64,000 bases of DNA, taken from Plicaturopsis crispa FD-325 SS-3. Lineage: Eukaryota; Basidiomycota; Agaricomycetes; Amylocorticiales; Amylocorticiaceae. Location: NCBI GenBank assembly GCA_000827205.1, contig KN832566.1, positions 514,543 to 578,542 on the forward strand, in the 5' to 3' direction. Shown piece by piece: positions 1-64,000 of this stretch. Every line of letters starts with the position of its first letter. Within the stretch, counting starts at the first letter, position 1. The notes below the pieces were generated by a model, which did not search any database, had not been told where the DNA came from, and saw only the letters and a list, made by a program, of their open reading frames with translations. The position numbers and the translations under genes were made by a program.

Positions 1-470
1 GGTACCCGCTCGGGTCGATGCGCACAACGGAGAATATGATGGACAGGCGCGCGGACCTTTCGCGAGAACGCAGTCAGCGAAAGCTAGGAACAGAGCTTGC
101 TTGGAGAGGTACCAGATCATGAGATAGAAGCTCGTGGATATCATGTAGTACGATGCCACTCTGCTGAGCCATGATAGGCTATCTATAAACGTGCGTCCTC
201 GTCAGCCTACCAGCAACGGCGGTCCCAGGTCACGTCCTGGTACTTACTTGGCCGGTGTATGTGCATGAACACGGCGGCGATCTGCACCAAGAACGCAAGC
301 TGGAAAGTCGATGTGGATGATTAGATACTGCTAGCCACTAGGCGAGAAACACAAAAACTGACCATGCCCAGAAACGCAAAGCCGTCGTCCCACCATATCC
401 TCCACCGCCGGATGTATATGCGATACGATGTCGCAGCCACCACGGGTACGGCTAAGACCACACTTGCGAC
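1..470 (-). CDS. Partial multi-pass membrane protein (cut by left edge)
   Basis: Unnamed fungal integral membrane protein of the rhodopsin-like type common in mushroom genomes; its biochemical role is unknown to me. Read on the minus strand, four exon pieces join through good splice sites: a piece near 363-455 (VVLAVPVVAATSYRIYIRRW, then a tryptophan/acid motif WWDD), a piece near 248-300 (LAFLVQIAAVFMHIHRP), a piece near 125-175 (RVASYYMISTSFYLMIW) and a last piece near 1-55 (SARLSIIFSVVRIDPSGY). Alternating hydrophobic helices with a WWDD motif and an 'ARLSIIFSVVRIDP' helix fit that family as I remember it. The C-terminal half lies beyond the window start. The first exon could not be fixed: an in-frame stop lies upstream of the first piece, so an upstream intron is needed. 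Exon structure inferred; function uncertain. Confidence 0.5.
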
Positions 471-1950
471 TGCCCCATGCCATTAGCGCCCTGGCTAAAT
501 CCTACACTGAAATTCAGGGCTCCGACATACTCTTTATCTGCACAAAGGGGTCCATGACCGCACAGGCGCGCGGCGGGGATCAGTCTCGACCCACAGCGTG
601 TGTTTTCTGTAAGGACAGGGGATTCGGGGAACCGTGGGTGGGAGATCAGTATATAGTGGTGTCACTGGTTGGTCAGAAGAGGGTGTCCTTATAATACACT
701 CAGGACGGGCTGTCCGGCGTATGCATGCTAAGAACGGGAAGGAAGAGCAGGCGTCCGTCCATTCGTGCACGGGCGACTTTTAGGCAAACAAAACGTCTGC
801 GGGCGAAGGCAGGCGCTGGATGACGGTGCCGTGGAGACTGAACTTCCTCCTGTCGAAATGGAAAGAGCGTACCGGCTGCAGGGCGGCCGTCGATATCAGT
901 ATTCAATCGGCAAGAAAGATCGCCATGTCATTGCCATGTAACGACTGCCCTATTGACTTTATGTATCCTCCTTACGTTCACAATCTTGATTGCTTACTGC
1001 TCAGATAGTAAGGACCTTCAAGCTTCAAGGACAGGTAAGGGCTGGCATCGAGCTCTGCTAGAGCTGAGTCATGAGGCCTTGAGGTACGTCGTCCCGGTGT
1101 ATTATCGCGCTTCTCTACTTGACCGTCATTCATATTTCCAGCAAAGATACCACGAATGAGACGACGTGGATTGAGGATGCAATCGCTTACTTGAGTCGTA
1201 AGATATCATGATTACATAGAAGGCAAAAAGCCAGACATAACGTACAGCGGAATGCCGTTTGCGAAGAACCCCGATTAATCTTGCCCATGCCGCTGGCATG
1301 TCGCTCCTGCTCCTCGCGCTCAACACATTCACGATCCCCGGTCGGTATCTCTCGGTATCGTCGTGAGACAAAGCCCAAGGCCGATTCAGGCGGGACTTGC
1401 AGGCAGATGCAGGTTTTGCGGCGCGATATCAATACCCAATCCCCAGCAATGAGCATGCAGCATTTCCATCGATACACGCGCCCCCTTGTAGGTCTTCGTA
1501 TCTGATCAGTGAGTCTCCCATCTTGACAACGTATACTTGTACTTACAAGGTTAATTAAACGACCCCCACTAATCGTGGACGTCTTTGCGAGCATCGGTCA
1601 TCGTCTAATTCAAGCTGGTCTGCGGAACCCTGGTTGCGGCGCCACGACCCATGTCAGATGGGTCCGTGTGTACGCCCGGTTCTCTAAATTCTGATGCTAT
1701 TGGGGCCACTCCCTTCCTGATCCCCGAGCCGCCTACTCGCCCGGGCGTTAATTTCCCAGGCACATAGGGCGCGCGCCTAAGTATACTCGCAAACTACGGC
1801 CCACGAAAAGGAATTCAGCGCCAGCAGATCGCAGACGGTTAGCTGCGACGGGGCGTGCCTGGGCGAGTTGAGGACCACTTAACTGCACGCGACGCCGGGG
1901 TTCCTGCTATCCCTATCTCCATACCTGCCCCCTTCCTACTGTACCTCGCC
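471..1950. other. Gene-poor stretch upstream of the MFS gene
   Basis: No convincing gene. Short open frames on both strands (for example 1187-1594 minus) lack recognisable domains and consistent splice sites. The first exon of the left-edge membrane-protein gene may lie in the first 100-200 bases. The final part before 1951 presumably holds the promoter of the permease gene; no clear TATA box was recognised. Confidence 0.4.
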
Positions 1951-4697
1951 ATGTCCGAGCTGCTTGAAAAGGAGTGGAAGACGCAGACGCCGATTGACGC
2001 GGAGGCGCCTGACCCCGGCACGCCCACGTCGAAATCCTTGGACGAGGGCGCAGACGCAGATGAGGTCCCGCAGGTCGACCCGCGCGTGCGCCGCAAAGTC
2101 GACTGGAACGTGCTTCCCCTGGTCGCCATCCTCTACCTCTGCAGCTTTCTGTACGTTCCATCCATATCGCGTATGTTCCCTTGGCGCGGGCGCCTCATCT
2201 TTTCTGCAGAGATCGCGGGAACATAGGCATGCACCATTTAATGTACCCGTGCGCTGTGCTGACTGGATAATACTGTATGGACGTTCTTGCAGGAAATGCA
2301 CGGGTGAGCCCGGTGGTTCTTGCGCGTCTTTTGATCTAAGTCCTCATGGTGCTGAACTTTGAAGGTCGCGGGAATGGCTACCGAGCTGCACCTGACTGGC
2401 ACTCGGTACCAGCTTGCCGCCGCCGTGTTCTTCGTGAGTGCCACCTCACTTTCGCACGTGCAGCTTGGAGTGTGCGCTCTGCGCACTTCGTGTGTTTTGT
2501 GGCGCACACCGCTCACGAAACTGCGCACTGATTAAAGCCATTCGCAGATCCCGTACAGCATCCTGGAAGTACCATGGTCAGTCCTAGATCATCGCAATCG
2601 CGCTCCTCGTGCGTAGCTGATAGACGTGCCCTGCAGTAATGTCATCATGAAGCTCATGACGCCTTCGACATGGAGTACGTGTGTTTACACAAACCGCCAA
2701 CCGTATCCTGACTCCAATTGCCAACCTGTGTTCCACAGTTGCGGGGATCATGGTAGCGTGGGGCGTCGTCAGTGCGTATGCATCCCAATCACGCCTTTTG
2801 GGTGAACCGAGGTGTCTGAGCATGATCTCGATTTGCAGTGCTGTCTATGGCGTTCGTGAAGAACTACCACGGGCTGCTCATGTCCGTCCCATTCTGTTCA
2901 CGCACTTTTTTATCTTGAATGCATTGCTCAACATACGCACTAGCGCCCGAATTTTCCTCGGAGTGACGGAAGCAGGCCTTGCGCCCGCCGTGGCGTACTA
3001 TGTGACGCTGTGGTACCGCAAGAAGGACCAGGCGAGACCGTTTGCTTTGTACTGGTACGTCGACGACACTAGTAATTTCACGCGGCCTGACGGATTTGCA
3101 AGGTCGAACGCGACTGTTGCAGGTAATTCTCGTGCTTTTATGGTTCATGGTGCGCTGCGCGATCTGACGCGGGTGGGCAGGTGCCTTTGGCGGGCTGTTG
3201 GCGTTCGCCATCGAGAAGATGGACGGGTGGGGCAATCTATTTTCAAGTCGTTTTCGTGCGTGGCGGTGGCCTGACCATCTTTTTACGCAGAATCGGAGGC
3301 CTTCGCGGGTGGGCTTGGATAGTGAGTGGTCTCTCCGAAAATCTACTGCCAATCTGAGCTGCTTCGCTGCGCAGTTCCTCCTCGAGGGCCTCAGTGAGTA
3401 CTCCGTCCACCACATCGCCGTGCCTTCTGTACATACATGCTAAGACCCCATTCCAGTGACGGTCGCATTCGCCGTCCTCGCATACTGGAAGCTGCCCGAC
3501 GTACGTTTCCGCATCCTCTCTTCGCGCCCGCATCTCTAACCAGGACATCCCGCCCACACAAACAGTCGCCCGAAACCGCGAAATTCCTCACGCCCGCGGA
3601 GAAGGCGCACCTGCTCGACGTGCTGCGGCGCGACACCACAGGCGAGCCGTTCCGCTTCGAGTGGCGCTTCGTGTGGGAGACGCTGCGCGACCCGCTGTCG
3701 TGGACTTTGTGCGTCATTTACGCTGGGTGCGCCTCCCCCTTTTCCCTATTTCCCTATTTCCCCATCATCATCTTCATTGGGGTGGACTGGGCTGAAGCGG
3801 GTGTACGGACAGACAGCTGATGACGGTGTACTCGGTCGCGCTGTTCCTGCCGACTATCATCAGCGACCTGGGGATTTCGAAGCCTTCTGATGTGCAGCTG
3901 TACGTCCCTTTCCCCCTCCTCCCTCCCTCTCCCTCTCCCTCTCCCCAATTGACCCCTTACTCATGCGAAATAGCTTTACAATCCCCCCCTACGCCGCCGG
4001 CTGCGCCACCACCATGCTCCTCGGCGTCCTCTCCGACCGCGCACACATGCGCGGGCCCTTCGTCATGGGCACCACCCTCCTCGGGATCATCGGGTACGCC
4101 CTCCTCCTCTCCACCAGCCCCAGTGACCTTCCGGGCGTGGGGTACGCGGGGACGGTCCTCGCGACGTGCGGGTCGTTCCCGACGATCCCGCTTTTGCTGG
4201 CGTGGGCGGCGGGGAACGCGGGCGGGAATGTGAAGAAGGGGATTATTGTGGGGATGTTGAGTAGTTGTGGGAACGTCGGCGGGTGAGTGGGTTTTGTTCT
4301 TCCTTTCCTTCCTCCCTTCCTCCCTTCTTTCCTCGCCGTTTAGTGTAATCGGTGTGTGTAAGTGCACATACTGACGCGTGCGCCACTTAGGATCGTCGGC
4401 TCCTTCATCTACCGCACGCAAGACACACCGCGCTACCGCCTCGGGCACGGGTTCGTCCTCGGCTGCCTCTGCCTCGCCTTCCTCACCACGGGCTTCGCGA
4501 TGTACAATTTCGACCGGCTCAATAAGCAGAAGGCGAGGCGGTGTAGGGAGGAGGGGATTGGGAAGGAGAGGCGCGCGGAGTTTGCGGGGATGGGGACGGG
4601 GTCGCCGTTGTTTAGGTGCGTTGTGTTTCGTTGGGCAGGGGGTGGTGAGCGCGTGGAATGAGAGAGCTGATGGTGGTTTGGCAGGTTCTCGTTATGA
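1951..4697 (+). CDS. MFS permease, DAL5/allantoate-permease type (ACS family)
   Basis: Predicted plasma-membrane transporter of the major facilitator superfamily, anion:cation symporter group (relatives move allantoate, nicotinate, pantothenate and other organic anions); the substrate cannot be told. The start is the ATG of MSELLEKEWK, giving a hydrophilic N-terminus before the first helix (VDWNVLPLVAILYLCSFL). The signature DRGNIGNAR follows directly, then IPYSILEVPCNV, ARIFLGVTEAGLAPAV, the loop motif LWYRKKDQARPFALYW, GAFGGLLAFAIEKMDG and GGLRGWAWIFLLEGL, all in family order. The second half includes LMTVYSVALFLPTIISDLG and CGNVGGIVGSFIYRTQDTPR. It ends in SPLFRFSL and a TGA. The gene has well over a dozen short introns, including two successive microexons (2210-2226 and 2293-2303) and one GC-AG intron (2227-2292). 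All joined exons stay in frame, so it looks intact. Confidence 0.88.
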
Positions 4698-6725
4698 TAA
4701 TGATGCGGGGCGAGGTGGCGTAAATATTTGCACGGCAACTTCGATGAACCATGTGTATTATAGTAATGATTTATGGGAACACGTCGGGAGACAAGCTGTA
4801 CATTTCTTGTTATCGAGCGATCGAGCGAGTCCACCGTCGCGTCACTCTTTGCCGGCAGGACGAGCGTCCTTGACTAGCAGAAACTGCTCATTGTATACTA
4901 AGAGTACCACACCGCGCCGTACATGGCAGTCACACAGACCCGGCCCGATTACAGCTAGACGCGTATCGTCTGGATTTAAGCGACACCTCTGAGGTTAAAC
5001 AAGACGCATCGGGGGTTGAACGCGGAGCAGGGTAGAGTTGTGTACGTCTTGATATCCTGTCAAACCTCAGAGTTAGCTTCTCTCAAAAAAAGTGGACGGT
5101 AAACAGGCGATCGAGATGATCTTGTCTTAACACCACTCAAGAAGTCAGAGTCTCATGAAAACGCGCCCAGTGGCACAGACTCGCGCGACCCGCTGGTTTT
5201 CATGTCAGCTCGGAACCGCGGGTGTCCGCGCGCCGAGAATGGACGGTGCGCGCGGGACAGCCTCGATGTCGGAGGCATGGGGACCAGCGGGGAGCGGGGA
5301 GCGGGCATGGGCCTGTTCGCAGGTGAAGGACGATACGAGGTGTCGATGATAGGCCGGATACGGGCTGAAATTTGGAAAGTTAAACAATACAATGAACGCG
5401 CGGTGCCACCGAGAACGCAAGGTCCACGAAACGATGAACGCAACAAATGAGCACGATAATCGCATATGCGACGGCAAAAAGCACAATGACTATGAACGAC
5501 ACCTAAGGAGAACGCACAACGCACAACGCACGCCGAACACAGCGCCCTACCGAATGTCACGAACTCGCTTCACCAGCGAAGCGGCACTGAGCAAATCAGC
5601 GGACGCTCCAGTGGCGAAGACAGAATGGCGTTGGCAGGGCGGGACGGGGCGTGACGTTCATGTAAGGCGCAGGCGCAGACGGGTAAGCACAATATGAAAA
5701 GAGAGTAAAAACACGGCGTGAGCGTGAAAAAATGGATGAAAACGCATGGATGATGTGGAACTATGGAAGAGCGTCGAGGAGTGCTGTGCGCAACCATGCG
5801 CCCTGCATGGAGACGTGCTCACACGTCACCAGCGGCACGCCATTGTTGTAGTAGCGCAATGTCACAGGGCTGGTGAGGGCAGTGCGGTGCAGACAGGGCG
5901 GGAGGACGCGGAGTGACATCGCGTCGATGGAGGGGAAAGCACGATTTGGCTGATGGAGAGACGATCTGAGCGGGGGAAGCGCGATTCAAGTATGAATCCG
6001 ATGCGATTGCGAAGAGCCCAGAGAACGCACGACGCAGGACCGCGCGCCGATCCGAGCGCCCTGCTCATGGCTCAGTGGCACTAAATCGCCAGCAGCAAAA
6101 CGTCGCACTGAACAGATCAGCGGACGCAGTATCGGCGAAGGCCGGAGGTACTGGCAGGGAGGGTGGATGTGGCGAGGATGGATGCAATCGCGATGGGAGA
6201 CGATACGCACGATGCGATAGGTACTACCAGCCTGAGACCACAGGGAAAGGTTGACTGTATGACAGAGAAAAGAACGATATGCATGACAGAGGGAGCACGG
6301 ACGACAGCACACTCGGGCGCCCCACTCAGACCGTGAACAACCCCCGATCGCCAGAGGCACCCGTGCTAGGATTGAGAGCAGCGGATGCAGCACTAGTGAG
6401 GTCATGGCGGCAGGCTTGCGGAGCGGGGTGAATGCGGCGGCGTACCAAGGACATCTGCACGATCGATAGTGGATGCAAGGAGATGGCAGTCGATAAAAGG
6501 AGACACTCGATGCAAAAAGGAGACTCGCGGTCTAGGCCCGGCCCAGAGCAAGCCAACAGCCGCAGATCCTAACACGCACAAACACCGCCCTTCCTTCTAG
6601 GTCGATCTATTCCAGAGCTACTAGGGGCTTATTCCGACTCTTCGAGAGCTAGGCTTTACACCAGGCGGCGTACTCGCGGGCCAAAGGGCGATGGGCTATT
6701 GGAGGGCCAGGCGCGCCGTCGCCCG
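4698..6725. repeat. Gene-free stretch with a degenerate two-copy repeat
   Basis: No gene seen over about 2 kb. Two diverged copies of one sequence can be aligned by eye, about 5505-5680 and 6008-6180. Both contain a run like GAGAACGCAC, a shared core near ATCAGCGGACGC, and then GGCGAAG followed by TGGCAGGG. The segment looks like old, decayed repeats; family unknown. Confidence 0.4.
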
Positions 6726-6732
6726 TATATAA
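6726..6732 (+). promoter_or_regulatory. Possible TATA box of COX8
   Basis: TATATAA lies about 107 bases upstream of the COX8 start codon and is followed by a pyrimidine/CAC-rich leader typical of fungal 5' UTRs. Spacing to the true transcription start is unknown. Confidence 0.4.
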
Positions 6733-6832
6733 CATGCCCCATGTTACCCCATACCACCCCATTCAATCAACGTCCTCGCATTCACTCACATCACCCACTC
6801 CCACTCTAACTCAAACACTCACAAGAAGAGTC

Positions 6833-7180
6833 ATGTCTGCCCCATCCCTCCTCCGCGTCATTGCACGCCGCTCCCTCGCTCCTCGATCAGCTATGGCTGT
6901 GAGGGCGTACGGCAAGCCCGCGGATGCGCCTCATCCAGTACGTGCCCCCTCTTTCCCTTCATTTCCTCTAGTAGACGCTAACACCCTACCCACAGCCCTT
7001 CCCCTTCCCCACGAAGAACAGACGCGCATTTCGCGTGGGCTACCTCGCCTTCGTCGGCCTCGGGTTCGCCCTCCCGTTCGTTGCGGCTGAGGTTCAGCTG
7101 TGAGTACCTCCCCTCCCCCTTCTTTGGTATAGGGACTGATGGGTGCGCACAGGAAACGATTCCGCGGGGAGTGGTCGTAA
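6833..7180 (+). CDS. COX8: Cytochrome c oxidase subunit VIII (mammalian VIIc type)
   Basis: Small nuclear-encoded subunit of mitochondrial complex IV, inner membrane. Three exons: 6833-6937, 6996-7099 and 7153-7180, joined by GT-AG introns of 58 and 53 bases. Exon 1 encodes a basic, Ser/Ala-rich mitochondrial presequence (MSAPSLLRVIARRSLAPRSA). Exon 2 encodes the conserved core: FPFPTKNRRAFRVGY, then a single membrane helix (LAFVGLGFALPFVAAEVQL). Exon 3 adds KRFRGEWS and a stop. The total of about 78 residues and the 'PF..K.....F...Y..F...GFA.PF.AA' pattern match fungal COX8/COX7c. An upstream in-frame ATG at 6734 would lengthen the presequence implausibly; 6833 is preferred. Confidence 0.85.
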
Positions 7181-8012
7181 ATTATTTGCGTCCTCCGTCG
7201 TCACATCCATCCGCCTGCCGCGCCGTGTCGAGTTCAGCGCGCAGTGGCCCTTCAACGAGTCCTCCTATTACTCTGTTCATAACGAACACGCACACGGACT
7301 CCTGCATCTGTATATTTAATGGTTCCCGCTTTCTCTCGCTTGTTGTATAATTCCACACTGCATAATCGCATCATCTACTGCGTTCGTCGTGCGTTCCTGT
7401 CTGGTCGTCGTGTGCAAGGCGTACGTGTCGTGGGCGAGTCGTACGTGTCGTGGGCCGTTCAGCTGGTCGTCGTGCATTGTCGGTACGTTGTCCTCCTATG
7501 CGTTGCTTGCTCCTAGTGCATACGATAATTGATCGGCGCTCGCATCCCCATGGCACGCACGAGCTGCCCGCATTCCGTCGTCCACGGACAAGGTAGTACA
7601 ATCGCGCCAAGGTGCGTGAAGCACGTTTGTGAGATTTATACCGTATACTGTACGCGATGGAGTGGCAACGAGTGCTAGACCCCTGCGAACGCGCCGGGAA
7701 CATGAAGGCATCAAGGTCGGGCAGTTCACCGCAACACCTGCTGAGATCGACGACCGAACGCATTAACAAGCTTGATAATCGTACAGATATCATGATACAG
7801 TCACCGTGAAGACATTCACTTGCACCGACCCTGCCGCGCCCTCATCCTCACCGTTGCACACATTGCTCACAAGTGATACCTTCATACGTGCTTCTTCTCC
7901 ACTGTACCCGCCGTCTCTATCCTAGTCGCTAGGTCCACCAAATCAATCTCGACCTGCCAGTGGTCCCATTAGCATCCCCTCCCCTTCCCACCCCACCCAC
8001 ACCCAAATTCAC
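7181..8012. other. Spacer between COX8 and the BTB pair; holds 3' flank of BTB-A
   Basis: No separate gene. Two tandem copies of CGTACGTGTCGTGGG occur around 7420-7455. The part from about 7750 to 7990 aligns with the 3' flank of the next BTB gene (10040-10250). It also contains the conserved last intron acceptor (CCACTGGCAG) and a terminal exon encoding VEIDLVDLAT (down to about 7882) that BTB-A would use if its frame were kept. Confidence 0.5.
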
Positions 8013-8918
8013 TCACCGTACCCACAGCAACCTCCACCACCGCCCCATAAAACCCCACCATCCTCCCCACCTCCTCCCCCGCCCTCTCCCCACAATGCGC
8101 ACACCGTCGCGCCACACGCAGCACCCCGTCGCGCCACACGCAGCACCCCGTCGCGCCACACGCAGCACCCCGTCCGCCAGGAGGACATCCCCGACCGTAG
8201 CGCCGCGCGGCCGGGATTGGAGGGCGGTGGAGGCGGAGAGGAGGGCGGCGTGCAGCCAGGCGGGGCCGTAGCCATGGGGGGTGCGCGTGCGCGTGCCGGA
8301 GCAGGAGGACCGTTCGAAGGGGTGCGTAGGTTTGATATGGGAGGTGGAGGAGTGGGTGGAGGAGGAGGAGGGCCACGGTGTTATAGAGCAGGTGGTGCTC
8401 GCAGCCTCACCGCATTGGATATGATACTCCAGCAGCCGGTGATACTGCCGCGCGCTGATATACTCCAGTTCCGGCGCGTACGGCCCGTGCGCGAGCTCGA
8501 GCGCGTAAGGCCAGTCTGCGATGGGCGTGTGGAGGTTGTGCTTCGCGGCAGCGCGCGCGGCGGCGGGGAGGGCGTGATGGATGGCGGTAGCGAAGACGCG
8601 GAGGGGGTGGGGTAAGGGGGCGTCGTGTGGCGTTTGGAGGGAATCGTGTAGTTGCGTGGACAAGGACAAGGACGGCAGGCTGTAGCGCAATAGCGCGCGG
8701 ACCATGGCGCTGTCTTCACGCAGCTGGATCACTGGGAGCCCGTCCTTCATCGTGTTTTCTGTCTCCGAGAGTGCCAACATGGACGGGGAGAGCAGGCATT
8801 TGCATGCGCGGAAATCGACGTTGTCGGATGAGCGGAGGATGATGTCGGCGTTGGGGTCGTCGAAGGGGGCGCCCTTGCGATCGTTGCTATCGACCTTCCT
8901 ATCGCTAGCGGAATCCAT
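8013..8918 (-). CDS. BTB/POZ domain protein A, C-terminus frame-shifted by a 22-base repeat
   Basis: Member of a local BTB/POZ family (five in this window). BTB domains mediate dimerisation and often adaptor roles for cullin-3 ligases; its partner is unknown. The N-terminus carries DIILRSSDNVDFRACKCLLS, then the alpha-helical segment RQYHRLLEYHIQCGEAAS and RPRGATVGDVLL, as in its paralogs. The core is shorter than in the paralogs: the 'FEGMF' region and the helix around 'VLAVLDAATKYDM' are missing, so the BTB fold may be damaged. At 8105-8170 a 22-base unit is present three times. One copy leaves the frame CAHCGERAG in line with the family's CxHCG motif; three copies (+44 bases) push translation into another frame that ends at 8013. 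Either a recent pseudogene or an altered protein. Confidence 0.65.
   Translation of the reverse strand: MDSASDRKVDSNDRKGAPFDDPNADIILRSSDNVDFRACKCLLSPSMLALSETENTMKDGLPVIQLREDSAMVRALLRYSLPSLSLSTQLHDSLQTPHDAPLPHPLRVFATAIHHALPAAARAAAKHNLHTPIADWPYALELAHGPYAPELEYISARQYHRLLEYHIQCGEAASTTCSITPWPSSSSTHSSTSHIKPTHPFERSSCSGTRTRTPHGYGPAWLHAALLSASTALQSRPRGATVGDVLLADGVLRVARRGAACGATGCCVWRDGVRIVGRGRGRRWGGWWGFMGRWWRLLWVR
8105..8170. repeat. Tandem repeat, 22 bases x 3, inside BTB-A
   Basis: Three perfect copies with starts at 8105, 8127 and 8149, and the first bases of a fourth at 8171. The unit begins CGTCGCGCCACACGCAG. As 22 is not a multiple of three, copy number decides the reading frame of the C-terminus. 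Confidence 0.95.
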
Positions 8919-10193
8919 AGTTAGCGAGTTTCTGGATGCAGGGAGTGGTCATCCAGGACGGTGCTTTCGAGGTGCTTATATCGCGCTGGGATGACTCCGT
9001 CGGTCGGCTGCGCTGTGGCACGAGGCTGTGGTAGTGTGCCTCCCCGTGCACAGCCTTCCGCGGAGGAAGTAAGTGGGCATCGGGCGATGAGTCTATAGGC
9101 GTTAGCGCATCGTATGCACGAGCTACGCGACGAGGACACGTACAGAAACATAGACTTGACGGGTTAAGCACCAAGTCTTGCGCATTCCGGAGATCTGCCA
9201 TCGCATTTCCTAAAATTAGCTACTACATCTTGCCCCCGCTGGTCTACCACGTCTGGACGACGAGGTCTCCCGCCGCGCCGAGGGGATGCGGCGCGCGAGA
9301 CACCCTCGGGGGAGCACAAAGATGGTGGCGACCACAGGCACGACAAAAAAAACAACCGACCACCAAAACGAGAGAGCACACACCAACTACTGCACCGCTG
9401 GCTTCTCCACCGTCACGAACCGAAGGGCCTGAGATGCAGCACGCGCATAAGAGACGCCCTCGGGAGGGTGACGGTGAGCGCCAGCGGTGCACGTGGGCTG
9501 CTACGCTCGTGCTCGAGGCTGTTGTGCGACGGGGATTGACCGATTCACGAGGTAGAATGCGACGGATGCACGAGACAGAAAGTAGGAAGTGATAGCATAG
9601 CCTGAGGACTGGGGACAACGGCGCAAAATGTGCGCCCTGCTGAATGGCATTGAACCCTCATATGCGCGGGATGCTGGTGAAGACAGGGTAGGAGACAAGG
9701 GAGAGAATTGAGCCACTCGGAGACAAGCACGTACTGTAACAAACACCGCACATCAAGTAGTAGCCTGCCTCTCGTGGGCAGCCCTAAAGCGTGAAGATAA
9801 TGGAATCGTTCACAGCATAAAGCGCCTGATACATGAAAACACGTCAGTGGTATATATGTGTGGGGATGACCGAGCGGATTCACGAACCAGGCAAGCATCG
9901 GGGAAGGAGGACTCGCAGAGGGAGAGGGGGCGTATACGCCACCTGTACTACATGCATGTCAGCGAGATGGCCGGTGTTACTCATCGTTCATGTCACTCTG
10001 AGATGGACTTGTTTGGGAGCACCGCCCCTAAGCGCGACTTCAAACGCGTTAACAAGATTCATAGTCGTGCAGATTTTGTGATACGGTCACCGTGAAAAAA
10101 ATACATTCGCTTGCATTGAAACTGCCGTGCCGCCCACTGGCACATTCCTTTGTGCCTCGCCTTCGCGGGGAGCATAAGTGTGCCCGCCGACTT
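8919..10193. other. Spacer between BTB-A and BTB-B
   Basis: No gene recognised. The first ~80 bases upstream of BTB-A share GGTGCTTTCGAGGT with the region upstream of BTB-B (near 11275). The last part (10040-10193) matches the 3' flank of BTB-A. Both fit a tandem segmental duplication of about 2.3 kb spacing. The middle (9200-9800) shows nothing definable. Confidence 0.45.
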
Positions 10194-11227
10194 TCACTGC
10201 CGCGTCCGGAGGTCTACGAGATCTACTTCGACCTGGGTCAAGAGAATAATCAGTATCATTGCCTTGCGGTATGATGCCGACCTGGACTCACTGTGGAGAT
10301 GGCCTCTTCGATTGCGTTTGCGCACAATGCGGCAAATCGCTTCGTCTTGGACTGAGCCTTGTCTCCACAGTGTGTGCATTTGGATGCCAAAGCAACGAAG
10401 CGTTCAGATGTAAGGATCTCTGCGACAGTTGCACCGCGGGGCTTGGCCTTCAATGCTGCAGCCGCCTCACCGATCGCTTCCCACAACCACATTGCTACGG
10501 ACCCGTACGATGACCATATGAGCGGGGGGGAGCATTTTTCCCATTCGAAATCCGAACGCCACTTCGTGATCAATGTGGGGCATGCGGTACTGGCGACTTC
10601 GCCACATCGGCGATGATAGTCCTGCAACCGGTGGTACTGGCGTGTGCTGATGTCATCCAACTCGTCGATGTACGGCCAGTCTGAAACCGGCACCGCCAGA
10701 TTGTACTTCGCCGCCGCCCGAGCCTCGTCCTCAAACTTGTAGCGCATGGCAGTTACGAAGATTCGAAGGGGAGTGTCGGAGGAGAGCAGGCGCGTGGATA
10801 CCAGCGCCGTGCGGGCGTGCCTGTGGACGTCCTGCATGTCGTATTTGGTTGCCGCGTCGAGCACCGCCAGGACATCCCGCAACGTCTCGAGGGGCGGGCG
10901 TTCGACTATGGCAGAGGGCAGGCTGTAAAGCAGGAGCTTTTTCACCAACTCGCTGTCTTCGCTCAACGGTATCACGGGCAGCCCATCCTTCAGGGTATCT
11001 CCTGTGCTGCCCTGAGGCGGCGTCGGCAGTGCGAACATGCCCTCGAAGACTGAGGAGGTCACGGAGAGCATTATTTTGAATGCGCGGAAATCGACGTTAT
11101 CGGATGAGCGGAGGATGACATCGGCCTTGGGATTGTCGAAGGGGGCGGGGGCGTCTCTGACCTGCCTATCGTCCGTGCTGCCTTTCCGATCGTCTGTAGC
11201 GACCTTGGTATCGCTGGTAGCGTTCAT
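10194..11227 (-). CDS. BTB/POZ domain protein B
   Basis: Full-length member of the local BTB family and the best reference for BTB-A. Domain order: short polar N-terminus; BTB core beginning DVILRSSDNVDFRAFKIMLS with SSVFEGMFALP; helices with DVLAVLDAATKYDMQDVHRH; a segment ISTRQYHRLQDYHRRCGEVA; KPRGATVAEIL; then a C-terminal CTHCGDKAQ knuckle. The plain open frame runs to 10256. However, a 59-base GT-AG intron (10233-10291) followed by a last exon encoding VEVDLVDLRTRQ is preferred, because paralogs A and D have the same terminal exon. No DNA-binding or kelch repeats are seen. Cellular role unknown; an adaptor role is only a family-level guess. Confidence 0.8.
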
Positions 11228-12029
11228 GGCTGGTGTGATTCAGATGTGAATGAACTTGTTGGTCAGCGCGAGAGGGTGCTTTCGAGGTTTGAGATGCTTA
11301 TCGTCCAGGGTTAACCCACGGGTGGGCACGAGGCTGCGGCATGGATGCCTGGGTTCTCATGCGCAGCTTTCGTTGGAAGAGTCAGGCATCGGGCACTCGT
11401 GCTTCAAGTTGTGGGCGTTACAGTGTAACCCAGATCAGTTACAAGTCAACCTTTGGAGGGTCGTGTGAATTGGGTAGCCTGGTAACCTGTAGGCGTCTAG
11501 GATGTGTACCTATCGACTGGGATTGATAGATAATGTGGACAGGCTTGCAGTCTGCATGCCTATATCTAGAAGAAATCAACGTGTATGAGTGAAAGTCGCG
11601 ACGAAGTTCAAACTTCGAAGTGGGCACGCATCCACCTGGTCCCATTATTGTGTATACCCCATCTTGAACAGCTGCTACAGTGTTTGCTAAACTGAGATTA
11701 CACGCTGCACGTCCTCTTGATGCCGGAAGTGAAGCCTGAATACAGGCCTCGTTAATGGTGCGTCACTGCTGCTTGCTCTTTTGGACCTTTTTGGACCATG
11801 ATTTGATCAGGAAATTGAAGAGCGAGAGGGATTCAAGGGGAGCATACCTAGGCAAATAAACCAGTTCTCCTCCTCCTAGGCATATGTAAGATGGCGCACC
11901 CCCACTCACTTTCAAGTTCGAAAGAGAAAACTTATCTCTTCTACAAAAGAGAGTGGACATACACAAACGGGCATTCTGATTGGCTAGACAAACCGGACCG
12001 GAAATGTAGCCGGTACCGGACATCGTCGT
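11228..12029. other. Gene-poor stretch before satellite array
   Basis: Upstream flank of BTB-B followed by sequence with no recognisable gene. A minus-strand open frame ending SLFNFLIKSWSKKVQKSKQQ (stop near 11763) has a basic tail but continues into the satellite array, has no domain I recognise, and is not called as a gene. Confidence 0.4.
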
Positions 12030-13290
12030 GCAGAGGCGCGACTTAAATGTGGAGACGCGATACGCGTCTCGAAATTTCTCGAGCGTGTTGGCTTGCGTAC
12101 AGGTAACGAGGAAGTCAGATGCGGAAGACGTGGCGCCACAGGTAAGAGAATTTTCTGGAAGGAGCTGCCAGCATTTAAAGGCAACGGGCCTATTGGCAGG
12201 GATACCCACCACTGGCACCGACGCGGACGCGACCCACACACGACGTGACGCACTCTGCGGGACATGCGTCGACTTGCGCTCAGGCGACGAGGACGTCGCA
12301 TGCGGAAGACGTTGCGCCACGGTCTGCGGAAATTTCTCGAAGGCACAGCCGTTATACACATGTCACAGACTCGACGGGCCCTCGAGGAGCACGACGCATC
12401 CTTCGCGCGCGTAGACCCACCGACCAGGAGCCGCAGGGCGCCCGTCACCGTCGATGCGCCGCTCCTGCGCTCGCTCCTGCGCTTCGCAGTCGCAGTGTCC
12501 CGCAGCGCGCAGGACACTAGGATGCCCACCAACGAGCGACTCGGACACAATCCACACGACACGCCGACACGACGCGTTCTATGGACCTGGCACGGGTGGC
12601 ACACGAGAAATCTGGATCGCCGTCTACTAGCGGCAAGCAGCAACGCGGGGGACGCTCTTTAGGAGGACGTGCGCCTCGAGATTTCTCGAAGGCACCGCCA
12701 TTAGCGCACAACGTCATCGAGAACGACGCATCCTTCGCGCACGCAGACGTATCGCCCAGGAGCCGCAGGGCGCACGTCACCGTCGACGCGCCGCTCCTGT
12801 GCTCACTCCTCCGCCACGCGGTCGCCGTGCCCCGCAGTGTGCAGGACGCCGGGATGCCCACCAGTGAAAAGACTCAGCCAAGCGACACGACACGACACGA
12901 CACGACACGACACGACGCGTTCTACGGACCTGGCACGGGCGTTAGGTGCCACGCGAAAAATCTGGATGGCCAACCACTCGCGACTCACGGCAACGCGGGG
13001 GAGGCAACGCGGAGGACGCCCCTCGAGAGGACGTGCCCCTCGAAGTTTCTCGGAGGCGCCGCCAGTTTCTACAGGCGACGATGCCCTAGGATGCCTACCA
13101 ACTCACCGAAAACGACCGACGCGATGCGACGCCGCATTCTACAAACTCGGCACGGGTGTTGAGCGGCACTCGAATGATCTGAATGCCCCGTCCACTAGCC
13201 GCTGGCCCGCTAACGGCAACGCAGGGATGCACTTCGGGAGGCGTGTGTGTCACGATTTTTCGAAAGCCGCCGCCTGGTGGCATTTCAGGA
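12030..13290. repeat. Degenerate GC-rich tandem satellite, about 4 units of ~320-350 bases
   Basis: Four ordered copies share three anchors. Anchor 1, like GGATGCCCACCA, is at about 12200, 12521, 12852 and 13089. Anchor 2, like CGACGCGTTCTA(T/C)GGACC, is at about 12246 (poor), 12577, 12911 and 13127. Anchor 3, like TTTCTCGAAGGCACCGCC, closes the units. Spacings are 321, 331 and 237 bases, so the last unit is shortened. A pentamer run (ACACG)n lies in the third unit. Open frames crossing the array are by-products of its low stop density. Confidence 0.75.
12883..12917. repeat. Microsatellite (ACACG)n
   Basis: About six head-to-tail copies of a five-base unit inside the satellite array; the neighbouring unit has only one or two copies at the same place, so the expansion is local. 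Confidence 0.9.
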
Positions 13291-13435
13291 TGCTACGGAG
13301 CATGAGGGTAGTCGATTGCGCATCGACAGGTACCACACTTCCAGGCTCAGGCAACCTCGGGCAAGACGATATGCATGAGCAATAGTACTTACGGTATGAG
13401 CACCTCGCGATTTCTTATGCTGATGTACACTCTAT

Positions 13436-13515
13436 ACATGGGCCCCTGATCCCGACCGACCAAAGGTCGGGCGGCGAAGGGGCCCGTCCGGTAATGATTC
13501 TGAATGAATGAATGT
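13436..13515 (+). repeat. Imperfect hairpin followed by TGAA repeats (possible LINE/SINE 3' end)
   Basis: GGGCCCCT and CCGACCGACC pair with GGTCGGGCGGCG and AGGGGCCC across an AAA loop. About 20 bases later comes a short TGAATGAATGAATG run. A stable 3' hairpin plus a simple-repeat tail is usual for fungal non-LTR elements. No coding part is attached, so this would be a heavily 5'-truncated copy or a SINE-like piece. Inference only. Confidence 0.35.
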
Positions 13516-13679
13516 TTTTTAGAGTCCGATATTTCACTGTAAACACGACTGACACTTGCTCAACCGCACGTATACTCAAAACCCGTGGCGTAGCACGGGT
13601 CTCTGCTAGTTTAAATAAAAGGGTAAATTATTAAAATTAAAATTTTCAAAATACACAGGGAGGTCACAGTACTAAACTG

Positions 13680-13822
13680 GGGATGACCCGGCAGAAATCG
13701 AGTGCGGGTCAAAATGAAGTTAAAACGAGGTTGAAAGCGGACCCTTGGCGTCTGGGTTAATCCGTCGAAAACTTAACCCAGATGCAACTTCGTTTTAACC
13801 CTGGGTCATTGTGCCAGGCACG
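13680..13822. repeat. Foldback (imperfect inverted repeat)
   Basis: A nine-base palindrome arm CTGGGTTAA (13752-13760) faces TTAACCCAG (13773-13781) across a 12-base loop. Outer arms TTAAAACGAGGTTG (13720-13733) and CAACTTCGTTTTAA (13785-13798) also pair, and GATGACCC at about 13683 faces GGGTCATT at about 13803. Together they form a 140-base foldback. Confidence 0.6.
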
Positions 13823-14974
13823 AGGCAGAAACGGCATGTGGGTACGGCAGGCTCAATTTGATCTGATTATATTTCATTTTTCTCTATTTTACGACACATT
13901 ATTGAAGGACGTGGTTCAAACAGGCTGCATTCAACTGAAAATACATAGAACTAGACACCGTAAGGGCGGCAAGCTAACGGGGGGAGAGGGGGATCCGCAA
14001 CGCCGTCATCTGAGTCTCCGTCCAGCCTGCCTGAGTACTGAGTCGTTGCGTTTCCGATTGTGCGTGCAGCGTGCGAGGTCCTGGTTGAATCTAACGGAGG
14101 AAACGTTAGCTGAAATCTGCGAATACTATGCTTGGACGACGTACCCAAATCCCGTAGTGTCACAAATCACGTACGACCTAGAAAAAAGCTCGTCAATGGG
14201 GGAGAAGACTCGGGGAGAACGCGCCACATCCAGGCGGGAGATCAGCTGCGAACATGCAGCGAGAAACGAAATTCTGTGAGAGGCAACAGGCTGCCTCTCA
14301 ACAGATACAAGCGGCTCGCAAAACAACGCGGCAGTGGTCCACAACGGACATTCCAAACACGAGATTCGAGGGCAAGAGGGAGGGCAAGAGGGAAAAGGAG
14401 CGAAGCGTTTTTTTTCAGAGTCGAAATACCGCTCACCGTTGATATAGACGTGCCAGCCATCAAAGTCTGATCGATGGCGATGGCGCCATACGGCGTCGTT
14501 TGCAGCAGGTCTGCGATATCTGCGCGAGGGGTAGGCCGGCGAAGCGCGCTGGGGTTAAGTTTCGATGAAAACGCGTCCCGGTCAAGTCACGCATTCGAGT
14601 CTGGTTTAATTTCAGATTTTTGCCCCAGAGTCAAATCCGTTTCACGTCGGGGTCAACGCCCGTTTCAACCAAAATCCGCCAGTTTGATTATCAACCCTGG
14701 TACAAACTAACTACTGGCTGTGTAATCGAGCTCTTCTGACATTAAATGGGTCACGTGACGAGCCGCCGGCGTGCGCGCGTGCAGGCGCGTGCGCACTGGC
14801 ATATAAATTATAATATCACATAGAGTATATGTACAGTAATATAGACTGGCACGCGCTTCACGGTTGCATGACAACAGTACTTGCTGCAGGACTGCTGACA
14901 GTGAGTGTCACAATGTCCAGGCTCGTAGACTAAGATATTCATTAGAAAAACGGTACATGTATGCGACTCGGCGG
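13823..14974. other. Gene-free stretch downstream of dynamin-like gene
   Basis: No gene recognised. Motifs like GGGTTAA/GGGTCAA recur around 14550-14700, echoing the foldback at 13.7 kb. An AT-rich patch lies at about 14800-14840. This is presumably the 3' flank of the dynamin-like gene on the minus strand. Confidence 0.4.
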
Positions 14975-17900
14975 CTAGTGGCGGAAACTCATCAATGGCA
15001 GCGCCGGAGTGGTTGGTTTTACGGTTCGCTTTCGAGTGCCATTTCGTATGCTCGAAAGAAATGAGCCCTGCGTACTCTGTCCGAGTCGAGACACACCATC
15101 GCTCGTTCCTCCATTCTGAGCGTCCTGTGCATGCCCGGTTCGCGACTGCTGTCCGCTGGCAAATATGTCCAATCTACGCTGGATATCGTCAAGCCGAACT
15201 TTCTGTGCCTCGAGGCGTGCACGCCTCTCCGCCGTCTCCTCGTCTTCCGCAAGTAGCTCCTTCATACGCGCCTGCGAGTCACCCTCCTCGGTCTCCTCTA
15301 GGATGTGCCGTCGCAGAACATCCTCGAGGCTCGATGCCAAGCCCTCGTTGAGTGCGCGCTCGATGGTGAGTGGGATATAGTCGATGATACGCTGTGTCAT
15401 AAATTGATACATCGATCAGTCGCGGCACTGCGAGAGGATAGCAAACGCAGAAACTGACCTTATGCGCGACGTCGAAGTACGCACACACGTCCGCCATCAC
15501 GACAAGTTCCTCATGGTCGCTCGCATAGTCCTTATAATCCGGCGTCAGCAGCTTCTCGAGGTCCTCGATTGTGAGATTGATGGAACCGGCCATGCGGAGT
15601 TGTTGGATCGCCCGCGCCTGGTAGGAGTGGATGTACGATGACTCCGCTATGTCTGACCAATAGGCCAGGTATGCTTCACGCTTCTCCGAGAACGCGTCGT
15701 TTTGCGTGAAGAGTGGCGCCTGCTCCAGGGAGAGCACGCGGCCGATCTCGCGCGCTGCGATCTCCTCGAAAATTGCCTGGTGCTCAGCACTCAGTGAGCT
15801 AGCGCGATTCATGCAGTCAGCAGATACGGGTGAGCAGATACAAGGCGTTGAGGACGCACCGCATGTACGCTTGCAGCGAATTGAATTGCCCGAAATGGGT
15901 CATAGCGAGCTCGTCCAGGAATATGGAGAGGTTCTTAATTGCGTCCTCGAGGCATATGCGCGCGGGCGCCGTCCACAGGTCCGTCGATTCCCGGATGAGA
16001 GCCTTTTTCGCGTCGAAGGGGACGTTGTGCGGGAGCTCCCACGCGATGTGACTGGCGCACTGTGAGCGGCATTCGGTATAGGTTCATTGAGATAGGCATC
16101 ACCTGTTGATAGTATCGCGCACATCGTTCAGGGTTAACGTGCGTGGTCTCATGCTCGGATATCGGGACACTGGAGGTGTTGAGCCCAGAACATCCTCGAG
16201 CTCCGCCAACCCGCCGAATGATACATTGAATGATCCACCTGTCCGCGTAGTGAGATCAAAGTCGAACGACGGAGAAGTCAAATCGATGCAAAGTCGGAAC
16301 AAATCGTAGTCCCTGCGATTGCATATGGCGAGGGTCTTGTGCTCATTTCCCCCGCGGACAGCGCCACGTAGGGCAGCACAGTACGCGGATATGCGATTAT
16401 GGATCTCGACCGCCGGTCCGTTGCTGGGGGGCTTGGGCAGACCACTCAATTCCTGCGCGCAAGCCGCTATGCGCCTTTTCACATCTTCTTTCAGCTCGGG
16501 GATGCTATACGAGCAAGGATGTTAACATGCCGACAAGTCCAGGGTAAAGGGGTGCGCACGCGGATTCGACGATATCGATAAGCAGCCTGCTGATGCGCGA
16601 CACGAATCCCGGGATGCCCAGCCGGCTGCGGTCGGCGATGTCGCGCCACGGCGATGTAGAGTTGAAAAACTCGGAAGCAAGTGCTTCCAGCGCCTGGGGC
16701 GAAAGACCCGCGGCGCGTTGCTGATCATCGGGGAGGCGTACACAATAATATCCGTGCTTCAGTGGATGCGCGGTGCCGTTGAGCACCTTTGCCCACTCCG
16801 CCTGGGCACTCACTGCGCCAGGCCCGATCGCATCCGGTTTCGTCAATACGCCTGCATGGACAAGCGAAGGGAGGGAGACGCTCAGGAAATGCGTGCGAGT
16901 GGGAGAGGAGGAATGCATGAGACATACCAATCGTGCGTTCACCGTGGGGATCTGCTTCTTTAGCGAGACGGACGGCGAGTTGGTTTTGAATGTCATCTGA
17001 AGGCCGACAGTTTGTAATAGTTCGGGATACCTATGCTTCTGCGAAGATACGCACCGCTCACAGGTAGCACAACAAGAATAAGTGTCCTCCTCTTCGCAAT
17101 GCTAGACACGACGAGGTCCCTTATGAGGGCGACATCTCTATCCCCTGCATTCTGGATCAGGCCTGGACATAGACCCCTCGTCAGTGCGCGTTGAAGTGGA
17201 ACGTGTAGCGAGAAAAGAATTTAGAACCAGGGAGGTCCACAAAGGACAGATCAGCTGCCTCAGGATCCTTCAAGTCGACACAGATGGTGTTCTTGGAGAA
17301 CGACAGCCGTCCACTGGAAATACCGTCGTCCTTATAGCTATCTTTGAGCTCCGCCAGCGGCATCTTCCTGAATTTCGGCTGCACTTTGTTTTTGGCGTCT
17401 AAATTCAAAATCGCTGCCTGTGCACGCCGAATGCATAGGTCGACATCGCTCTTGTCAGTCAGCAATTGGAACTGGACAATCCGAGTGCTGTCCAACTCGT
17501 GGCCATTCCTGTCGTAGGCAATGCGAAGGGATATATTGCACGACCATGAATCCGCGGAACTTGACATCGTGCATTCCATTGGGCATCTGCACAAAGGAGC
17601 TTAACATGGCATCGGTCCTTTACCGCATAACGCACCTAGTGCAGGTTGATCCATCACGAGGCAGTGCGATCTAGTAGTAGGAGCTCCTGTCAAAAAGCAA
17701 GGACTATAAGTAAAAAATAGATGACCGACCCGGCTGATGGCCTCCACTAATGAGCTTTTACCAGCTATCGAAAGCGTCAGTAACTGCCTGCGATGTTTGA
17801 ATGCGCAAAAGTCCTGTCGTTACCTGATTGACTACCAATGACGGCAATCCGGGGGAGGTCAAATTCTCTCTCAGCTCTAGAGAAAAGCGCTCAATGATAA

Positions 17901-18041
17901 CGAGGAGAACCGGCGCGTAGGCGAATCATACCCCATGCTATGAAGATCCTTAGACAATTCCAGGAGCTCTTTGCATTTCCGTGCATATTCGGTGGATGAA
18001 AGATCAGATGAGTCGCTTGAAGTTTTGGGTGGAGGGGCCAT
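14975..18041 (-). CDS. Dynamin-like large GTPase
   Basis: Predicted membrane-remodelling GTPase of the dynamin superfamily, closer in form to the Mx/fungal dynamin-like group (no PH or proline-rich domain seen). Start: ATG of MAPPPKTSSDSSDLSSTEYA. Motifs in order on joined exons: P-loop IGSQSAGKSSLVEAISR split by an intron near 17.8 kb; switch/G3 in SFVDLPG; the block PGLIQNAGDRDVALIRDLV; DDIQNQLAVRLAKEADPHGE; G4 in GVLTKPDAIGPG. Middle/stalk exons follow (FGGLAELEDVLG; LTLNDVRDTIN), then a C-terminal GTPase effector region (DVAHKV and LTIERALNEGLASSLEDVL) ending in a Glu/Arg-rich coil. About a dozen short introns. The order G1-G3-G4-stalk-GED is complete, so the gene looks intact. Membrane target unknown; VPS1 and DNM1 are usually closer to 700-800 residues with other sequence, so I do not assign those names. 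Confidence 0.82.
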
Positions 18042-18965
18042 CTCCTCAAGAGCAACTGAGGGGAAGGTACAGAATGAGACTATTGCGATATGGTAAAAGC
18101 GATCTTTAACGCACCTGAAGCGCGTGGGAATGGGGGCGAGAGAGGCTACGGATTCAAGCTGCGGATAAGGTAGAAGTGCAAGATGGTATGCAACGCGGCA
18201 CAAGTACGTGGTAGAACGCAGATACTTCGAACCCACGTCGCACAAGGCGGCGATAAGTGAGTGCATGACATCCGAAATGGGCGCTAGAATGTACCTTTGA
18301 ATAGCAAGTTCGCACCGAAGGAAACTAGCGCTTGAGTGCGCAGTCCGAGTCGTGGCCGAGTACCCTAGAAACAGCAGGACTTACGCCCGAGTTGACAGCA
18401 CAAGGTCGGCTGCGGACCAGCGCGGGCCTCTTTGGTGGCTCTGAAACCATGGGGTGTTCCACACCCCGAATAGATTACAGGAAAGGGTCCCCTGCATTCG
18501 CTCTTGATCGATTTAGGCTTAGTTACGCTAGGGGTAAGGTAGAGCCCATACAGTATACCAATCATTGAGGTCTTTCTCTTCCAGTCTTGGGACGGAGGAG
18601 GAAGCATAGGGCTGGGGACGATACGGGTTCAAATCAGTGCACTGTACACATTTCGATAAATTGGCTGTACTCACGGAAAAGTGATGGAAAAAATATATAC
18701 AATCGTTAGGGCTATTGTCATTGTTAGACGCGCCGAGCGTGCTACCCAGAGTCGTAAACCCGACTCCTATGCACATTAGCGATTACTTGTCCGAGGCATA
18801 AAGATAGAGAAACACACTAAACAGTGGACACGAGTGCCGACAGAACCTCGGCCAAAATAGACACCATGAGGCTACAATGAGGCACCTCCACGGAAATGCG
18901 GGGGACTGAGTGCCAGAACGCCTCTGCATTCAACGCCATTCGCATCTCGGAAAGTATCGCCAGGC
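18042..18965. other. Intergenic between dynamin-like gene and BTB-C (divergent)
   Basis: No gene seen; divergent promoters for the dynamin-like GTPase (minus) and BTB-C (plus). The small open frames at 18365-18607 and 18528-18776 have no recognisable features. Confidence 0.4.
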
Positions 18966-20012
18966 ATGCAATCCGATGAAGACTACGCGCACGCCGACTC
19001 GGCGGTCCCCGACGCCGACGCACCCTTCAACGACCCCAAAGCCGACGTCATCCTCCGCTCATCAGATAACATCGATTTCCGCGCATTCAAATTCCTGCTC
19101 TCCATGGCCTCGTCCTTCTTCGAGGGCATGTTCACGCTCCCGCAGTCGCAAGGCCCCGCAAAATCGGGCGAGGGAGCGGGAGAGGTGGTGAAAGACGGCC
19201 TGCCCGTCATCCCGATGAGTGAAGACAGTCTGACGGTGAAGAACCTGCTGCTCTTTTGCCTGCCCACGGCGACCGTTGACCGCCCAAAGCTCGAAACCGT
19301 CAAAGAGATTCTCGCTGTCCTCGATGCTGCGCTTAAATACGAGATGGCGCACGTTCAGCGCCATGCACGTGCCGCGCTGGTGTGCCCAGATATCTTCGCC
19401 TCTGAGGCTCCGCTGCGTATTTTCGCGATTGCAGTGCAATACAATCTAGAGGAGGAGGCGCGGGTTGCTGCGCGGCATATACTGGCGGTGCCGATCGCGG
19501 AGTGGCCATTTGTCGAGGAGATGCGATATCTCACGGCCTGCCAGTACCATCGGCTGCTCGAGTACAATCGTCAATGCGTCAACGCCGCGGTTACTCGGGG
19601 CATGAACGTCCAGGATGACATCACTTACAGGCCAGAGACGTGCCCCGCCAAGGCCGGCATGTGCTATTATCACACGCGAAGCCTGTCGTATAGCATGTCA
19701 TATCGCAACAGGGTCGATGACGCGCCATGGTGGGAGGACCTGATGAGCGAGGTGACGGCGGCGTTGAAGCTGAGACCGTGCGGGGCGGCGCTGGGCCAGT
19801 CCTTCATCGTCGAATCGGCTACACTGGCGCGGGCGTGGAAATGCACGCACTGTGGTCCAAAAATGCACACGCACATGAAGAACATCATTGCTTATATTTC
19901 GAGAGAGGTCGAAAAGGTTGTCTCTGAGGTTTGTCCCGTAATCCAGCGCTACGGGATATTTGCCATAACTCACTTTTTCTGCCACCAGATCAAACTCAAG
20001 ATCGAGTCTTGA
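18966..20012 (+). CDS. BTB/POZ domain protein C
   Basis: Third BTB family member. The core DVILRSSDNIDFRAFKFLLS is followed by SSFFEGMFTLPQSQ, KDGLPVIPMSEDSLTVKNLL, ILAVLDAALKYEMAHVQRH, RYLTACQYHRLLEYNRQC, LRPCGAALGQSF and the C-terminal knuckle WKCTHCGPKMH. A GT-AG intron at 19929-19988 joins VEKVVSE to a final exon encoding IKLKIES. This 60-base intron is a multiple of three and has no stop, so unspliced RNA also reads through to the same end. It forms a tandem pair with BTB-D and shares the terminal-exon layout with D, B and E. Specific role unknown. Confidence 0.8.
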   Translation: MQSDEDYAHADSAVPDADAPFNDPKADVILRSSDNIDFRAFKFLLSMASSFFEGMFTLPQSQGPAKSGEGAGEVVKDGLPVIPMSEDSLTVKNLLLFCLPTATVDRPKLETVKEILAVLDAALKYEMAHVQRHARAALVCPDIFASEAPLRIFAIAVQYNLEEEARVAARHILAVPIAEWPFVEEMRYLTACQYHRLLEYNRQCVNAAVTRGMNVQDDITYRPETCPAKAGMCYYHTRSLSYSMSYRNRVDDAPWWEDLMSEVTAALKLRPCGAALGQSFIVESATLARAWKCTHCGPKMHTHMKNIIAYISREVEKVVSEVCPVIQRYGIFAITHFFCHQIKLKIES

Positions 20013-20450
20013 ATTAGCTGACGAGGAAGTCTTCCAATTTTCGACATTGTCGACACGAAACTCGCGGGTCATGATGCCCTGTATACTATTCAGTGGTGGA
20101 AGAGGGAGATAGAGGTAAACCTTGATACCTTCTGGCTGCGCCGCAGTAGCCGGTTGCAGTGTACGATATGTTCTTAGAGCTGCTATGGCCCATGACCCTG
20201 TTCACATCCTACATTTCCAGGACAGCACAGTCAGGTGGGGTCATTGTGTCTCGATATCTATAGCGTACCTCTTGAGATGGCAATACTTGTAATCGATGCG
20301 GGCGATTGAACGTGAAAAGTGATGTCTTCTCGTTCCATTGAATGCATCCCATGAGATCTCAGCAGCCGGCGACCAGCCGAAAAGACCGCCGCAGCTGAAT
20401 AATAAATACTATAAGTCGTCTCCCTGGAGTAAGTCGAACTCGCACCGACC
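20013..20450. other. Spacer between BTB-C and BTB-D
   Basis: Short intergenic stretch with the presumed promoter of BTB-D; an AT-rich AATAAATACTATAAG lies about 50 bases before the start codon. Nothing else recognised. Confidence 0.4.
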
Positions 20451-21468
20451 ATGGACACCACCGACCACAGCCAGAGCGCCAAAACCTCACAGACTGAGAT
20501 CACAGACGCCCCTGCCCCCTTCGATCATCCCAAGGCCGACGTCATCCTCCGCTCATCCGATAATGTCGATTTCCGCGCATTCAAATTCTTGCTTTCCTTA
20601 ACCTCGACTTTCTTCGAGTGCATGTTCACCCTCCCACAGCCGCTCCAGGCCGGCGCAGGCGAGGTGACGAAGGGCGGGGTTCCAGTGATCCCTATGAGCG
20701 AAGATAGCGAGGGCGTCACGAAACCCCTGCTTTATTGCCTGCCCTCAGGGACGGTGCAGCAGCCAGGCCTCGAAACGCTGTCCGACATCTCTGCTGTGCT
20801 GGATTTAGCGGTCAAATACGATATGCCGGAGGTCAAGACGCACGCACGCATAGCGCTCATATCCCATCACATCCTATCCTCAGAGGTGCCCTTGAGCATC
20901 TTCGCCATCGCCATCCGCTACGGGCTGCAGAAGGAAGCGACTGTTGCAGCGCGGTCCACCTTAGCCGTGCCGATCGCAGATTGGCCTTATGTCAACGAAT
21001 TGAAATATGTCACAGCTAACCAGTATCACCGCCTACAAGAATACCATCGCAAGTGTGGTAGTGAACTCGCTCAACTATGCATATCGTCGTCGGTCAGCTG
21101 GGAGTTACAGATAGCGGAGAAATGTCCAAGCTGCCGGTCCTCATGGGTGCGAGTTGTTATTGGTGAGGCGGGGGCGGCATTTAGGGTGAAACCGGCCATT
21201 GCGACTGCCAGAGAAGTTTTCATCTCCGACAAAGCACTCTCTGGTCCATGGAAATGCGGAAAGTGTTATGGGGGTGCAGGCGATGTGCACTCACGCTTGG
21301 AACACTTTTTGAAAAAGCTGTCTCCCTCCGTTGAAGGGATAATTTCCGCGGTAAGCCCTCGGGAATCAACATTTGCCAAACGACGAAGTTACTCACCAGT
21401 AGACGTGCTCAAAATGACAATTGGGTGAAACATAGGTAGAGGTTGACCTTGTAGATTTGGCAGCCTGA
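20451..21468 (+). CDS. BTB/POZ domain protein D
   Basis: Fourth BTB family member, tandem to C. The core DVILRSSDNVDFRAFKFLLS is followed by STFFECMFTLPQPL, KGGVPVIPMSEDSEGVTKPL, ISAVLDLAVKYDMPEVKTH, KYVTANQYHRLQEYHRKCG and FRVKPAIATAREVF. The C-terminal cysteine pair is present but changed (WKCGKCYGG instead of CTHCG). A further Cys pair, KCPSCR, lies earlier at about residue 225. Exon 1 ends at 21350; an 85-base intron (21351-21435) leads to a last exon encoding VEVDLVDLAA, matching BTB-B. Without splicing the frame would stop at 21428. Function unknown beyond the BTB fold. Confidence 0.78.
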
Positions 21469-21923
21469 CATGGATGCAACACTGACGAAAACAAAACGTG
21501 AGTTTCTTCGGGTTAACATCAACTGCCAGGACCACAGGCGCCATGCTCATCAGTATATATTTGAACAGGAAGACTCAGATGGAGAGGAATTGAAGAGGGC
21601 TCGTGAGGGGTACCTCAGTCAACACGAATACGACCTATTTTCTTACATTTCAAAAGACCTTTGAATTGGAGCTATGCAGCACATATGAGGACGAGCATGT
21701 CCGATGTAGTCAAGCCTGAGGTTGACGGTGCGTTGACAGTGCAAGAATATTGCAATAGCAGTGCATATAGAGATGACTGGAGAGATCGTTGTTAAGAATA
21801 TCCGAGCCCGTGAGGTTGAAAGTATTGTTTCGACGGATGCTAAGGGAGACTAGCCGCAAGGACGCGCGACGCTGCCGACCGCGATGAGAAAGAACCGGAA
21901 GCGGGATTCGGAATGCAACACCA
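21469..21923. other. Intergenic between BTB-D and CRD1
   Basis: No gene supported. A 64-codon frame at 21470-21664 lies just after BTB-D and has no recognised features. The rest presumably serves as BTB-D 3' UTR and CRD1 promoter. Confidence 0.4.
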
Positions 21924-23051
21924 ATGCTTGTCCGAACGCTCTCAGTCCGTCCGTTTCTCTTGCGTCCCCTTCAGCGATACGCTCTCCAGCGCTCTGCATA
22001 TCCGTTGAAGAGGCTTGATTTGCAATGGAGCTGCTTAAATCCAAAGCTCGATAATTCAAGACCACTTCATCGTCAGTTTTCGACATCCCGACCACTTTCG
22101 TCCGACCATGACCACAAGCCGCAGACGACGGAGAAACCGACGATTCGCGAGAACATATACACGATACCCAATCTCCTCACGGTGTCCCGAATATGCGCGT
22201 GCCCTGTGCTGGGCTGGGCGATCATCGACAACAATTTCTACCTGGCCACTTCGCTGCTCGTGTACGCGGGCCTGACGGATCTGGTCTGCACCCCATGTCT
22301 TCACGCGTTTTTGGCCCTTTCTAAGCGGTGAACGATTGATATAAAGGTCGATGGCTATTTGGCGCGTCGTTTCAACATGCAATCCGTCCTCGGCACTATT
22401 CTTGATCCAGCCGCCGACAAGACGCTCATGACGACTCTCACCATCACCTTGGCTGTGAAGGGTCTGCTCCCTGGTACGTGTATCATGCATTTTTTTCATG
22501 GGCATTCAATCTGACACCCATCTTTTAGTTCCACTAGCGGCTATTATCTTGGGACGCGACGTCATCCTGAGTCTTTCTGCCTTTTACATCCGGTACACCT
22601 CTTTACCACATCCGGTTCGTACACCCAGTGCTTGTCCTTGAGCACGGAATTTTGAACCGACTGCAGAAAACGTTTTCTCGATACTGGGACTTTTCCATCC
22701 CTTCTGCAGAAGTCAGGCCGACAACGATTAGCAAGGTACGTTTGCGTTTTCTTTTGCTGATTGCATTTCATAACGTGCGCACCTGCAGGTAAACACGGCA
22801 CTCCAGCTAGTGCTCATGGGCACCACGACCATCGGCCCCATCCTCCCTTTCGAACTAGGCATCGCCTTGCAAGGGCTGCAGTGCGCATCTTTCACTTCTA
22901 CACGTGGCCAACGGACGAGCTAACATGGCATGGCTTTACCAGATTGACCGTAGCAGCAACAACCATCTGGAGCGGCTTCTCCTATCTTTTTGCCAAAGAC
23001 GCCGTCCGCGTCCTCTCCGAAGTTCGCAAGAACAAAGAGCCCCCGTCGTGA
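21924..23051 (+). CDS. CRD1: Cardiolipin synthase (CDP-alcohol phosphatidyltransferase)
   Basis: Makes cardiolipin from phosphatidylglycerol and CDP-diacylglycerol in the mitochondrial inner membrane. The N-terminus MLVRTLSVRPFLLRPLQRYA is a basic, hydroxylated targeting sequence. The start of the enzyme is NIYTIPNLLTVSRICACPVL. The family signature D(x2)DG(x2)AR(x8)G(x3)D(x3)D is complete across a GT-AG intron that ends near 22347: DLVDGYLARRF, then GTILDPAADK. Further exons give PLAAIILGRDVILSLSAFY, KTFSRYWDFSIPSAEVRPT, ALQLVLMGTTTIGPILPFE and LQLTVAATTIWSGFSYLF. The ending is VRKNKEPPS. All catalytic aspartates are present, so it looks functional. It is convergent with the Pcp1-like gene, 231 bases apart. 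Confidence 0.9.
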
Positions 23052-23282
23052 CAAGTTTCTCCGTCATTCTTCTGCCCAGTCAGTCCATTGTACCCGTACT
23101 TGCCTCCCCGTCGATGTTCGATGCTCTCCTTGCGGTCGAAATACACTGCTGCCCGTAATACTAATACACATTACACGATTAACTACTAACGATAAACGAA
23201 AACAAGACATGATACAAGTCTATCAAGAAATAATCAACGGGAAACCGAACCAAGAACGAAGACTCTACATGCAACATGCAAC

Positions 23283-26200
23283 TCAAGAAACGGTTCCTGC
23301 GCGGCGTCTGCGCACGTCCTGCAATGCAGCGGCGATTGCGTCCTTCGACGCGCTCTGGCTCCGCCACACCTCGCTGGCATTCCTGTAGCAGATCGCATGA
23401 GTATTGTCCGGAAGGATGTGACTGGATGTACTCACTGGGCGCGCACCAGGAACACCACGCACAGCGCCGCACTCTTCAGCGTACGCCGCTTTTTCGGGGG
23501 AGCTGGCGGCGGCGCAGGGAACCCTATCTGCGCAATCGACGCCAGGATCCGTTGCTCGCTGTTCCTCTCGAATGAGTATGCAGTGATTGAGGGCTGCTCA
23601 GGCGACTTACCTCTTCTCATACCGCGATAAGAGCACGAGCAGGTAGTGCTTTTGATACCCGAGGTCGCATCGTAGCGAAGACTCCCGCGTGAACTTGGCT
23701 TTGAGGTAACGAATTTGTACGATGAGGCCTTTGCACTCCTTGTTGTGCTGTAGCTTTATTGCGGACAGTTGTTGCTCGTCCCTAGAAAGGCAACGAAATC
23801 GGGTGAGGCGTCTTCATCTGAGGACAGTACAGCGGTACTCACGCGATGCAGATGTGGCCCTGCAGCTCGTCCTCCGCTTTCCTGAGATGCTCACGCTGCC
23901 CGTCCAGCTGTTCATTCAACAGCCTAATTTGCGCCTGCGCCTGCTTCTTGCCGCGCTCAGCCTTGGCGAGGTCCTCCTTCTGCTTGCTCTCCGCCTTCTC
24001 CTTCTCCGCGCGCAATAGCTTCAGATCCCTGCCGAACGCCTCCGCGTCTTTCCGCACACGCTTGAGGTCCGCCTCGAGTGCCGCAACCGTCCGCGCAATG
24101 TCGTTCTTCTCCGACGTCGCGCGGTGCTCGTTGCTTTTCACCCCACGGAGCTCGGAATCCCGCGACGCGAGAGAGCGCCGCAGATCTTCGATCTCGAGCA
24201 GCTGCAGGTCAAGCTGGTGCCTACGGTTGTCATGCGAGGTCTGCGACGCTGCGTGTTCGTCTCTAAGTCGGTTTGCAAGCTGATGGCCAATGTTAGCAAG
24301 GATGTGTTGAGACGGTACACATGAGCAGTTACCTCGGAAACATCAGAGAAGCGTTGCTGCAGCTCTTTGTGGTCTGCAATGAGTACACTGCGCTCCTGAC
24401 GGAGCTGCTCGATGCTCTCCAAGTTTTCGGCTACTCTGCTTTCGAGCAGGCGCACTTTCTGCTCGGCGTTGGCGTTCACTAGATAGGATGAAAATATTGG
24501 TAAGCATTTTTGCAAGACGACCAGAAGAAACAGACGAACTTCGTAGCTCGTTTTCTAGCTCGTGGTTCTCTTGCTTATATCTTTGCAGCTGCCTTCTGAC
24601 ATCGTCCATGTCCTAGAGAAATGTCAACAATATACAACTCTGGGGTATTCCGGGGCATACGCACTGATTCAGTCCGCTGCATCTGCAGAACGATGTCCTC
24701 CTTGTCGCGGTGGACACGGTGCTGTTCGGTGCCAAGCGCTCTGAGCCGGGCCCGCTCCGCCGTGAGGTCAGATTCAAGGTCAGCAATAGCACGCTTCGCC
24801 TTGTCCAACTCCTGCGGTGACCAAAGGTTAACGACCATACCCTGGGCTCATGTAGAGAACGTACCCCTTGCAGGCCAACCCTTGCCTTCTCCCCAGCCCT
24901 CTCTGTCTTCTTGACTTCGTCCTTGGCAACGCGGACTTGGTGGTTTAGCTTGTCGGCCGCATCCTGGAGAACTGCCTTCTCGCCAAGAAGCTGTCGCTTT
25001 TCTTCCTCCCATTGGCGTTTCATGTTATCGAGCTGTGCGTTGACGGACTGCAAGTTGGCACGGAGGGCTTCGCTCGTCTTGGTCGGAGGAGTAGGTGGAT
25101 TTGTCGGGAGGCTTGACTGCGCTATCTCCACGCAACTAAACGCAAAGTGATGGTCAGATTGAACGGAAGCAACAGAAAAAAAAGGGAAAAACCTTTCATC
25201 GCCTTCAGCCGCCCTGTTCAGACCTCGCAGGTCGACCTTGGTGTGGCATTTTTGACACCGGACCTTTTCTAAGCGACGTACACGACGATCTTCGCGCCGC
25301 TGGAGGCGCGCAATCTCGTCCTCCAAGGCGACAATACGGGAGCGAGCATCGCCAAGCTTCTGGGTCAAGCCCACAACACCAAGGCCGGCGTCTTCGAGTT
25401 TGTCAAGTTTGTCATCTATGCTCTCATTTGCGAGATCAAGCTCTCTCTGCAACCTGGAGATTTCCGCGATGAGAGGAGAAACAGTTGGGTCGGCCATGGT
25501 ATTGTTTAACCACGACATCTATAGAGCCATGGTAGAAATTAGTACCTGTTACTAGCAAGTATGAAGGAGGGCTTACGTCTCGGAGAGGTGCACCAGGCGT
25601 CTTCGGGGTTCTCAAGTGCATGCTCAAGACTTGCCGGTGGATGGGAGAAATACCACTTGTGTTGGCGACGCGGTTCGGCGTGTTACCGCCCTCGCCCATC
25701 ATAAGCCTTAGCGCGCGAACACGTTCCGCAAGCTCGTCCTTTTCACGTTCCAGCATCTCGATCTTGGTGTCTTTCGCCCGTTCGATCGACTTGCGGGCAG
25801 GCGACTGGTTGAGGAGCGTAGACAGCCTTGCGATCTCTTTGTTCGCCTCGTCGAGCTCGGTCTCTAGTGCTTCAACATCGGCATCGACGTCGGGAGGGAA
25901 GTGGCGGGAAGATGGATCCTCTTGGCGCAGGCTGACCGATTTCTCGCGTTCGCGCTGGAGGTCGCGTTCCAAGGATACGTTGCGGCCCTTCAGATTTGCA
26001 AGCTCCTCCTCGTCGGTTAGCATCTTCTGCTCGGCGGCTTCGAGGGCCTCTTCCATTTGCCTCGCTAACTCTGCCGCGCGCTCCTTCTCTCCGTTCAGGG
26101 CCTCCAGCTGATCATGCATACGGTCCTCTTCGGCCTCCAGTTGTTCAACCCGCTCCTGCGCGGAAGCTAGCTGGTCCTCGAGGCCTTCGATCCGTTCAAG

Positions 26201-28851
26201 AGCTCCTCCGGCACCTTCCTCGAGCTCCTGGACGTAGTCTTTGGTCGTTTGAAGCTCTTCGCGGGTCCGTTTCAATTGCCCTTCAACGTCGTCTACTTGG
26301 CGCTGAGCAGCCGTGAGCTCTTCCGATTTCTGGTGGAGCCCTTCTTCGAGTGCTGCGGTCTCGGCTTTCTCCTCCTTGAGTGCCTTTTCAAGCTCGTCAA
26401 TTCGCCCGTCCGAGCGCATGACCTCGTCCTCCAGTTCTTGGATCTGCGAGTTCGCGTTCCTGAGGTCGCCCATCACCCTGCCGAGCCTGTCGTTGACTTC
26501 CCGCAGCTCCCCACCTAGCTCCTTACCACTCTCCAACACGCGCTCTGCTTTCTCTGCGCGCCCGATCGCCACATCTCTCTCTGCTGCAACCTCCTCCATC
26601 TGCCGTTCCACGGCTTTCGTGCGCTCCTGAGTCTCCGTCTCGACGTCCTTCGCCTTCTTCTCTGCCTCGCGAACCTTCCGTTCGAGCTCCCGCACGATCC
26701 CTTCGACTCCTTTCTCAACCTCACCCATGCGGTCCTTCCAGCGGTCCTTGTCCCGCGAACGTTCCTCCTTCTCTTCCTCAAGCTGTTTCTCGAGCTGCGC
26801 TAGGGCCTTTTCCGCCGCCAACTTCTCCTGCGAGAATCGGTCGACGTCCTCCTGAAGGTCCTCGACCATCTTCTCGAGCTCTCTCTTCTCCTCCATCCAC
26901 CCCTCTCCGCTCACATCCTCTGCAACGTTACCTAGCGCACTTCCGCCCGCACTGACTCTCCTTCCCCTGCCCTCCAAGCTAAGCCTGCGCGATCCTCCTT
27001 CCTCCTGCACCGGTTCCCCTGGCTCCAGCCGTCCCTTCTCTTCAGCCATCTTCAACCGCTCTACGAGCGCTTCGTTCTCCTGCTGCAGCTGCCGATTCAG
27101 CCCGTGTAAATACTCGTTCAGCTTGCGCGCGTTGAAACGCCCGACCCCGTGTCCACCCATGCCCATCATCACCGGGTCGAACGACGCGTTTGCTCGCGCA
27201 TGCGTCGTCAGATCGTGCGATGACGCAGTCGATATAAATGATGCGCGGTCTGAGTCATACGGGGACGGCGATGGTGACCACCGCGCCAGTGTCTGCGACG
27301 CAGGAGTAGCACTAGGGGCCTGTGCAGGACCGGAAGCCTCTTCCGAACTGCCCTCGCCCTCTGATCCACCACCAAACGCCGGCGCCATGCGTGGTGTCGC
27401 GCCCGCGAATGCTGTCCGCAGCGCAGACCCAGGCCTCGCGACCGTCCCGGGCGTTCGACCGTGCGGATGCGGCGTGGCGAACTTAGGGCGAGGGCGAGCG
27501 GTCGAGTTGATAACCGAGAGGAGGAAGGAGCGCCGGCGCGTATTAGGCGTCACCTGCTTCTCGCCATCGTTTTCTTGGCCGTCCTCGCTGTCGGGGGACG
27601 TCTGAAAGCGCGGCGTGAAGCGCGCTCGTGGGCGAGGAGGGAAGGCTGGCGTTGGCGTGAATGTCGCGGACGGTGCGGGGGACGAGAATGCGGCAGGAGA
27701 CCGCGTGTTCGGGGAGCGCGTGTTGCTCAGCTCTTCTGCGTACGGCCGTGGGGTGGGCGCCTCTTCCGACGAGAACGTTGGGTCGCGTTCGGACGGCGCC
27801 GACAGCGAATCCGAATGGCGGGGCATGATCTCAGAAGACTGGTTTGCCTCGGAATGCTGAGGCTCGTGTGTTGGATCCATGGTAAAATGGTCTTCGAGAT
27901 CTTGCGATTCGTCGAGCGGCGGGTACGCGTCTTCGCCTCTCGGCACATTATCATCGTAGTCTGAGGCTTGGTCTGGGTACACGGCAGGCGAGGCCGTAGC
28001 GGAGCGCGGTAGGGGAATGGATACCGCGGGGATAGGAGACTGAGCGGGCAAGGGAATGGAGCGCGTGCTATGCGGCGTGGAGTTGGCCGAGGACGAGGCG
28101 GGAGATGGTGTTGTGCGCGAGAGTGAAGGCGTTCGCGTCTGTGGACGGGCCAATCCGTGCGGCCTACGCAGCGCGACATTCCTGTACTTATCAAATGGTG
28201 AAGGCTGCAGGGCGTTAATCCAAGAACATTGTCGAGACGGCATTCACGCACCTGGGGCTCTGAGCGGAGGGAGACGGAGTAATCATATTTCTTTTTTGGC
28301 GTCGGTTCGTTTTCAGGAAGTGGCGATCCGGTACGACTGACAGATTGCAGTGCGTCTGTGAGCGAAACATCTGGCTCCTCGTCCTCTTCTAGTGGTAGAT
28401 ACACTTCTGGCAGGCTGCTGTCCTTGCTCTCGTCCGACTCTTCAGCTCTATCGGGCAACGATGGAATCTCGCTGACATCGAAGCTGTCCTGCTTATTATT
28501 TCTGCCCGACGCCGAAGACAACGCGCGCGACCTGGATGCCGAAAGGGCGAACTTGGCCGTGTTGGTGCTCCGGGAGCTCCTGGAAGCAATGGAGCTCGCA
28601 AAACGCGAAGCACTTTGAGAGCCCGCACGCAGAGTAGCCGCCGATGGGTGTGCTGAGACCGCCGGGGTCGACTGGATTGGCAAAGAGATGTCGTCGTCGG
28701 AAGGCAGTTGGTCTGATTCGCTCGTGCTCGAGCTAGCGGCGTTGGAATCCTCGAAAGCAGGCAGCGATGGCAGCGAGGGCATATCGCGAGACCTACCCTC
28801 GACTGCCTCTATTCGGCGCCAAATGCGCGACGGCGTTTCTAGCATGGCCAT
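23283..28851 (-). CDS. Pericentrin/Pcp1/Spc110-type spindle pole body protein with PACT domain
   Basis: Long coiled-coil scaffold expected to anchor gamma-tubulin complexes at the spindle pole body. Start MAMLETPSRIWRRIEA (a second ATG two codons later is possible). The N-terminal ~500 residues are Ser/Pro-rich and disordered. A motif near LNEYLHGLNRQLQQENEAL may be a centrosomin CM1-like site (weak). Long heptad-rich coils follow, about 24-27 kb. Near the C-terminus KECKGLIVQIRYLKAKFTRE and LRCDLGYQKHYLLVLLSRYE are the classic PACT domain pattern, continued across two introns by EQRILASIAQIGFP, RRTLKSAALCVVFLVRA and SEVWRSQSASKDAIAAALQD, ending RRRRAGTVS. Roughly 1,600 residues, with about ten introns, most in the last third. 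An odd detail: a CxxC pair (RCQKCHTKVD) inside a coil. Unusually clear call from the PACT end; exact exon edges in the coils are inferred. Confidence 0.85.
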
Positions 28852-28937
28852 GATACGCGAGAAATAAGATGAACGTTGAAAGCAGAAATTGAACTGTGTT
28901 CTCAACACGAACGCGCCACTTCAAAGCCCGCCGTACC

Positions 28938-28945
28938 GTGACCGC
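28938..28945. repeat. Target-site duplication, left copy
   Basis: GTGACCGC, identical to the copy at 30066-30073 on the other side of the hAT-like element. Confidence 0.75.
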
Positions 28946-30065
28946 CAAGAGGCGAACGAAAGTGAAAGTTCAGACCCTAGGCCTCCGGGACCCCGAATGA
29001 AGTACTTTGTTCATGATTTTCCGCACTGTTTCGAAGATTTATAAACAGTTTAGGCTGTTACTCCCTCATTTCTTGCTCTTTCTCTGTAAATTGATTTTTG
29101 CTGGCATGGGTAGGTTCATGTGAAGAGGTCCCCAAAATAAGGAAGCCCCGAGTGCCGTAGTAGATAAGATAAATAGGATTACATGATGAGCTACAGACAG
29201 CGGTCATCATGGATGTTCGTTCTCCACGATTTCAATTGCAAACGCCATTCTGCGCATCTGTAACTCTGTTCGGTATATGGATAGAGAGATTTGGATGTTC
29301 AGACACCCCTCGAATTACCAGGAGAATGAGGTGCCAGGGCTTGAGATCTGGCCTTTCCTGCAGCCTTGTCTAGTATGTCAACTACAATCCAGATATGTGA
29401 TATTTTGTACAATGGACCACTCTGAAGGTAAACGAGGTACTCAAGGAGTGATTCCTATGAGTACTCCAACTTAAATATGCTCAAACTGATCTAATATAAC
29501 GAGAACACATGCCAAACTTGCAGAAATGACTGTTTAGCAGCAGTATATTCAGTATTCATTTGAGCTGATCCTTAGAAAATAAGCCCCCGTGTCTCAGAGC
29601 AGTACAGGCATGCTATTACTGTCGAAGCCCCAGGAGAGCAGCAGCAAAAACGAGCTAGACTATGTATTCTTAGCAGTACGAGCAAGCAAGGTTTCGCGCC
29701 ACCGCAGAAAATAACGCGACGCGTCTTTGACGCGTGAACGAAAAAGATTCTCACGGTTACTCTCGAGACTCTCTCGAGCTCTCTCGAGCGTTTTTCTCGA
29801 TAAACAGTTTGAGGATTATCTATACTATACTGTGTCTTTTTGGTCTCAAATTTTATCTGGACCTATGTAGTTTAGACCACTGCAAGCACGAGTGAATTTA
29901 CTTTGAGTAGGTAATATGGTCAAAATGTCGCCGTGCAAAACTCGACGCAAGGGCCAACGAAACTCGCCGATACAGGACCCCGGATACCCAATACCATGAA
30001 GCAGTGCTTCAAGCTTACAAATCAGGAGGCCTAGGGTCGGAACTTTCACTTTCGTTCGCCTCTTG
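28946..30065. mobile_element. hAT-like non-autonomous DNA transposon (1,120 bases)
   Basis: The ends are inverted repeats of about 41 bases with one mismatch. The left end begins CAAGAGGCGAACGAAAGTG (28946); the right end closes with its complement, ...TTCGTTCGCCTCTTG, at 30065. An exact 8-base direct repeat GTGACCGC flanks it at 28938-28945 and 30066-30073. An 8-base target duplication with ends starting CA points to the hAT superfamily. The interior has no transposase-like frame, so it needs a partner in trans. Near-identical ends and a perfect target duplication suggest a young insertion. It lies about 95 bases upstream of the Pcp1-like start codon, within its likely promoter. Confidence 0.75.
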
Positions 30066-30073
30066 GTGACCGC
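30066..30073. repeat. Target-site duplication, right copy
   Basis: GTGACCGC, identical and in the same orientation as 28938-28945. Confidence 0.75.
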
Positions 30074-30163
30074 GTTTTGATGCCGTTCGTTCCTTGGTCT
30101 TGTCCATCCTGTCAGAGTTTTGGCTCTCGAAAACAGTCCTTCATGTTCCTTGCTATTATGGCT

Positions 30164-30413
30164 TACTGTACTATTCCGACCAAGTCTTCGGGTCACGGGT
30201 CACAGCGCCTTTCGAAGTGAAGAGATTTTCGGAATGTCACGGTCACATTGGCATACGAACTTACGAAGAGTACAAATTTTACTAATGTCACAAATTTGCT
30301 CTAAAATAGGCTCGAAATAGCAATTTTTCTCGAGATTTTGGACTTGTCACAGCAAAATTTCGCTCCCGAAGATAGTCTGTACCAACTAAACGGTGGCGCA
30401 GTGAGGGGGTACA
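30164..30413. repeat. Left terminal region of the helicase/DUF6589 element
   Basis: Contains the outer inverted repeat (30164-30191 including TA), several GTCAC words (near 30192, 30199, 30236, 30242, 30286, 30345) and the inner inverted block ending TACATGTTC near 30418. AT-rich in between. Likely the transposase-binding and promoter region for the helicase. Confidence 0.7.
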
Positions 30414-30545
30414 TGTTCTATATTTTGTCTGATTTTAGTCATCGGCGACGGTCGGACCGGTGCATGTGATCAAAGGACTTAGAGATTTTTTTTCAATCTG
30501 GCGCGTCGCGTCTAAGTCTGTCGAAGCGCTCACTCCCCTGCGCTC

Positions 30546-33300
30546 ATGAGTCGCGATGCTGCGCCTGCGGTAGGAAACTTATCTTGGCTTCGACCCGAAC
30601 GCCAGGATCTCATACGCAGCATCTTTCGGGAACGCATCCCGCAGTGGACTCATGGGCCCCGCGACTTCCAGATTGAAGCCTGGGGGCATATACTCAACGG
30701 TACCCCTCTTCTCGCGGTTGTCGCGACCGGGGGAGGGAAAACAGCCCTTTACTATGGTCCAATAATAATATATCATTATCTATTTCACCACCCGAGTCTG
30801 CTGGATGTTGCCGCGCAACGGATTCTCCCCCGCAAGCCCGTCGCGATAGTTGTAAGCCCGCTGATTGAGCTGGGCAATAGCCAGGTGAGTGCAATGAATA
30901 ATATCTCGTGAAATTTGACTCACAGACTTTGATGTAGGCAATCGAAATACAGGACCTAGGCATTAGTGCCGTTGCCCTGAATAGCGCGACTATAACGGCT
31001 GCACGCCGTATGGGCCGTGACCTGCACAAAGAGATACGACAATGTCAATACTCGGTCGTGCTCGTGTCTCCAGAACGACTCACATCGCAAGAGTTCGACC
31101 CCATCCTCCGAGACGAGGATTTCATGAAGAACTGGATGGTCATGGGAATTGACGAGGTGCACGTTTTGGTGCCGTGGGGCCGCGATTTTCGCAAAGCGTA
31201 CTACCGGACATACTCTGTCTGGAAGCGCGCGCCATCCCATACACGTCTCGTTACAGGAACTGCTACGCTTACTCCGGGAAACGACACATCGGCCGTTATC
31301 GCAAATCTCCATCTACGCGAAGGTCAATACACGATTTTGCGACTACCGACAGAGCGACCGAATGTACGCACCATGATCCACGAACTCGGCCACAGCCTCG
31401 ACGGGTTTAATTTCCCAGAGATTTTGTGGGCCATCGAAGATGGCCAGAAAGCCGTTCTGTACGCCGTGTCCATCGACCTGGGATTTCGGCTTGCCATTTA
31501 CCTTTGGCACAACATGGCACCGGGTGCAAAACGGCTAGTCCGTGTTCGCATTTGGAACTCGCTCATGTCGTCGGAGCACAATGCGGAGACGCTGCGGCTT
31601 TTTCGCGACGATCCGGAGTGCTGCGTTATCATTGCAACGATTGCGTTCGGGATGGGCATGAACGTCCGTAATATCAAGACCGTAGGCAATGTCGGTCTTC
31701 CCACATCCTATAGCGCGAAAAAACAGCAGGACGGACGTGCAGGACGAGACCTTGAAAGCGAGGCGTACGCTCGAACGTACGTCGAGTCATCGGTCATGAA
31801 GAATGTTCGAGCGAAACTCGCGCAAAGTGCCGAGGCCTCCGAAGACAGTGGTGGATCACATCGCGAAGCTGCTGGTGCACGCGGCAGCACTGGAAATACC
31901 GGCAAGAAAGCGTCAGCGAAAGCGAAGGGAAAAGGGAGGAAAGCAAAGGCTGGTACCCGACAGGAGGATACGGTTCACGTCCCAGGCGTCGACGAACATA
32001 TGCTGCGCGTATTGGAGGCCCATGTCGAGGGGAGGTGCTTGGTCGCTGTCGAGAACAGGATCGCCGGTGATAGCGGACCAGATTCGCATCTTTCCTGTCA
32101 GGATGCGGAGCGCCCGTACCCGTGTAGCAGCTGTCAACCATTCTCGGACAACCCTTCGCCCGCGCTCCCTCCACCTACTTTTCAGCACACGTCGTCTCTC
32201 ATTCCTCCTCCTCCCGTTTACGGACCCAAGCCAGCACCACCACTCGTGAAGGAAATGCGCGAGTACGCAGCCAAAAAGCTCGAACTCTTCGCCTTCCGCC
32301 GTTGGTCCCTGAAAGATGGTGCACTTTACAGGCAGCTTCCAAGCACGGCGCTGTGGAACGCAGATACCTTCGACGTTTTGCTGCAAAATTTTCATCTCGT
32401 GCGTGGTCTACATTCATTATCGGAACATCTCGCGCATTGGACATATTTGCGGGACGATGGCGAGGCTCTCGCTTCCTTGGCCGCGGAAATCAATGCACGA
32501 GCTGACTCGCGGCGCGAGAAATCGAAGAGAATTAGCGCTAACAAGGCTGCTGTGACCCGCGCCAAAACAAAGGCCAAGAAAGAGGGTGCGTTCCGTTTGT
32601 CATATATCAATGGCACGAAGTTAACTCATCGTATAATCTAGCGGAGAACGCTGCTCAGCTCGAACGCGAGAAGGAGAATAATCCGCCACCGCCGTCCCGA
32701 TCAACACCGTCAAATGTACACACCCTTCAAGTCTTGCCAACTGCGCAAGGCGTACCACCCCCTTACCCGCAAAATGGATACACGCTCGCCGCCCGAGCAC
32801 CACCTTCATTTCAGTCAAATAATTTTGTTCATTCTGCGATAGCAGACTTTGTTCCATATCCTTATACTCATCCTTATTCGACAGGTTCCTCGTTTAATTC
32901 GCAGAACCTGCCGCCGCCCCCATTTTACCCTTCGTCTAATACACTCACTGCACATAATCCAGCATCGGCACCTTCGTATAATCCGGTGGCATTCCCACAT
33001 GCATATAGTCCACTCCAAACCGCTGCACACTCAAGCTCGGCAAGTCCGCACATGCCCGAGTATAATCGACTTACGGCCCCGAATACACATTACCGTCAAC
33101 CGATATTATATTACCAACCATCGGCTGCACCTCTACATCATAATCCAAACAATCCTGTCCATAATTTGGCATCCTTACCCCATGCACATAACGACACCAA
33201 CTCTTCGCACCTCAATAATCATGTGCCGGCACTAATGACCGGCTCGCGCAAACGTGCAAGCTCTACGACTGTAGAACGAAACAGTAAACGCCGTCGCTGA
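30546..33300 (+). CDS. RecQ-type DNA helicase of the TIR element
   Basis: Superfamily 2 helicase; relatives unwind DNA 3' to 5' with ATP. Three exons (30546-30884, 30938-32585, 32642-33300) give 881 residues. Motifs: Q-motif-like FQIEAWGHIL (41-50), motif I VVATGGGKTALYY (58-70), Ia-like VSPLIELG, motif II IDEVH (DEVH at 185-188 instead of RecQ DEAH), motif III TGTAT (219-223), motif V FGMGMNVRN and motif VI QQDGRAGRD (376-384). The RecQ zinc domain and winged helix are not evident; a Cys-rich patch PCSSCQPF lies near residue 480. The last ~200 residues are rich in Pro, Asn, His, Ser and Tyr, ending with the basic KRASSTTVERNSKRRR, a likely nuclear signal. It lies within the inverted repeats and is convergent with the DUF6589 gene 91 bases away. 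Best reading: element-encoded helicase, not the host's own RecQ. Confidence 0.82.
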
Positions 33301-33391
33301 AATACAAGCATCGGTAAGGCTTATCGTTCTACTCAAGCAACCGCCGGAATTTGCTCACGATTTGCGACTCGATTAGCCCAGTAGCGGCCAT

Positions 33392-36300
33392 TCAAGTAGA
33401 CTCCGACGTGCAAAGCTCGCCGTCCACCATCATCATCTGTGGTGGCGGAGCTGCGCGCGTGCTTCGCTCTGGTAGCTCATCACGCCCAGCACCCTCCCAG
33501 TCGTCTTTCGGGTCTCCTGCATTCAAGTCTGCTAGATTCTGGCCATGCTCCCCAAGAATGTCAAGATGTGACGTCGTACGAGTAATGAAGTTTTTTATCT
33601 TGTCTTTTTTTAGCGTGTCGAGTCCCAATTTGAAGTCGTCGATAGCCTCAAAGCCTTCATTTCTTCCGGGGCGCCGCTGGTTGACCTCTTCGGCACGAAG
33701 TCGTTCCATGAGGACCCGAAGCTCGTTTCGAAGGTGAGGTTCACAGTGTTTTTTGCTTCGCGCTTTCAGCGACACAATCTCCTCCATCTCGTCTTTGAGG
33801 CGGAGGAAATGGTGCACGTTCATCGCGAGGATGTAGCGGTAGAAAGGTTCGTCAAATTCTTTCCCCTTGTGCTGTGCCATGTCTTCGAGCCAGAAATTGA
33901 AGTGCTCTTGCATTAGGTCCATTTCGATGAAGCGTCCAGCTTCTCCATACTGGTTGATAAGCCAGTTCATGAAGACCAGGTGCCGAAGTGCTGGGGAGAA
34001 TTCCCACTTGAAGTTGCAGTACAGCTCCAGAAGATACTGCGAGTAGTACGGATTTCCGCTACCGGCGAAGGTAAATGTCCAGAACTTATATGAATATCTT
34101 GATTAACATGCACATCTCAAATGATAGAAATCCGCTTACTTTCAGAACCTCCCACACACGCCCTGTATCTCCCGTTGCGATGGCCTCGCATACCTCCCGC
34201 CATAGAATACCATTCCGCATAAAAAGTGTAGCATTCGCAAGGGTGATGTCTGCCTTTCCTTTGTTAGCTTCAGCCGGCTCTGATAAATCTGATAGCGCAT
34301 CGTCTTCATCTATTTCCATCAAATCATCCTCTGAGACTGTCGCTGCCGCAGTCTCTGCCCGAGGGTTCTGACTGACAGAAGGCTTCTTTGGCTGCCACGG
34401 AGAGCCCCGGGGGACCGTATCGATATGTGTAGTTGCCGCTGTATCGTTTGAGCGTGCACGCTCGTATGCGGCGGTCGTTGCGTGACGTCTCGCCAGGATC
34501 TCGGCACTCCTGCACAAGCTGTCGAGCGGAGGTAGGTTTTTCTCTTTATCGAGTTTATCAAAATGCTGAACGAGGTCTTTGGTTTGGAAGAGATTCCTAA
34601 GGTAGATCTGTGTCAGTGTTGCGACAGAGTCGGAGGGTACGAGCATTCAAGTTGACTCGGACTTACTCCCAGCAGTTAAGCAGATGCGCATCCAGACATA
34701 AGTCGACAGTGTGTGCGCCACTGTTGAAGTCTACCTTGCGTAGATCACTTGGGACGGGGCATTCTGCTAGTTCAGCAAGGTGAGCCAATGTTGACGGGTC
34801 ATCCTTGCACCCCTCGCCCCAGTGCTGACGCATAACACGGCTTAGATCCGTCCATTTTGTGTGCCAGAGCTCCAGCATCGGAACGACACATCGAAGTGAA
34901 GAGAGATCGCTCTTCTCGGATACAAGGTATTTCATGACCTTGATCAGTTGATCAAAGGTCTTACCGTCGCCCGAAAAGATGCAGATGCGATTGGCTAGCT
35001 TCTCTTCATCGGAAATGCCCATTTGTGCGTCCAAAAAATCCACTACCGCTTCCTTCATCCCTTGAACAGTCATCTCGTCTGCGCTATTCGATCCGAGGGG
35101 TATGATGTTGCTGCGGTGATTCAAAGGTATCTGGATCTTCCTGAGTCGTGTCTGTAACAGCTTCTGAACCTCCTGTCGATAGCGCGAAAGCGCTGGCACA
35201 AATTCTACTAGTGCACGCAGGAAGTGCATCATCCCCACGGCGTCGAGATGGTCCCAGTCGATGTCATTGAGGATCATATCCGCTGTAAGTTGTTTCCGCT
35301 CCATCAGGGCCCGACGTCGCTTGAGCTCCTGCAGGTCAAAAGCTTCGGGCTCATAGTCATGCAGCTCGACGGCGGTGCCTGCGAATCCCTTCAGCATACG
35401 ACTCTCCCGACCAATACGATGATCGCGCTGTTTAGCGTAGGCCTGGATGTTGTCACCGACAATGCTAAAGTGCCGCCCTGAAGAAGCCTGCGCAGCTGCG
35501 CGCAGGGTCTCGCGTGTCGCCTCTGCCATACTCCGAAGACCTTTACGGACCGTCTCGTAAGATACGCTCTGCGCCAAACGGCTTTCGACCCGATATATTG
35601 ATTGATGAGCTTTTACAGCGAAATACCAGAACCCCCGGCACATAGGGTATAGAGAGGCATGCTCTGAGCACCCAAATGTAAGAGAGCCGATGGCTTGAAT
35701 GCAGACCTTCCAGATGTATCGGTAAGCCGACTATCTGACTAAAATACATCCATGTACTCACTAGATTATGGGGGCGGTACTTTCTGACAGCCGTAACACG
35801 ACCGGGGCTGGAGTACTGTCGGTTTGTGTATGCGTTGAGGAGATGCCACATAGTCGGTGCGGATCTTTCAGCGGTTGTTTGGATTGTGCGCAGGCTGAAC
35901 GAGTCGACCTTTTCCCATGTTGCGATGTCTTTCTGGTGCACGCTGCCCTCTTTGGCTGTTGCTCGAAGGCGTAGCCCTGCGTCAGGGCCGATCATCACCT
36001 TGGCCTCCTCGCGGATAATGTCGGTGACCAGGTTCACTGCCCAAGTTGTCATGGCTAATTGTGCATGCTTGATTTCAGCGGGCGAGAGCTTGGGCTCAAA
36101 AACCCTCCCGGAGGCTGTTTTGTCACCCGAGGCGTACTTGGTATCAACCGCATTGTCGAATATGAGGCATAGGATGGTGCCAAATGTCGGGGAGGAGACA
36201 CCATTTAGCAGTGAAGTCACCATGCTCTCGTGTTGGCTCGTCCTCGAGACCGGTTTCCCCCTGTTGTCCTCCAGTCGAAACAGACGGTATAGAAACTCTG

Positions 36301-36457
36301 CTAGGGACCATCCCTGTTCTCTGATAGTATCCAGTATTGCTGAAATCTTATCCTGTTCTTTTCGGTGAGGCCTTTGAGCTGACCGCGAAGCGGGTGTGCG
36401 CGGTGCTCGACCAGTCGATAGTGGGGTCCGCGGAGGAGCGGCAGTCTGTTGCGACAT
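33392..36457 (-). CDS. DUF6589-domain protein of the TIR element (candidate transposase)
   Basis: Belongs to a protein family I know only as a domain of unknown function, many-copied in mushrooms. The first ATG is that of MSQQTAAPPRTPLSTGRAPR, a basic Thr/Pro/Arg-rich start. Family blocks in order: ILDTIREQGWSLAEFLYRLF; YPMCRGFWYFAVKAHQSIYR; HFSIVGDNIQAYAKQRDHRI; a helix block DMILNDIDWDHLDAVGMMHF; IPLNHRSNIIPLGSNSADEM; RICIFSGDGKTFDQLIKVMK; LELWHTKWTDLSRVMRQHW; and, after two more introns, an acidic spacer EDDLMEIDEDDALSDLSEP. Then come VWTFTFAGSGNPYYSQYLLE, MDLMQEHFNFWLEDMAQHKG and NVHHFLRLKDEMEEI. Acidic residues in SIVGDN, FSGDGKTF and LMQEHFNFW could form an RNase H-like DDE triad, but that is inference. 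No zinc finger seen. Frame is open across all exons. Confidence 0.8.
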
Positions 36458-36640
36458 GTTTAGAGTCAATCAGAGTACTTTGTTGAATGTGAGGATGTAT
36501 TTCAAGGTCGTAGATATGCACGAAAGTCGTATTTCGAACGATATCGTGCAGTTGCGAGACTATCGATAAGATCTAGATACTAAGATAAGACCCGGAGAGC
36601 CATGCCACAGAGCGCAAAGCGGTGGCGGAAGGATCCGAAA

Positions 36641-36818
36641 CCCGAACATGTACCCCCCCACCGCGCCACCGTTTAGTTGGGGCAGACCTTATACAGAGTA
36701 TCGACTATCATACTCAATGTATTAGGTCAGCATAGGAGACTATCCCGAAGAGATGTCTATCTCTTCGGCCGTGGTCACAGGTCACAATGGCCGAAGACTT
36801 GGTCGGAATAGTACAGTA
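36641..36818. repeat. Right terminal region of the helicase/DUF6589 element
   Basis: Mirror of the left end: inner block with GAACATGTACCCCCC and CCACCGTTTAGTTGG (about 36643-36687), GGTCACAGGTCACAA near 36774-36788, then the outer inverted repeat 36791-36816 and the abutting TA at 36817-36818. Confidence 0.72.
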
Positions 36819-38143
36819 GTATCTGCTTACGATATGAAGCGCGAGTTGTACGCCCGCAGAACATCGCTATTTAGAGCACTTGTGTCGTTGCATTGCAACC
36901 TCCGAAATGGATGACCAGACAACTTACTAGGCCAAGCAAGAGCAGGGAACGTCATTGAAGTGGTCTTTGTGCATGGGCACATATGCCCTCAGGGGGGTAC
37001 GGAGCGAGAAATTCAGACACCCATGCCCTGCTAAGCGAGAGAAGCGGACCCCAGACCACCGCGAAAACGTGTCAGGGATAAGATAAGATCAGTCGCAAGT
37101 CAGTCGTATTCGAATCGTTCCTTTGGCATTACATTGCGTTAGCAAACACTGAAAACAATTCCTGATTGTTATTGCAAGGCTCCCAGTTGCTACCTGTCTA
37201 CGGTCACCGGGAGAATTGCTGCGAGGGTGTAGAGCCGCTGAATAATCGGTCCAAAAACTAGGAATCCGAGGCACGAAGTCTGCAGAAAGTATTCGCAATC
37301 GAAGGCGTCAGGAAAACGAGTATAAAAGGCGCGACAATCTCGGTGTACCGGAACAGCAGCTCGCGTTTCAATACGTCGCGGGGCGGCAGGGAATCGGCCG
37401 CTCACTGGCACGGTCCCGACGCGACCTCCAGAAAATTGATGTTTTGCGGCGACCAAAAGCTTGGAACTGAACTTGCTGTGGTACGCAGCAATGCTCTAAT
37501 TTAGTGTCTATTCGCTCTATAGAAGGCAAATATCCAAGTACGAGTACACGAGTTGTTCAGGCCGTGAATTTTCAGCACGCGCAATGTCAATTCTATCCCA
37601 GTCTGTTCCGTGGCAAGTACAAATTTTTCCAGGCGTCTTCCGTATGGTTCTGATACTCGCAAGCTACTAAATCCCTGGATTCAGCTATCGACCGCTGCCC
37701 GTAGACGGTCTGCGTTCTGCGCACATTGAACTTCGATGAGGGAGACTGCGAGACGCTGCCGCCACAGACTTGCCGCGATGCCGAGTTACGTCTGAGAAGC
37801 CCAGGACCCCGAGAGTATGGTGTACCATACCTAGGTGCATGGTGCCGCGATTTCTCGCTCCGTACCCCCCTGTATGCCCTCGAGCTCGTCGAAGTTCTTT
37901 GTGGCTTTCCCTCAAGGCGTGCTTATTTTGCCTACGTACAGGCGGTCCCCAATCCGCGCGAGCCATTGGAAAGCGACCGACGCGCCGACTTGAGAGCGGC
38001 TTAGGAACCGCCGTGCGCCCATTAGCGACTATGGTAAAGGACAACGCAAGATTCAGATTATAATTATACTAGCGAGCTATGTTCATAATACAACGGGAAG
38101 AAACAGTAATCATGCAAGGCTCCAAGAGAGCCGAAGGATCCAT
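36819..38143. other. Gene-free stretch right of the TIR element
   Basis: About 1.3 kb with no supported gene. The frames at 37190-37456 and 37685-38044 (minus) have no recognised domains or consistent splice sites. Confidence 0.4.
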
Positions 38144-39165
38144 TTATGCCTGACTCTCGCGCAACCACTGCTCGAAGTTCAGCAGCCCCGGATGCTCTTT
38201 GCGTAGCGCAGGAATGTCTGCCTGATACCCGCCAGTATAGAACCACTGCAGGAGTTCAACATAGTCAGTGACCGGATTTCATTTTACAGCATGAATAAAA
38301 CGAACGTACCCCGAACATCATTCTCATGTCGTACGGCAGCATGCGGAGTGCAATTGGTGGCAGATGCGCTCTCCATGGGCGGAATCCCTGCACAGCCGCG
38401 TATTTATCTTGTAGCTCGGGGACGGAGAGTTCATCGCCAGCGAGCTTGATGATTCGTCCTTTGTATTTATCTGGGTCTTCTAGGGCGCGCGCGGCGAACC
38501 AACCTTCAAAAAACCATTGGACAAAATTCTCAAGGAATGGGCGGATGAAAAGGACGTACCGATGTCTTTGACAGAGACTAGTTGCAGTTTCTTACCCCAC
38601 AGGGCTGCGTTGAACAAGCCAAAACCCTATTTGACGCGATGTGAATACGCGTCGTGCAGAAGGAACAGGAGAAACATACAAAGAACGACTGCAGACCGCT
38701 GCGCGGGGGAAAGTTTTCGTAAAAGGCGACGGGACGGAGGATCGTGTGAGAGATCCCGGAGGCGCGGATGTACTCTTCAATCTCGAATTTGGATTCAAAA
38801 TGAGGAACCCCAGTCTTCCGCTCGGCACCCTCGACGCTCGTGTACACGAGGTGAGGCAGTTTGGCCTCCTTGGCTACGTCGACGAAGACCTTGCCCTGCT
38901 TGACTTCCCCGGCAGCACCTTCAGCGACGGCCTCCGTGACAAGGAACGCAGAGGAGACACCGCTCAACGCCTTGAGAAGGGAGTTCGGGTCTCCGAAAGA
39001 GCCTTTCACGACATCCACACCCTTGCCTGCGAGCGCTGTGGCAGACGCAGACTCGGGAGACCGCGTCAGAGCGCGCGGCGCAACCTTCTTGGAGGCGAGG
39101 AGCTCATCGATGACCGCACCGCCCTGCTTTCCAGTAGCACCCACGACGAGCACTTTTCTAGTCAT
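38144..39165 (-). CDS. NmrA-like NAD(P)-binding protein
   Basis: Atypical short-chain dehydrogenase fold of the NmrA/HSCARG group; such proteins sense or use NAD(P)H, some as redox sensors and some as reductases. Start MTRKVLVVGATGKQGGAVID: the Rossmann glycine motif GATGKQGG sits right at the N-terminus. Then VVKGSFGDPNSLLKAL, SSAFLVTEAVAEGAAGEVKQ, KLPHLVYTSVEGAERKTGVP, HFESKFEIEEYIRASGISHT and ILRPVAFYENFPP are the standard order. After an intron the frame continues GFGLFNAALWGKKLQLVSVK, FAARALEDPDKYKGRIIKLA and AVQGFRPWRAHLPPIALRML, then ends NFEQWLRESQA before TAA. About 300 residues. Serine/threonine in YTSVEG lies where relatives have it. No pathway context in neighbours. Confidence 0.85.
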
Positions 39166-39741
39166 TGTATAATCTTGAAGGAAGCGACTGCTCAGCATGA
39201 GGTGCGGGTGGGCCAAGGACGACGCAGACTCACCTGCAGATCGCTAACTGAGCGGTGAAAAAATCTGGGGGGAAGGCGAGAGAGCGGGAGCTGCGTTTCT
39301 GAGTGGGGAATGTTTCTCCAACAAGGCGGCGTGCACCCTCCTTATATGCATTTTCGGCGTCCTCAACTGTATACGGTTTCTGGTTGGAGAATGCGGCAAG
39401 AACTTGAACGCGGCATGATTAAATAATTAGCCCCTGTCGAGAACGCGCAGATAGTCGATCTGACCCACTTCCTCTCCCGAAAACCACACTTCATCCTGCC
39501 AGTTTCGACAAAAGGATCAACCATGGAGCCGTATATGCCGACCATTTCGTTGAATACGTGTGTCAGAGCGACATGGATGCGAATTGAGCCGAGGGAACAT
39601 GCACTGTACAAGTAAGCCTGGTACGCCGACGTCAAAGCTGTCATGGAACTTCGAGTTCAAAAATCTATCTCCAGCTCAACCTCTTGACGCGTTTAAATCT
39701 ATTGCTTCGTTAAAATGAGGTATGTGCTCGACCGTGGGTGC
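39166..39741. other. Intergenic, NmrA-like promoter side
   Basis: No gene recognised. A TATATGCAT lies around 39343-39351 upstream of the NmrA-like gene and may be a weak TATA region. The left part of BTB-E's 3' flank is at the right end. Confidence 0.4.
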
Positions 39742-40793
39742 TCAGAACAGTACTTCTAGTTTGATCTGTACTAAATGTGTCAAAAAGTAACGTCGAAAAG
39801 TTGGTGCCACGCACGTACCTCAGATATTACGCGCTCTACCTCCTCTTTGAACAAGGCAATAAACGCCGGCATGTCCTCCCAAACTGTCAGCCGACAGACC
39901 TTGCACATAGTGGCGGCCTTCATAGCCGTCCTCGTCGTCGCAGCTTGGTCGACCTCCGCAGCGCACGGCTTCTCTTTCAGTGCAGCGCCTATGCCTTGCA
40001 TGTACGTGTCCCACCATTTCGTAGCCATCACGACCTCGTCCTGGCTGACGCACAGCCACGAAGCTATCATCGAGCAACCATCCCCGTGGGATGTCGGGCC
40101 ATCTGCGAACCACACGAATTTTCTAGGGATGCGGTTTCGGACTCCGGACGGGACATATTTGGTTGTGATCCATCTGCAGTCGTTGACGAGAGCGCTTGCT
40201 GCGTCGCCGCATTTTCGATGGTACCGCAACAGCCTGTAATAAGCTGCCGCCGGGATGTGCTCCAACTCGGGTACGAAAGGCCGTTGAAGCACGGGCAAGC
40301 TCAATGTATGTCTCGCGGCGATCCTAACCTCCCGCTCGAGCTTGTAACGATGGGCGACGGCCCATACTCGGAGGGGCTCCTTCTCGACAAGTTTCGGCGC
40401 GACGATAGATCTCTGGGCTTTCTCAAGAGCCCCCTCCATGCCATACTTGTCCGCCGCGTCCATCACGGATATCACATCGTCGATAGAATCTAATGCTGGC
40501 GCATCGCCAGCCGAGATCGGGTATGCATACCTCAACAACCTAGTGAGCGTGCCACTATCTTCCGCCAGCAAAACGACCGGTACGGTGTACTCGGTGACCG
40601 AGTCGCGGCTGAAGTTGTAGTTTGAGGGCTGAGGCAGGGTGAACATTGCCGCGAACACGTCTGACGAGTAGGATAGGAACGACTGGATGACATGGAAGTC
40701 GACATGGTCGGATGAACGGAGGATGATATCGGCTTTTGAGTCGTTGAATGGCGATGGCGCTTTCATGGTGGCCTCAATAGCAGTGGACTCCAT
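39742..40793 (-). CDS. BTB/POZ domain protein E
   Basis: Fifth and most diverged BTB paralog, about 18 kb from the others. The core DIILRSSDHVDFHVIQSFLS is followed by SDVFAAMFTLPQPSN, VISVMDAADKYGMEGALEKA, HIPAAAYYRLLRYHRKCGDA and LKEKPCAAEVDQAA. The C-terminal Cys pair is TMCKVCRL, replacing CTHCG. Exon 1 ends at 39819. A 53-base intron (39766-39818) leads to a last exon encoding IKLEVLF, homologous to IKLKIES of BTB-C; without splicing the frame would run to 39780. The shared terminal exon supports common descent and real expression of the family. Function unknown beyond the BTB fold. Confidence 0.78.
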
Positions 40794-41149
40794 CTACGAA
40801 AATACTGTCAACAGATGTAGTGCATATAGATGCAATACAACCTCAAACCTCAGCGGTAGAAAATTTGCAAGCCAAGGAAAGCCTTGGGAAAATGAATACT
40901 GAATGAATCCTGATGAAAATCTGCAACGTCGAGTCCGAACAGAAGGAGTCGAGGAGCAATGACGCACGGAGGGCGTAACTCGACCACGAGGTTCCAGTGC
41001 GGTCATTGAGCGCTCGACGTCCAACCTTGCGTATGGGAATTCGTGAGTAACATGCCGTAGCGAGTACAAGATATAAGCCTCAACCGTATACACCTTTGGA
41101 ATGAAAGTAGCCGGTTTTTGTATTATTTCATGGGGACCCGCTTTCGCCA
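40794..41149. other. Upstream flank of BTB-E
   Basis: No gene supported; presumed BTB-E promoter plus the 3' flank of the 148-codon gene at 41150-41596. Confidence 0.4.
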
Positions 41150-41596
41150 TCAGCCCATCCTTGTCAACTTGGCCGGTTCGGTCTCTCCGACCAACGATAC
41201 CAGCTTTCCTGCATCATCTCGTTCCCACTTCACCTTCCATATCCCAACCTGAATGCTTCCCGTCTTATCAGCTGTGATCCTCACGTTCTCACCGCCTTTA
41301 TCCAACCTGACCGTCCCGCCTCTTTCATCCTCCGTCTCCAGCATGACGACCTCCACCTCGCCGTCGCGGTAGATGCTGGCCCACTCTTTATTGCCGGCAC
41401 GCAGGGCGTACGTCAGAGGCGACGCGGAGTCGTATTTCAGGTATACGTATCCACGGTTTTCGTAGCGTCCTAGAGCCGCGCCAGAGGCAATGGCAAGGGC
41501 TTCAGCGGGTGACCGTACAAACGAGCCATACCCGCTTGCGTGCGGTGTCCCCCAGCCTATCCCGAGTTGGCATTTCTGTGGATTTAAAGCTGCCAT
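41150..41596 (-). CDS. Hypothetical protein, 148 residues
   Basis: Single open frame with good codon texture: MAALNPQKCQLGIGWGTPHA, then blocks GRYENRGYVYLKYDSASPL, WASIYRDGEVEVVMLETEDE and SIQVGIWKVKWERDDAGKLV. It is soluble, with many beta-prone strands and no signal peptide, membrane helix or Cys pairs. I do not recognise the family. Neighbours (BTB-E, VPS25) do not suggest a role. It could be a full small protein or the last exon of a longer gene. Confidence 0.5.
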   Translation of the reverse strand: MAALNPQKCQLGIGWGTPHASGYGSFVRSPAEALAIASGAALGRYENRGYVYLKYDSASPLTYALRAGNKEWASIYRDGEVEVVMLETEDERGGTVRLDKGGENVRITADKTGSIQVGIWKVKWERDDAGKLVSLVGETEPAKLTRMG

Positions 41597-42037
41597 CGCT
41601 GTGTGGGCGGGTAAATTTGAGTTGAGTGATGAGGTTGAGGCTTAGGCATCGCAGGCTCACATACATTTTCTATTGCTTGACTTGCGCGATCGTTTAGCGC
41701 TGAGGTTGCGATGGTGGGGCTGTCGAAGACAGAGATTGCATTAGTGCGCCAGAATGTCGGCTAATCGAGAGGTGGCGGCGCCTCCGCGAACAGGGGCTGA
41801 TCCACCATATAGGGCGACAAAGTCCTCGACCGTCAGCAAATCGTCGGACTCAGAATGAGGGTTTTGAGCTAGGGCTGGTGCAATTTGGGCTTGGATTGGA
41901 TTTGAAGGCCGAGCTCTGAGCGAGCTACCTCGACGAGAATACGAGACCAATTAGCATAGGACGCAAGCAGGGTGGATGTCTGACCCGCTGCTACCAAGCT
42001 AAGATAAATACGCCTCCGATATCTTACAGCTGCAATG
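41597..42037. other. Spacer with a possible small coding frame
   Basis: On the minus strand a frame ending DDLLTVEDFVALYGG...ATSRLADILAH (stop near 41741) looks somewhat protein-like but has no clear ATG and no recognised family. Splicing to upstream sequence could not be settled. It is left uncalled. Confidence 0.35.
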
Positions 42038-42838
42038 CTATCTGCCATTTCCTGGGAAGAGTCGTACACCTTCGCCGTCTGCAACCCCAATGATCTGCGC
42101 ACGTCCTGTTCTAGAGAGGATAGCAATCGCCTTGCGCAGCAACGAGATCGGTATTCCTGTTAGCGGCGATTCGAGAGGTGGCTCCATGATCTCGTAGAAA
42201 GTCAAGATAGTATTCAATTGGCCTGTCGATGCAGCCTAAACAATTTGATGTCAGTCCGGTCAGCACGACAGCCCTCGAGTAGGGTAAGAAGCGGACCCAG
42301 TCATGTAGAACTTCCGCCCATTCCTCCGGTAGTCGCCAGTACAACAGCACGGATCTTGCCTGTTTCGGAGGCTCATACGCAGCCAGATTCTTGTTGACCA
42401 TCTCCGAGAGCAGATGGCTAAGGTGTGATGGCAGTAATCGTCCTGAAGCTGAAGTTGAGCGTGACATTCCAACACGATGTCTCGGACCGGACGTACGGTT
42501 TATGCGTTCGTTGCGAAAGACCTCATCCCATTGACCACCTGAGGTCTCTGCATCTTCTATACGCAGATCAAACAGTCTACGATGTCGACCATACGCGAGG
42601 ATGAGTCGGATCCACTGTTCGCTAACTATCGCTTGTGTGCCTGCATTGGGTTGCTGCCTGACATGCCGCCGTGTTAGCGCCTGACACGTACGATTTTCTT
42701 GGAAATCAGGCTAACGTGAAGAACGGGGGCGCAGAGTGGATTGATGGAAGCAGAAACCCTGGGTAAAGCTCAGACGGCGGCAGCAGACAAGAACGAAAGG
42801 AACACACCGGTCGCAGTGGTGTGCGTCGAAAGAGCCAT
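42038..42838 (-). CDS. VPS25: ESCRT-II subunit VPS25
   Basis: Endosomal sorting component: two VPS25 copies with VPS22 and VPS36 form ESCRT-II and recruit ESCRT-III through VPS20. Exons join cleanly. The first exon MALSTHTTAT is followed by an intron ending ...TTTACCCAG, then GFLLPSIHSAPPFFT, a second intron, then QQPNAGTQAIVSEQWIRLIL and AYGRHRRLFDLRIEDAE. Next come LLPSHLSHLLSEMVNKNLAA, ARSVLLYWRLPEEWAEVLHD and, after a last intron, GQLNTILTFYEIMEPP and RAQIIGVADGEGVRLFPGNG. The N-terminal PPF motif region and both winged-helix domains are present, and the total near 190 residues fits the family. The start was chosen because only this ATG joins in frame to the GFLLPSI exon. Looks intact. 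Confidence 0.9.
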
Positions 42839-43288
42839 TTATCCGAGATCCGCTCCCTCATCCGCCGTCTTGTCCTCTTTCACTTTTCTCCGACCGTCCA
42901 CCGCCAGACCGTTGAGATTGCTTTCTTGTAATTCCTTTCCTCATATACACTTTTCCACCCACGCACCGCGCTGCTTTGCCTGAATTTAGGCACGACGATG
43001 GGTAACATGACTCCGAACCTCGGAATGGAGGCGCATGACCTTGGCGTACCGCCCATGAGCTCTCCTTACAGGCGTGCTATGTAGGTGCGAAACTGTCTGT
43101 GATTTCTGTCTTCGAAGCCTTTGGCGCAAAGCGCGGACCGTCTCGCGGCACACCTGATTGGCGAGCAATAGCTCAGCAAACCTCCCAGTATCTGAATCGG
43201 TACGGAAGCACGCGCAGGTACAATATAAGAAGACGCGTCCGGTGAACGCGATTTTGGTTGACATCGCGCCGCTACTACGTGCTGAACC
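42839..43288. promoter_or_regulatory. Divergent promoter region VPS25/GH35
   Basis: 450 bases between two divergent start codons. No clear TATA box or binding site recognised; pyrimidine-rich tracts near 42860-42980. Confidence 0.35.
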
Positions 43289-46200
43289 ATGTTCCTGTCA
43301 ATCCTTGCAAAAATTGCGCTTATCTTCTTCTCGTTAACAGTCTACCCCATCAAAGCCCTCGAGCGCCGTAACTCTACTGGATTGACGGACGCAGTGACAT
43401 GGGATGCCCACTCGATCTCGATATTTGGCCAGCGTACTTTCCTCCTTTCTGCGGAGGTCCATCCTTGGCGTCTTCCGAATCCAAATCTTTGGTCTGATGT
43501 CTTTCAGAAAATTAAAGCGAACGGCTTTAACTGTGTCAGCTTCTACGTGAACTGGGCCCTGCATTTTCCGACGCCCGATGCTGGCGGTGGTGCGGGCGAC
43601 TTTGCAGAAGGCACTCAGCGGGATATCCAGGCTTTCATCGATGCGGCTAAAGACGCTGGACTTTGGATGATTGCGAGGTCGGTCCCACTCACGGGTTTGC
43701 AAGCGCAAGCTAATGGTTTCTGAGACATGAAGGCCCGGGCCATACATCAGTAAGCCCCTTGCAATTTGTATCGTACTCTTTCTGAATGTGCTCAATCAGA
43801 TGCCGAGACTACCGGCGGTGGTTTCCCAGGATGGGTAGGGAACATTGCAGGTGGACTTCGTATTAATAATTCCAACTATACGGAAGGTGTGTGCCAGGCG
43901 GCTGAGGCCGTTCTAATTCCGAAATATTCATACTGATTAGCGCTCGGCCTGGTAAGCTTGGACGCCCTTCATGAATGCGATCGCCAAGCTCGTGGCCAAG
44001 AACCAAGTCACAAATGGCGGCCCTAGTAAGCTACTTCAATCTTGGAAACGGCATACGAAACTGACACTTGCTACTAAGTTGTACTCGTTCAAGTAGAGAA
44101 TGAGTATAGCGTCGGCACTGGGCACGGTGAATATATGCAAGCATTGATAGATACCTACAGGAGCAATGGGGTGGTCATACGTAGGGATTCTTACTATGAC
44201 TACTACTATGCTGGACTCGGAAAATCTCATCAATGAAACACAGCGACGACATTCAACGATCAGCATGGTGGCACAACGGGTAATTTCAGTCCAGACTTAC
44301 CTGGAACGGGACGCGTAAATATATACTGGTACGTTTTATTTTGTTCGCGCTCGTGGTACAACGATCGAGTGATTCCTTGTTATTCGCGCTTGCTAGTGGT
44401 GATTCGTACCCGCAAGGTGCAAACTCCTGGGCACAAGTGCAATCCATCTATCGCTCTGGCCATGTTGCAGTGGCTCCGAACAACCCTCTATGCTTGGCAG
44501 AGGTGAGCAGCCAAACTCTCGCTCGGAACAACCGAATCTAATAGCTATGTTTCAAAGTTTGGAGGTGGGTTTCTGGTTGGGTGGAACGGGTCTACTTTCG
44601 GTGGAACTGGATACGAGAAATATAGTGAGCCATATTTCTCATCGAGATGCATTGAGTTTGAACGTGACTGGCCATCCCTTAAGCCAACCAGCAAACCAAC
44701 GCGGCATATGGTAGGTTCAAAACCCAACTCGTGGAATGATGGCTCGTGCTGATGCTTTTCTAGAGGACGTGTTTTACAAGGAGAATTAGTATGTGATTAA
44801 TTGACCGTAATTATACCGCTTTTTTTGACAATTAAACCTATCGCTGCAGCGCCCAGACAGCGACTATACTCAGTAAGTGTCATGCATCGCAACCCACTTC
44901 GATCAATGGCTAATGCTATTGAGCTGATAGATATCTACAGTGCGCACTTTCTGTTTGTGTTGCTCCTTCGCAACTGATAAACATGCGCAGTGCTTTTTGG
45001 GGGTACGAACTGGGGCCAGACGGCGGAGCCTACCGTTTACACGAGTTATGACTACGGTGCAGGTATGTCTGATCGAGCACGCTCTGACATGGTTTAACAT
45101 TTGTCATAAGGTATCAACGAAAATCGAGTCGCCACTCCCAAGATGAACGAAATGAGACTTCAAGGTACCCTTTCGTGAACCTAGTAGTGATCGTGTCAGA
45201 CCGTTCATACATATCTCAGGGAGTTTCCTGCGCGTTTCCCGAGATCTCTATTCCGCCGACTATGTTGCAAACGGCACAAACTACACATCATCAGCATTGA
45301 TCTATACTTCGGAGTCTAGAAATGCCGTCACAGGTGCTGGATTCTACTTTGTTCGTCACAATGATTCTACGTACGTTGGTGCGATGGATATGAACGATTG
45401 CGCTACTGAGATATACTTGCCTCCGACAGTTCTACTTCCCTGACCACTACGACCCTCAAAGTCACGACGACATTGGGACCATTGGTTATCCCACAAAATG
45501 GCAGTCTAACGTTCGATGGCCGCGATGCGAAGATCATTGTCACCGACTATGTTTTTGGTCGAACAGCAACCCGAATCTTGTATTCAACTGCTGAGTACGT
45601 TCGCTTCCCTGGATCGCGAGCATGATTTCATGATTGTCATCTTTGTGTCCTCCAGGATTATGACATGGACGACGTGAGCAATCGCAATACCCGTTATCTT
45701 TGATCTATCATGACAGACAATCACAGGATTGACGACACAGATTTCTTGATTTTATATGCTCCGGCGGGGCAGACTGGCGAAACAGCTATACAATTTGCAT
45801 CGCAACCCACTGTAGACCTCTCCAGCGCTTCTGGTGCTAGTGCTACTTTCGACAACGACACACTCCTCTTGAACTACCCGCTCTCGGGTTCTCAATTTAT
45901 CTCAATCACTCTCGCAAATTCGTCATATGTACTCCTCCTCCTGGACAAAACAACGGCAAGTCAATGGAGCGCACCGATTATCTCGGGAGATGGGGACTAC
46001 GGGGACTTCTTCTCGATAGGGTCGAATCGGACGCAAGTCTCTGGTGTCTGGTAGTTTCGGTGTTTGATTCTAATTATTTGGTGTCATCTAGCGTTCTTAT
46101 TGGTGGACCATACCTTGTCCGGGACGCCTCTATACAGAGTGATACTCTGCTTGCGGTACGAGTCTTCTTAAGTATAGTTGCAGCAATACCTGATCACATA

Positions 46201-47871
46201 TGCAGACTGGCGACATCGATGGTACAACGGCGGTGGAGTTTTTCGCCCCATCTGTTGTCTCCAAGTTTTCCTGGAACGGGGCGGCACAGACACTAACGAA
46301 GACATCGCGCGGCTCGTTTACGGCCACTTTAAGCGCTACAACCGGGCTCACTCTCCCATCGTTAGGGCCGTGGAAGGTTTCCGGAAGGTCAGGATGACAC
46401 GGCTACTCATGCTATATACTAACAGTGACCTCAGTCTTCCTGAGATCGACACCGACTTCGATGATTCCAACTTCGTCACGGCAAATCTGACTTCAACCAA
46501 TGTAGGCCATGTCAGTTTCAATGGTTACATTACATGCTTATCGTCACATATCAGTACACGAATCTTCCTCCCCTCTCGGGAAGGGATGTTCTATATTCGC
46601 AGCAGTATGGGTTCTACGGTGGGAATCTCATATGGCGTGGCCACTTTACTGCGAGCGGGCAGGAAACCGCATTTAATCTCAGCGTACAAGGCGGTTTCGC
46701 GTTCGGATACTCCGCATTTCTGAACGGTGTATTCCTCGGGTCCCATCCAGGCAGCTCCACTCTCAGCATCTCCACCGATATATGGAGCGTCCCGAATAAT
46801 ACGTTGCGAGTAGGGGGCGACAATGTTCTCACTGTTTTGCAAGGTACGTGTAGGCCTCTTATGTTAACGTATCTGAGCTGAAATGTGTTTTCTAGATCAT
46901 ATGGGGTATGTAGTCCATGGATAATTGATAGACAATATGGAACTGACTTTCCTCGTCGCGGTAGTATTTCTGAGACCAGTAGTAAGTTCATTCTCACAGG
47001 CGAGTCCCAATAAATCTGACTGTTGTTATTGCAGCCAATAGTGGCAAGGAACCCAGAGGGATTCGGGGCTACAAAATCATCGGTGGAAATGCCACTTTTA
47101 GCTCTTGGAAACTTCAAGGAAATCAGGTTAGACCTTCAGCTTCGGTGTACCCCGCAACGCCCATCTAATATTGACCTCCAGGGTGGTGCCGCAAATGCAC
47201 CAGACACACTCAGAGGATATCTCAACGAAGGAGGGCTATACGCAGAACGAATTGGCGCTCATTTACCTGGCTATCCTGACTCTTCATGGGCTACCGGTGA
47301 TCTTGTAACCCAGAGCGCGGGCGTAAACTTTTTTCGGACGTCTTTCACAACTGTAAGCGAGCAGCACTTGCGCATAGTAAAGAGCACATACTGACGCCCA
47401 GCAGGACATCCCTCCGGGTGTCGACATGCCTGTCAGGCTTGCGATAACCCCTAGCCCTGTTGCATCGAACTTTCGGGTCCAGATCTACTTGAATGGGTGG
47501 CAATTGGGCAAATACATCAACAACCTCGGGTAAGATAGATTTGTTTAGGGACGTGTAACGGTACTGACAGGCTAGTTTAAAAGCCCCCAAACGATATTCG
47601 TTCTACCAGCAGGGTAAGTCGTACAAACTCTCCTTACCTGCCTTTCAGCTGAATTGTGTCGCTTCTCAGGATCCTGCTACCTAACTCGACAAATACTCTC
47701 GGGCTATCCCTGTGGTCGCTCGACTCGACTGGGGCCTCAATTGCCGACATCTCTCTGGTGTCCGATGGTACATTCACTTCGGCCTTAAATATCCAAGGCT
47801 ACGAAGTGGCGCCAGACTACGCAGCACAGAAAACACAACGACCTGCTGGACAGTATATTCAACCAATGTAG
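43289..47871 (+). CDS. GH35 beta-galactosidase (secreted)
   Basis: Glycoside hydrolase family 35 enzyme releasing beta-linked galactose from plant polysaccharides and lactose; secreted. The N-terminus [20 protein letters not shown] is a signal peptide. Domain order: catalytic barrel with [59 protein letters not shown], the acid/base motif [26 protein letters not shown] and the nucleophile region NPLCLAEF followed by GGGF. Then [20 protein letters not shown] ends the barrel. Beta domains follow ([20 protein letters not shown]), then the C-terminal jelly rolls ([80 protein letters not shown]). About 20 exons, about 990 residues, and both catalytic glutamates present. Family length and order are complete. 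It ends 22 bases from the convergent MYND gene. Confidence 0.87.
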
Positions 47872-47893
47872 ACTGCCATTATTCAAGTATACT

Positions 47894-50800
47894 CTATCTA
47901 CTACATGCTGGCTTGTGTTTCTTCCAGTCCGCCATCTGGCAGGTTTTGCTACAATAAACGACCTTCTTGCACCGGGCACAGGACTGAAGCTGTCCAGCAC
48001 CGTCGCCGCAATTTGCGCAGCGGGTAGTGTCGCGAACCGGCGTAGTCGTATGAGACGATGATGATGATGTACTCCCCCGAGCACTGACGCTCGCTGACTT
48101 CCTGCCTGCAAGCACAGCGCGGACTTCATCCAGTGTCTCCTTGCGTACAATCCGGTCAAGATACGACACCGCAAATAACGGGCTTATCGCAGCGCGTGTG
48201 GCATGGGGGGCGAATGGTGCCCACTTTTTCACCTTCGACAAACCGTCCGTGCCTTGTCCTCGACCACATCTGCAGATGGGGTCCGCGGCATGCTCCACGG
48301 TCAAGGGTATTTTTTTTCCCTCGAGATAGGCACAGTCATCCCTATGCTTCCATTCCCGGCAGCGCTCGACTACGGCAGGAGTGAGCTGCTTCCACAGGAT
48401 CCTTTCCCGGTCGTTGACTTGCAGTTGCACGATGTCAGGCGTGAGCAGTTCTATTTCACGCCCAAGCTCGCTGTCCAGGAGTGCTTTTGTTATCGGCAGG
48501 ATGCAACAATCCGCGACGACTGTATGATTGGCGTTGTCTAGCCGCAGACCCATGACAAAAATCAGGGTGTCCAGTCCACCTGTTGAACCCGGTGCCGACT
48601 CGCAATTGAGGCCAAAGACGCGGCTTGAAACATCCGGCGGCCTGGAAAACATGTCGAGCATGGTGTGAATCGATGTTTTTATGTCTGTCAAGGCCGTCCG
48701 ACGAGTGGGCAGCGGCCGCGACACGCCACTAGTTTGCGCAGGCCGCTCTTGGTCAGAAAACATGAAGAACAGATGGAGGCTCAGCCATGAGATGTTTCCG
48801 GTCGTGTCGAGGAGCGGGAGACGCTTCAGATTCAGGCGGTGAATGTTCCACGCGACGAGCGAGCCGCGATGGTGAATCAGTGGGAAAGGGTTAACAGCCG
48901 ACGCGGCGTCGGTCCTTGGGCCTGAGAGGGGCGCCACGACCTTCAATAAAGAACGAAAATTAGCTGGTGGTCTATACAGAGCTGCAAGACACTTACCTCG
49001 ATATAAGACGACTTGCGCGCGACCCGCAGTTTTGCGTTTGCACCGTCGACAGGGTAGGGGAGGCATACATTTTGAGTATATTGCGATGCAATCGTGGCAG
49101 ACATCTGCGTCGCAGAAATCTGCATCGCGTCGACTGAGGAAGACCGGTCTCCCAGGGCTTCTTTTGCTTGTGGATCCACAACGTCTGCCCGTCCGGTCAG
49201 TGTCGCCACACTAGATTTCGAAGACTTGTCCAATGTAAGCAGGGTAGACTCTTCGCTCGTTCCGCTGAAGACCGGAAGAGACGCAGAAGGTGGGTAGCAC
49301 GGAGGAACAGCAAGCAAGGATTGGCGTAAGGTGGACGACGGGGGCATCTCGCGAAGGATATGCACATGCTCCGGGTCCGTGAGCGGGGCTGAAAACACTT
49401 CCAGATCCATGCCAAGTTTTGACACGAGAGCGCGACTGGTGGCCCCAGGTGTGCTCTGTAAAGCGAGTGCAACCGTTATGGATTGCGGCCTCACGCCGAG
49501 CATCCACGAAGGCACCCAAAAAGCAACTACCGTCGACGAGCTCCCCAGTTTTCCCAAGGGATCGTCTTTCAAGTCCACGAAGGCGCCATCTTGGATGTTA
49601 GGCGCACCGAAAGACGTCTGGATATGCGAGAACGCGTTTAGGAAGTTGTGTCCGCGGACGACTGCGTGCAGATTGACATTCGAGGGCATGCCGGACTCTT
49701 CGAGCACGAGCATCTTTTTCTGCGGGATCACTAGCAGCATGCACACCACCGGGGGCATGGTACCCCAAGAGCGTAGCCTTTGGGGCATCAGCTTGATGTC
49801 CAACATCGAGGAGCTGGGGAGAAGCGTCGCCGCGGAATACATCCCGAGAAGGTGGAGCTGGCAGATTATCTCCTGGTAGAAATTGCTGCCAAGGATGAGC
49901 CGCCTGTCGTTCTCTATGTGTCCTAGGAAGTGATGCAGCACCTCCGTCCAGTCGACGGACAGGCGGGTGCTCAGAAACTTGAGCAGCAATATGAGGCTAT
50001 ACCGAGACTGAGACGTCGTATCGCGACTATTCAACTGAGCCTGCCGCGCCAGCTCTGGGTCGCGCATGCGAGCTTGTATAAGGTTCAGATCCTCCGCAGC
50101 GGCAAACATCCTGTGGTAGATGCTGAACAGAAGCTGCGCGGCCTCCTGCGTATCCAAATGAACGCGCCGCTGGATGCCAGGCCTATCCAGAAGGGACGGT
50201 ATCTTCCAGGACGTGCGCTCGTGGAACTGGCTGACTTGGCTGAACGACGACAGAATCTCATGCACGTTCGACTCGGAGGTGAAGTTCGACGCGAAGGCTG
50301 CGGGGACGAGATCGAACAGCAACGATATCGTCGTGATGTCGCCGCAAAGCCCGTCAGTAAACGCCTGCCCGGAGTCCTTCCCATCCGAGGCCAACAGCGT
50401 CTCAGTATGCAGTGTCGCGGACGGCGTGCGCGAGAGGATAGGCGTCGCCGCCACGAGCACGTTTAGCATGCCCAGGTGGTCGGACAAATTGGACGTGTCG
50501 ATGACGTTAAATACATGCGGGGCACGATGGCTCGCCGTAGGCGCGTAATCGCCACTGTCGAGGTCGAGCAGCGCAGTCTTCCAGTGGGAAACGCGATGAT
50601 GGGACGTAGTGCGGCCGGTAGCCCCCAGATAATTCAGCGTGTGGCAAAACGCGAGCGCATCGCCGACAAACAGCCTCACAACGACTGTCGGGCTCTCCGC
50701 GAGAACGCACGCCCGGAACGCCCCACACCACGCCTCGAACTGGCCCCTCGCCGCCGCGAACGCCTCGCCCACCGTCGCGCCCCAGACCTTCGGCCCGCGC

Positions 50801-51727
50801 AGCCGCGCCAGCATCGGCGCGAGGTGAAACGCCGCAAGCGGCGCGGTCCCGTAATGCGCCACGAACCCTTCCCCCTTCGTCGCATACGCGAACGTCGGGT
50901 TCACGTGCGTAGCCCTCGCCACCGCGTCGGGCGCAGTGTGCGTCGTGCCCGTGCGCCAGAAGTGTTTATGCGCGCGGTCCCCTACGATTTCGGCCTCCTG
51001 CCAGAGGGGGCCGGCGCCGCGCCCGGCGGTGGTCATTAGGGAGAACATCTGGTCGAGCGAGACCTTCTTCATCCCGGCGTCGATGGTCTTTTTGAGGGCG
51101 CGCCGCTGTGCGTCGGAGCGGGATTCCATCTCGAGGTATTTGGACCAGTGCCGGCGCAGCTCGGTCAGCGTGTAGCGGCTGCAGAGGCGCAGGAAGGGGG
51201 CGTATGGGCCGGCGTTCCAGGTCTCTACGTCCTTGGAGAGGTTTACGAGCTTGCGGCACTGGACGATTAGGAGCGCACGCGCTTTATCGTCGAGATAGAA
51301 GTGGTAGAAAATGTCCCATATTTCGGGCTTTTGCGCGGAATAGTCCGCGTCTGCGACGAGCGTGAAGAGCAATGCGTTCCGAGCTGTCCGAGCGTGCGTT
51401 AAGCAATTTGTACAGCACATGTAGCAGGAAAAAACTTGCCTAGAATAGCGGGCTCCACGTCACAGCAGGTGAAATCGAGTCTCCTCGCCGCTGTTTCATT
51501 CGTTCATTCCTGGTCATGTCAGAAAAAAAGTAGTTTAGAAACATACCGTTCACCTGGTCCGCGCCGCTTGCAAATATAGTGTATAGCACATGCCTGGGGT
51601 CGCCACACCCAAGCAGGAGGACGTCTGCATCTTCCTCGGGCGACAGGTGCTGCGTCAAGCAGACTGGCGGGGTGTTGCCGACCGGGTAGTAGTATGAATT
51701 TGTGGGCCAGTAAGTAGGATGGGCCAT
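47894..51727 (-). CDS. DUF4470 and MYND-type zinc finger protein
   Basis: Large fungal protein with an N-terminal DUF4470 region and a C-terminal MYND finger, a zinc module for protein-protein contact; biochemical role unknown. Start MAHPTYWPTNSYYYPVGNTP. DUF4470 signature: SPEEDADVLLLGCGDPRHVL, then across two introns NAARRLDFTCCDVEPAILAR and NALLFTLVADADYSAQKPEI. A long middle follows (RGAGPLWQEAEIVGDRAHKH; WGATVGEAFAAARGQFEAWC). A 57-base intron near 48.95 kb joins it to VVAPLSGPRTDAASAVNPF. The end is RCANCGDGAGQLQSCARC, KKVVYCSKTCQMADWKKHK, PACSR, with all MYND ligands present. The intron at 51384-51439 uses a GC donor. About 1,200 residues. It looks intact and is convergent with GH35. 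Confidence 0.85.
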
Positions 51728-52358
51728 CGTGATAAAATTTCCCTGAGAAATTCAGATCGCACAGTCCGTATATGATAATGGGCGTCTCAGTACTAGAGTA
51801 TCCCTCAGCGCGAGTACAATGAGTTATAGCCTAAGTGGAGGAGTAGGCTGGGGTGCTGCGAACAGTGCAACGAGGCGTACACATTTCAAATAAGCGTTTG
51901 AATGGAAGTACAGCTGCGGACGAGGAAACCCACGGTACGGTCGGGAAGTTCTGCTCGTGCCCTCTAGCGACAAAGTGTGAGGGCGAATGGGTTACTAGAA
52001 ATGGCGAGAGGCAAACAAGAAGAAAAAGAAGCATTGGGGTGCCAAGGGTCTTAGATATCCGGGTTCTGGGGTCATAGTACACATTGTAGGTGCGTGCATC
52101 CTTGGACCTTTCCATTGCGTACTTCCCATCCGTACAAGGCAGACTTGTATCGACAGCTTGACCTCCATAGAAACGCTCAACCAAAATCTAGCCGCGTCCA
52201 ATGCTTTATCAATTTTCAGGTGAAGAGGTTCTGGTTATCAGCAAGTAAGTAGCACACGCGAGAGCGCACGTCAGAGAATAAACAAACGCCTTAAGTAGCA
52301 AGAAACATCGATAGCACATATCTCAGCCAACACAGCAGACGGCGCAGCCCCATCACTA
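51728..52358. other. Intergenic
   Basis: No gene supported. It holds the MYND gene promoter at the left and the 3' flank of the HIRIP3-like gene at the right. Short frames near 51830-52200 have no recognised features. Confidence 0.4.
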
Positions 52359-54134
52359 TCACTCGTCCTCACTCTCGTCCCCCAAGAAAGCCATTATACT
52401 CTTCCGCGCGTTCGTATTCTGACAAAAATACGCACTGCATCAGCACACTATGCATCTCAAAGAAAAGACAAGACTGACCCTCCGTTTCCTCGCAACCGCC
52501 TCATCTTCACCCTCTTCTTCATCCCCATCCTCATCCCCATCCTTACCACCGCTCTCCTCATCCTCCTCGCCTCTGCGCCCCCTCGACCCCTGCCCCGTCA
52601 CCGCCTTCTCGAAATTCTTCACATCCTCTGCCCGTCCCTCCATTAGCCACCATCCTCCCACCACCAAAAACCAAACACAAAAGGACCACGCACCAAGCTC
52701 CCTAGCCAACTCCCTCCCCTCCCTAATCCTCCTCGCCTTCTCCATACTCAACCTCCCGCCCATGCCCAGGCCTTTCAGTATCCCGCGCAGGTGCGCGATC
52801 TGCTGCGCGGGGGTAGAGAGGGCGGGGGAGGAGGCGAATTCGCGGGCCCAGGGTTTGCGGACGCCGCAGGCGAAGACGAGGGCTTTGAGCCGTTTGATGG
52901 TTTCTTCGTCCTTGGAGAGGGCGGGGGTGGATTTGCGCGGGCGGGTGGGTTTCTGTGTGGAGGGGGTGATTAGTGTCGAAGGAGCAGGCGTGTGCGGCGG
53001 GGGCAGAGGGGTGGGTGTGGACACACCTTCTCCTTGTCTTTGGCCTCGCCCTTCTTCTTGCGCGCGCGTTTCGGGGGCTCGTCGATCAGCACGGACATCT
53101 CCGAGTCGCTTTTGTCGCCAGCATCAGCGTCAGCGGCGGGTGCGGGTTTCTTCGATGTCTGTGTGCAAGTCGAAATTAGATGGTGGGTGCAAGTTAGAAT
53201 TAGATGGGGGTGCGATGGATGCACCGCAGGAGGTACGTACGGATGGGGAGCCTGGGGCGCGTTTGGGTGATGCGTCGTCAGCTTCGTCCCCAGAGGAGAC
53301 AACCGTTTCCTGTGGGTCCACATGAGCTACTTAGCCTGCATACCATTTCGAATTCGAGGAGAGCAGACGTACACTCGATTTGAACGCTTTCCCTTTCCCT
53401 TTGCGCGCCGTCTCGGAGGGGGACGATTTGGTGACCTTCTAGTCGTTAAATGTATGTTTCATGGTGCATAGTGTATATTTAGGCATACCTTGCTCGAGGA
53501 ACGTTCAGCGACGGGCGCTTCCTTCTTCGCCTTCTTGGGCGCTTTGGCGCTCTCGTCTCCAGCTTTGGATTTGCGTTTCTTGGGAGGCGGCTTCTTTTCT
53601 ACGTCTTCATCCTGTCCAGCGCACGCCGGGTCTGTATTACCCACAACATCTGGGCATGTAGAACATACCTTCTTCGAGGCATGGTCCTCCTCAGCAGCGG
53701 GTGCATCCTTCTTCGACTTCTTCGAGACCTTTGCCGCCCCCTCGTCCGCCTTGGACTTGCGTTTCTTGATGGCCTTACGGGGTGGCGATTCAGCAGGTGG
53801 CTCCTCTTCCGCGTCGTCGTTCTGTCCAATCCATCTATCAGCGCACAACTGGTCCAGCCCGGCCACACTCAACGCACCACAGCTTCTTCCACAGCGACTT
53901 TCACAGCCTTCTTGAACTCCCCGGTGTCGAGCACACCCGGCGCGATGCCCAGACGCGTCTCGACCTCCTGGCGGACGAGGCGGTTGGTGAGGGCGCTAAG
54001 GGACTCGGTGAGACACGGCGCGGGCGGTAGATGTGCTCCTGAGCAACTCACTCTAGCTTGTCATCGCGCTTTGCTTGCAGAACGACGGCGCGTGCGGTAT
54101 TGACGACGACTGAGATATCTGGTAGAACGGACAT
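52359..54134 (-). CDS. HIRIP3-like histone chaperone
   Basis: Nuclear histone-binding protein resembling HIRA-interacting protein 3, expected to handle H2A-H2B or H3-H4 with the HIRA pathway. Start MSVLPDISVVVNTARAVVLQ; a 56-base intron leads to DALTNRLVRQEVETRLGIAP and DTGEFKKAVKVAVEEAV, a small helical DEK-C-like domain. The middle has two related Lys-rich acidic blocks (PRKAIKKRKSKADEGAAK and PPPKKRKSKAGDESAKAP), then SDSEMSVLIDEPPKRARKKK. The conserved core is TIKRLKALVFACGVRKPWAR with QQIAHLRGILKGLGMGGRLS and MEKARRIREGRELARELEDV. A very acidic stretch follows, and the end is KSIMAFLGDESEDE, typical of fungal chaperones. Exon edges in the repeats are inferred. No gene-specific name given. 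Confidence 0.78.
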
Positions 54135-54479
54135 GACGGTAGCCTGCAAGTAGGAAATTGAGAGTTCGCGTGACGGGTATGGCGCGTGCGCGCTGTCACG
54201 CCCCCGCAGGCGTGTCACTGTCACGCACACGGTGCCCCACGGTGCCGCCCTCAGTGTAACACTGCAGGCCCTTCGAATCTGGGGCTGCAAACCTAAATCA
54301 CCCTCCGGAAGCACTGGGGCTTGTGAGCAGTGCATATAGCTATCGCTAGAGGACGGCTTTAGCCAAAGACATCTCGATTCCCTCAGGTTTTTGTTGCTGA
54401 ACGGACGGCGAACGCTGCTCAGCGCTGGAGATTCAAGTAATCTTATCTTATCCATGGCCCCGGGGTCCCTTCTCGTCGC
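54135..54479. other. Intergenic between HIRIP3-like and RING-1
   Basis: Promoter of the HIRIP3-like gene and 3' end of RING-1; a short TCTTATCTTATCC lies near 54443. No gene. Confidence 0.4.
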
Positions 54480-55009
54480 TTAGAGGCTCATTGTCGGGAA
54501 TCTGGTTCCGGTACCCCCCTGGCTAACCCAAATCCCACAGTGGCAGTGGTTGGCGAGCTTCTGCTCAGCATCCTTCGCCCTCTGTTCAGCATCCTGCGCC
54601 CTCTGCTCAGCCTCCTTTGCCCTCTGCTCGGCCTTCTTCGCTTTCTGCTCCGCCTCCGAGTCGTTAACCTTCTCGGCAGCGCCGACATCGACGTGCAGTC
54701 GGCGCACAGCAGGCAACATAAACTCATGCAACTTCTCCGGCACATACGCGAGGTCCGGCGTCACTATGCACTAGAAAGTCAGCTTAGCGTCCGGGGAGCG
54801 CTGGATCTAACGGGGAGCGCAGGGACAAAAGGAAAGGAAAGAACCGCACTGATGCTGAACGGGGCACGGCACGTAGCTATAGGGCACGACGAACGGAAGA
54901 CGTCTGCGTCTTGGCGGATGTACTGGGCGAGGCATTGTTCGCAGTGGATGTGGCCACAAGGAATGGAGACGGGCGATTTTAGGGACTCGAGGCAGATGGA
55001 GCAGGTCAT
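54480..55009 (-). CDS. RING-finger/coiled-coil protein 1 (short, altered knuckle)
   Basis: Copy 1 of a four-gene RING cluster; RING proteins are usually E3 ubiquitin ligases, substrate unknown. Exon 1: MTCSICLESLKSPVSIPCGH, IHCEQCLAQYIRQDADVFRS, SCPIATCRAPFSI. An intron follows at the same place as in copy 3, then TPDLAYVPEKLHEFMLPAVR and RLHVDVGAAEKVNDSEAEQK, and a short heptad coil (KAEQRAKEAEQRAQDAEQRA), ending at TMSL. The last zinc knuckle reads CPIATC, with two extra residues compared with CPTC in copy 3. This stretches the ligand spacing and may weaken zinc binding. The coil is much shorter than in copy 2. A LINE fragment lies directly upstream. Confidence 0.72.
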
Positions 55010-55069
55010 CGTGGGTCTGAGGACGAGCATGCACTTGCCAAAGACGCAACGAAGATATGGTGCGTGGAT

Positions 55070-56080
55070 TTTCATACGATGTCACATGCTAAACGCCAGG
55101 CAAAAGAATCCGCACTTAAAGAGTGGACGACGAGATGGAGTCAACGCCCACCATATGGAGGATTCGCGGCAGCAGACCGATTCCCCCCGGCGTGGAAACC
55201 TCGACCGCATTTCCTACTCACAAAACGTGAAGTATACGGAAGAATTACACAGTGCAGGACTGGACACGCGTTCATAGGTGAATACTACGCTAAATTCGTG
55301 CCTACTGAAGATGTTTCGTGCCAGTGCGAAGAGGGGGTATTCCAAACGAGATATCACATTCTCACCGAATGCCCAAGATACGACGAATATCGCCACATCC
55401 TAACGCAAGCGTCACCAACACTCTTCCTCCCCGATATCTTGGGCACGGACGAGGGAATCTTGGCGTTAGCGCAGTTCCTGGAGAAATCCGGAGCATTCAC
55501 GAAGACGGGTAATCCAAGAGAAACCAAGACGGTACCGTTGCTGGAAGACGAGGACGGAGCGTCAGAGGAAGAAGGTTGGGATCAGATAGTGCACGAGACG
55601 GAGGAGGAGGAGGAGGAGGAGGAGGAGGAGGAGGAGGAGTAGAGATGGAGGAACGACGAATACCCACCCATTCAATCGCGGCACGCTCCACTGGAGAACG
55701 ACCGACGCGCGTACAGCACTGCGAGGCCTCGCTATGCCCAAACGCACAAGATCCCGCTCGCTTGTCAGCACTCAAGAACCGGGTAGCGGCCTCCACTTCA
55801 AGAGGGGTAGCCCATGGCACCTCGGCCGGGACCTCGGGTTGCGACTTCAAGAGACATCGGCGCATTCCCTTTTTCTTATTTTCTCTCCCTTTTCCCTTCG
55901 ATTCGGACATGATTTATGCTCATCTATTGACTTTATGGACCCACAGTACATATGCTATAGCGCCCTAACTTTCTTGCCTTCCCGATATCCAACCCTGTTC
56001 AATAATTACCGTACAAACCCCCCGTTCAACTTTACATTCCTCGATATTCCTGAAGATTAACCCCTTTATATTTGTTCATA
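55070..56080 (+). mobile_element. 5'-truncated LINE (non-LTR) fragment, C-terminal ORF2 part
   Basis: The open frame up to 55642 matches the part of fungal LINE ORF2 after the reverse transcriptase/RNase H region, as I remember it from mushroom elements: HAKRQAKESALKEWTTRWSQ, GGFAAADRFPPAWKPRPHFL, ITQCRTGHAFIGEYYAKFVP. Then comes a Cys/His knuckle, SCQCEEGVFQTRYHILTECP, followed by RYDEYRHIL. The reverse transcriptase itself is absent, so the copy is 5'-truncated, as usual for LINEs. The frame ends in a run of Glu coded by a GAG/GGA microsatellite. The 3' limit (about 56080) is a guess: a non-coding, pyrimidine-rich tail without a clear poly-A. It sits just upstream of RING-1. Confidence 0.65.
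55599..55639. repeat. Microsatellite (GGA)n
   Basis: About 13 consecutive GGA/GAG units at the end of the LINE fragment's frame, giving a poly-Glu tail just before the TAG. Confidence 0.9.
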
Positions 56081-56336
56081 TTTAGATTACTATACGTAGT
56101 CCGCATCTTAGCCCACTGCTGGCTTGCGCGCACCGAATTCATCATCATCTGAGGACGAGCGCGGCGGAGAAGAAGCGAAGAGACGAGGTGTGCATAAGTG
56201 GATTGAAGACACGTGCTTAGCATGTGCACGAGTACGCGACGCGTCTCCTTGAAATTCTGGATTCATCGATACGCTGTGGTCATTCTAATGTCCATAAACT
56301 TATACTATATACGATCCTAGACCTGTCCCTACGCAA
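56081..56336. other. Short spacer
   Basis: On the minus strand the words SSSDDDEFGARKPAVG before a TAG (about 56110-56160) look like a possible C-terminal exon of the next gene, but no consistent splice path was found. Confidence 0.35.
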
Positions 56337-57599
56337 TCACCAGCACGACACCCCCACCTCCGCCTGTCCCCCGCCTACGGGTATCTCTAGCGGACTGCTC
56401 GCACGCGCCAAATCCTCGTCGTCACACGCTGAGTCCTCGTCGACGTCGTGCTGGGCCAGCGGCGAGCCTTGTGCTAGCGACGCGCCCTCAACGTGGAGTG
56501 TCCCCGGTGAGCCAAGAAGGTCGTAGCGCGGTCCCGCTCCCGGGCTGTAGCCTAGCCTCGAGCCACCCGGGCTCAAGCGCGTCCACGCCACGCCCTGTGT
56601 CAGCACCACGACCACCCGCTCTGGCACTGGTACATCCACGTCCACAGCACTCGGATCGAGCGTATCCTTCCGCACGGGCGTGCGCAGGTTCAGCCGGATC
56701 GCGACGTCCGCGAGTGCGCGCGGGGAGCGGTCCGTGCCGTCGTCCTCGTCGTCCTTGTCGTTGTGGCCGTCGTCTTCCGTGTCGCCGTCCGTCTTGCTGT
56801 CTCTCTTGCGCTCTCCCGCGTTCGTGCTGTCGTGTTCGTGCACAGAGTGTGTTTCGTGCTCGTCCACGTCCACGTCCGCGGGAACGTCCGCCTTGAGCAA
56901 AAGACACGCCTCGGGCAGATCCTCCGCGCACCCGAGCCCCGCTGGCGACGCGGTCAGGCAGTCCGCGATCTTCGCGCGTGCGGGGTGTAGCAGGCCGTCA
57001 CCATTACCGTGCGACAAGCCGTCTTGGCCGTGCATCACGTCACTCGCAGAGAAACTGTCGTAGCTGGGCGTCACGTTGTCCTCGCCGGAACTCACGTCGT
57101 TGTGGAGGTCCGTGCTCGCTGCAGGAGGCGCGAGGTCGATGCTCGCAGAGGGCAGCGGGCTCGTGCGCACCGCGGGCGCTGGCGGCGGTGCGCACAGGCC
57201 TGCGTCTGCGCTGTCGAGCGTCCATAAGGCTGGTACGTCAGCAGGGGCTTGAGGCAGGGCGGTGTCGGGGTGAGCTTGGGCGATGGTTTCAGCGTCGGTA
57301 TTTGGGGTGGTCTGAGCCTGGGTCCGCGGGTTGGTGTCGGTGTGCTCCTCGCGGGGCACGTTGAGGGCCGGCGCGGTCAGTTTGAGATGCGGGATAGTTG
57401 CAGTGGCTTCCGGTTCGGGCTTAGTTGCTTCGAGTTGTGGCGTCGTTGCCTCGTCTTGCTGCTTAGTTGCTTCGAGGTGCGGGATAGTCGCTTCCAGTTC
57501 CGCCTCATTCTCTCCGACTTGCGGCAGAGTCTCTTCCAGTCCTGGGGTAGTCGCTGCGCGAGTCGGCAGCGCCTGCTCGCGCACCGTCCCCCTCCGCAT
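56337..57599 (-). CDS. Hypothetical acidic, disordered protein, 420 residues
   Basis: Long uninterrupted minus-strand frame starting MRRGTVREQALPTRAATTPG. The N-terminal part has imprecise repeats around EAT(x)PxLEAT (LEATIPHLEATKQQDEATTP; QLEATKPEPEATATIPHLKL). The middle is rich in Ala/Pro/Asp with an acidic stretch (KTDGDTEDDGHNDKDDEDDG). Near the C-terminus SPRALADVAIRLNLRTPV and VAWTRLSPGGSRLGYSPG look more conserved. No domain recognised, no signal peptide or membrane helix. The region is GC-rich, which lengthens chance frames, but the repeat and composition look coding. It may have further exons on either side. Confidence 0.5.
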   Translation of the reverse strand: MRRGTVREQALPTRAATTPGLEETLPQVGENEAELEATIPHLEATKQQDEATTPQLEATKPEPEATATIPHLKLTAPALNVPREEHTDTNPRTQAQTTPNTDAETIAQAHPDTALPQAPADVPALWTLDSADAGLCAPPPAPAVRTSPLPSASIDLAPPAASTDLHNDVSSGEDNVTPSYDSFSASDVMHGQDGLSHGNGDGLLHPARAKIADCLTASPAGLGCAEDLPEACLLLKADVPADVDVDEHETHSVHEHDSTNAGERKRDSKTDGDTEDDGHNDKDDEDDGTDRSPRALADVAIRLNLRTPVRKDTLDPSAVDVDVPVPERVVVVLTQGVAWTRLSPGGSRLGYSPGAGPRYDLLGSPGTLHVEGASLAQGSPLAQHDVDEDSACDDEDLARASSPLEIPVGGGQAEVGVSCW

Positions 57600-58696
57600 C
57601 GGCGCCCGTCGTCCGCGCGGCGGCGGCGGGCGCGGGAAACCTGTCGTCGTGCGTCATTATCAGCTACATTCGTAACGTCGTAGGGTAGGCGGTGTGCGTA
57701 CCTGAGGATATCATTGAAGTTCGGGTAAGGCGCGTGTGTGGTCGGGTGGGATTAGTAAAAATGGGAGTGAGTGGGGTGTGGGGTACAGGGAGAGCTCTTT
57801 TATACATGTAGACAACTTACTTACTTCTATAAGGCCGTGCAAGGAAGAAGGGGAGGGGAAGGAGACAAAAGCGGGCGGCGTCTCGACATCGTAACTTCCG
57901 AGGGAACGCCGTGACTTTGAGGAGAACGCTGCGAAGTCCACTCCGCGACTTCGGAGGCCAAGGACAATGGAGCGGATATAAGGAGGGGGTGCATGTTAGT
58001 ACAAGGCGGGTAATGGAAGTAGGCACTTGCCCAGGCTGTGCGAGGAAGGGTAACTATGCAGTGTTGTGGGGGTCCGAGGGAGCCTAGTGTTGTTGGGATG
58101 CAAGAGGGCGGTCTTTTGGAAACTTGAGGCAGGCTGCAGACGATAGAAGACACAAAAGCTAAGCAGCAGTGGGCCACGGCGATAGTTGATCCAGCGGGTG
58201 CCGCGACCAAAAGATTCAGCGTACGACGACAAAAGGCCCAGCACCCTTCGCAGACCCTCCTGCAAGCACGAGATCGAGGACCACGCACGAGTACACGATG
58301 ATGAAGGCAACCAGGTCCAGACAGAACAGGCCCTGGTGTATTAGTCGCCGCGCAGCAAGTGCTGGAGTTGCCGTGAAGCAGGTGCTGCAGTCGCCGTGAA
58401 GCAGCTGCTGGAGTCGCCGCGAAATGGGTGTCGGACTGTCGCCAAAGAACCGAAATTGCGCTCTGGTGCAGCGAGCGACGGTTCACAGGTATGCAGCACC
58501 CTCCGTAAGTAGTGAGAATCGCGGGTCCAGGACTCGGAAGCCAGCAACGTCCATGGCCAGGGTACAACGTCGAGCAATGACAACGACAACAGCAGCAAGC
58601 GTGACGCTGACGACCGCGTAGCGTCACACCCTCCCGTCCGCGTCACACACAACCGGTTCACCGTATGTGGACCACTCATTTATTTTCCATGGCCAA
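57600..58696. other. Spacer with 23-base tandem repeat
   Basis: No gene called. The minus-strand frame 57827-58627 is Cys/Ser/Pro-biased without domains and is judged chance. A 23-base repeat lies at 58361-58429. Confidence 0.4.
58361..58429. repeat. Tandem repeat, 23 bases x 3
   Basis: Units start at 58361, 58384 and 58407, each like GTGCTGGAGTTGCCGTGAAG, with three to five differences between units; a partial unit precedes them. Confidence 0.8.
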
Positions 58697-58698
58697 TA

Positions 58699-59402
58699 GG
58701 GTTGTTCAAAGCTCACTTTTTGGCTACTTTTTGGCTACTTTTTGATCACTTTTTCAGTTCCACTTTTTGAAAAAGTAAGCAAGTAGGAGAACAAAAAGTA
58801 GAGCAAAAAGTAGACTGTTCGCAAAAAGGAGCCCTACCCCCTCCTTTTTGCGAAACAGCCACTTTTTGCTCTACTTTTTGCTCGCTGTTTGTCGCGGCCG
58901 GCATGTCTCAAATTCAAGCTCCGAGGGTAATGCCGCTATGTGCCGAAACCCACCGGTCACAAAGCAGACGCGACAGACCTGCCTTTCGTGTATGATTATG
59001 GCCTAATCTAGCTGTTTACAATATTCTTCTAGAGCGGGTAGCCAAGCCGTAGTCAAGAGAGTGAGTTAGGAGTTTTTTTCTGCATAGGCGCAGATGCAGT
59101 CACGTGCACGCGTTAGGTTAGTCGGGGCGCTGAAGCGCGCTGCTGAGTTTGGCGGACTTGGGGAGCGCGACGTGTTGCCGACAACTGCCGACTCTGAGGA
59201 CGGAATGCAAAAAGTGACTTTTTGCCTACTTTTTGCCCAAGTTGCGGGAGGGGGGTTTCAAACCTCTCCTTTTTGGCTCCTTTTTGGCTACTTTTTGGGT
59301 CCACTTTTTGACCACTTTTTGCCAAACGCCCGCCAAAATCGCAAAAAGTAGCTCAAACAGCAGATCAAAAAGTGAAATTGCAAGTCCAGCTTTGAACAAC
59401 CC
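58699..59402. mobile_element. MITE-like element, 704 bases, rich in CTTTTTG words
   Basis: The ends are inverted: GGGTTGTTCAAAGCT at 58699-58713 and AGCTTTGAACAACCC at 59388-59402, each abutting TA (58697-58698 and 59403-59404). Near both ends the words ACTTTTTG and CAAAAAGT repeat many times (TTTTTGGCTACTTTTTGG, CAAAAAGTAG). A palindrome around 58780-58890 pairs AAAAAGTAGAGC with GCTCTACTTTTTG. No protein-coding frame. TA target and short inverted ends fit a non-autonomous DNA transposon; superfamily not settled. Confidence 0.7.
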
Positions 59403-59440
59403 TAATATCGCACCGCTCGCTCCTACTCGCCGCGCGCTCG

Positions 59441-60241
59441 ATGACCTGCTCCATCTGCCTCGAGCCCTTCAAATCGCCCGTCTGCACTCCCTGCGGCCAC
59501 ATCTACTGCTCGGCATGCCTCGCCCAGTACATCCGCCAAGGCGCAGACGTCTTCCGTTCGTCGTACCCGACGTGCCGCGCCCCGTTTAGCATTATCACGC
59601 CGGACCTCGCGTATGTGCCAGAGAAGCTGCATGCGTTCATGCTGCCTGCTGTGCGCCGACTACACGTCGATGTTGGTGTTGCCCAGCAGGCGGAGCAGAG
59701 GGCGCAGGAGGCGGAACAGAAGGCGAAGGAGTCTGAGCAGAGGTGGCAGGAGGCTGAGCAGAGGGCGAAGGATGCTGAGCAGAGGACGAAGGAGGCTGAG
59801 AGGAAGGTGAAGGAGGCTGAGCAGAGGACGAGGGATGCTGAGCAGAAGCAAAAGGAGACAGAGCAGAAGCTCGAGGACGCGGAGGCGGCCGTGGAGCTAC
59901 TCGAGCTTGACAAGACACGTCTCGTCGACCACTGCGGTGTGCACAAAGCCGCGTTGCACGCACACGCTGAGGGCGAGAAGGCCGCGCGTAGTGAAGTCAA
60001 CGAGTTGAGGTCGAAGTACGATGCCATCCGGCAGCTGTATGATGCCATCGCAAAGCCGTACGACACCATCTGGAAGGAGCGCAATGCCCTCAAGAGGGAG
60101 CACGACGCCATTCAGAAGAAGCACCATGCCATACAGAAGAAGCACGATGCCATCCTGAAGAAGCACGATGCCATCCTGAAGGAGCACGATGCCCTCAAGA
60201 GGGAGCACGATGCCCTCAAAAAGGCGCACGACGCCTGCTAG
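59441..60241 (+). CDS. RING-finger/coiled-coil protein 2 (one zinc ligand changed)
   Basis: Copy 2 of the RING cluster, 266 residues. RING: MTCSICLEPFKSPVCTPCGH, IYCSACLAQYIRQGADVFRS, then SYPTCRAPFSI, where Tyr replaces the seventh zinc ligand (Cys in copy 3), so an active E3 is doubtful. TPDLAYVPEKLHAFMLPAVR follows directly: the intron of copies 1 and 3 is absent. Then about ten heptads of EAEQRAK type (residues 80-145), a break with LLELDKTRLVDHCGVHKAAL, and a second set of heptads of KKHDAIL type (residues 195-266). Both coils are encoded by near-perfect 21-base repeats. A possible last exon downstream encodes KKLSKKRARVSDGWDWD (stop at 60467) but needs an unseen donor before the in-frame TAG. 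Its start lies 38 bases after a MITE-like element. Confidence 0.78.
   Translation: MTCSICLEPFKSPVCTPCGHIYCSACLAQYIRQGADVFRSSYPTCRAPFSIITPDLAYVPEKLHAFMLPAVRRLHVDVGVAQQAEQRAQEAEQKAKESEQRWQEAEQRAKDAEQRTKEAERKVKEAEQRTRDAEQKQKETEQKLEDAEAAVELLELDKTRLVDHCGVHKAALHAHAEGEKAARSEVNELRSKYDAIRQLYDAIAKPYDTIWKERNALKREHDAIQKKHHAIQKKHDAILKKHDAILKEHDALKREHDALKKAHDAC
59690..60240. repeat. Two 21-base minisatellites encoding heptads
   Basis: About 59690-59880: ~9-10 units like GCTGAGCAGAGGGCGAAGGAG. About 60080-60240: ~7 units like AAGAAGCACGATGCCATCCTG. Each unit codes for one heptad of a coiled coil, so copy-number change lengthens the coil without a frame shift. Confidence 0.85.
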
Positions 60242-61296
60242 CAGCAAGGTTTCGTACGTACCCTCCCCTCCTTCTGCCATCCATCTATCCATCCCTACAT
60301 CCATCCGGACTGACCGCATTCCCCCCAGCCCAGCCCCTGTTGCTGCGCAGCAACTACCCTGGCGCTATCCGGGGCTGTGGGACAGACGAGGGTCCCCGCC
60401 GTCCCCAGAAGGGAAGAAGTTGTCGAAGAAGCGCGCGCGCGTGTCCGATGGCTGGGACTGGGACTAGGACAGTTGGGCGGGGTGCGGCTGCGGTGGAGGT
60501 GTGTCGTTGATGCGCAATATGCACCCGCTGTGTACGCGTTGGATGACGCATATGGGCTTGCTGGGAGCCTGTTGATACGTGCTTGGATTTCTTGGTATCA
60601 GTGCGCCGTGTTGGTGCGTGGGCGCAGCCATACACTATTGTACATTCTAGATAACAATAATATGATAGAGCACGTTGAAAAAAGAGACGGCTGGCGGAAT
60701 TCACGTATTTACTATCACGGTTGCCGTGCGCAATATATGTCGGAGTATTATGTCCACGCTACAAACGCCCATCATATAGCAGCAGCAGCAGCAGGCCTAC
60801 CCTAGGACACTCGAGAACGTCATTGATATTCTCACGGACCGTGCCCGCAGCTGCTTGTCATCAGGATTCGTGTCTTCCCCGCCACGTTCGCCCATAGACG
60901 ACGCGTCGCGTCTGAGAGCACATGCCAAGCACGTGAACCCCGTGTCTCCAATTTATCTCTGGATAAGTATCTGCTCCTTCTCGGACCACCCACCACCGCT
61001 GCGTGTAAACTACTACAGGAGTATTCAAGGTCATAAGTACAAGGATATCCGAACCTTCGAGGAATTGTATATCACCTGCTTCAAAGGAGCTTCTACCTTT
61101 ACATTTAATGAAACAAACACTAGGTCTACAGCTCAATTGTCTTGACTGCTGGCATGTAGCACACTCCTTGGTCAAGCTTGAGTGGATGTACCAGGAAATG
61201 CTCAGTAGACACATATGCATTCTGTGGCTCAAAACCCGTGGCTCAAACAAAATGCAAGACTTTGATGATGACCCCTATCTTTTCCCACACGAAAAT
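60242..61296. other. Spacer between RING-2 and U6 gene
   Basis: Contains the possible last exon of RING-2 (to 60467). The rest (60470-61290) shows no supported gene; a short CAGCAGCAGCAGCAG is near 60778. The last 100 bases are the presumed U6 promoter; no clear TATA box recognised. Confidence 0.4.
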
Positions 61297-61320
61297 GTCC
61301 CCTTCGGGGTGACATACGAA

Positions 61321-61351
<31 letters not shown>

Positions 61352-61417
61352 GGCCCCTGCACAAGGATGACACGCTTTCCCGGAGTGGTATCTCTACGGA
61401 GATCAATATTTATTTTT
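61297..61417 (+). ncRNA. U6 spliceosomal RNA
   Basis: Catalytic RNA of the spliceosome, transcribed by RNA polymerase III. The 5' stem-loop GTCCCCTTCGGGGTGAC opens the gene. The invariant core follows without change: ATTGGAACGATACAGAGAAG, containing the ACAGAGA box that pairs with 5' splice sites. Next come ATTAGCATGGCCCCTGCAC, with the AGC triad, and AAGGATGACACGC, the U4-pairing/ISL region. The 3' part differs from yeast and human but ends in T5, a polymerase III stop. No intron interrupts the core, unlike U6 genes of some other basidiomycetes. Exact 3' end uncertain by ~10 bases. Confidence 0.92.
61413..61417 (+). terminator. RNA polymerase III T5 terminator of U6
   Basis: TTTTT following ATATTTA just after the U6 body; a run of five T on the non-template strand is the standard polymerase III stop. 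Confidence 0.8.
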
Positions 61418-61886
61418 GTTGGTCCTCCTTGTGCAGAATAGCACGGTGTACTCTTGCATTTTGCATGCCGGCCGCACACGCGGACATTGGACACTGATGT
61501 TCACATCTCTGGAACCGGAGGCTTAGTCTTGAGGCCTAAACACAGTGGGCAATGAGGAGGACCCTGTCCTAACTTGTTTGATCAGTCACAGAGGGCTTGC
61601 AGGAAACACAACAACTCTAATTTAGGGTAAGCAAGCAAATAAATATCTCATTGAATGTAGATGTAATGGGTAATGGTGATAGCAAACACTGTTGCACTTG
61701 GATCCATAGAGCACTCCGTTCCTTTCATCCTCGAAGCTTCCAAGTTGTCCGGGAAGATTGCATGTAGCACAAAGTCGCGCGCGCGCGAGACCACACGTGA
61801 CAAGCACGTGATTTTTATCCATTCACTTGCATTCCAAATTCTATTGCGTCTCTTGCTCTCATCTTCCACGTACGGATCCTGCCGCG
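61418..61886. other. Spacer between U6 and RING-3
   Basis: No gene supported; presumed RING-3 promoter. A GCGCGCGCG run lies near 61777-61786. Confidence 0.4.
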
Positions 61887-63238
61887 ATGACCTGCTCCAT
61901 CTGCCTCGAACCCCTAAAATTGCCCGTCTCCGTTCCTTGTGGCCACATCCACTGCGAACAATGCCTCGCACAGTACATCCGCCAAGGCGCAGACGTCGTC
62001 CGTTCCTCTTGCCCCACTTGCCGCGCCCCGTTCAACATCAGTGCGTTTCCTTCCTTTCCATCCAGCCCGCGCTCTCCGAACTCCTAGCTAACTTTCGTAT
62101 TCTCGCACTTAGTGACGCCGGACCTCGCGTACGTACCGGAGAAGCTGCACGAGTTTATGTTACCGGCGGTGAGGAGGGTGTACGTTGATCCTACGCCTGT
62201 GCAGAAGCTGAGGGACGCAGAGAGGAGGCTCAAAAGGACGGAGTGTAAGCTGAAAGATACGCAAACACAACTGAAGGAGGCCCAGCACAAGCTGGAGGGG
62301 GCGGAACATCGACTGGAAGACGCGGAGACTCGCATCCACGTACTCCAGCACGAGAAGATGCTGCTCACAAAAGAGGCGGCAGCGTGCGCGCAACTGAAGG
62401 ACGCGCATGACGCCGCGCAGCGGGGACGCGCGAAGCTCGCGGGGATGTGCGATGTGATATCTGACGAGCACGACGAGACGAAGCGGCGCTACGTCGAGCT
62501 CGACGCAATGTACGCCGAGCTCGACGCGAGGTATGACGAGCTGAGCGCGCGGTATGCTGCCCTGGCGAAAGAGTGCGTGTTTCCCTGCCACTCTGCACGC
62601 TCTTCTGTTCTGACTTCGTTCAAATCCTCTCCCGCAGCCCCGCCTCGCTGAAACGCAAAGCCCACTCTGAGAGCGACGACGGCGAGAACGAGGATAATGG
62701 GCCCCAGACTACCCTCGATGTCTCCGCGATGCCGGTCCAGTCGACGTCTGGACCCCACTCGATGATTAACGCTTTCCTGCGCGCCGTGCAAGGTCACACC
62801 AGCCAGCCCGCACCTCCTACGCAAGGTACTGCACCCTCCTCTACACAGAGCACCGCACATTACCCGATGGTGGGCGCTTTCCTACGGGCGACGTTTGGTG
62901 CGCCGCCCGGGCCGTCGACGCAAGCTACGCAAGGCAGTGTGCCACCCTGCACGCAGAGCGCCGTACCATCCCCCACGCGAAGCGACGCACCATCCTCCAC
63001 GCAGACCGCCGCACCATCCCCCACGCCGAGCGCCGCACATCACCCGATGGCAGGCGCTTTCCTATGGGCGACGTTTGGCGCAACGCCACAGCCCGCGCCA
63101 GCCGCGTCCACGGAGCGCACGCAGGATGCATCAACGCAAGGCACGTCGCCGCAGCCTACTACCACTACTGCTACGCAGCCCAAACCGAAGCCCAAAGACC
63201 GGTTCACTACGTCGAGGAAGCGGATGCGTCTTTCGTAG
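61887..63238 (+). CDS. RING-finger/coiled-coil protein 3 (complete RING, repeat tail)
   Basis: Copy 3 of the cluster, with a canonical C3HC4 RING: MTCSICLEPLKLPVSVPCGH, IHCEQCLAQYIRQGADVVRS, SCPTCRAPFNI. An intron (about 62040-62111) leads to MTPDLAYVPEKLHEFMLPAV and RRVYVDPTPVQKLRDAERRL. A diverged coil follows (LKEAQHKLEGAEHRLEDAET; YVELDAMYAELDARYDELSA). A second intron ending ...CCCGCAG joins PASLKRKAHSESDDGENED, an acidic linker, to a Pro/Ser/Thr/Gln-rich tail. In this tail a motif recurs three times (SMINAFLRAVQG, PMVGAFLRATFGA, PMAGAFLWATFGA). It ends with basic KPKPKDRFTTSRKRMRLS, a likely nuclear signal. Probably an E3 ligase; substrate unknown. Best template for judging the altered knuckles of copies 1 and 2. 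Confidence 0.8.
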
Positions 63239-63570
63239 ACTCGTGGAGTGGTAGGGTGGATGTGGGCTCGTAGGGTGGTTGAAGACTCGTAGGGTGGGCC
63301 AGTGGGGAAGAGTACATAGGCGATTGTGTGTCTGATATTCTTATTCTTAAGATATACAAGTTGTATGACATATCCGTCCCGCGGTTAGCGTCAAGATCAA
63401 GTAGAGCGCAAAGCCCGTCTGCGATACAGGCCATACCACGCGCAGCATCCTCATGCACGCTACACGCATGACATGCACGTGAGCCACCACGCGCCCTCTC
63501 CTCCTTTGTATCGATAATCCTAATCCTTTGTGCATCTCCTGCTCCACTTACCGCTCACCCACCCACCACA
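63239..63570. other. Spacer between RING-3 and RING-4
   Basis: Three spaced copies of CTCGTAG/ACTCGTAGGGTGG-like words at 63238-63296, otherwise nothing recognised; presumed 3' UTR and promoter. Confidence 0.4.
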
Positions 63571-64000
63571 ATGACATGCTCCATCTGCCTCGACCCGCTC
63601 TCCACGCCTGTCTCCCTCCCCTGCGGCCACATCCACTGCGCCGCGTGTCTCGAGGAGTACATTACCGGCGGCGCAGAGCTCGCGCGTACCGGCGGCGCAG
63701 AGTACGGGCGTACCGGTGCAGAGTACGGGCGTACGTGCCCTACGTGCCGCGTGCCCTTCTTTCCGGACCCTCGTGCGCGCGTGGCCTTCTTGCCGGACCC
63801 TCCTGCGTCACGGTGCTCGCCGGAGCTCGCGTGGGTGCCGCACAGGCTGCGCGGGATCGTGCGGCGCGTGTATGTCGATGATGGGGGTGAGATTGCGGTG
63901 GAGGCGGCGGAGGCGCGTGTGCAGGCTGCGGAGCGGAGGGTTAAGGATGCGGAGGCGCGTTCGAGGGACGCCGAGGAAAGGGCAGAGGAGGCGGAACAGA
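63571..64000 (+). CDS. RING-finger/coiled-coil protein 4 (cut by right edge)
   Basis: Copy 4, incomplete at the window end. RING: MTCSICLDPLSTPVSLPCGH, IHCAACLEEYITGGAELART. A duplicated insertion (GGAEYGRT, GAEYGRT) then stretches the loop before CPTCRVPF. All eight ligands are present, but the loop between the second and third pairs is about ten residues longer than in copy 3. A second small duplication follows (FFPDPRARVAFLPDPPA). Then ELAWVPHRLRGIVRRVYVDD aligns with DLAYVPEKLHEFMLPAVRR of the others, and a heptad coil begins (VQAAERRVKDAEARSRDAEE). No intron at the position used by copies 1 and 3. The rest lies outside the window. Confidence 0.75.
   Translation, partial: MTCSICLDPLSTPVSLPCGHIHCAACLEEYITGGAELARTGGAEYGRTGAEYGRTCPTCRVPFFPDPRARVAFLPDPPASRCSPELAWVPHRLRGIVRRVYVDDGGEIAVEAAEARVQAAERRVKDAEARSRDAEERAEEAEQ

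Follow-up and report, generated by a model that had tools for sequence, protein, structure and literature searches.

The stretch from 30164 to 36818 in the 64-kb window (the whole piece of DNA that was analyzed) raises the question whether a gene encoding a RecQ-family helicase and a gene encoding a DUF6589 protein, which lie together between inverted repeats, form a single mobile unit and to which known transposons this unit is related. Its best interpretation is that of an autonomous, intact-looking DNA transposon with terminal inverted repeats (TIR). We assign a probability of about 0.65 to its being a "transposase plus RecQ helicase" transposon that most closely resembles AcademH (Academ superfamily). 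The gene content suggests that the host genome is basidiomycete.

As assessed by a repeat search, the outer repeats of this element (30164-30191 and 36791-36818) are 28 nt long and 100% complementary, including a palindromic TA at 30164-30165 on the left and 36817-36818 on the right, which is either a possible 2-bp target duplication or the first two bases of the TIR. Inside this TA, the 26-nt left TIR (30166-30191, + strand) is 100% complementary to the 26-nt right TIR (36791-36816, - strand). The element ends, whose sequence is CTGTACTATTCCGACC, read CTGTAC..GTACAG, with junctions GGCTTA/CTGTAC on the left and GTACAG/TAGTAT on the right. There is a second, inner inverted pair of 44 nt, containing the block CAACTAAACGGTGGCGC, whose left arm (30375-30418, + strand) is 91% complementary to its right arm (36644-36687, - strand). 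The earlier note had described perfect 26-base outer repeats inside a shared TA and a second inverted block, and both are borne out. In a blastn comparison of the element with the 64-kb window, the outer and inner pairs have E values of 1.1e-7 and 6.1e-11, respectively. Perfect inverted 20-mers are confined to a few places in the 64 kb, i.e. this element, two neighboring TIR elements, repeated segments with BTB and RING genes among them, and a single local hairpin (58792/58861), which argues that the inverted arms are not due to chance. The inner pair was also considered as the true end of the element and was rejected, since no direct repeat was seen flanking it by eye.

Two genes are found inside the element, at 354 and 333 bp from the TIRs. 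As described earlier, they are convergent, with 91 bases between their ends (33300 and 33392). Introns in both genes are of the GT..AG type and were chosen by hand, and both reading frames are open to the stop codon after splicing. Other ORFs of at least 80 aa inside the element overlap the two genes in other frames, except for a 116-codon ORF spanning the left element end (29846-30196). The anatomy, consisting of matched ends, two open genes, and a location between two other TIR elements, supports the proposal that the two genes form one mobile unit, which we consider very probable.

The gene on the + strand (30546-33300, with two introns at 30885-30937 and 32586-32641) encodes a RecQ-family helicase of 881 aa. 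This protein matches the Pfam models DEAD (E 1.2e-14) and Helicase_C (E 2.5e-9), and the NCBIfam models recQ (E 8.6e-35) and recQ_fam (TIGR00614, E 1.3e-32). Because both NCBIfam scores are below the curated cut-offs, it is best viewed as a distant member of the RecQ family. We take TIGR00614 to be the same model as CDD:129701, the recQ_fam entry of a study of fungal Academ elements cited below. The best PDB sequence match, obtained with the 31010-32585 exon only, is ATP-dependent DNA helicase Q5 (E 2.3e-14). The protein displays TGGGKT at position 61, DEVH at 185, and QQDGRAGRD at 376, presumably helicase motifs I, II, and VI. The Pfam search, which extended to E 1, reported no RecQ C-terminal domain in the helicase and no match to Helitron_like_N or PIF1. 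A Helitron, which combines a HUH/Y1 transposase with a helicase, was rejected as a candidate on the basis of these two missing matches and the presence of TIRs.

The gene on the - strand (33392-36457, with introns at 35761-35707, 34666-34597, and 34139-34085) encodes a DUF6589 protein of 961 aa that is probably the transposase. After splicing, residues 368-844 of this protein match positions 2-410 of the 410 in PF20231 (E 6.3e-127). The protein is likely to be the transposase of the element because the unit encodes no protein besides this and the helicase, and because residues picked by eye in this one sequence, D317 (GDN), D479 (SGDG), H514 (ELWH), and E785, follow one another in a manner compatible with a DDD/E transposase. 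The residue argument is weakened by three points. D317 falls outside the Pfam domain, the histidine motif is ExxH rather than the C/DxxH in print, and the superfamilies listed with C/DxxH are hAT, P, MuDR, Kolobok, and Dada, a list from which Academ is missing (PMC9587614).

AlphaFold2 modeling of exon 2 of the DUF6589 gene alone, from a single sequence, gave a mean pLDDT of 37.6 and a pTM of 0.21, which provides no support for a DDD/E fold. A PDB sequence search with the DUF6589 exon gave four matches, the best with an E value of 0.7 and none meaningful. No transposase-family model in Pfam, which includes models for KDZ and Plavaka, matched the 961-aa protein; besides DUF6589, there were four matches below cut-offs at E up to 1 (5_nucleotid_C, BrkDBD, DUF883, and ETC_C1_NDUFA5). 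The DUF6589 label was not found in the literature searched, either by name or by Pfam accession. DUF6589-labeled animal proteins are common in bivalves and corals. Bivalves are rich in Academ elements, which are amplified there (PMC10294476). We treat this as a lead only. The residues picked by eye suggest that the DUF6589 protein may be an Academ-type transposase.

The flanks of the element were compared by script for exact direct repeats of 3-12 bp, allowing symmetric shifts of the boundaries by as much as 40 bp inward or outward. In this single copy, the TIR boundary and the 40 bp beyond it showed no such repeat, and TA is all that the two flanks have in common. The five repeats listed by the script all fall inside the element. 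One of these, an 8/9-base direct repeat located 39 bp inward from the ends, corresponds to the GTCAC motif; the other four, exact and 3-5 bp long, occur at different inward shifts, and all were rejected as target duplications. This single copy fits a TA duplication and a 28-nt TIR without duplication alike, and cannot tell the two apart. A longer duplication can also have been lost from it through recombination.

GTCAC motifs are clustered inside the left repeat, where six copies, all on the + strand, lie within 30192-30350. This motif was picked after inspecting the sequence. Among 2128 stretches of 180 bp obtained by sliding along the window, one reaches six copies, the number counted in the first 180 bp inside the repeat. 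At the right end there are two copies, which is unremarkable (95 of 2128 stretches reach two). A pattern search for the 13-base GTCAC[AG]GGTCACA returned two occurrences in the window, one near each element end, with GTCACAGGTCACA at 36774-36786 (+ strand) being the direct, not inverted, counterpart of 30192-30204. The presence of GTCAC on the same strand at both ends is an odd layout for a symmetric transposase site.

Two smaller elements flank the locus. On the left, 97 bp from the end of the RecQ/DUF6589 element, there is a 1122-bp element (28945-30066) with 42-nt inverted ends (98%, CCAAGAGGCG...) and a 6-bp direct repeat, TGACCG. On the right, an 883-bp element (36990-37872) has 23-nt perfect inverted ends (CAGGGGGGTACGG...) and an 8-bp duplication, TATGCCCT, and is presumably hAT-like, judging from its duplication length and ends. 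Neither contains an ORF of at least 180 aa. The clear 6-bp and 8-bp duplications that these neighbors keep indicate that the region preserves the marks of target duplication. Elsewhere in the window, BTB/POZ-domain genes are found at 10256-21428 and 39780-40793 (PF00651 is matched by 4 of the 10 ORFs that were scanned), and some of these genes have repeated DNA between them on opposite strands. Inverted and repeated segments surround a RING-finger ORF (59441-60241) within 54554-63677, suggesting local duplication. A U6 spliceosomal RNA match (61297-61413, 87.5 bits) may hold a small insertion, since it has 117 bases against the 105 of the model. No tRNA was found.

No second copy was detected in the 64-kb window using the joined flanks, the whole element, or both proteins as queries. 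In viral contigs, neither of the two stretches matching the pattern of a DUF6589 exon and none of the three matching the helicase pattern was confirmed, and a query made of the 20 nt that follow the TA in the TIR gave no hit. Two probe alignments against viral contigs yielded 75 and 85 stretches, and two scans of genome contigs yielded 18 stretches each, with zero confirmed in all cases. A tblastn search with the 326-aa DUF6589 exon ORF against phages and plasmids found none. Because the collections searched are by description viral, prokaryotic, phage, or plasmid, the missing relatives say little about fungi.

The earlier note gave no named superfamily for the pair of RecQ helicase and DUF6589 protein, and proposed that the transposon might be undescribed. 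The structure that it described is sound. On the other hand, the claim regarding the pair is not supported if the pair is taken as a transposase plus a RecQ helicase, as helicases of this kind are in print for Academ, AcademH, and KolobokH. AcademH and KolobokH largely account for the supposed novelty of the combination. A RecQ helicase is listed for Academ (PMC3627910), and 81% of fungal Academ copies (1,568/1,938) have recognizable domains such as PF00270 (DEAD) and recQ_fam (CDD:129701) (PMC6416283). AcademH encodes a helicase and has 9-10 bp target duplications, whereas AcademX has a nuclease instead and 3-4 bp duplications (PMC10045372). AcademH elements are described as low-copy in Basidiomycota, Ascomycota, and Mucoromycota (PMC10799480), and putative non-autonomous Academ elements are widespread in the mushroom Marasmius oreades (PMC8290104).

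The present element shares with AcademH the combination of a transposase and a helicase of the RecQ/DEAD type reported for Academ, and AcademH has been reported in Basidiomycota, the probable host group here. It differs in having TA only in place of a 9-10 bp duplication; such a repeat was found neither at the TIR ends of this copy nor beyond them. The resemblance to AcademX is that of an Academ lineage with an accessory enzyme. PHISTA and ESTA, which are fungal lineages with accessory genes and TA duplications (PMC12730594), and PlavakaA, with 2-bp duplications, are similar in these duplications if the TA here is one. They belong to other transposase groups, the descriptions consulted mention no helicase gene, and PlavakaA ends in TGT..ACA rather than CTGTAC..GTACAG.

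The reading as an AcademH-like transposon draws on the perfect TIR, the inner pair, the open genes, the full-length DUF6589 match, the recQ_fam match, and the location amid other TIR elements whose 6-bp and 8-bp duplications are clear. Against it are the lack of a 3-12 bp repeat and of a second copy in the window or in the non-fungal collections, the lack of fold support and of a Pfam transposase family, and the fact that the candidate residues were chosen visually in a single sequence. Because the 9-10 bp duplication is absent and the kinship of the transposase to Academ is putative, we place the element as an AcademH-like variant and not as a member of AcademH. The TA at both ends, with no longer duplication, is what a separate, unnamed lineage would offer, namely a TA-specific TIR transposon with a non-Academ DUF6589 transposase that took up RecQ independently, as in KolobokH. 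That DUF6589 was not found in the literature searched, that PHISTA and ESTA make TA duplications, and that RecQ helicases occur in more than one superfamily (PMC9587614 and PMC3627910) all fit such a lineage. Yet a shared dinucleotide at a given position beside the TIR is expected by chance 1 time in 16, and the TA also extends the TIR palindromically. A single copy is thus insufficient to establish a TA duplication, and AcademH already joins the same kinds of genes in Basidiomycota. We consider this separate lineage unlikely, and slightly less likely still its specific form, a TA-specific TIR superfamily apart from Academ that would have DUF6589 as transposase, its own RecQ, and a same-strand GTCAC array at its ends.

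KolobokH, in which a Kolobok DDD/E transposase is combined with a RecQ helicase, is also a fungal DNA transposon, and its helicase is reported from fungi only (PMC9587614). Kolobok inserts with TTAA duplications, whereas TTAA is present at neither end of this element. Its gene arrangement is also described differently, the helicase here being convergent and on the other strand, a feature that rhodophyte Kolobok is said to share (PMC9587614). We regard membership in KolobokH as highly improbable. It is also improbable, if less so, that two host or domesticated genes lie by chance between inverted repeats, with no mobile unit involved. The single copy in the window and the lack of any in the viral, prokaryotic, phage, and plasmid collections would agree with host genes, but perfect 28-nt and 91% complementary 44-nt inverted pairs frame exactly these two genes, with 354 and 333 bp between the gene ends and the TIRs. 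Subtelomeric RecQ helicases, genes tied to telomeres, have been described (PMC4522978), and fungal Academ genes are frequently annotated as host genes (PMC6416283).

Under the preferred reading as an AcademH-like transposon, the DUF6589 protein would be a DDD/E transposase with an RNase H fold, which would bind the terminal and subterminal repeats, pair the ends, and cut them. The element's own RecQ helicase may act in excision, integration, or repair by unwinding or remodeling the ends or gapped intermediates, and the helicase and DUF6589 genes would move together.

DUF6589, a family of unknown function, would gain a role if it provides the transposase of helicase-carrying transposons. In that case, RecQ and DUF6589 genes of mushrooms that are now annotated as belonging to the host would need to be re-read as transposon genes. 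The absence of a 9-10 bp duplication is relevant to a suggested relation between the length of the duplication and the presence of a helicase or a nuclease (PMC10045372). This open two-gene copy is a test case for the role of a helicase in transposition.
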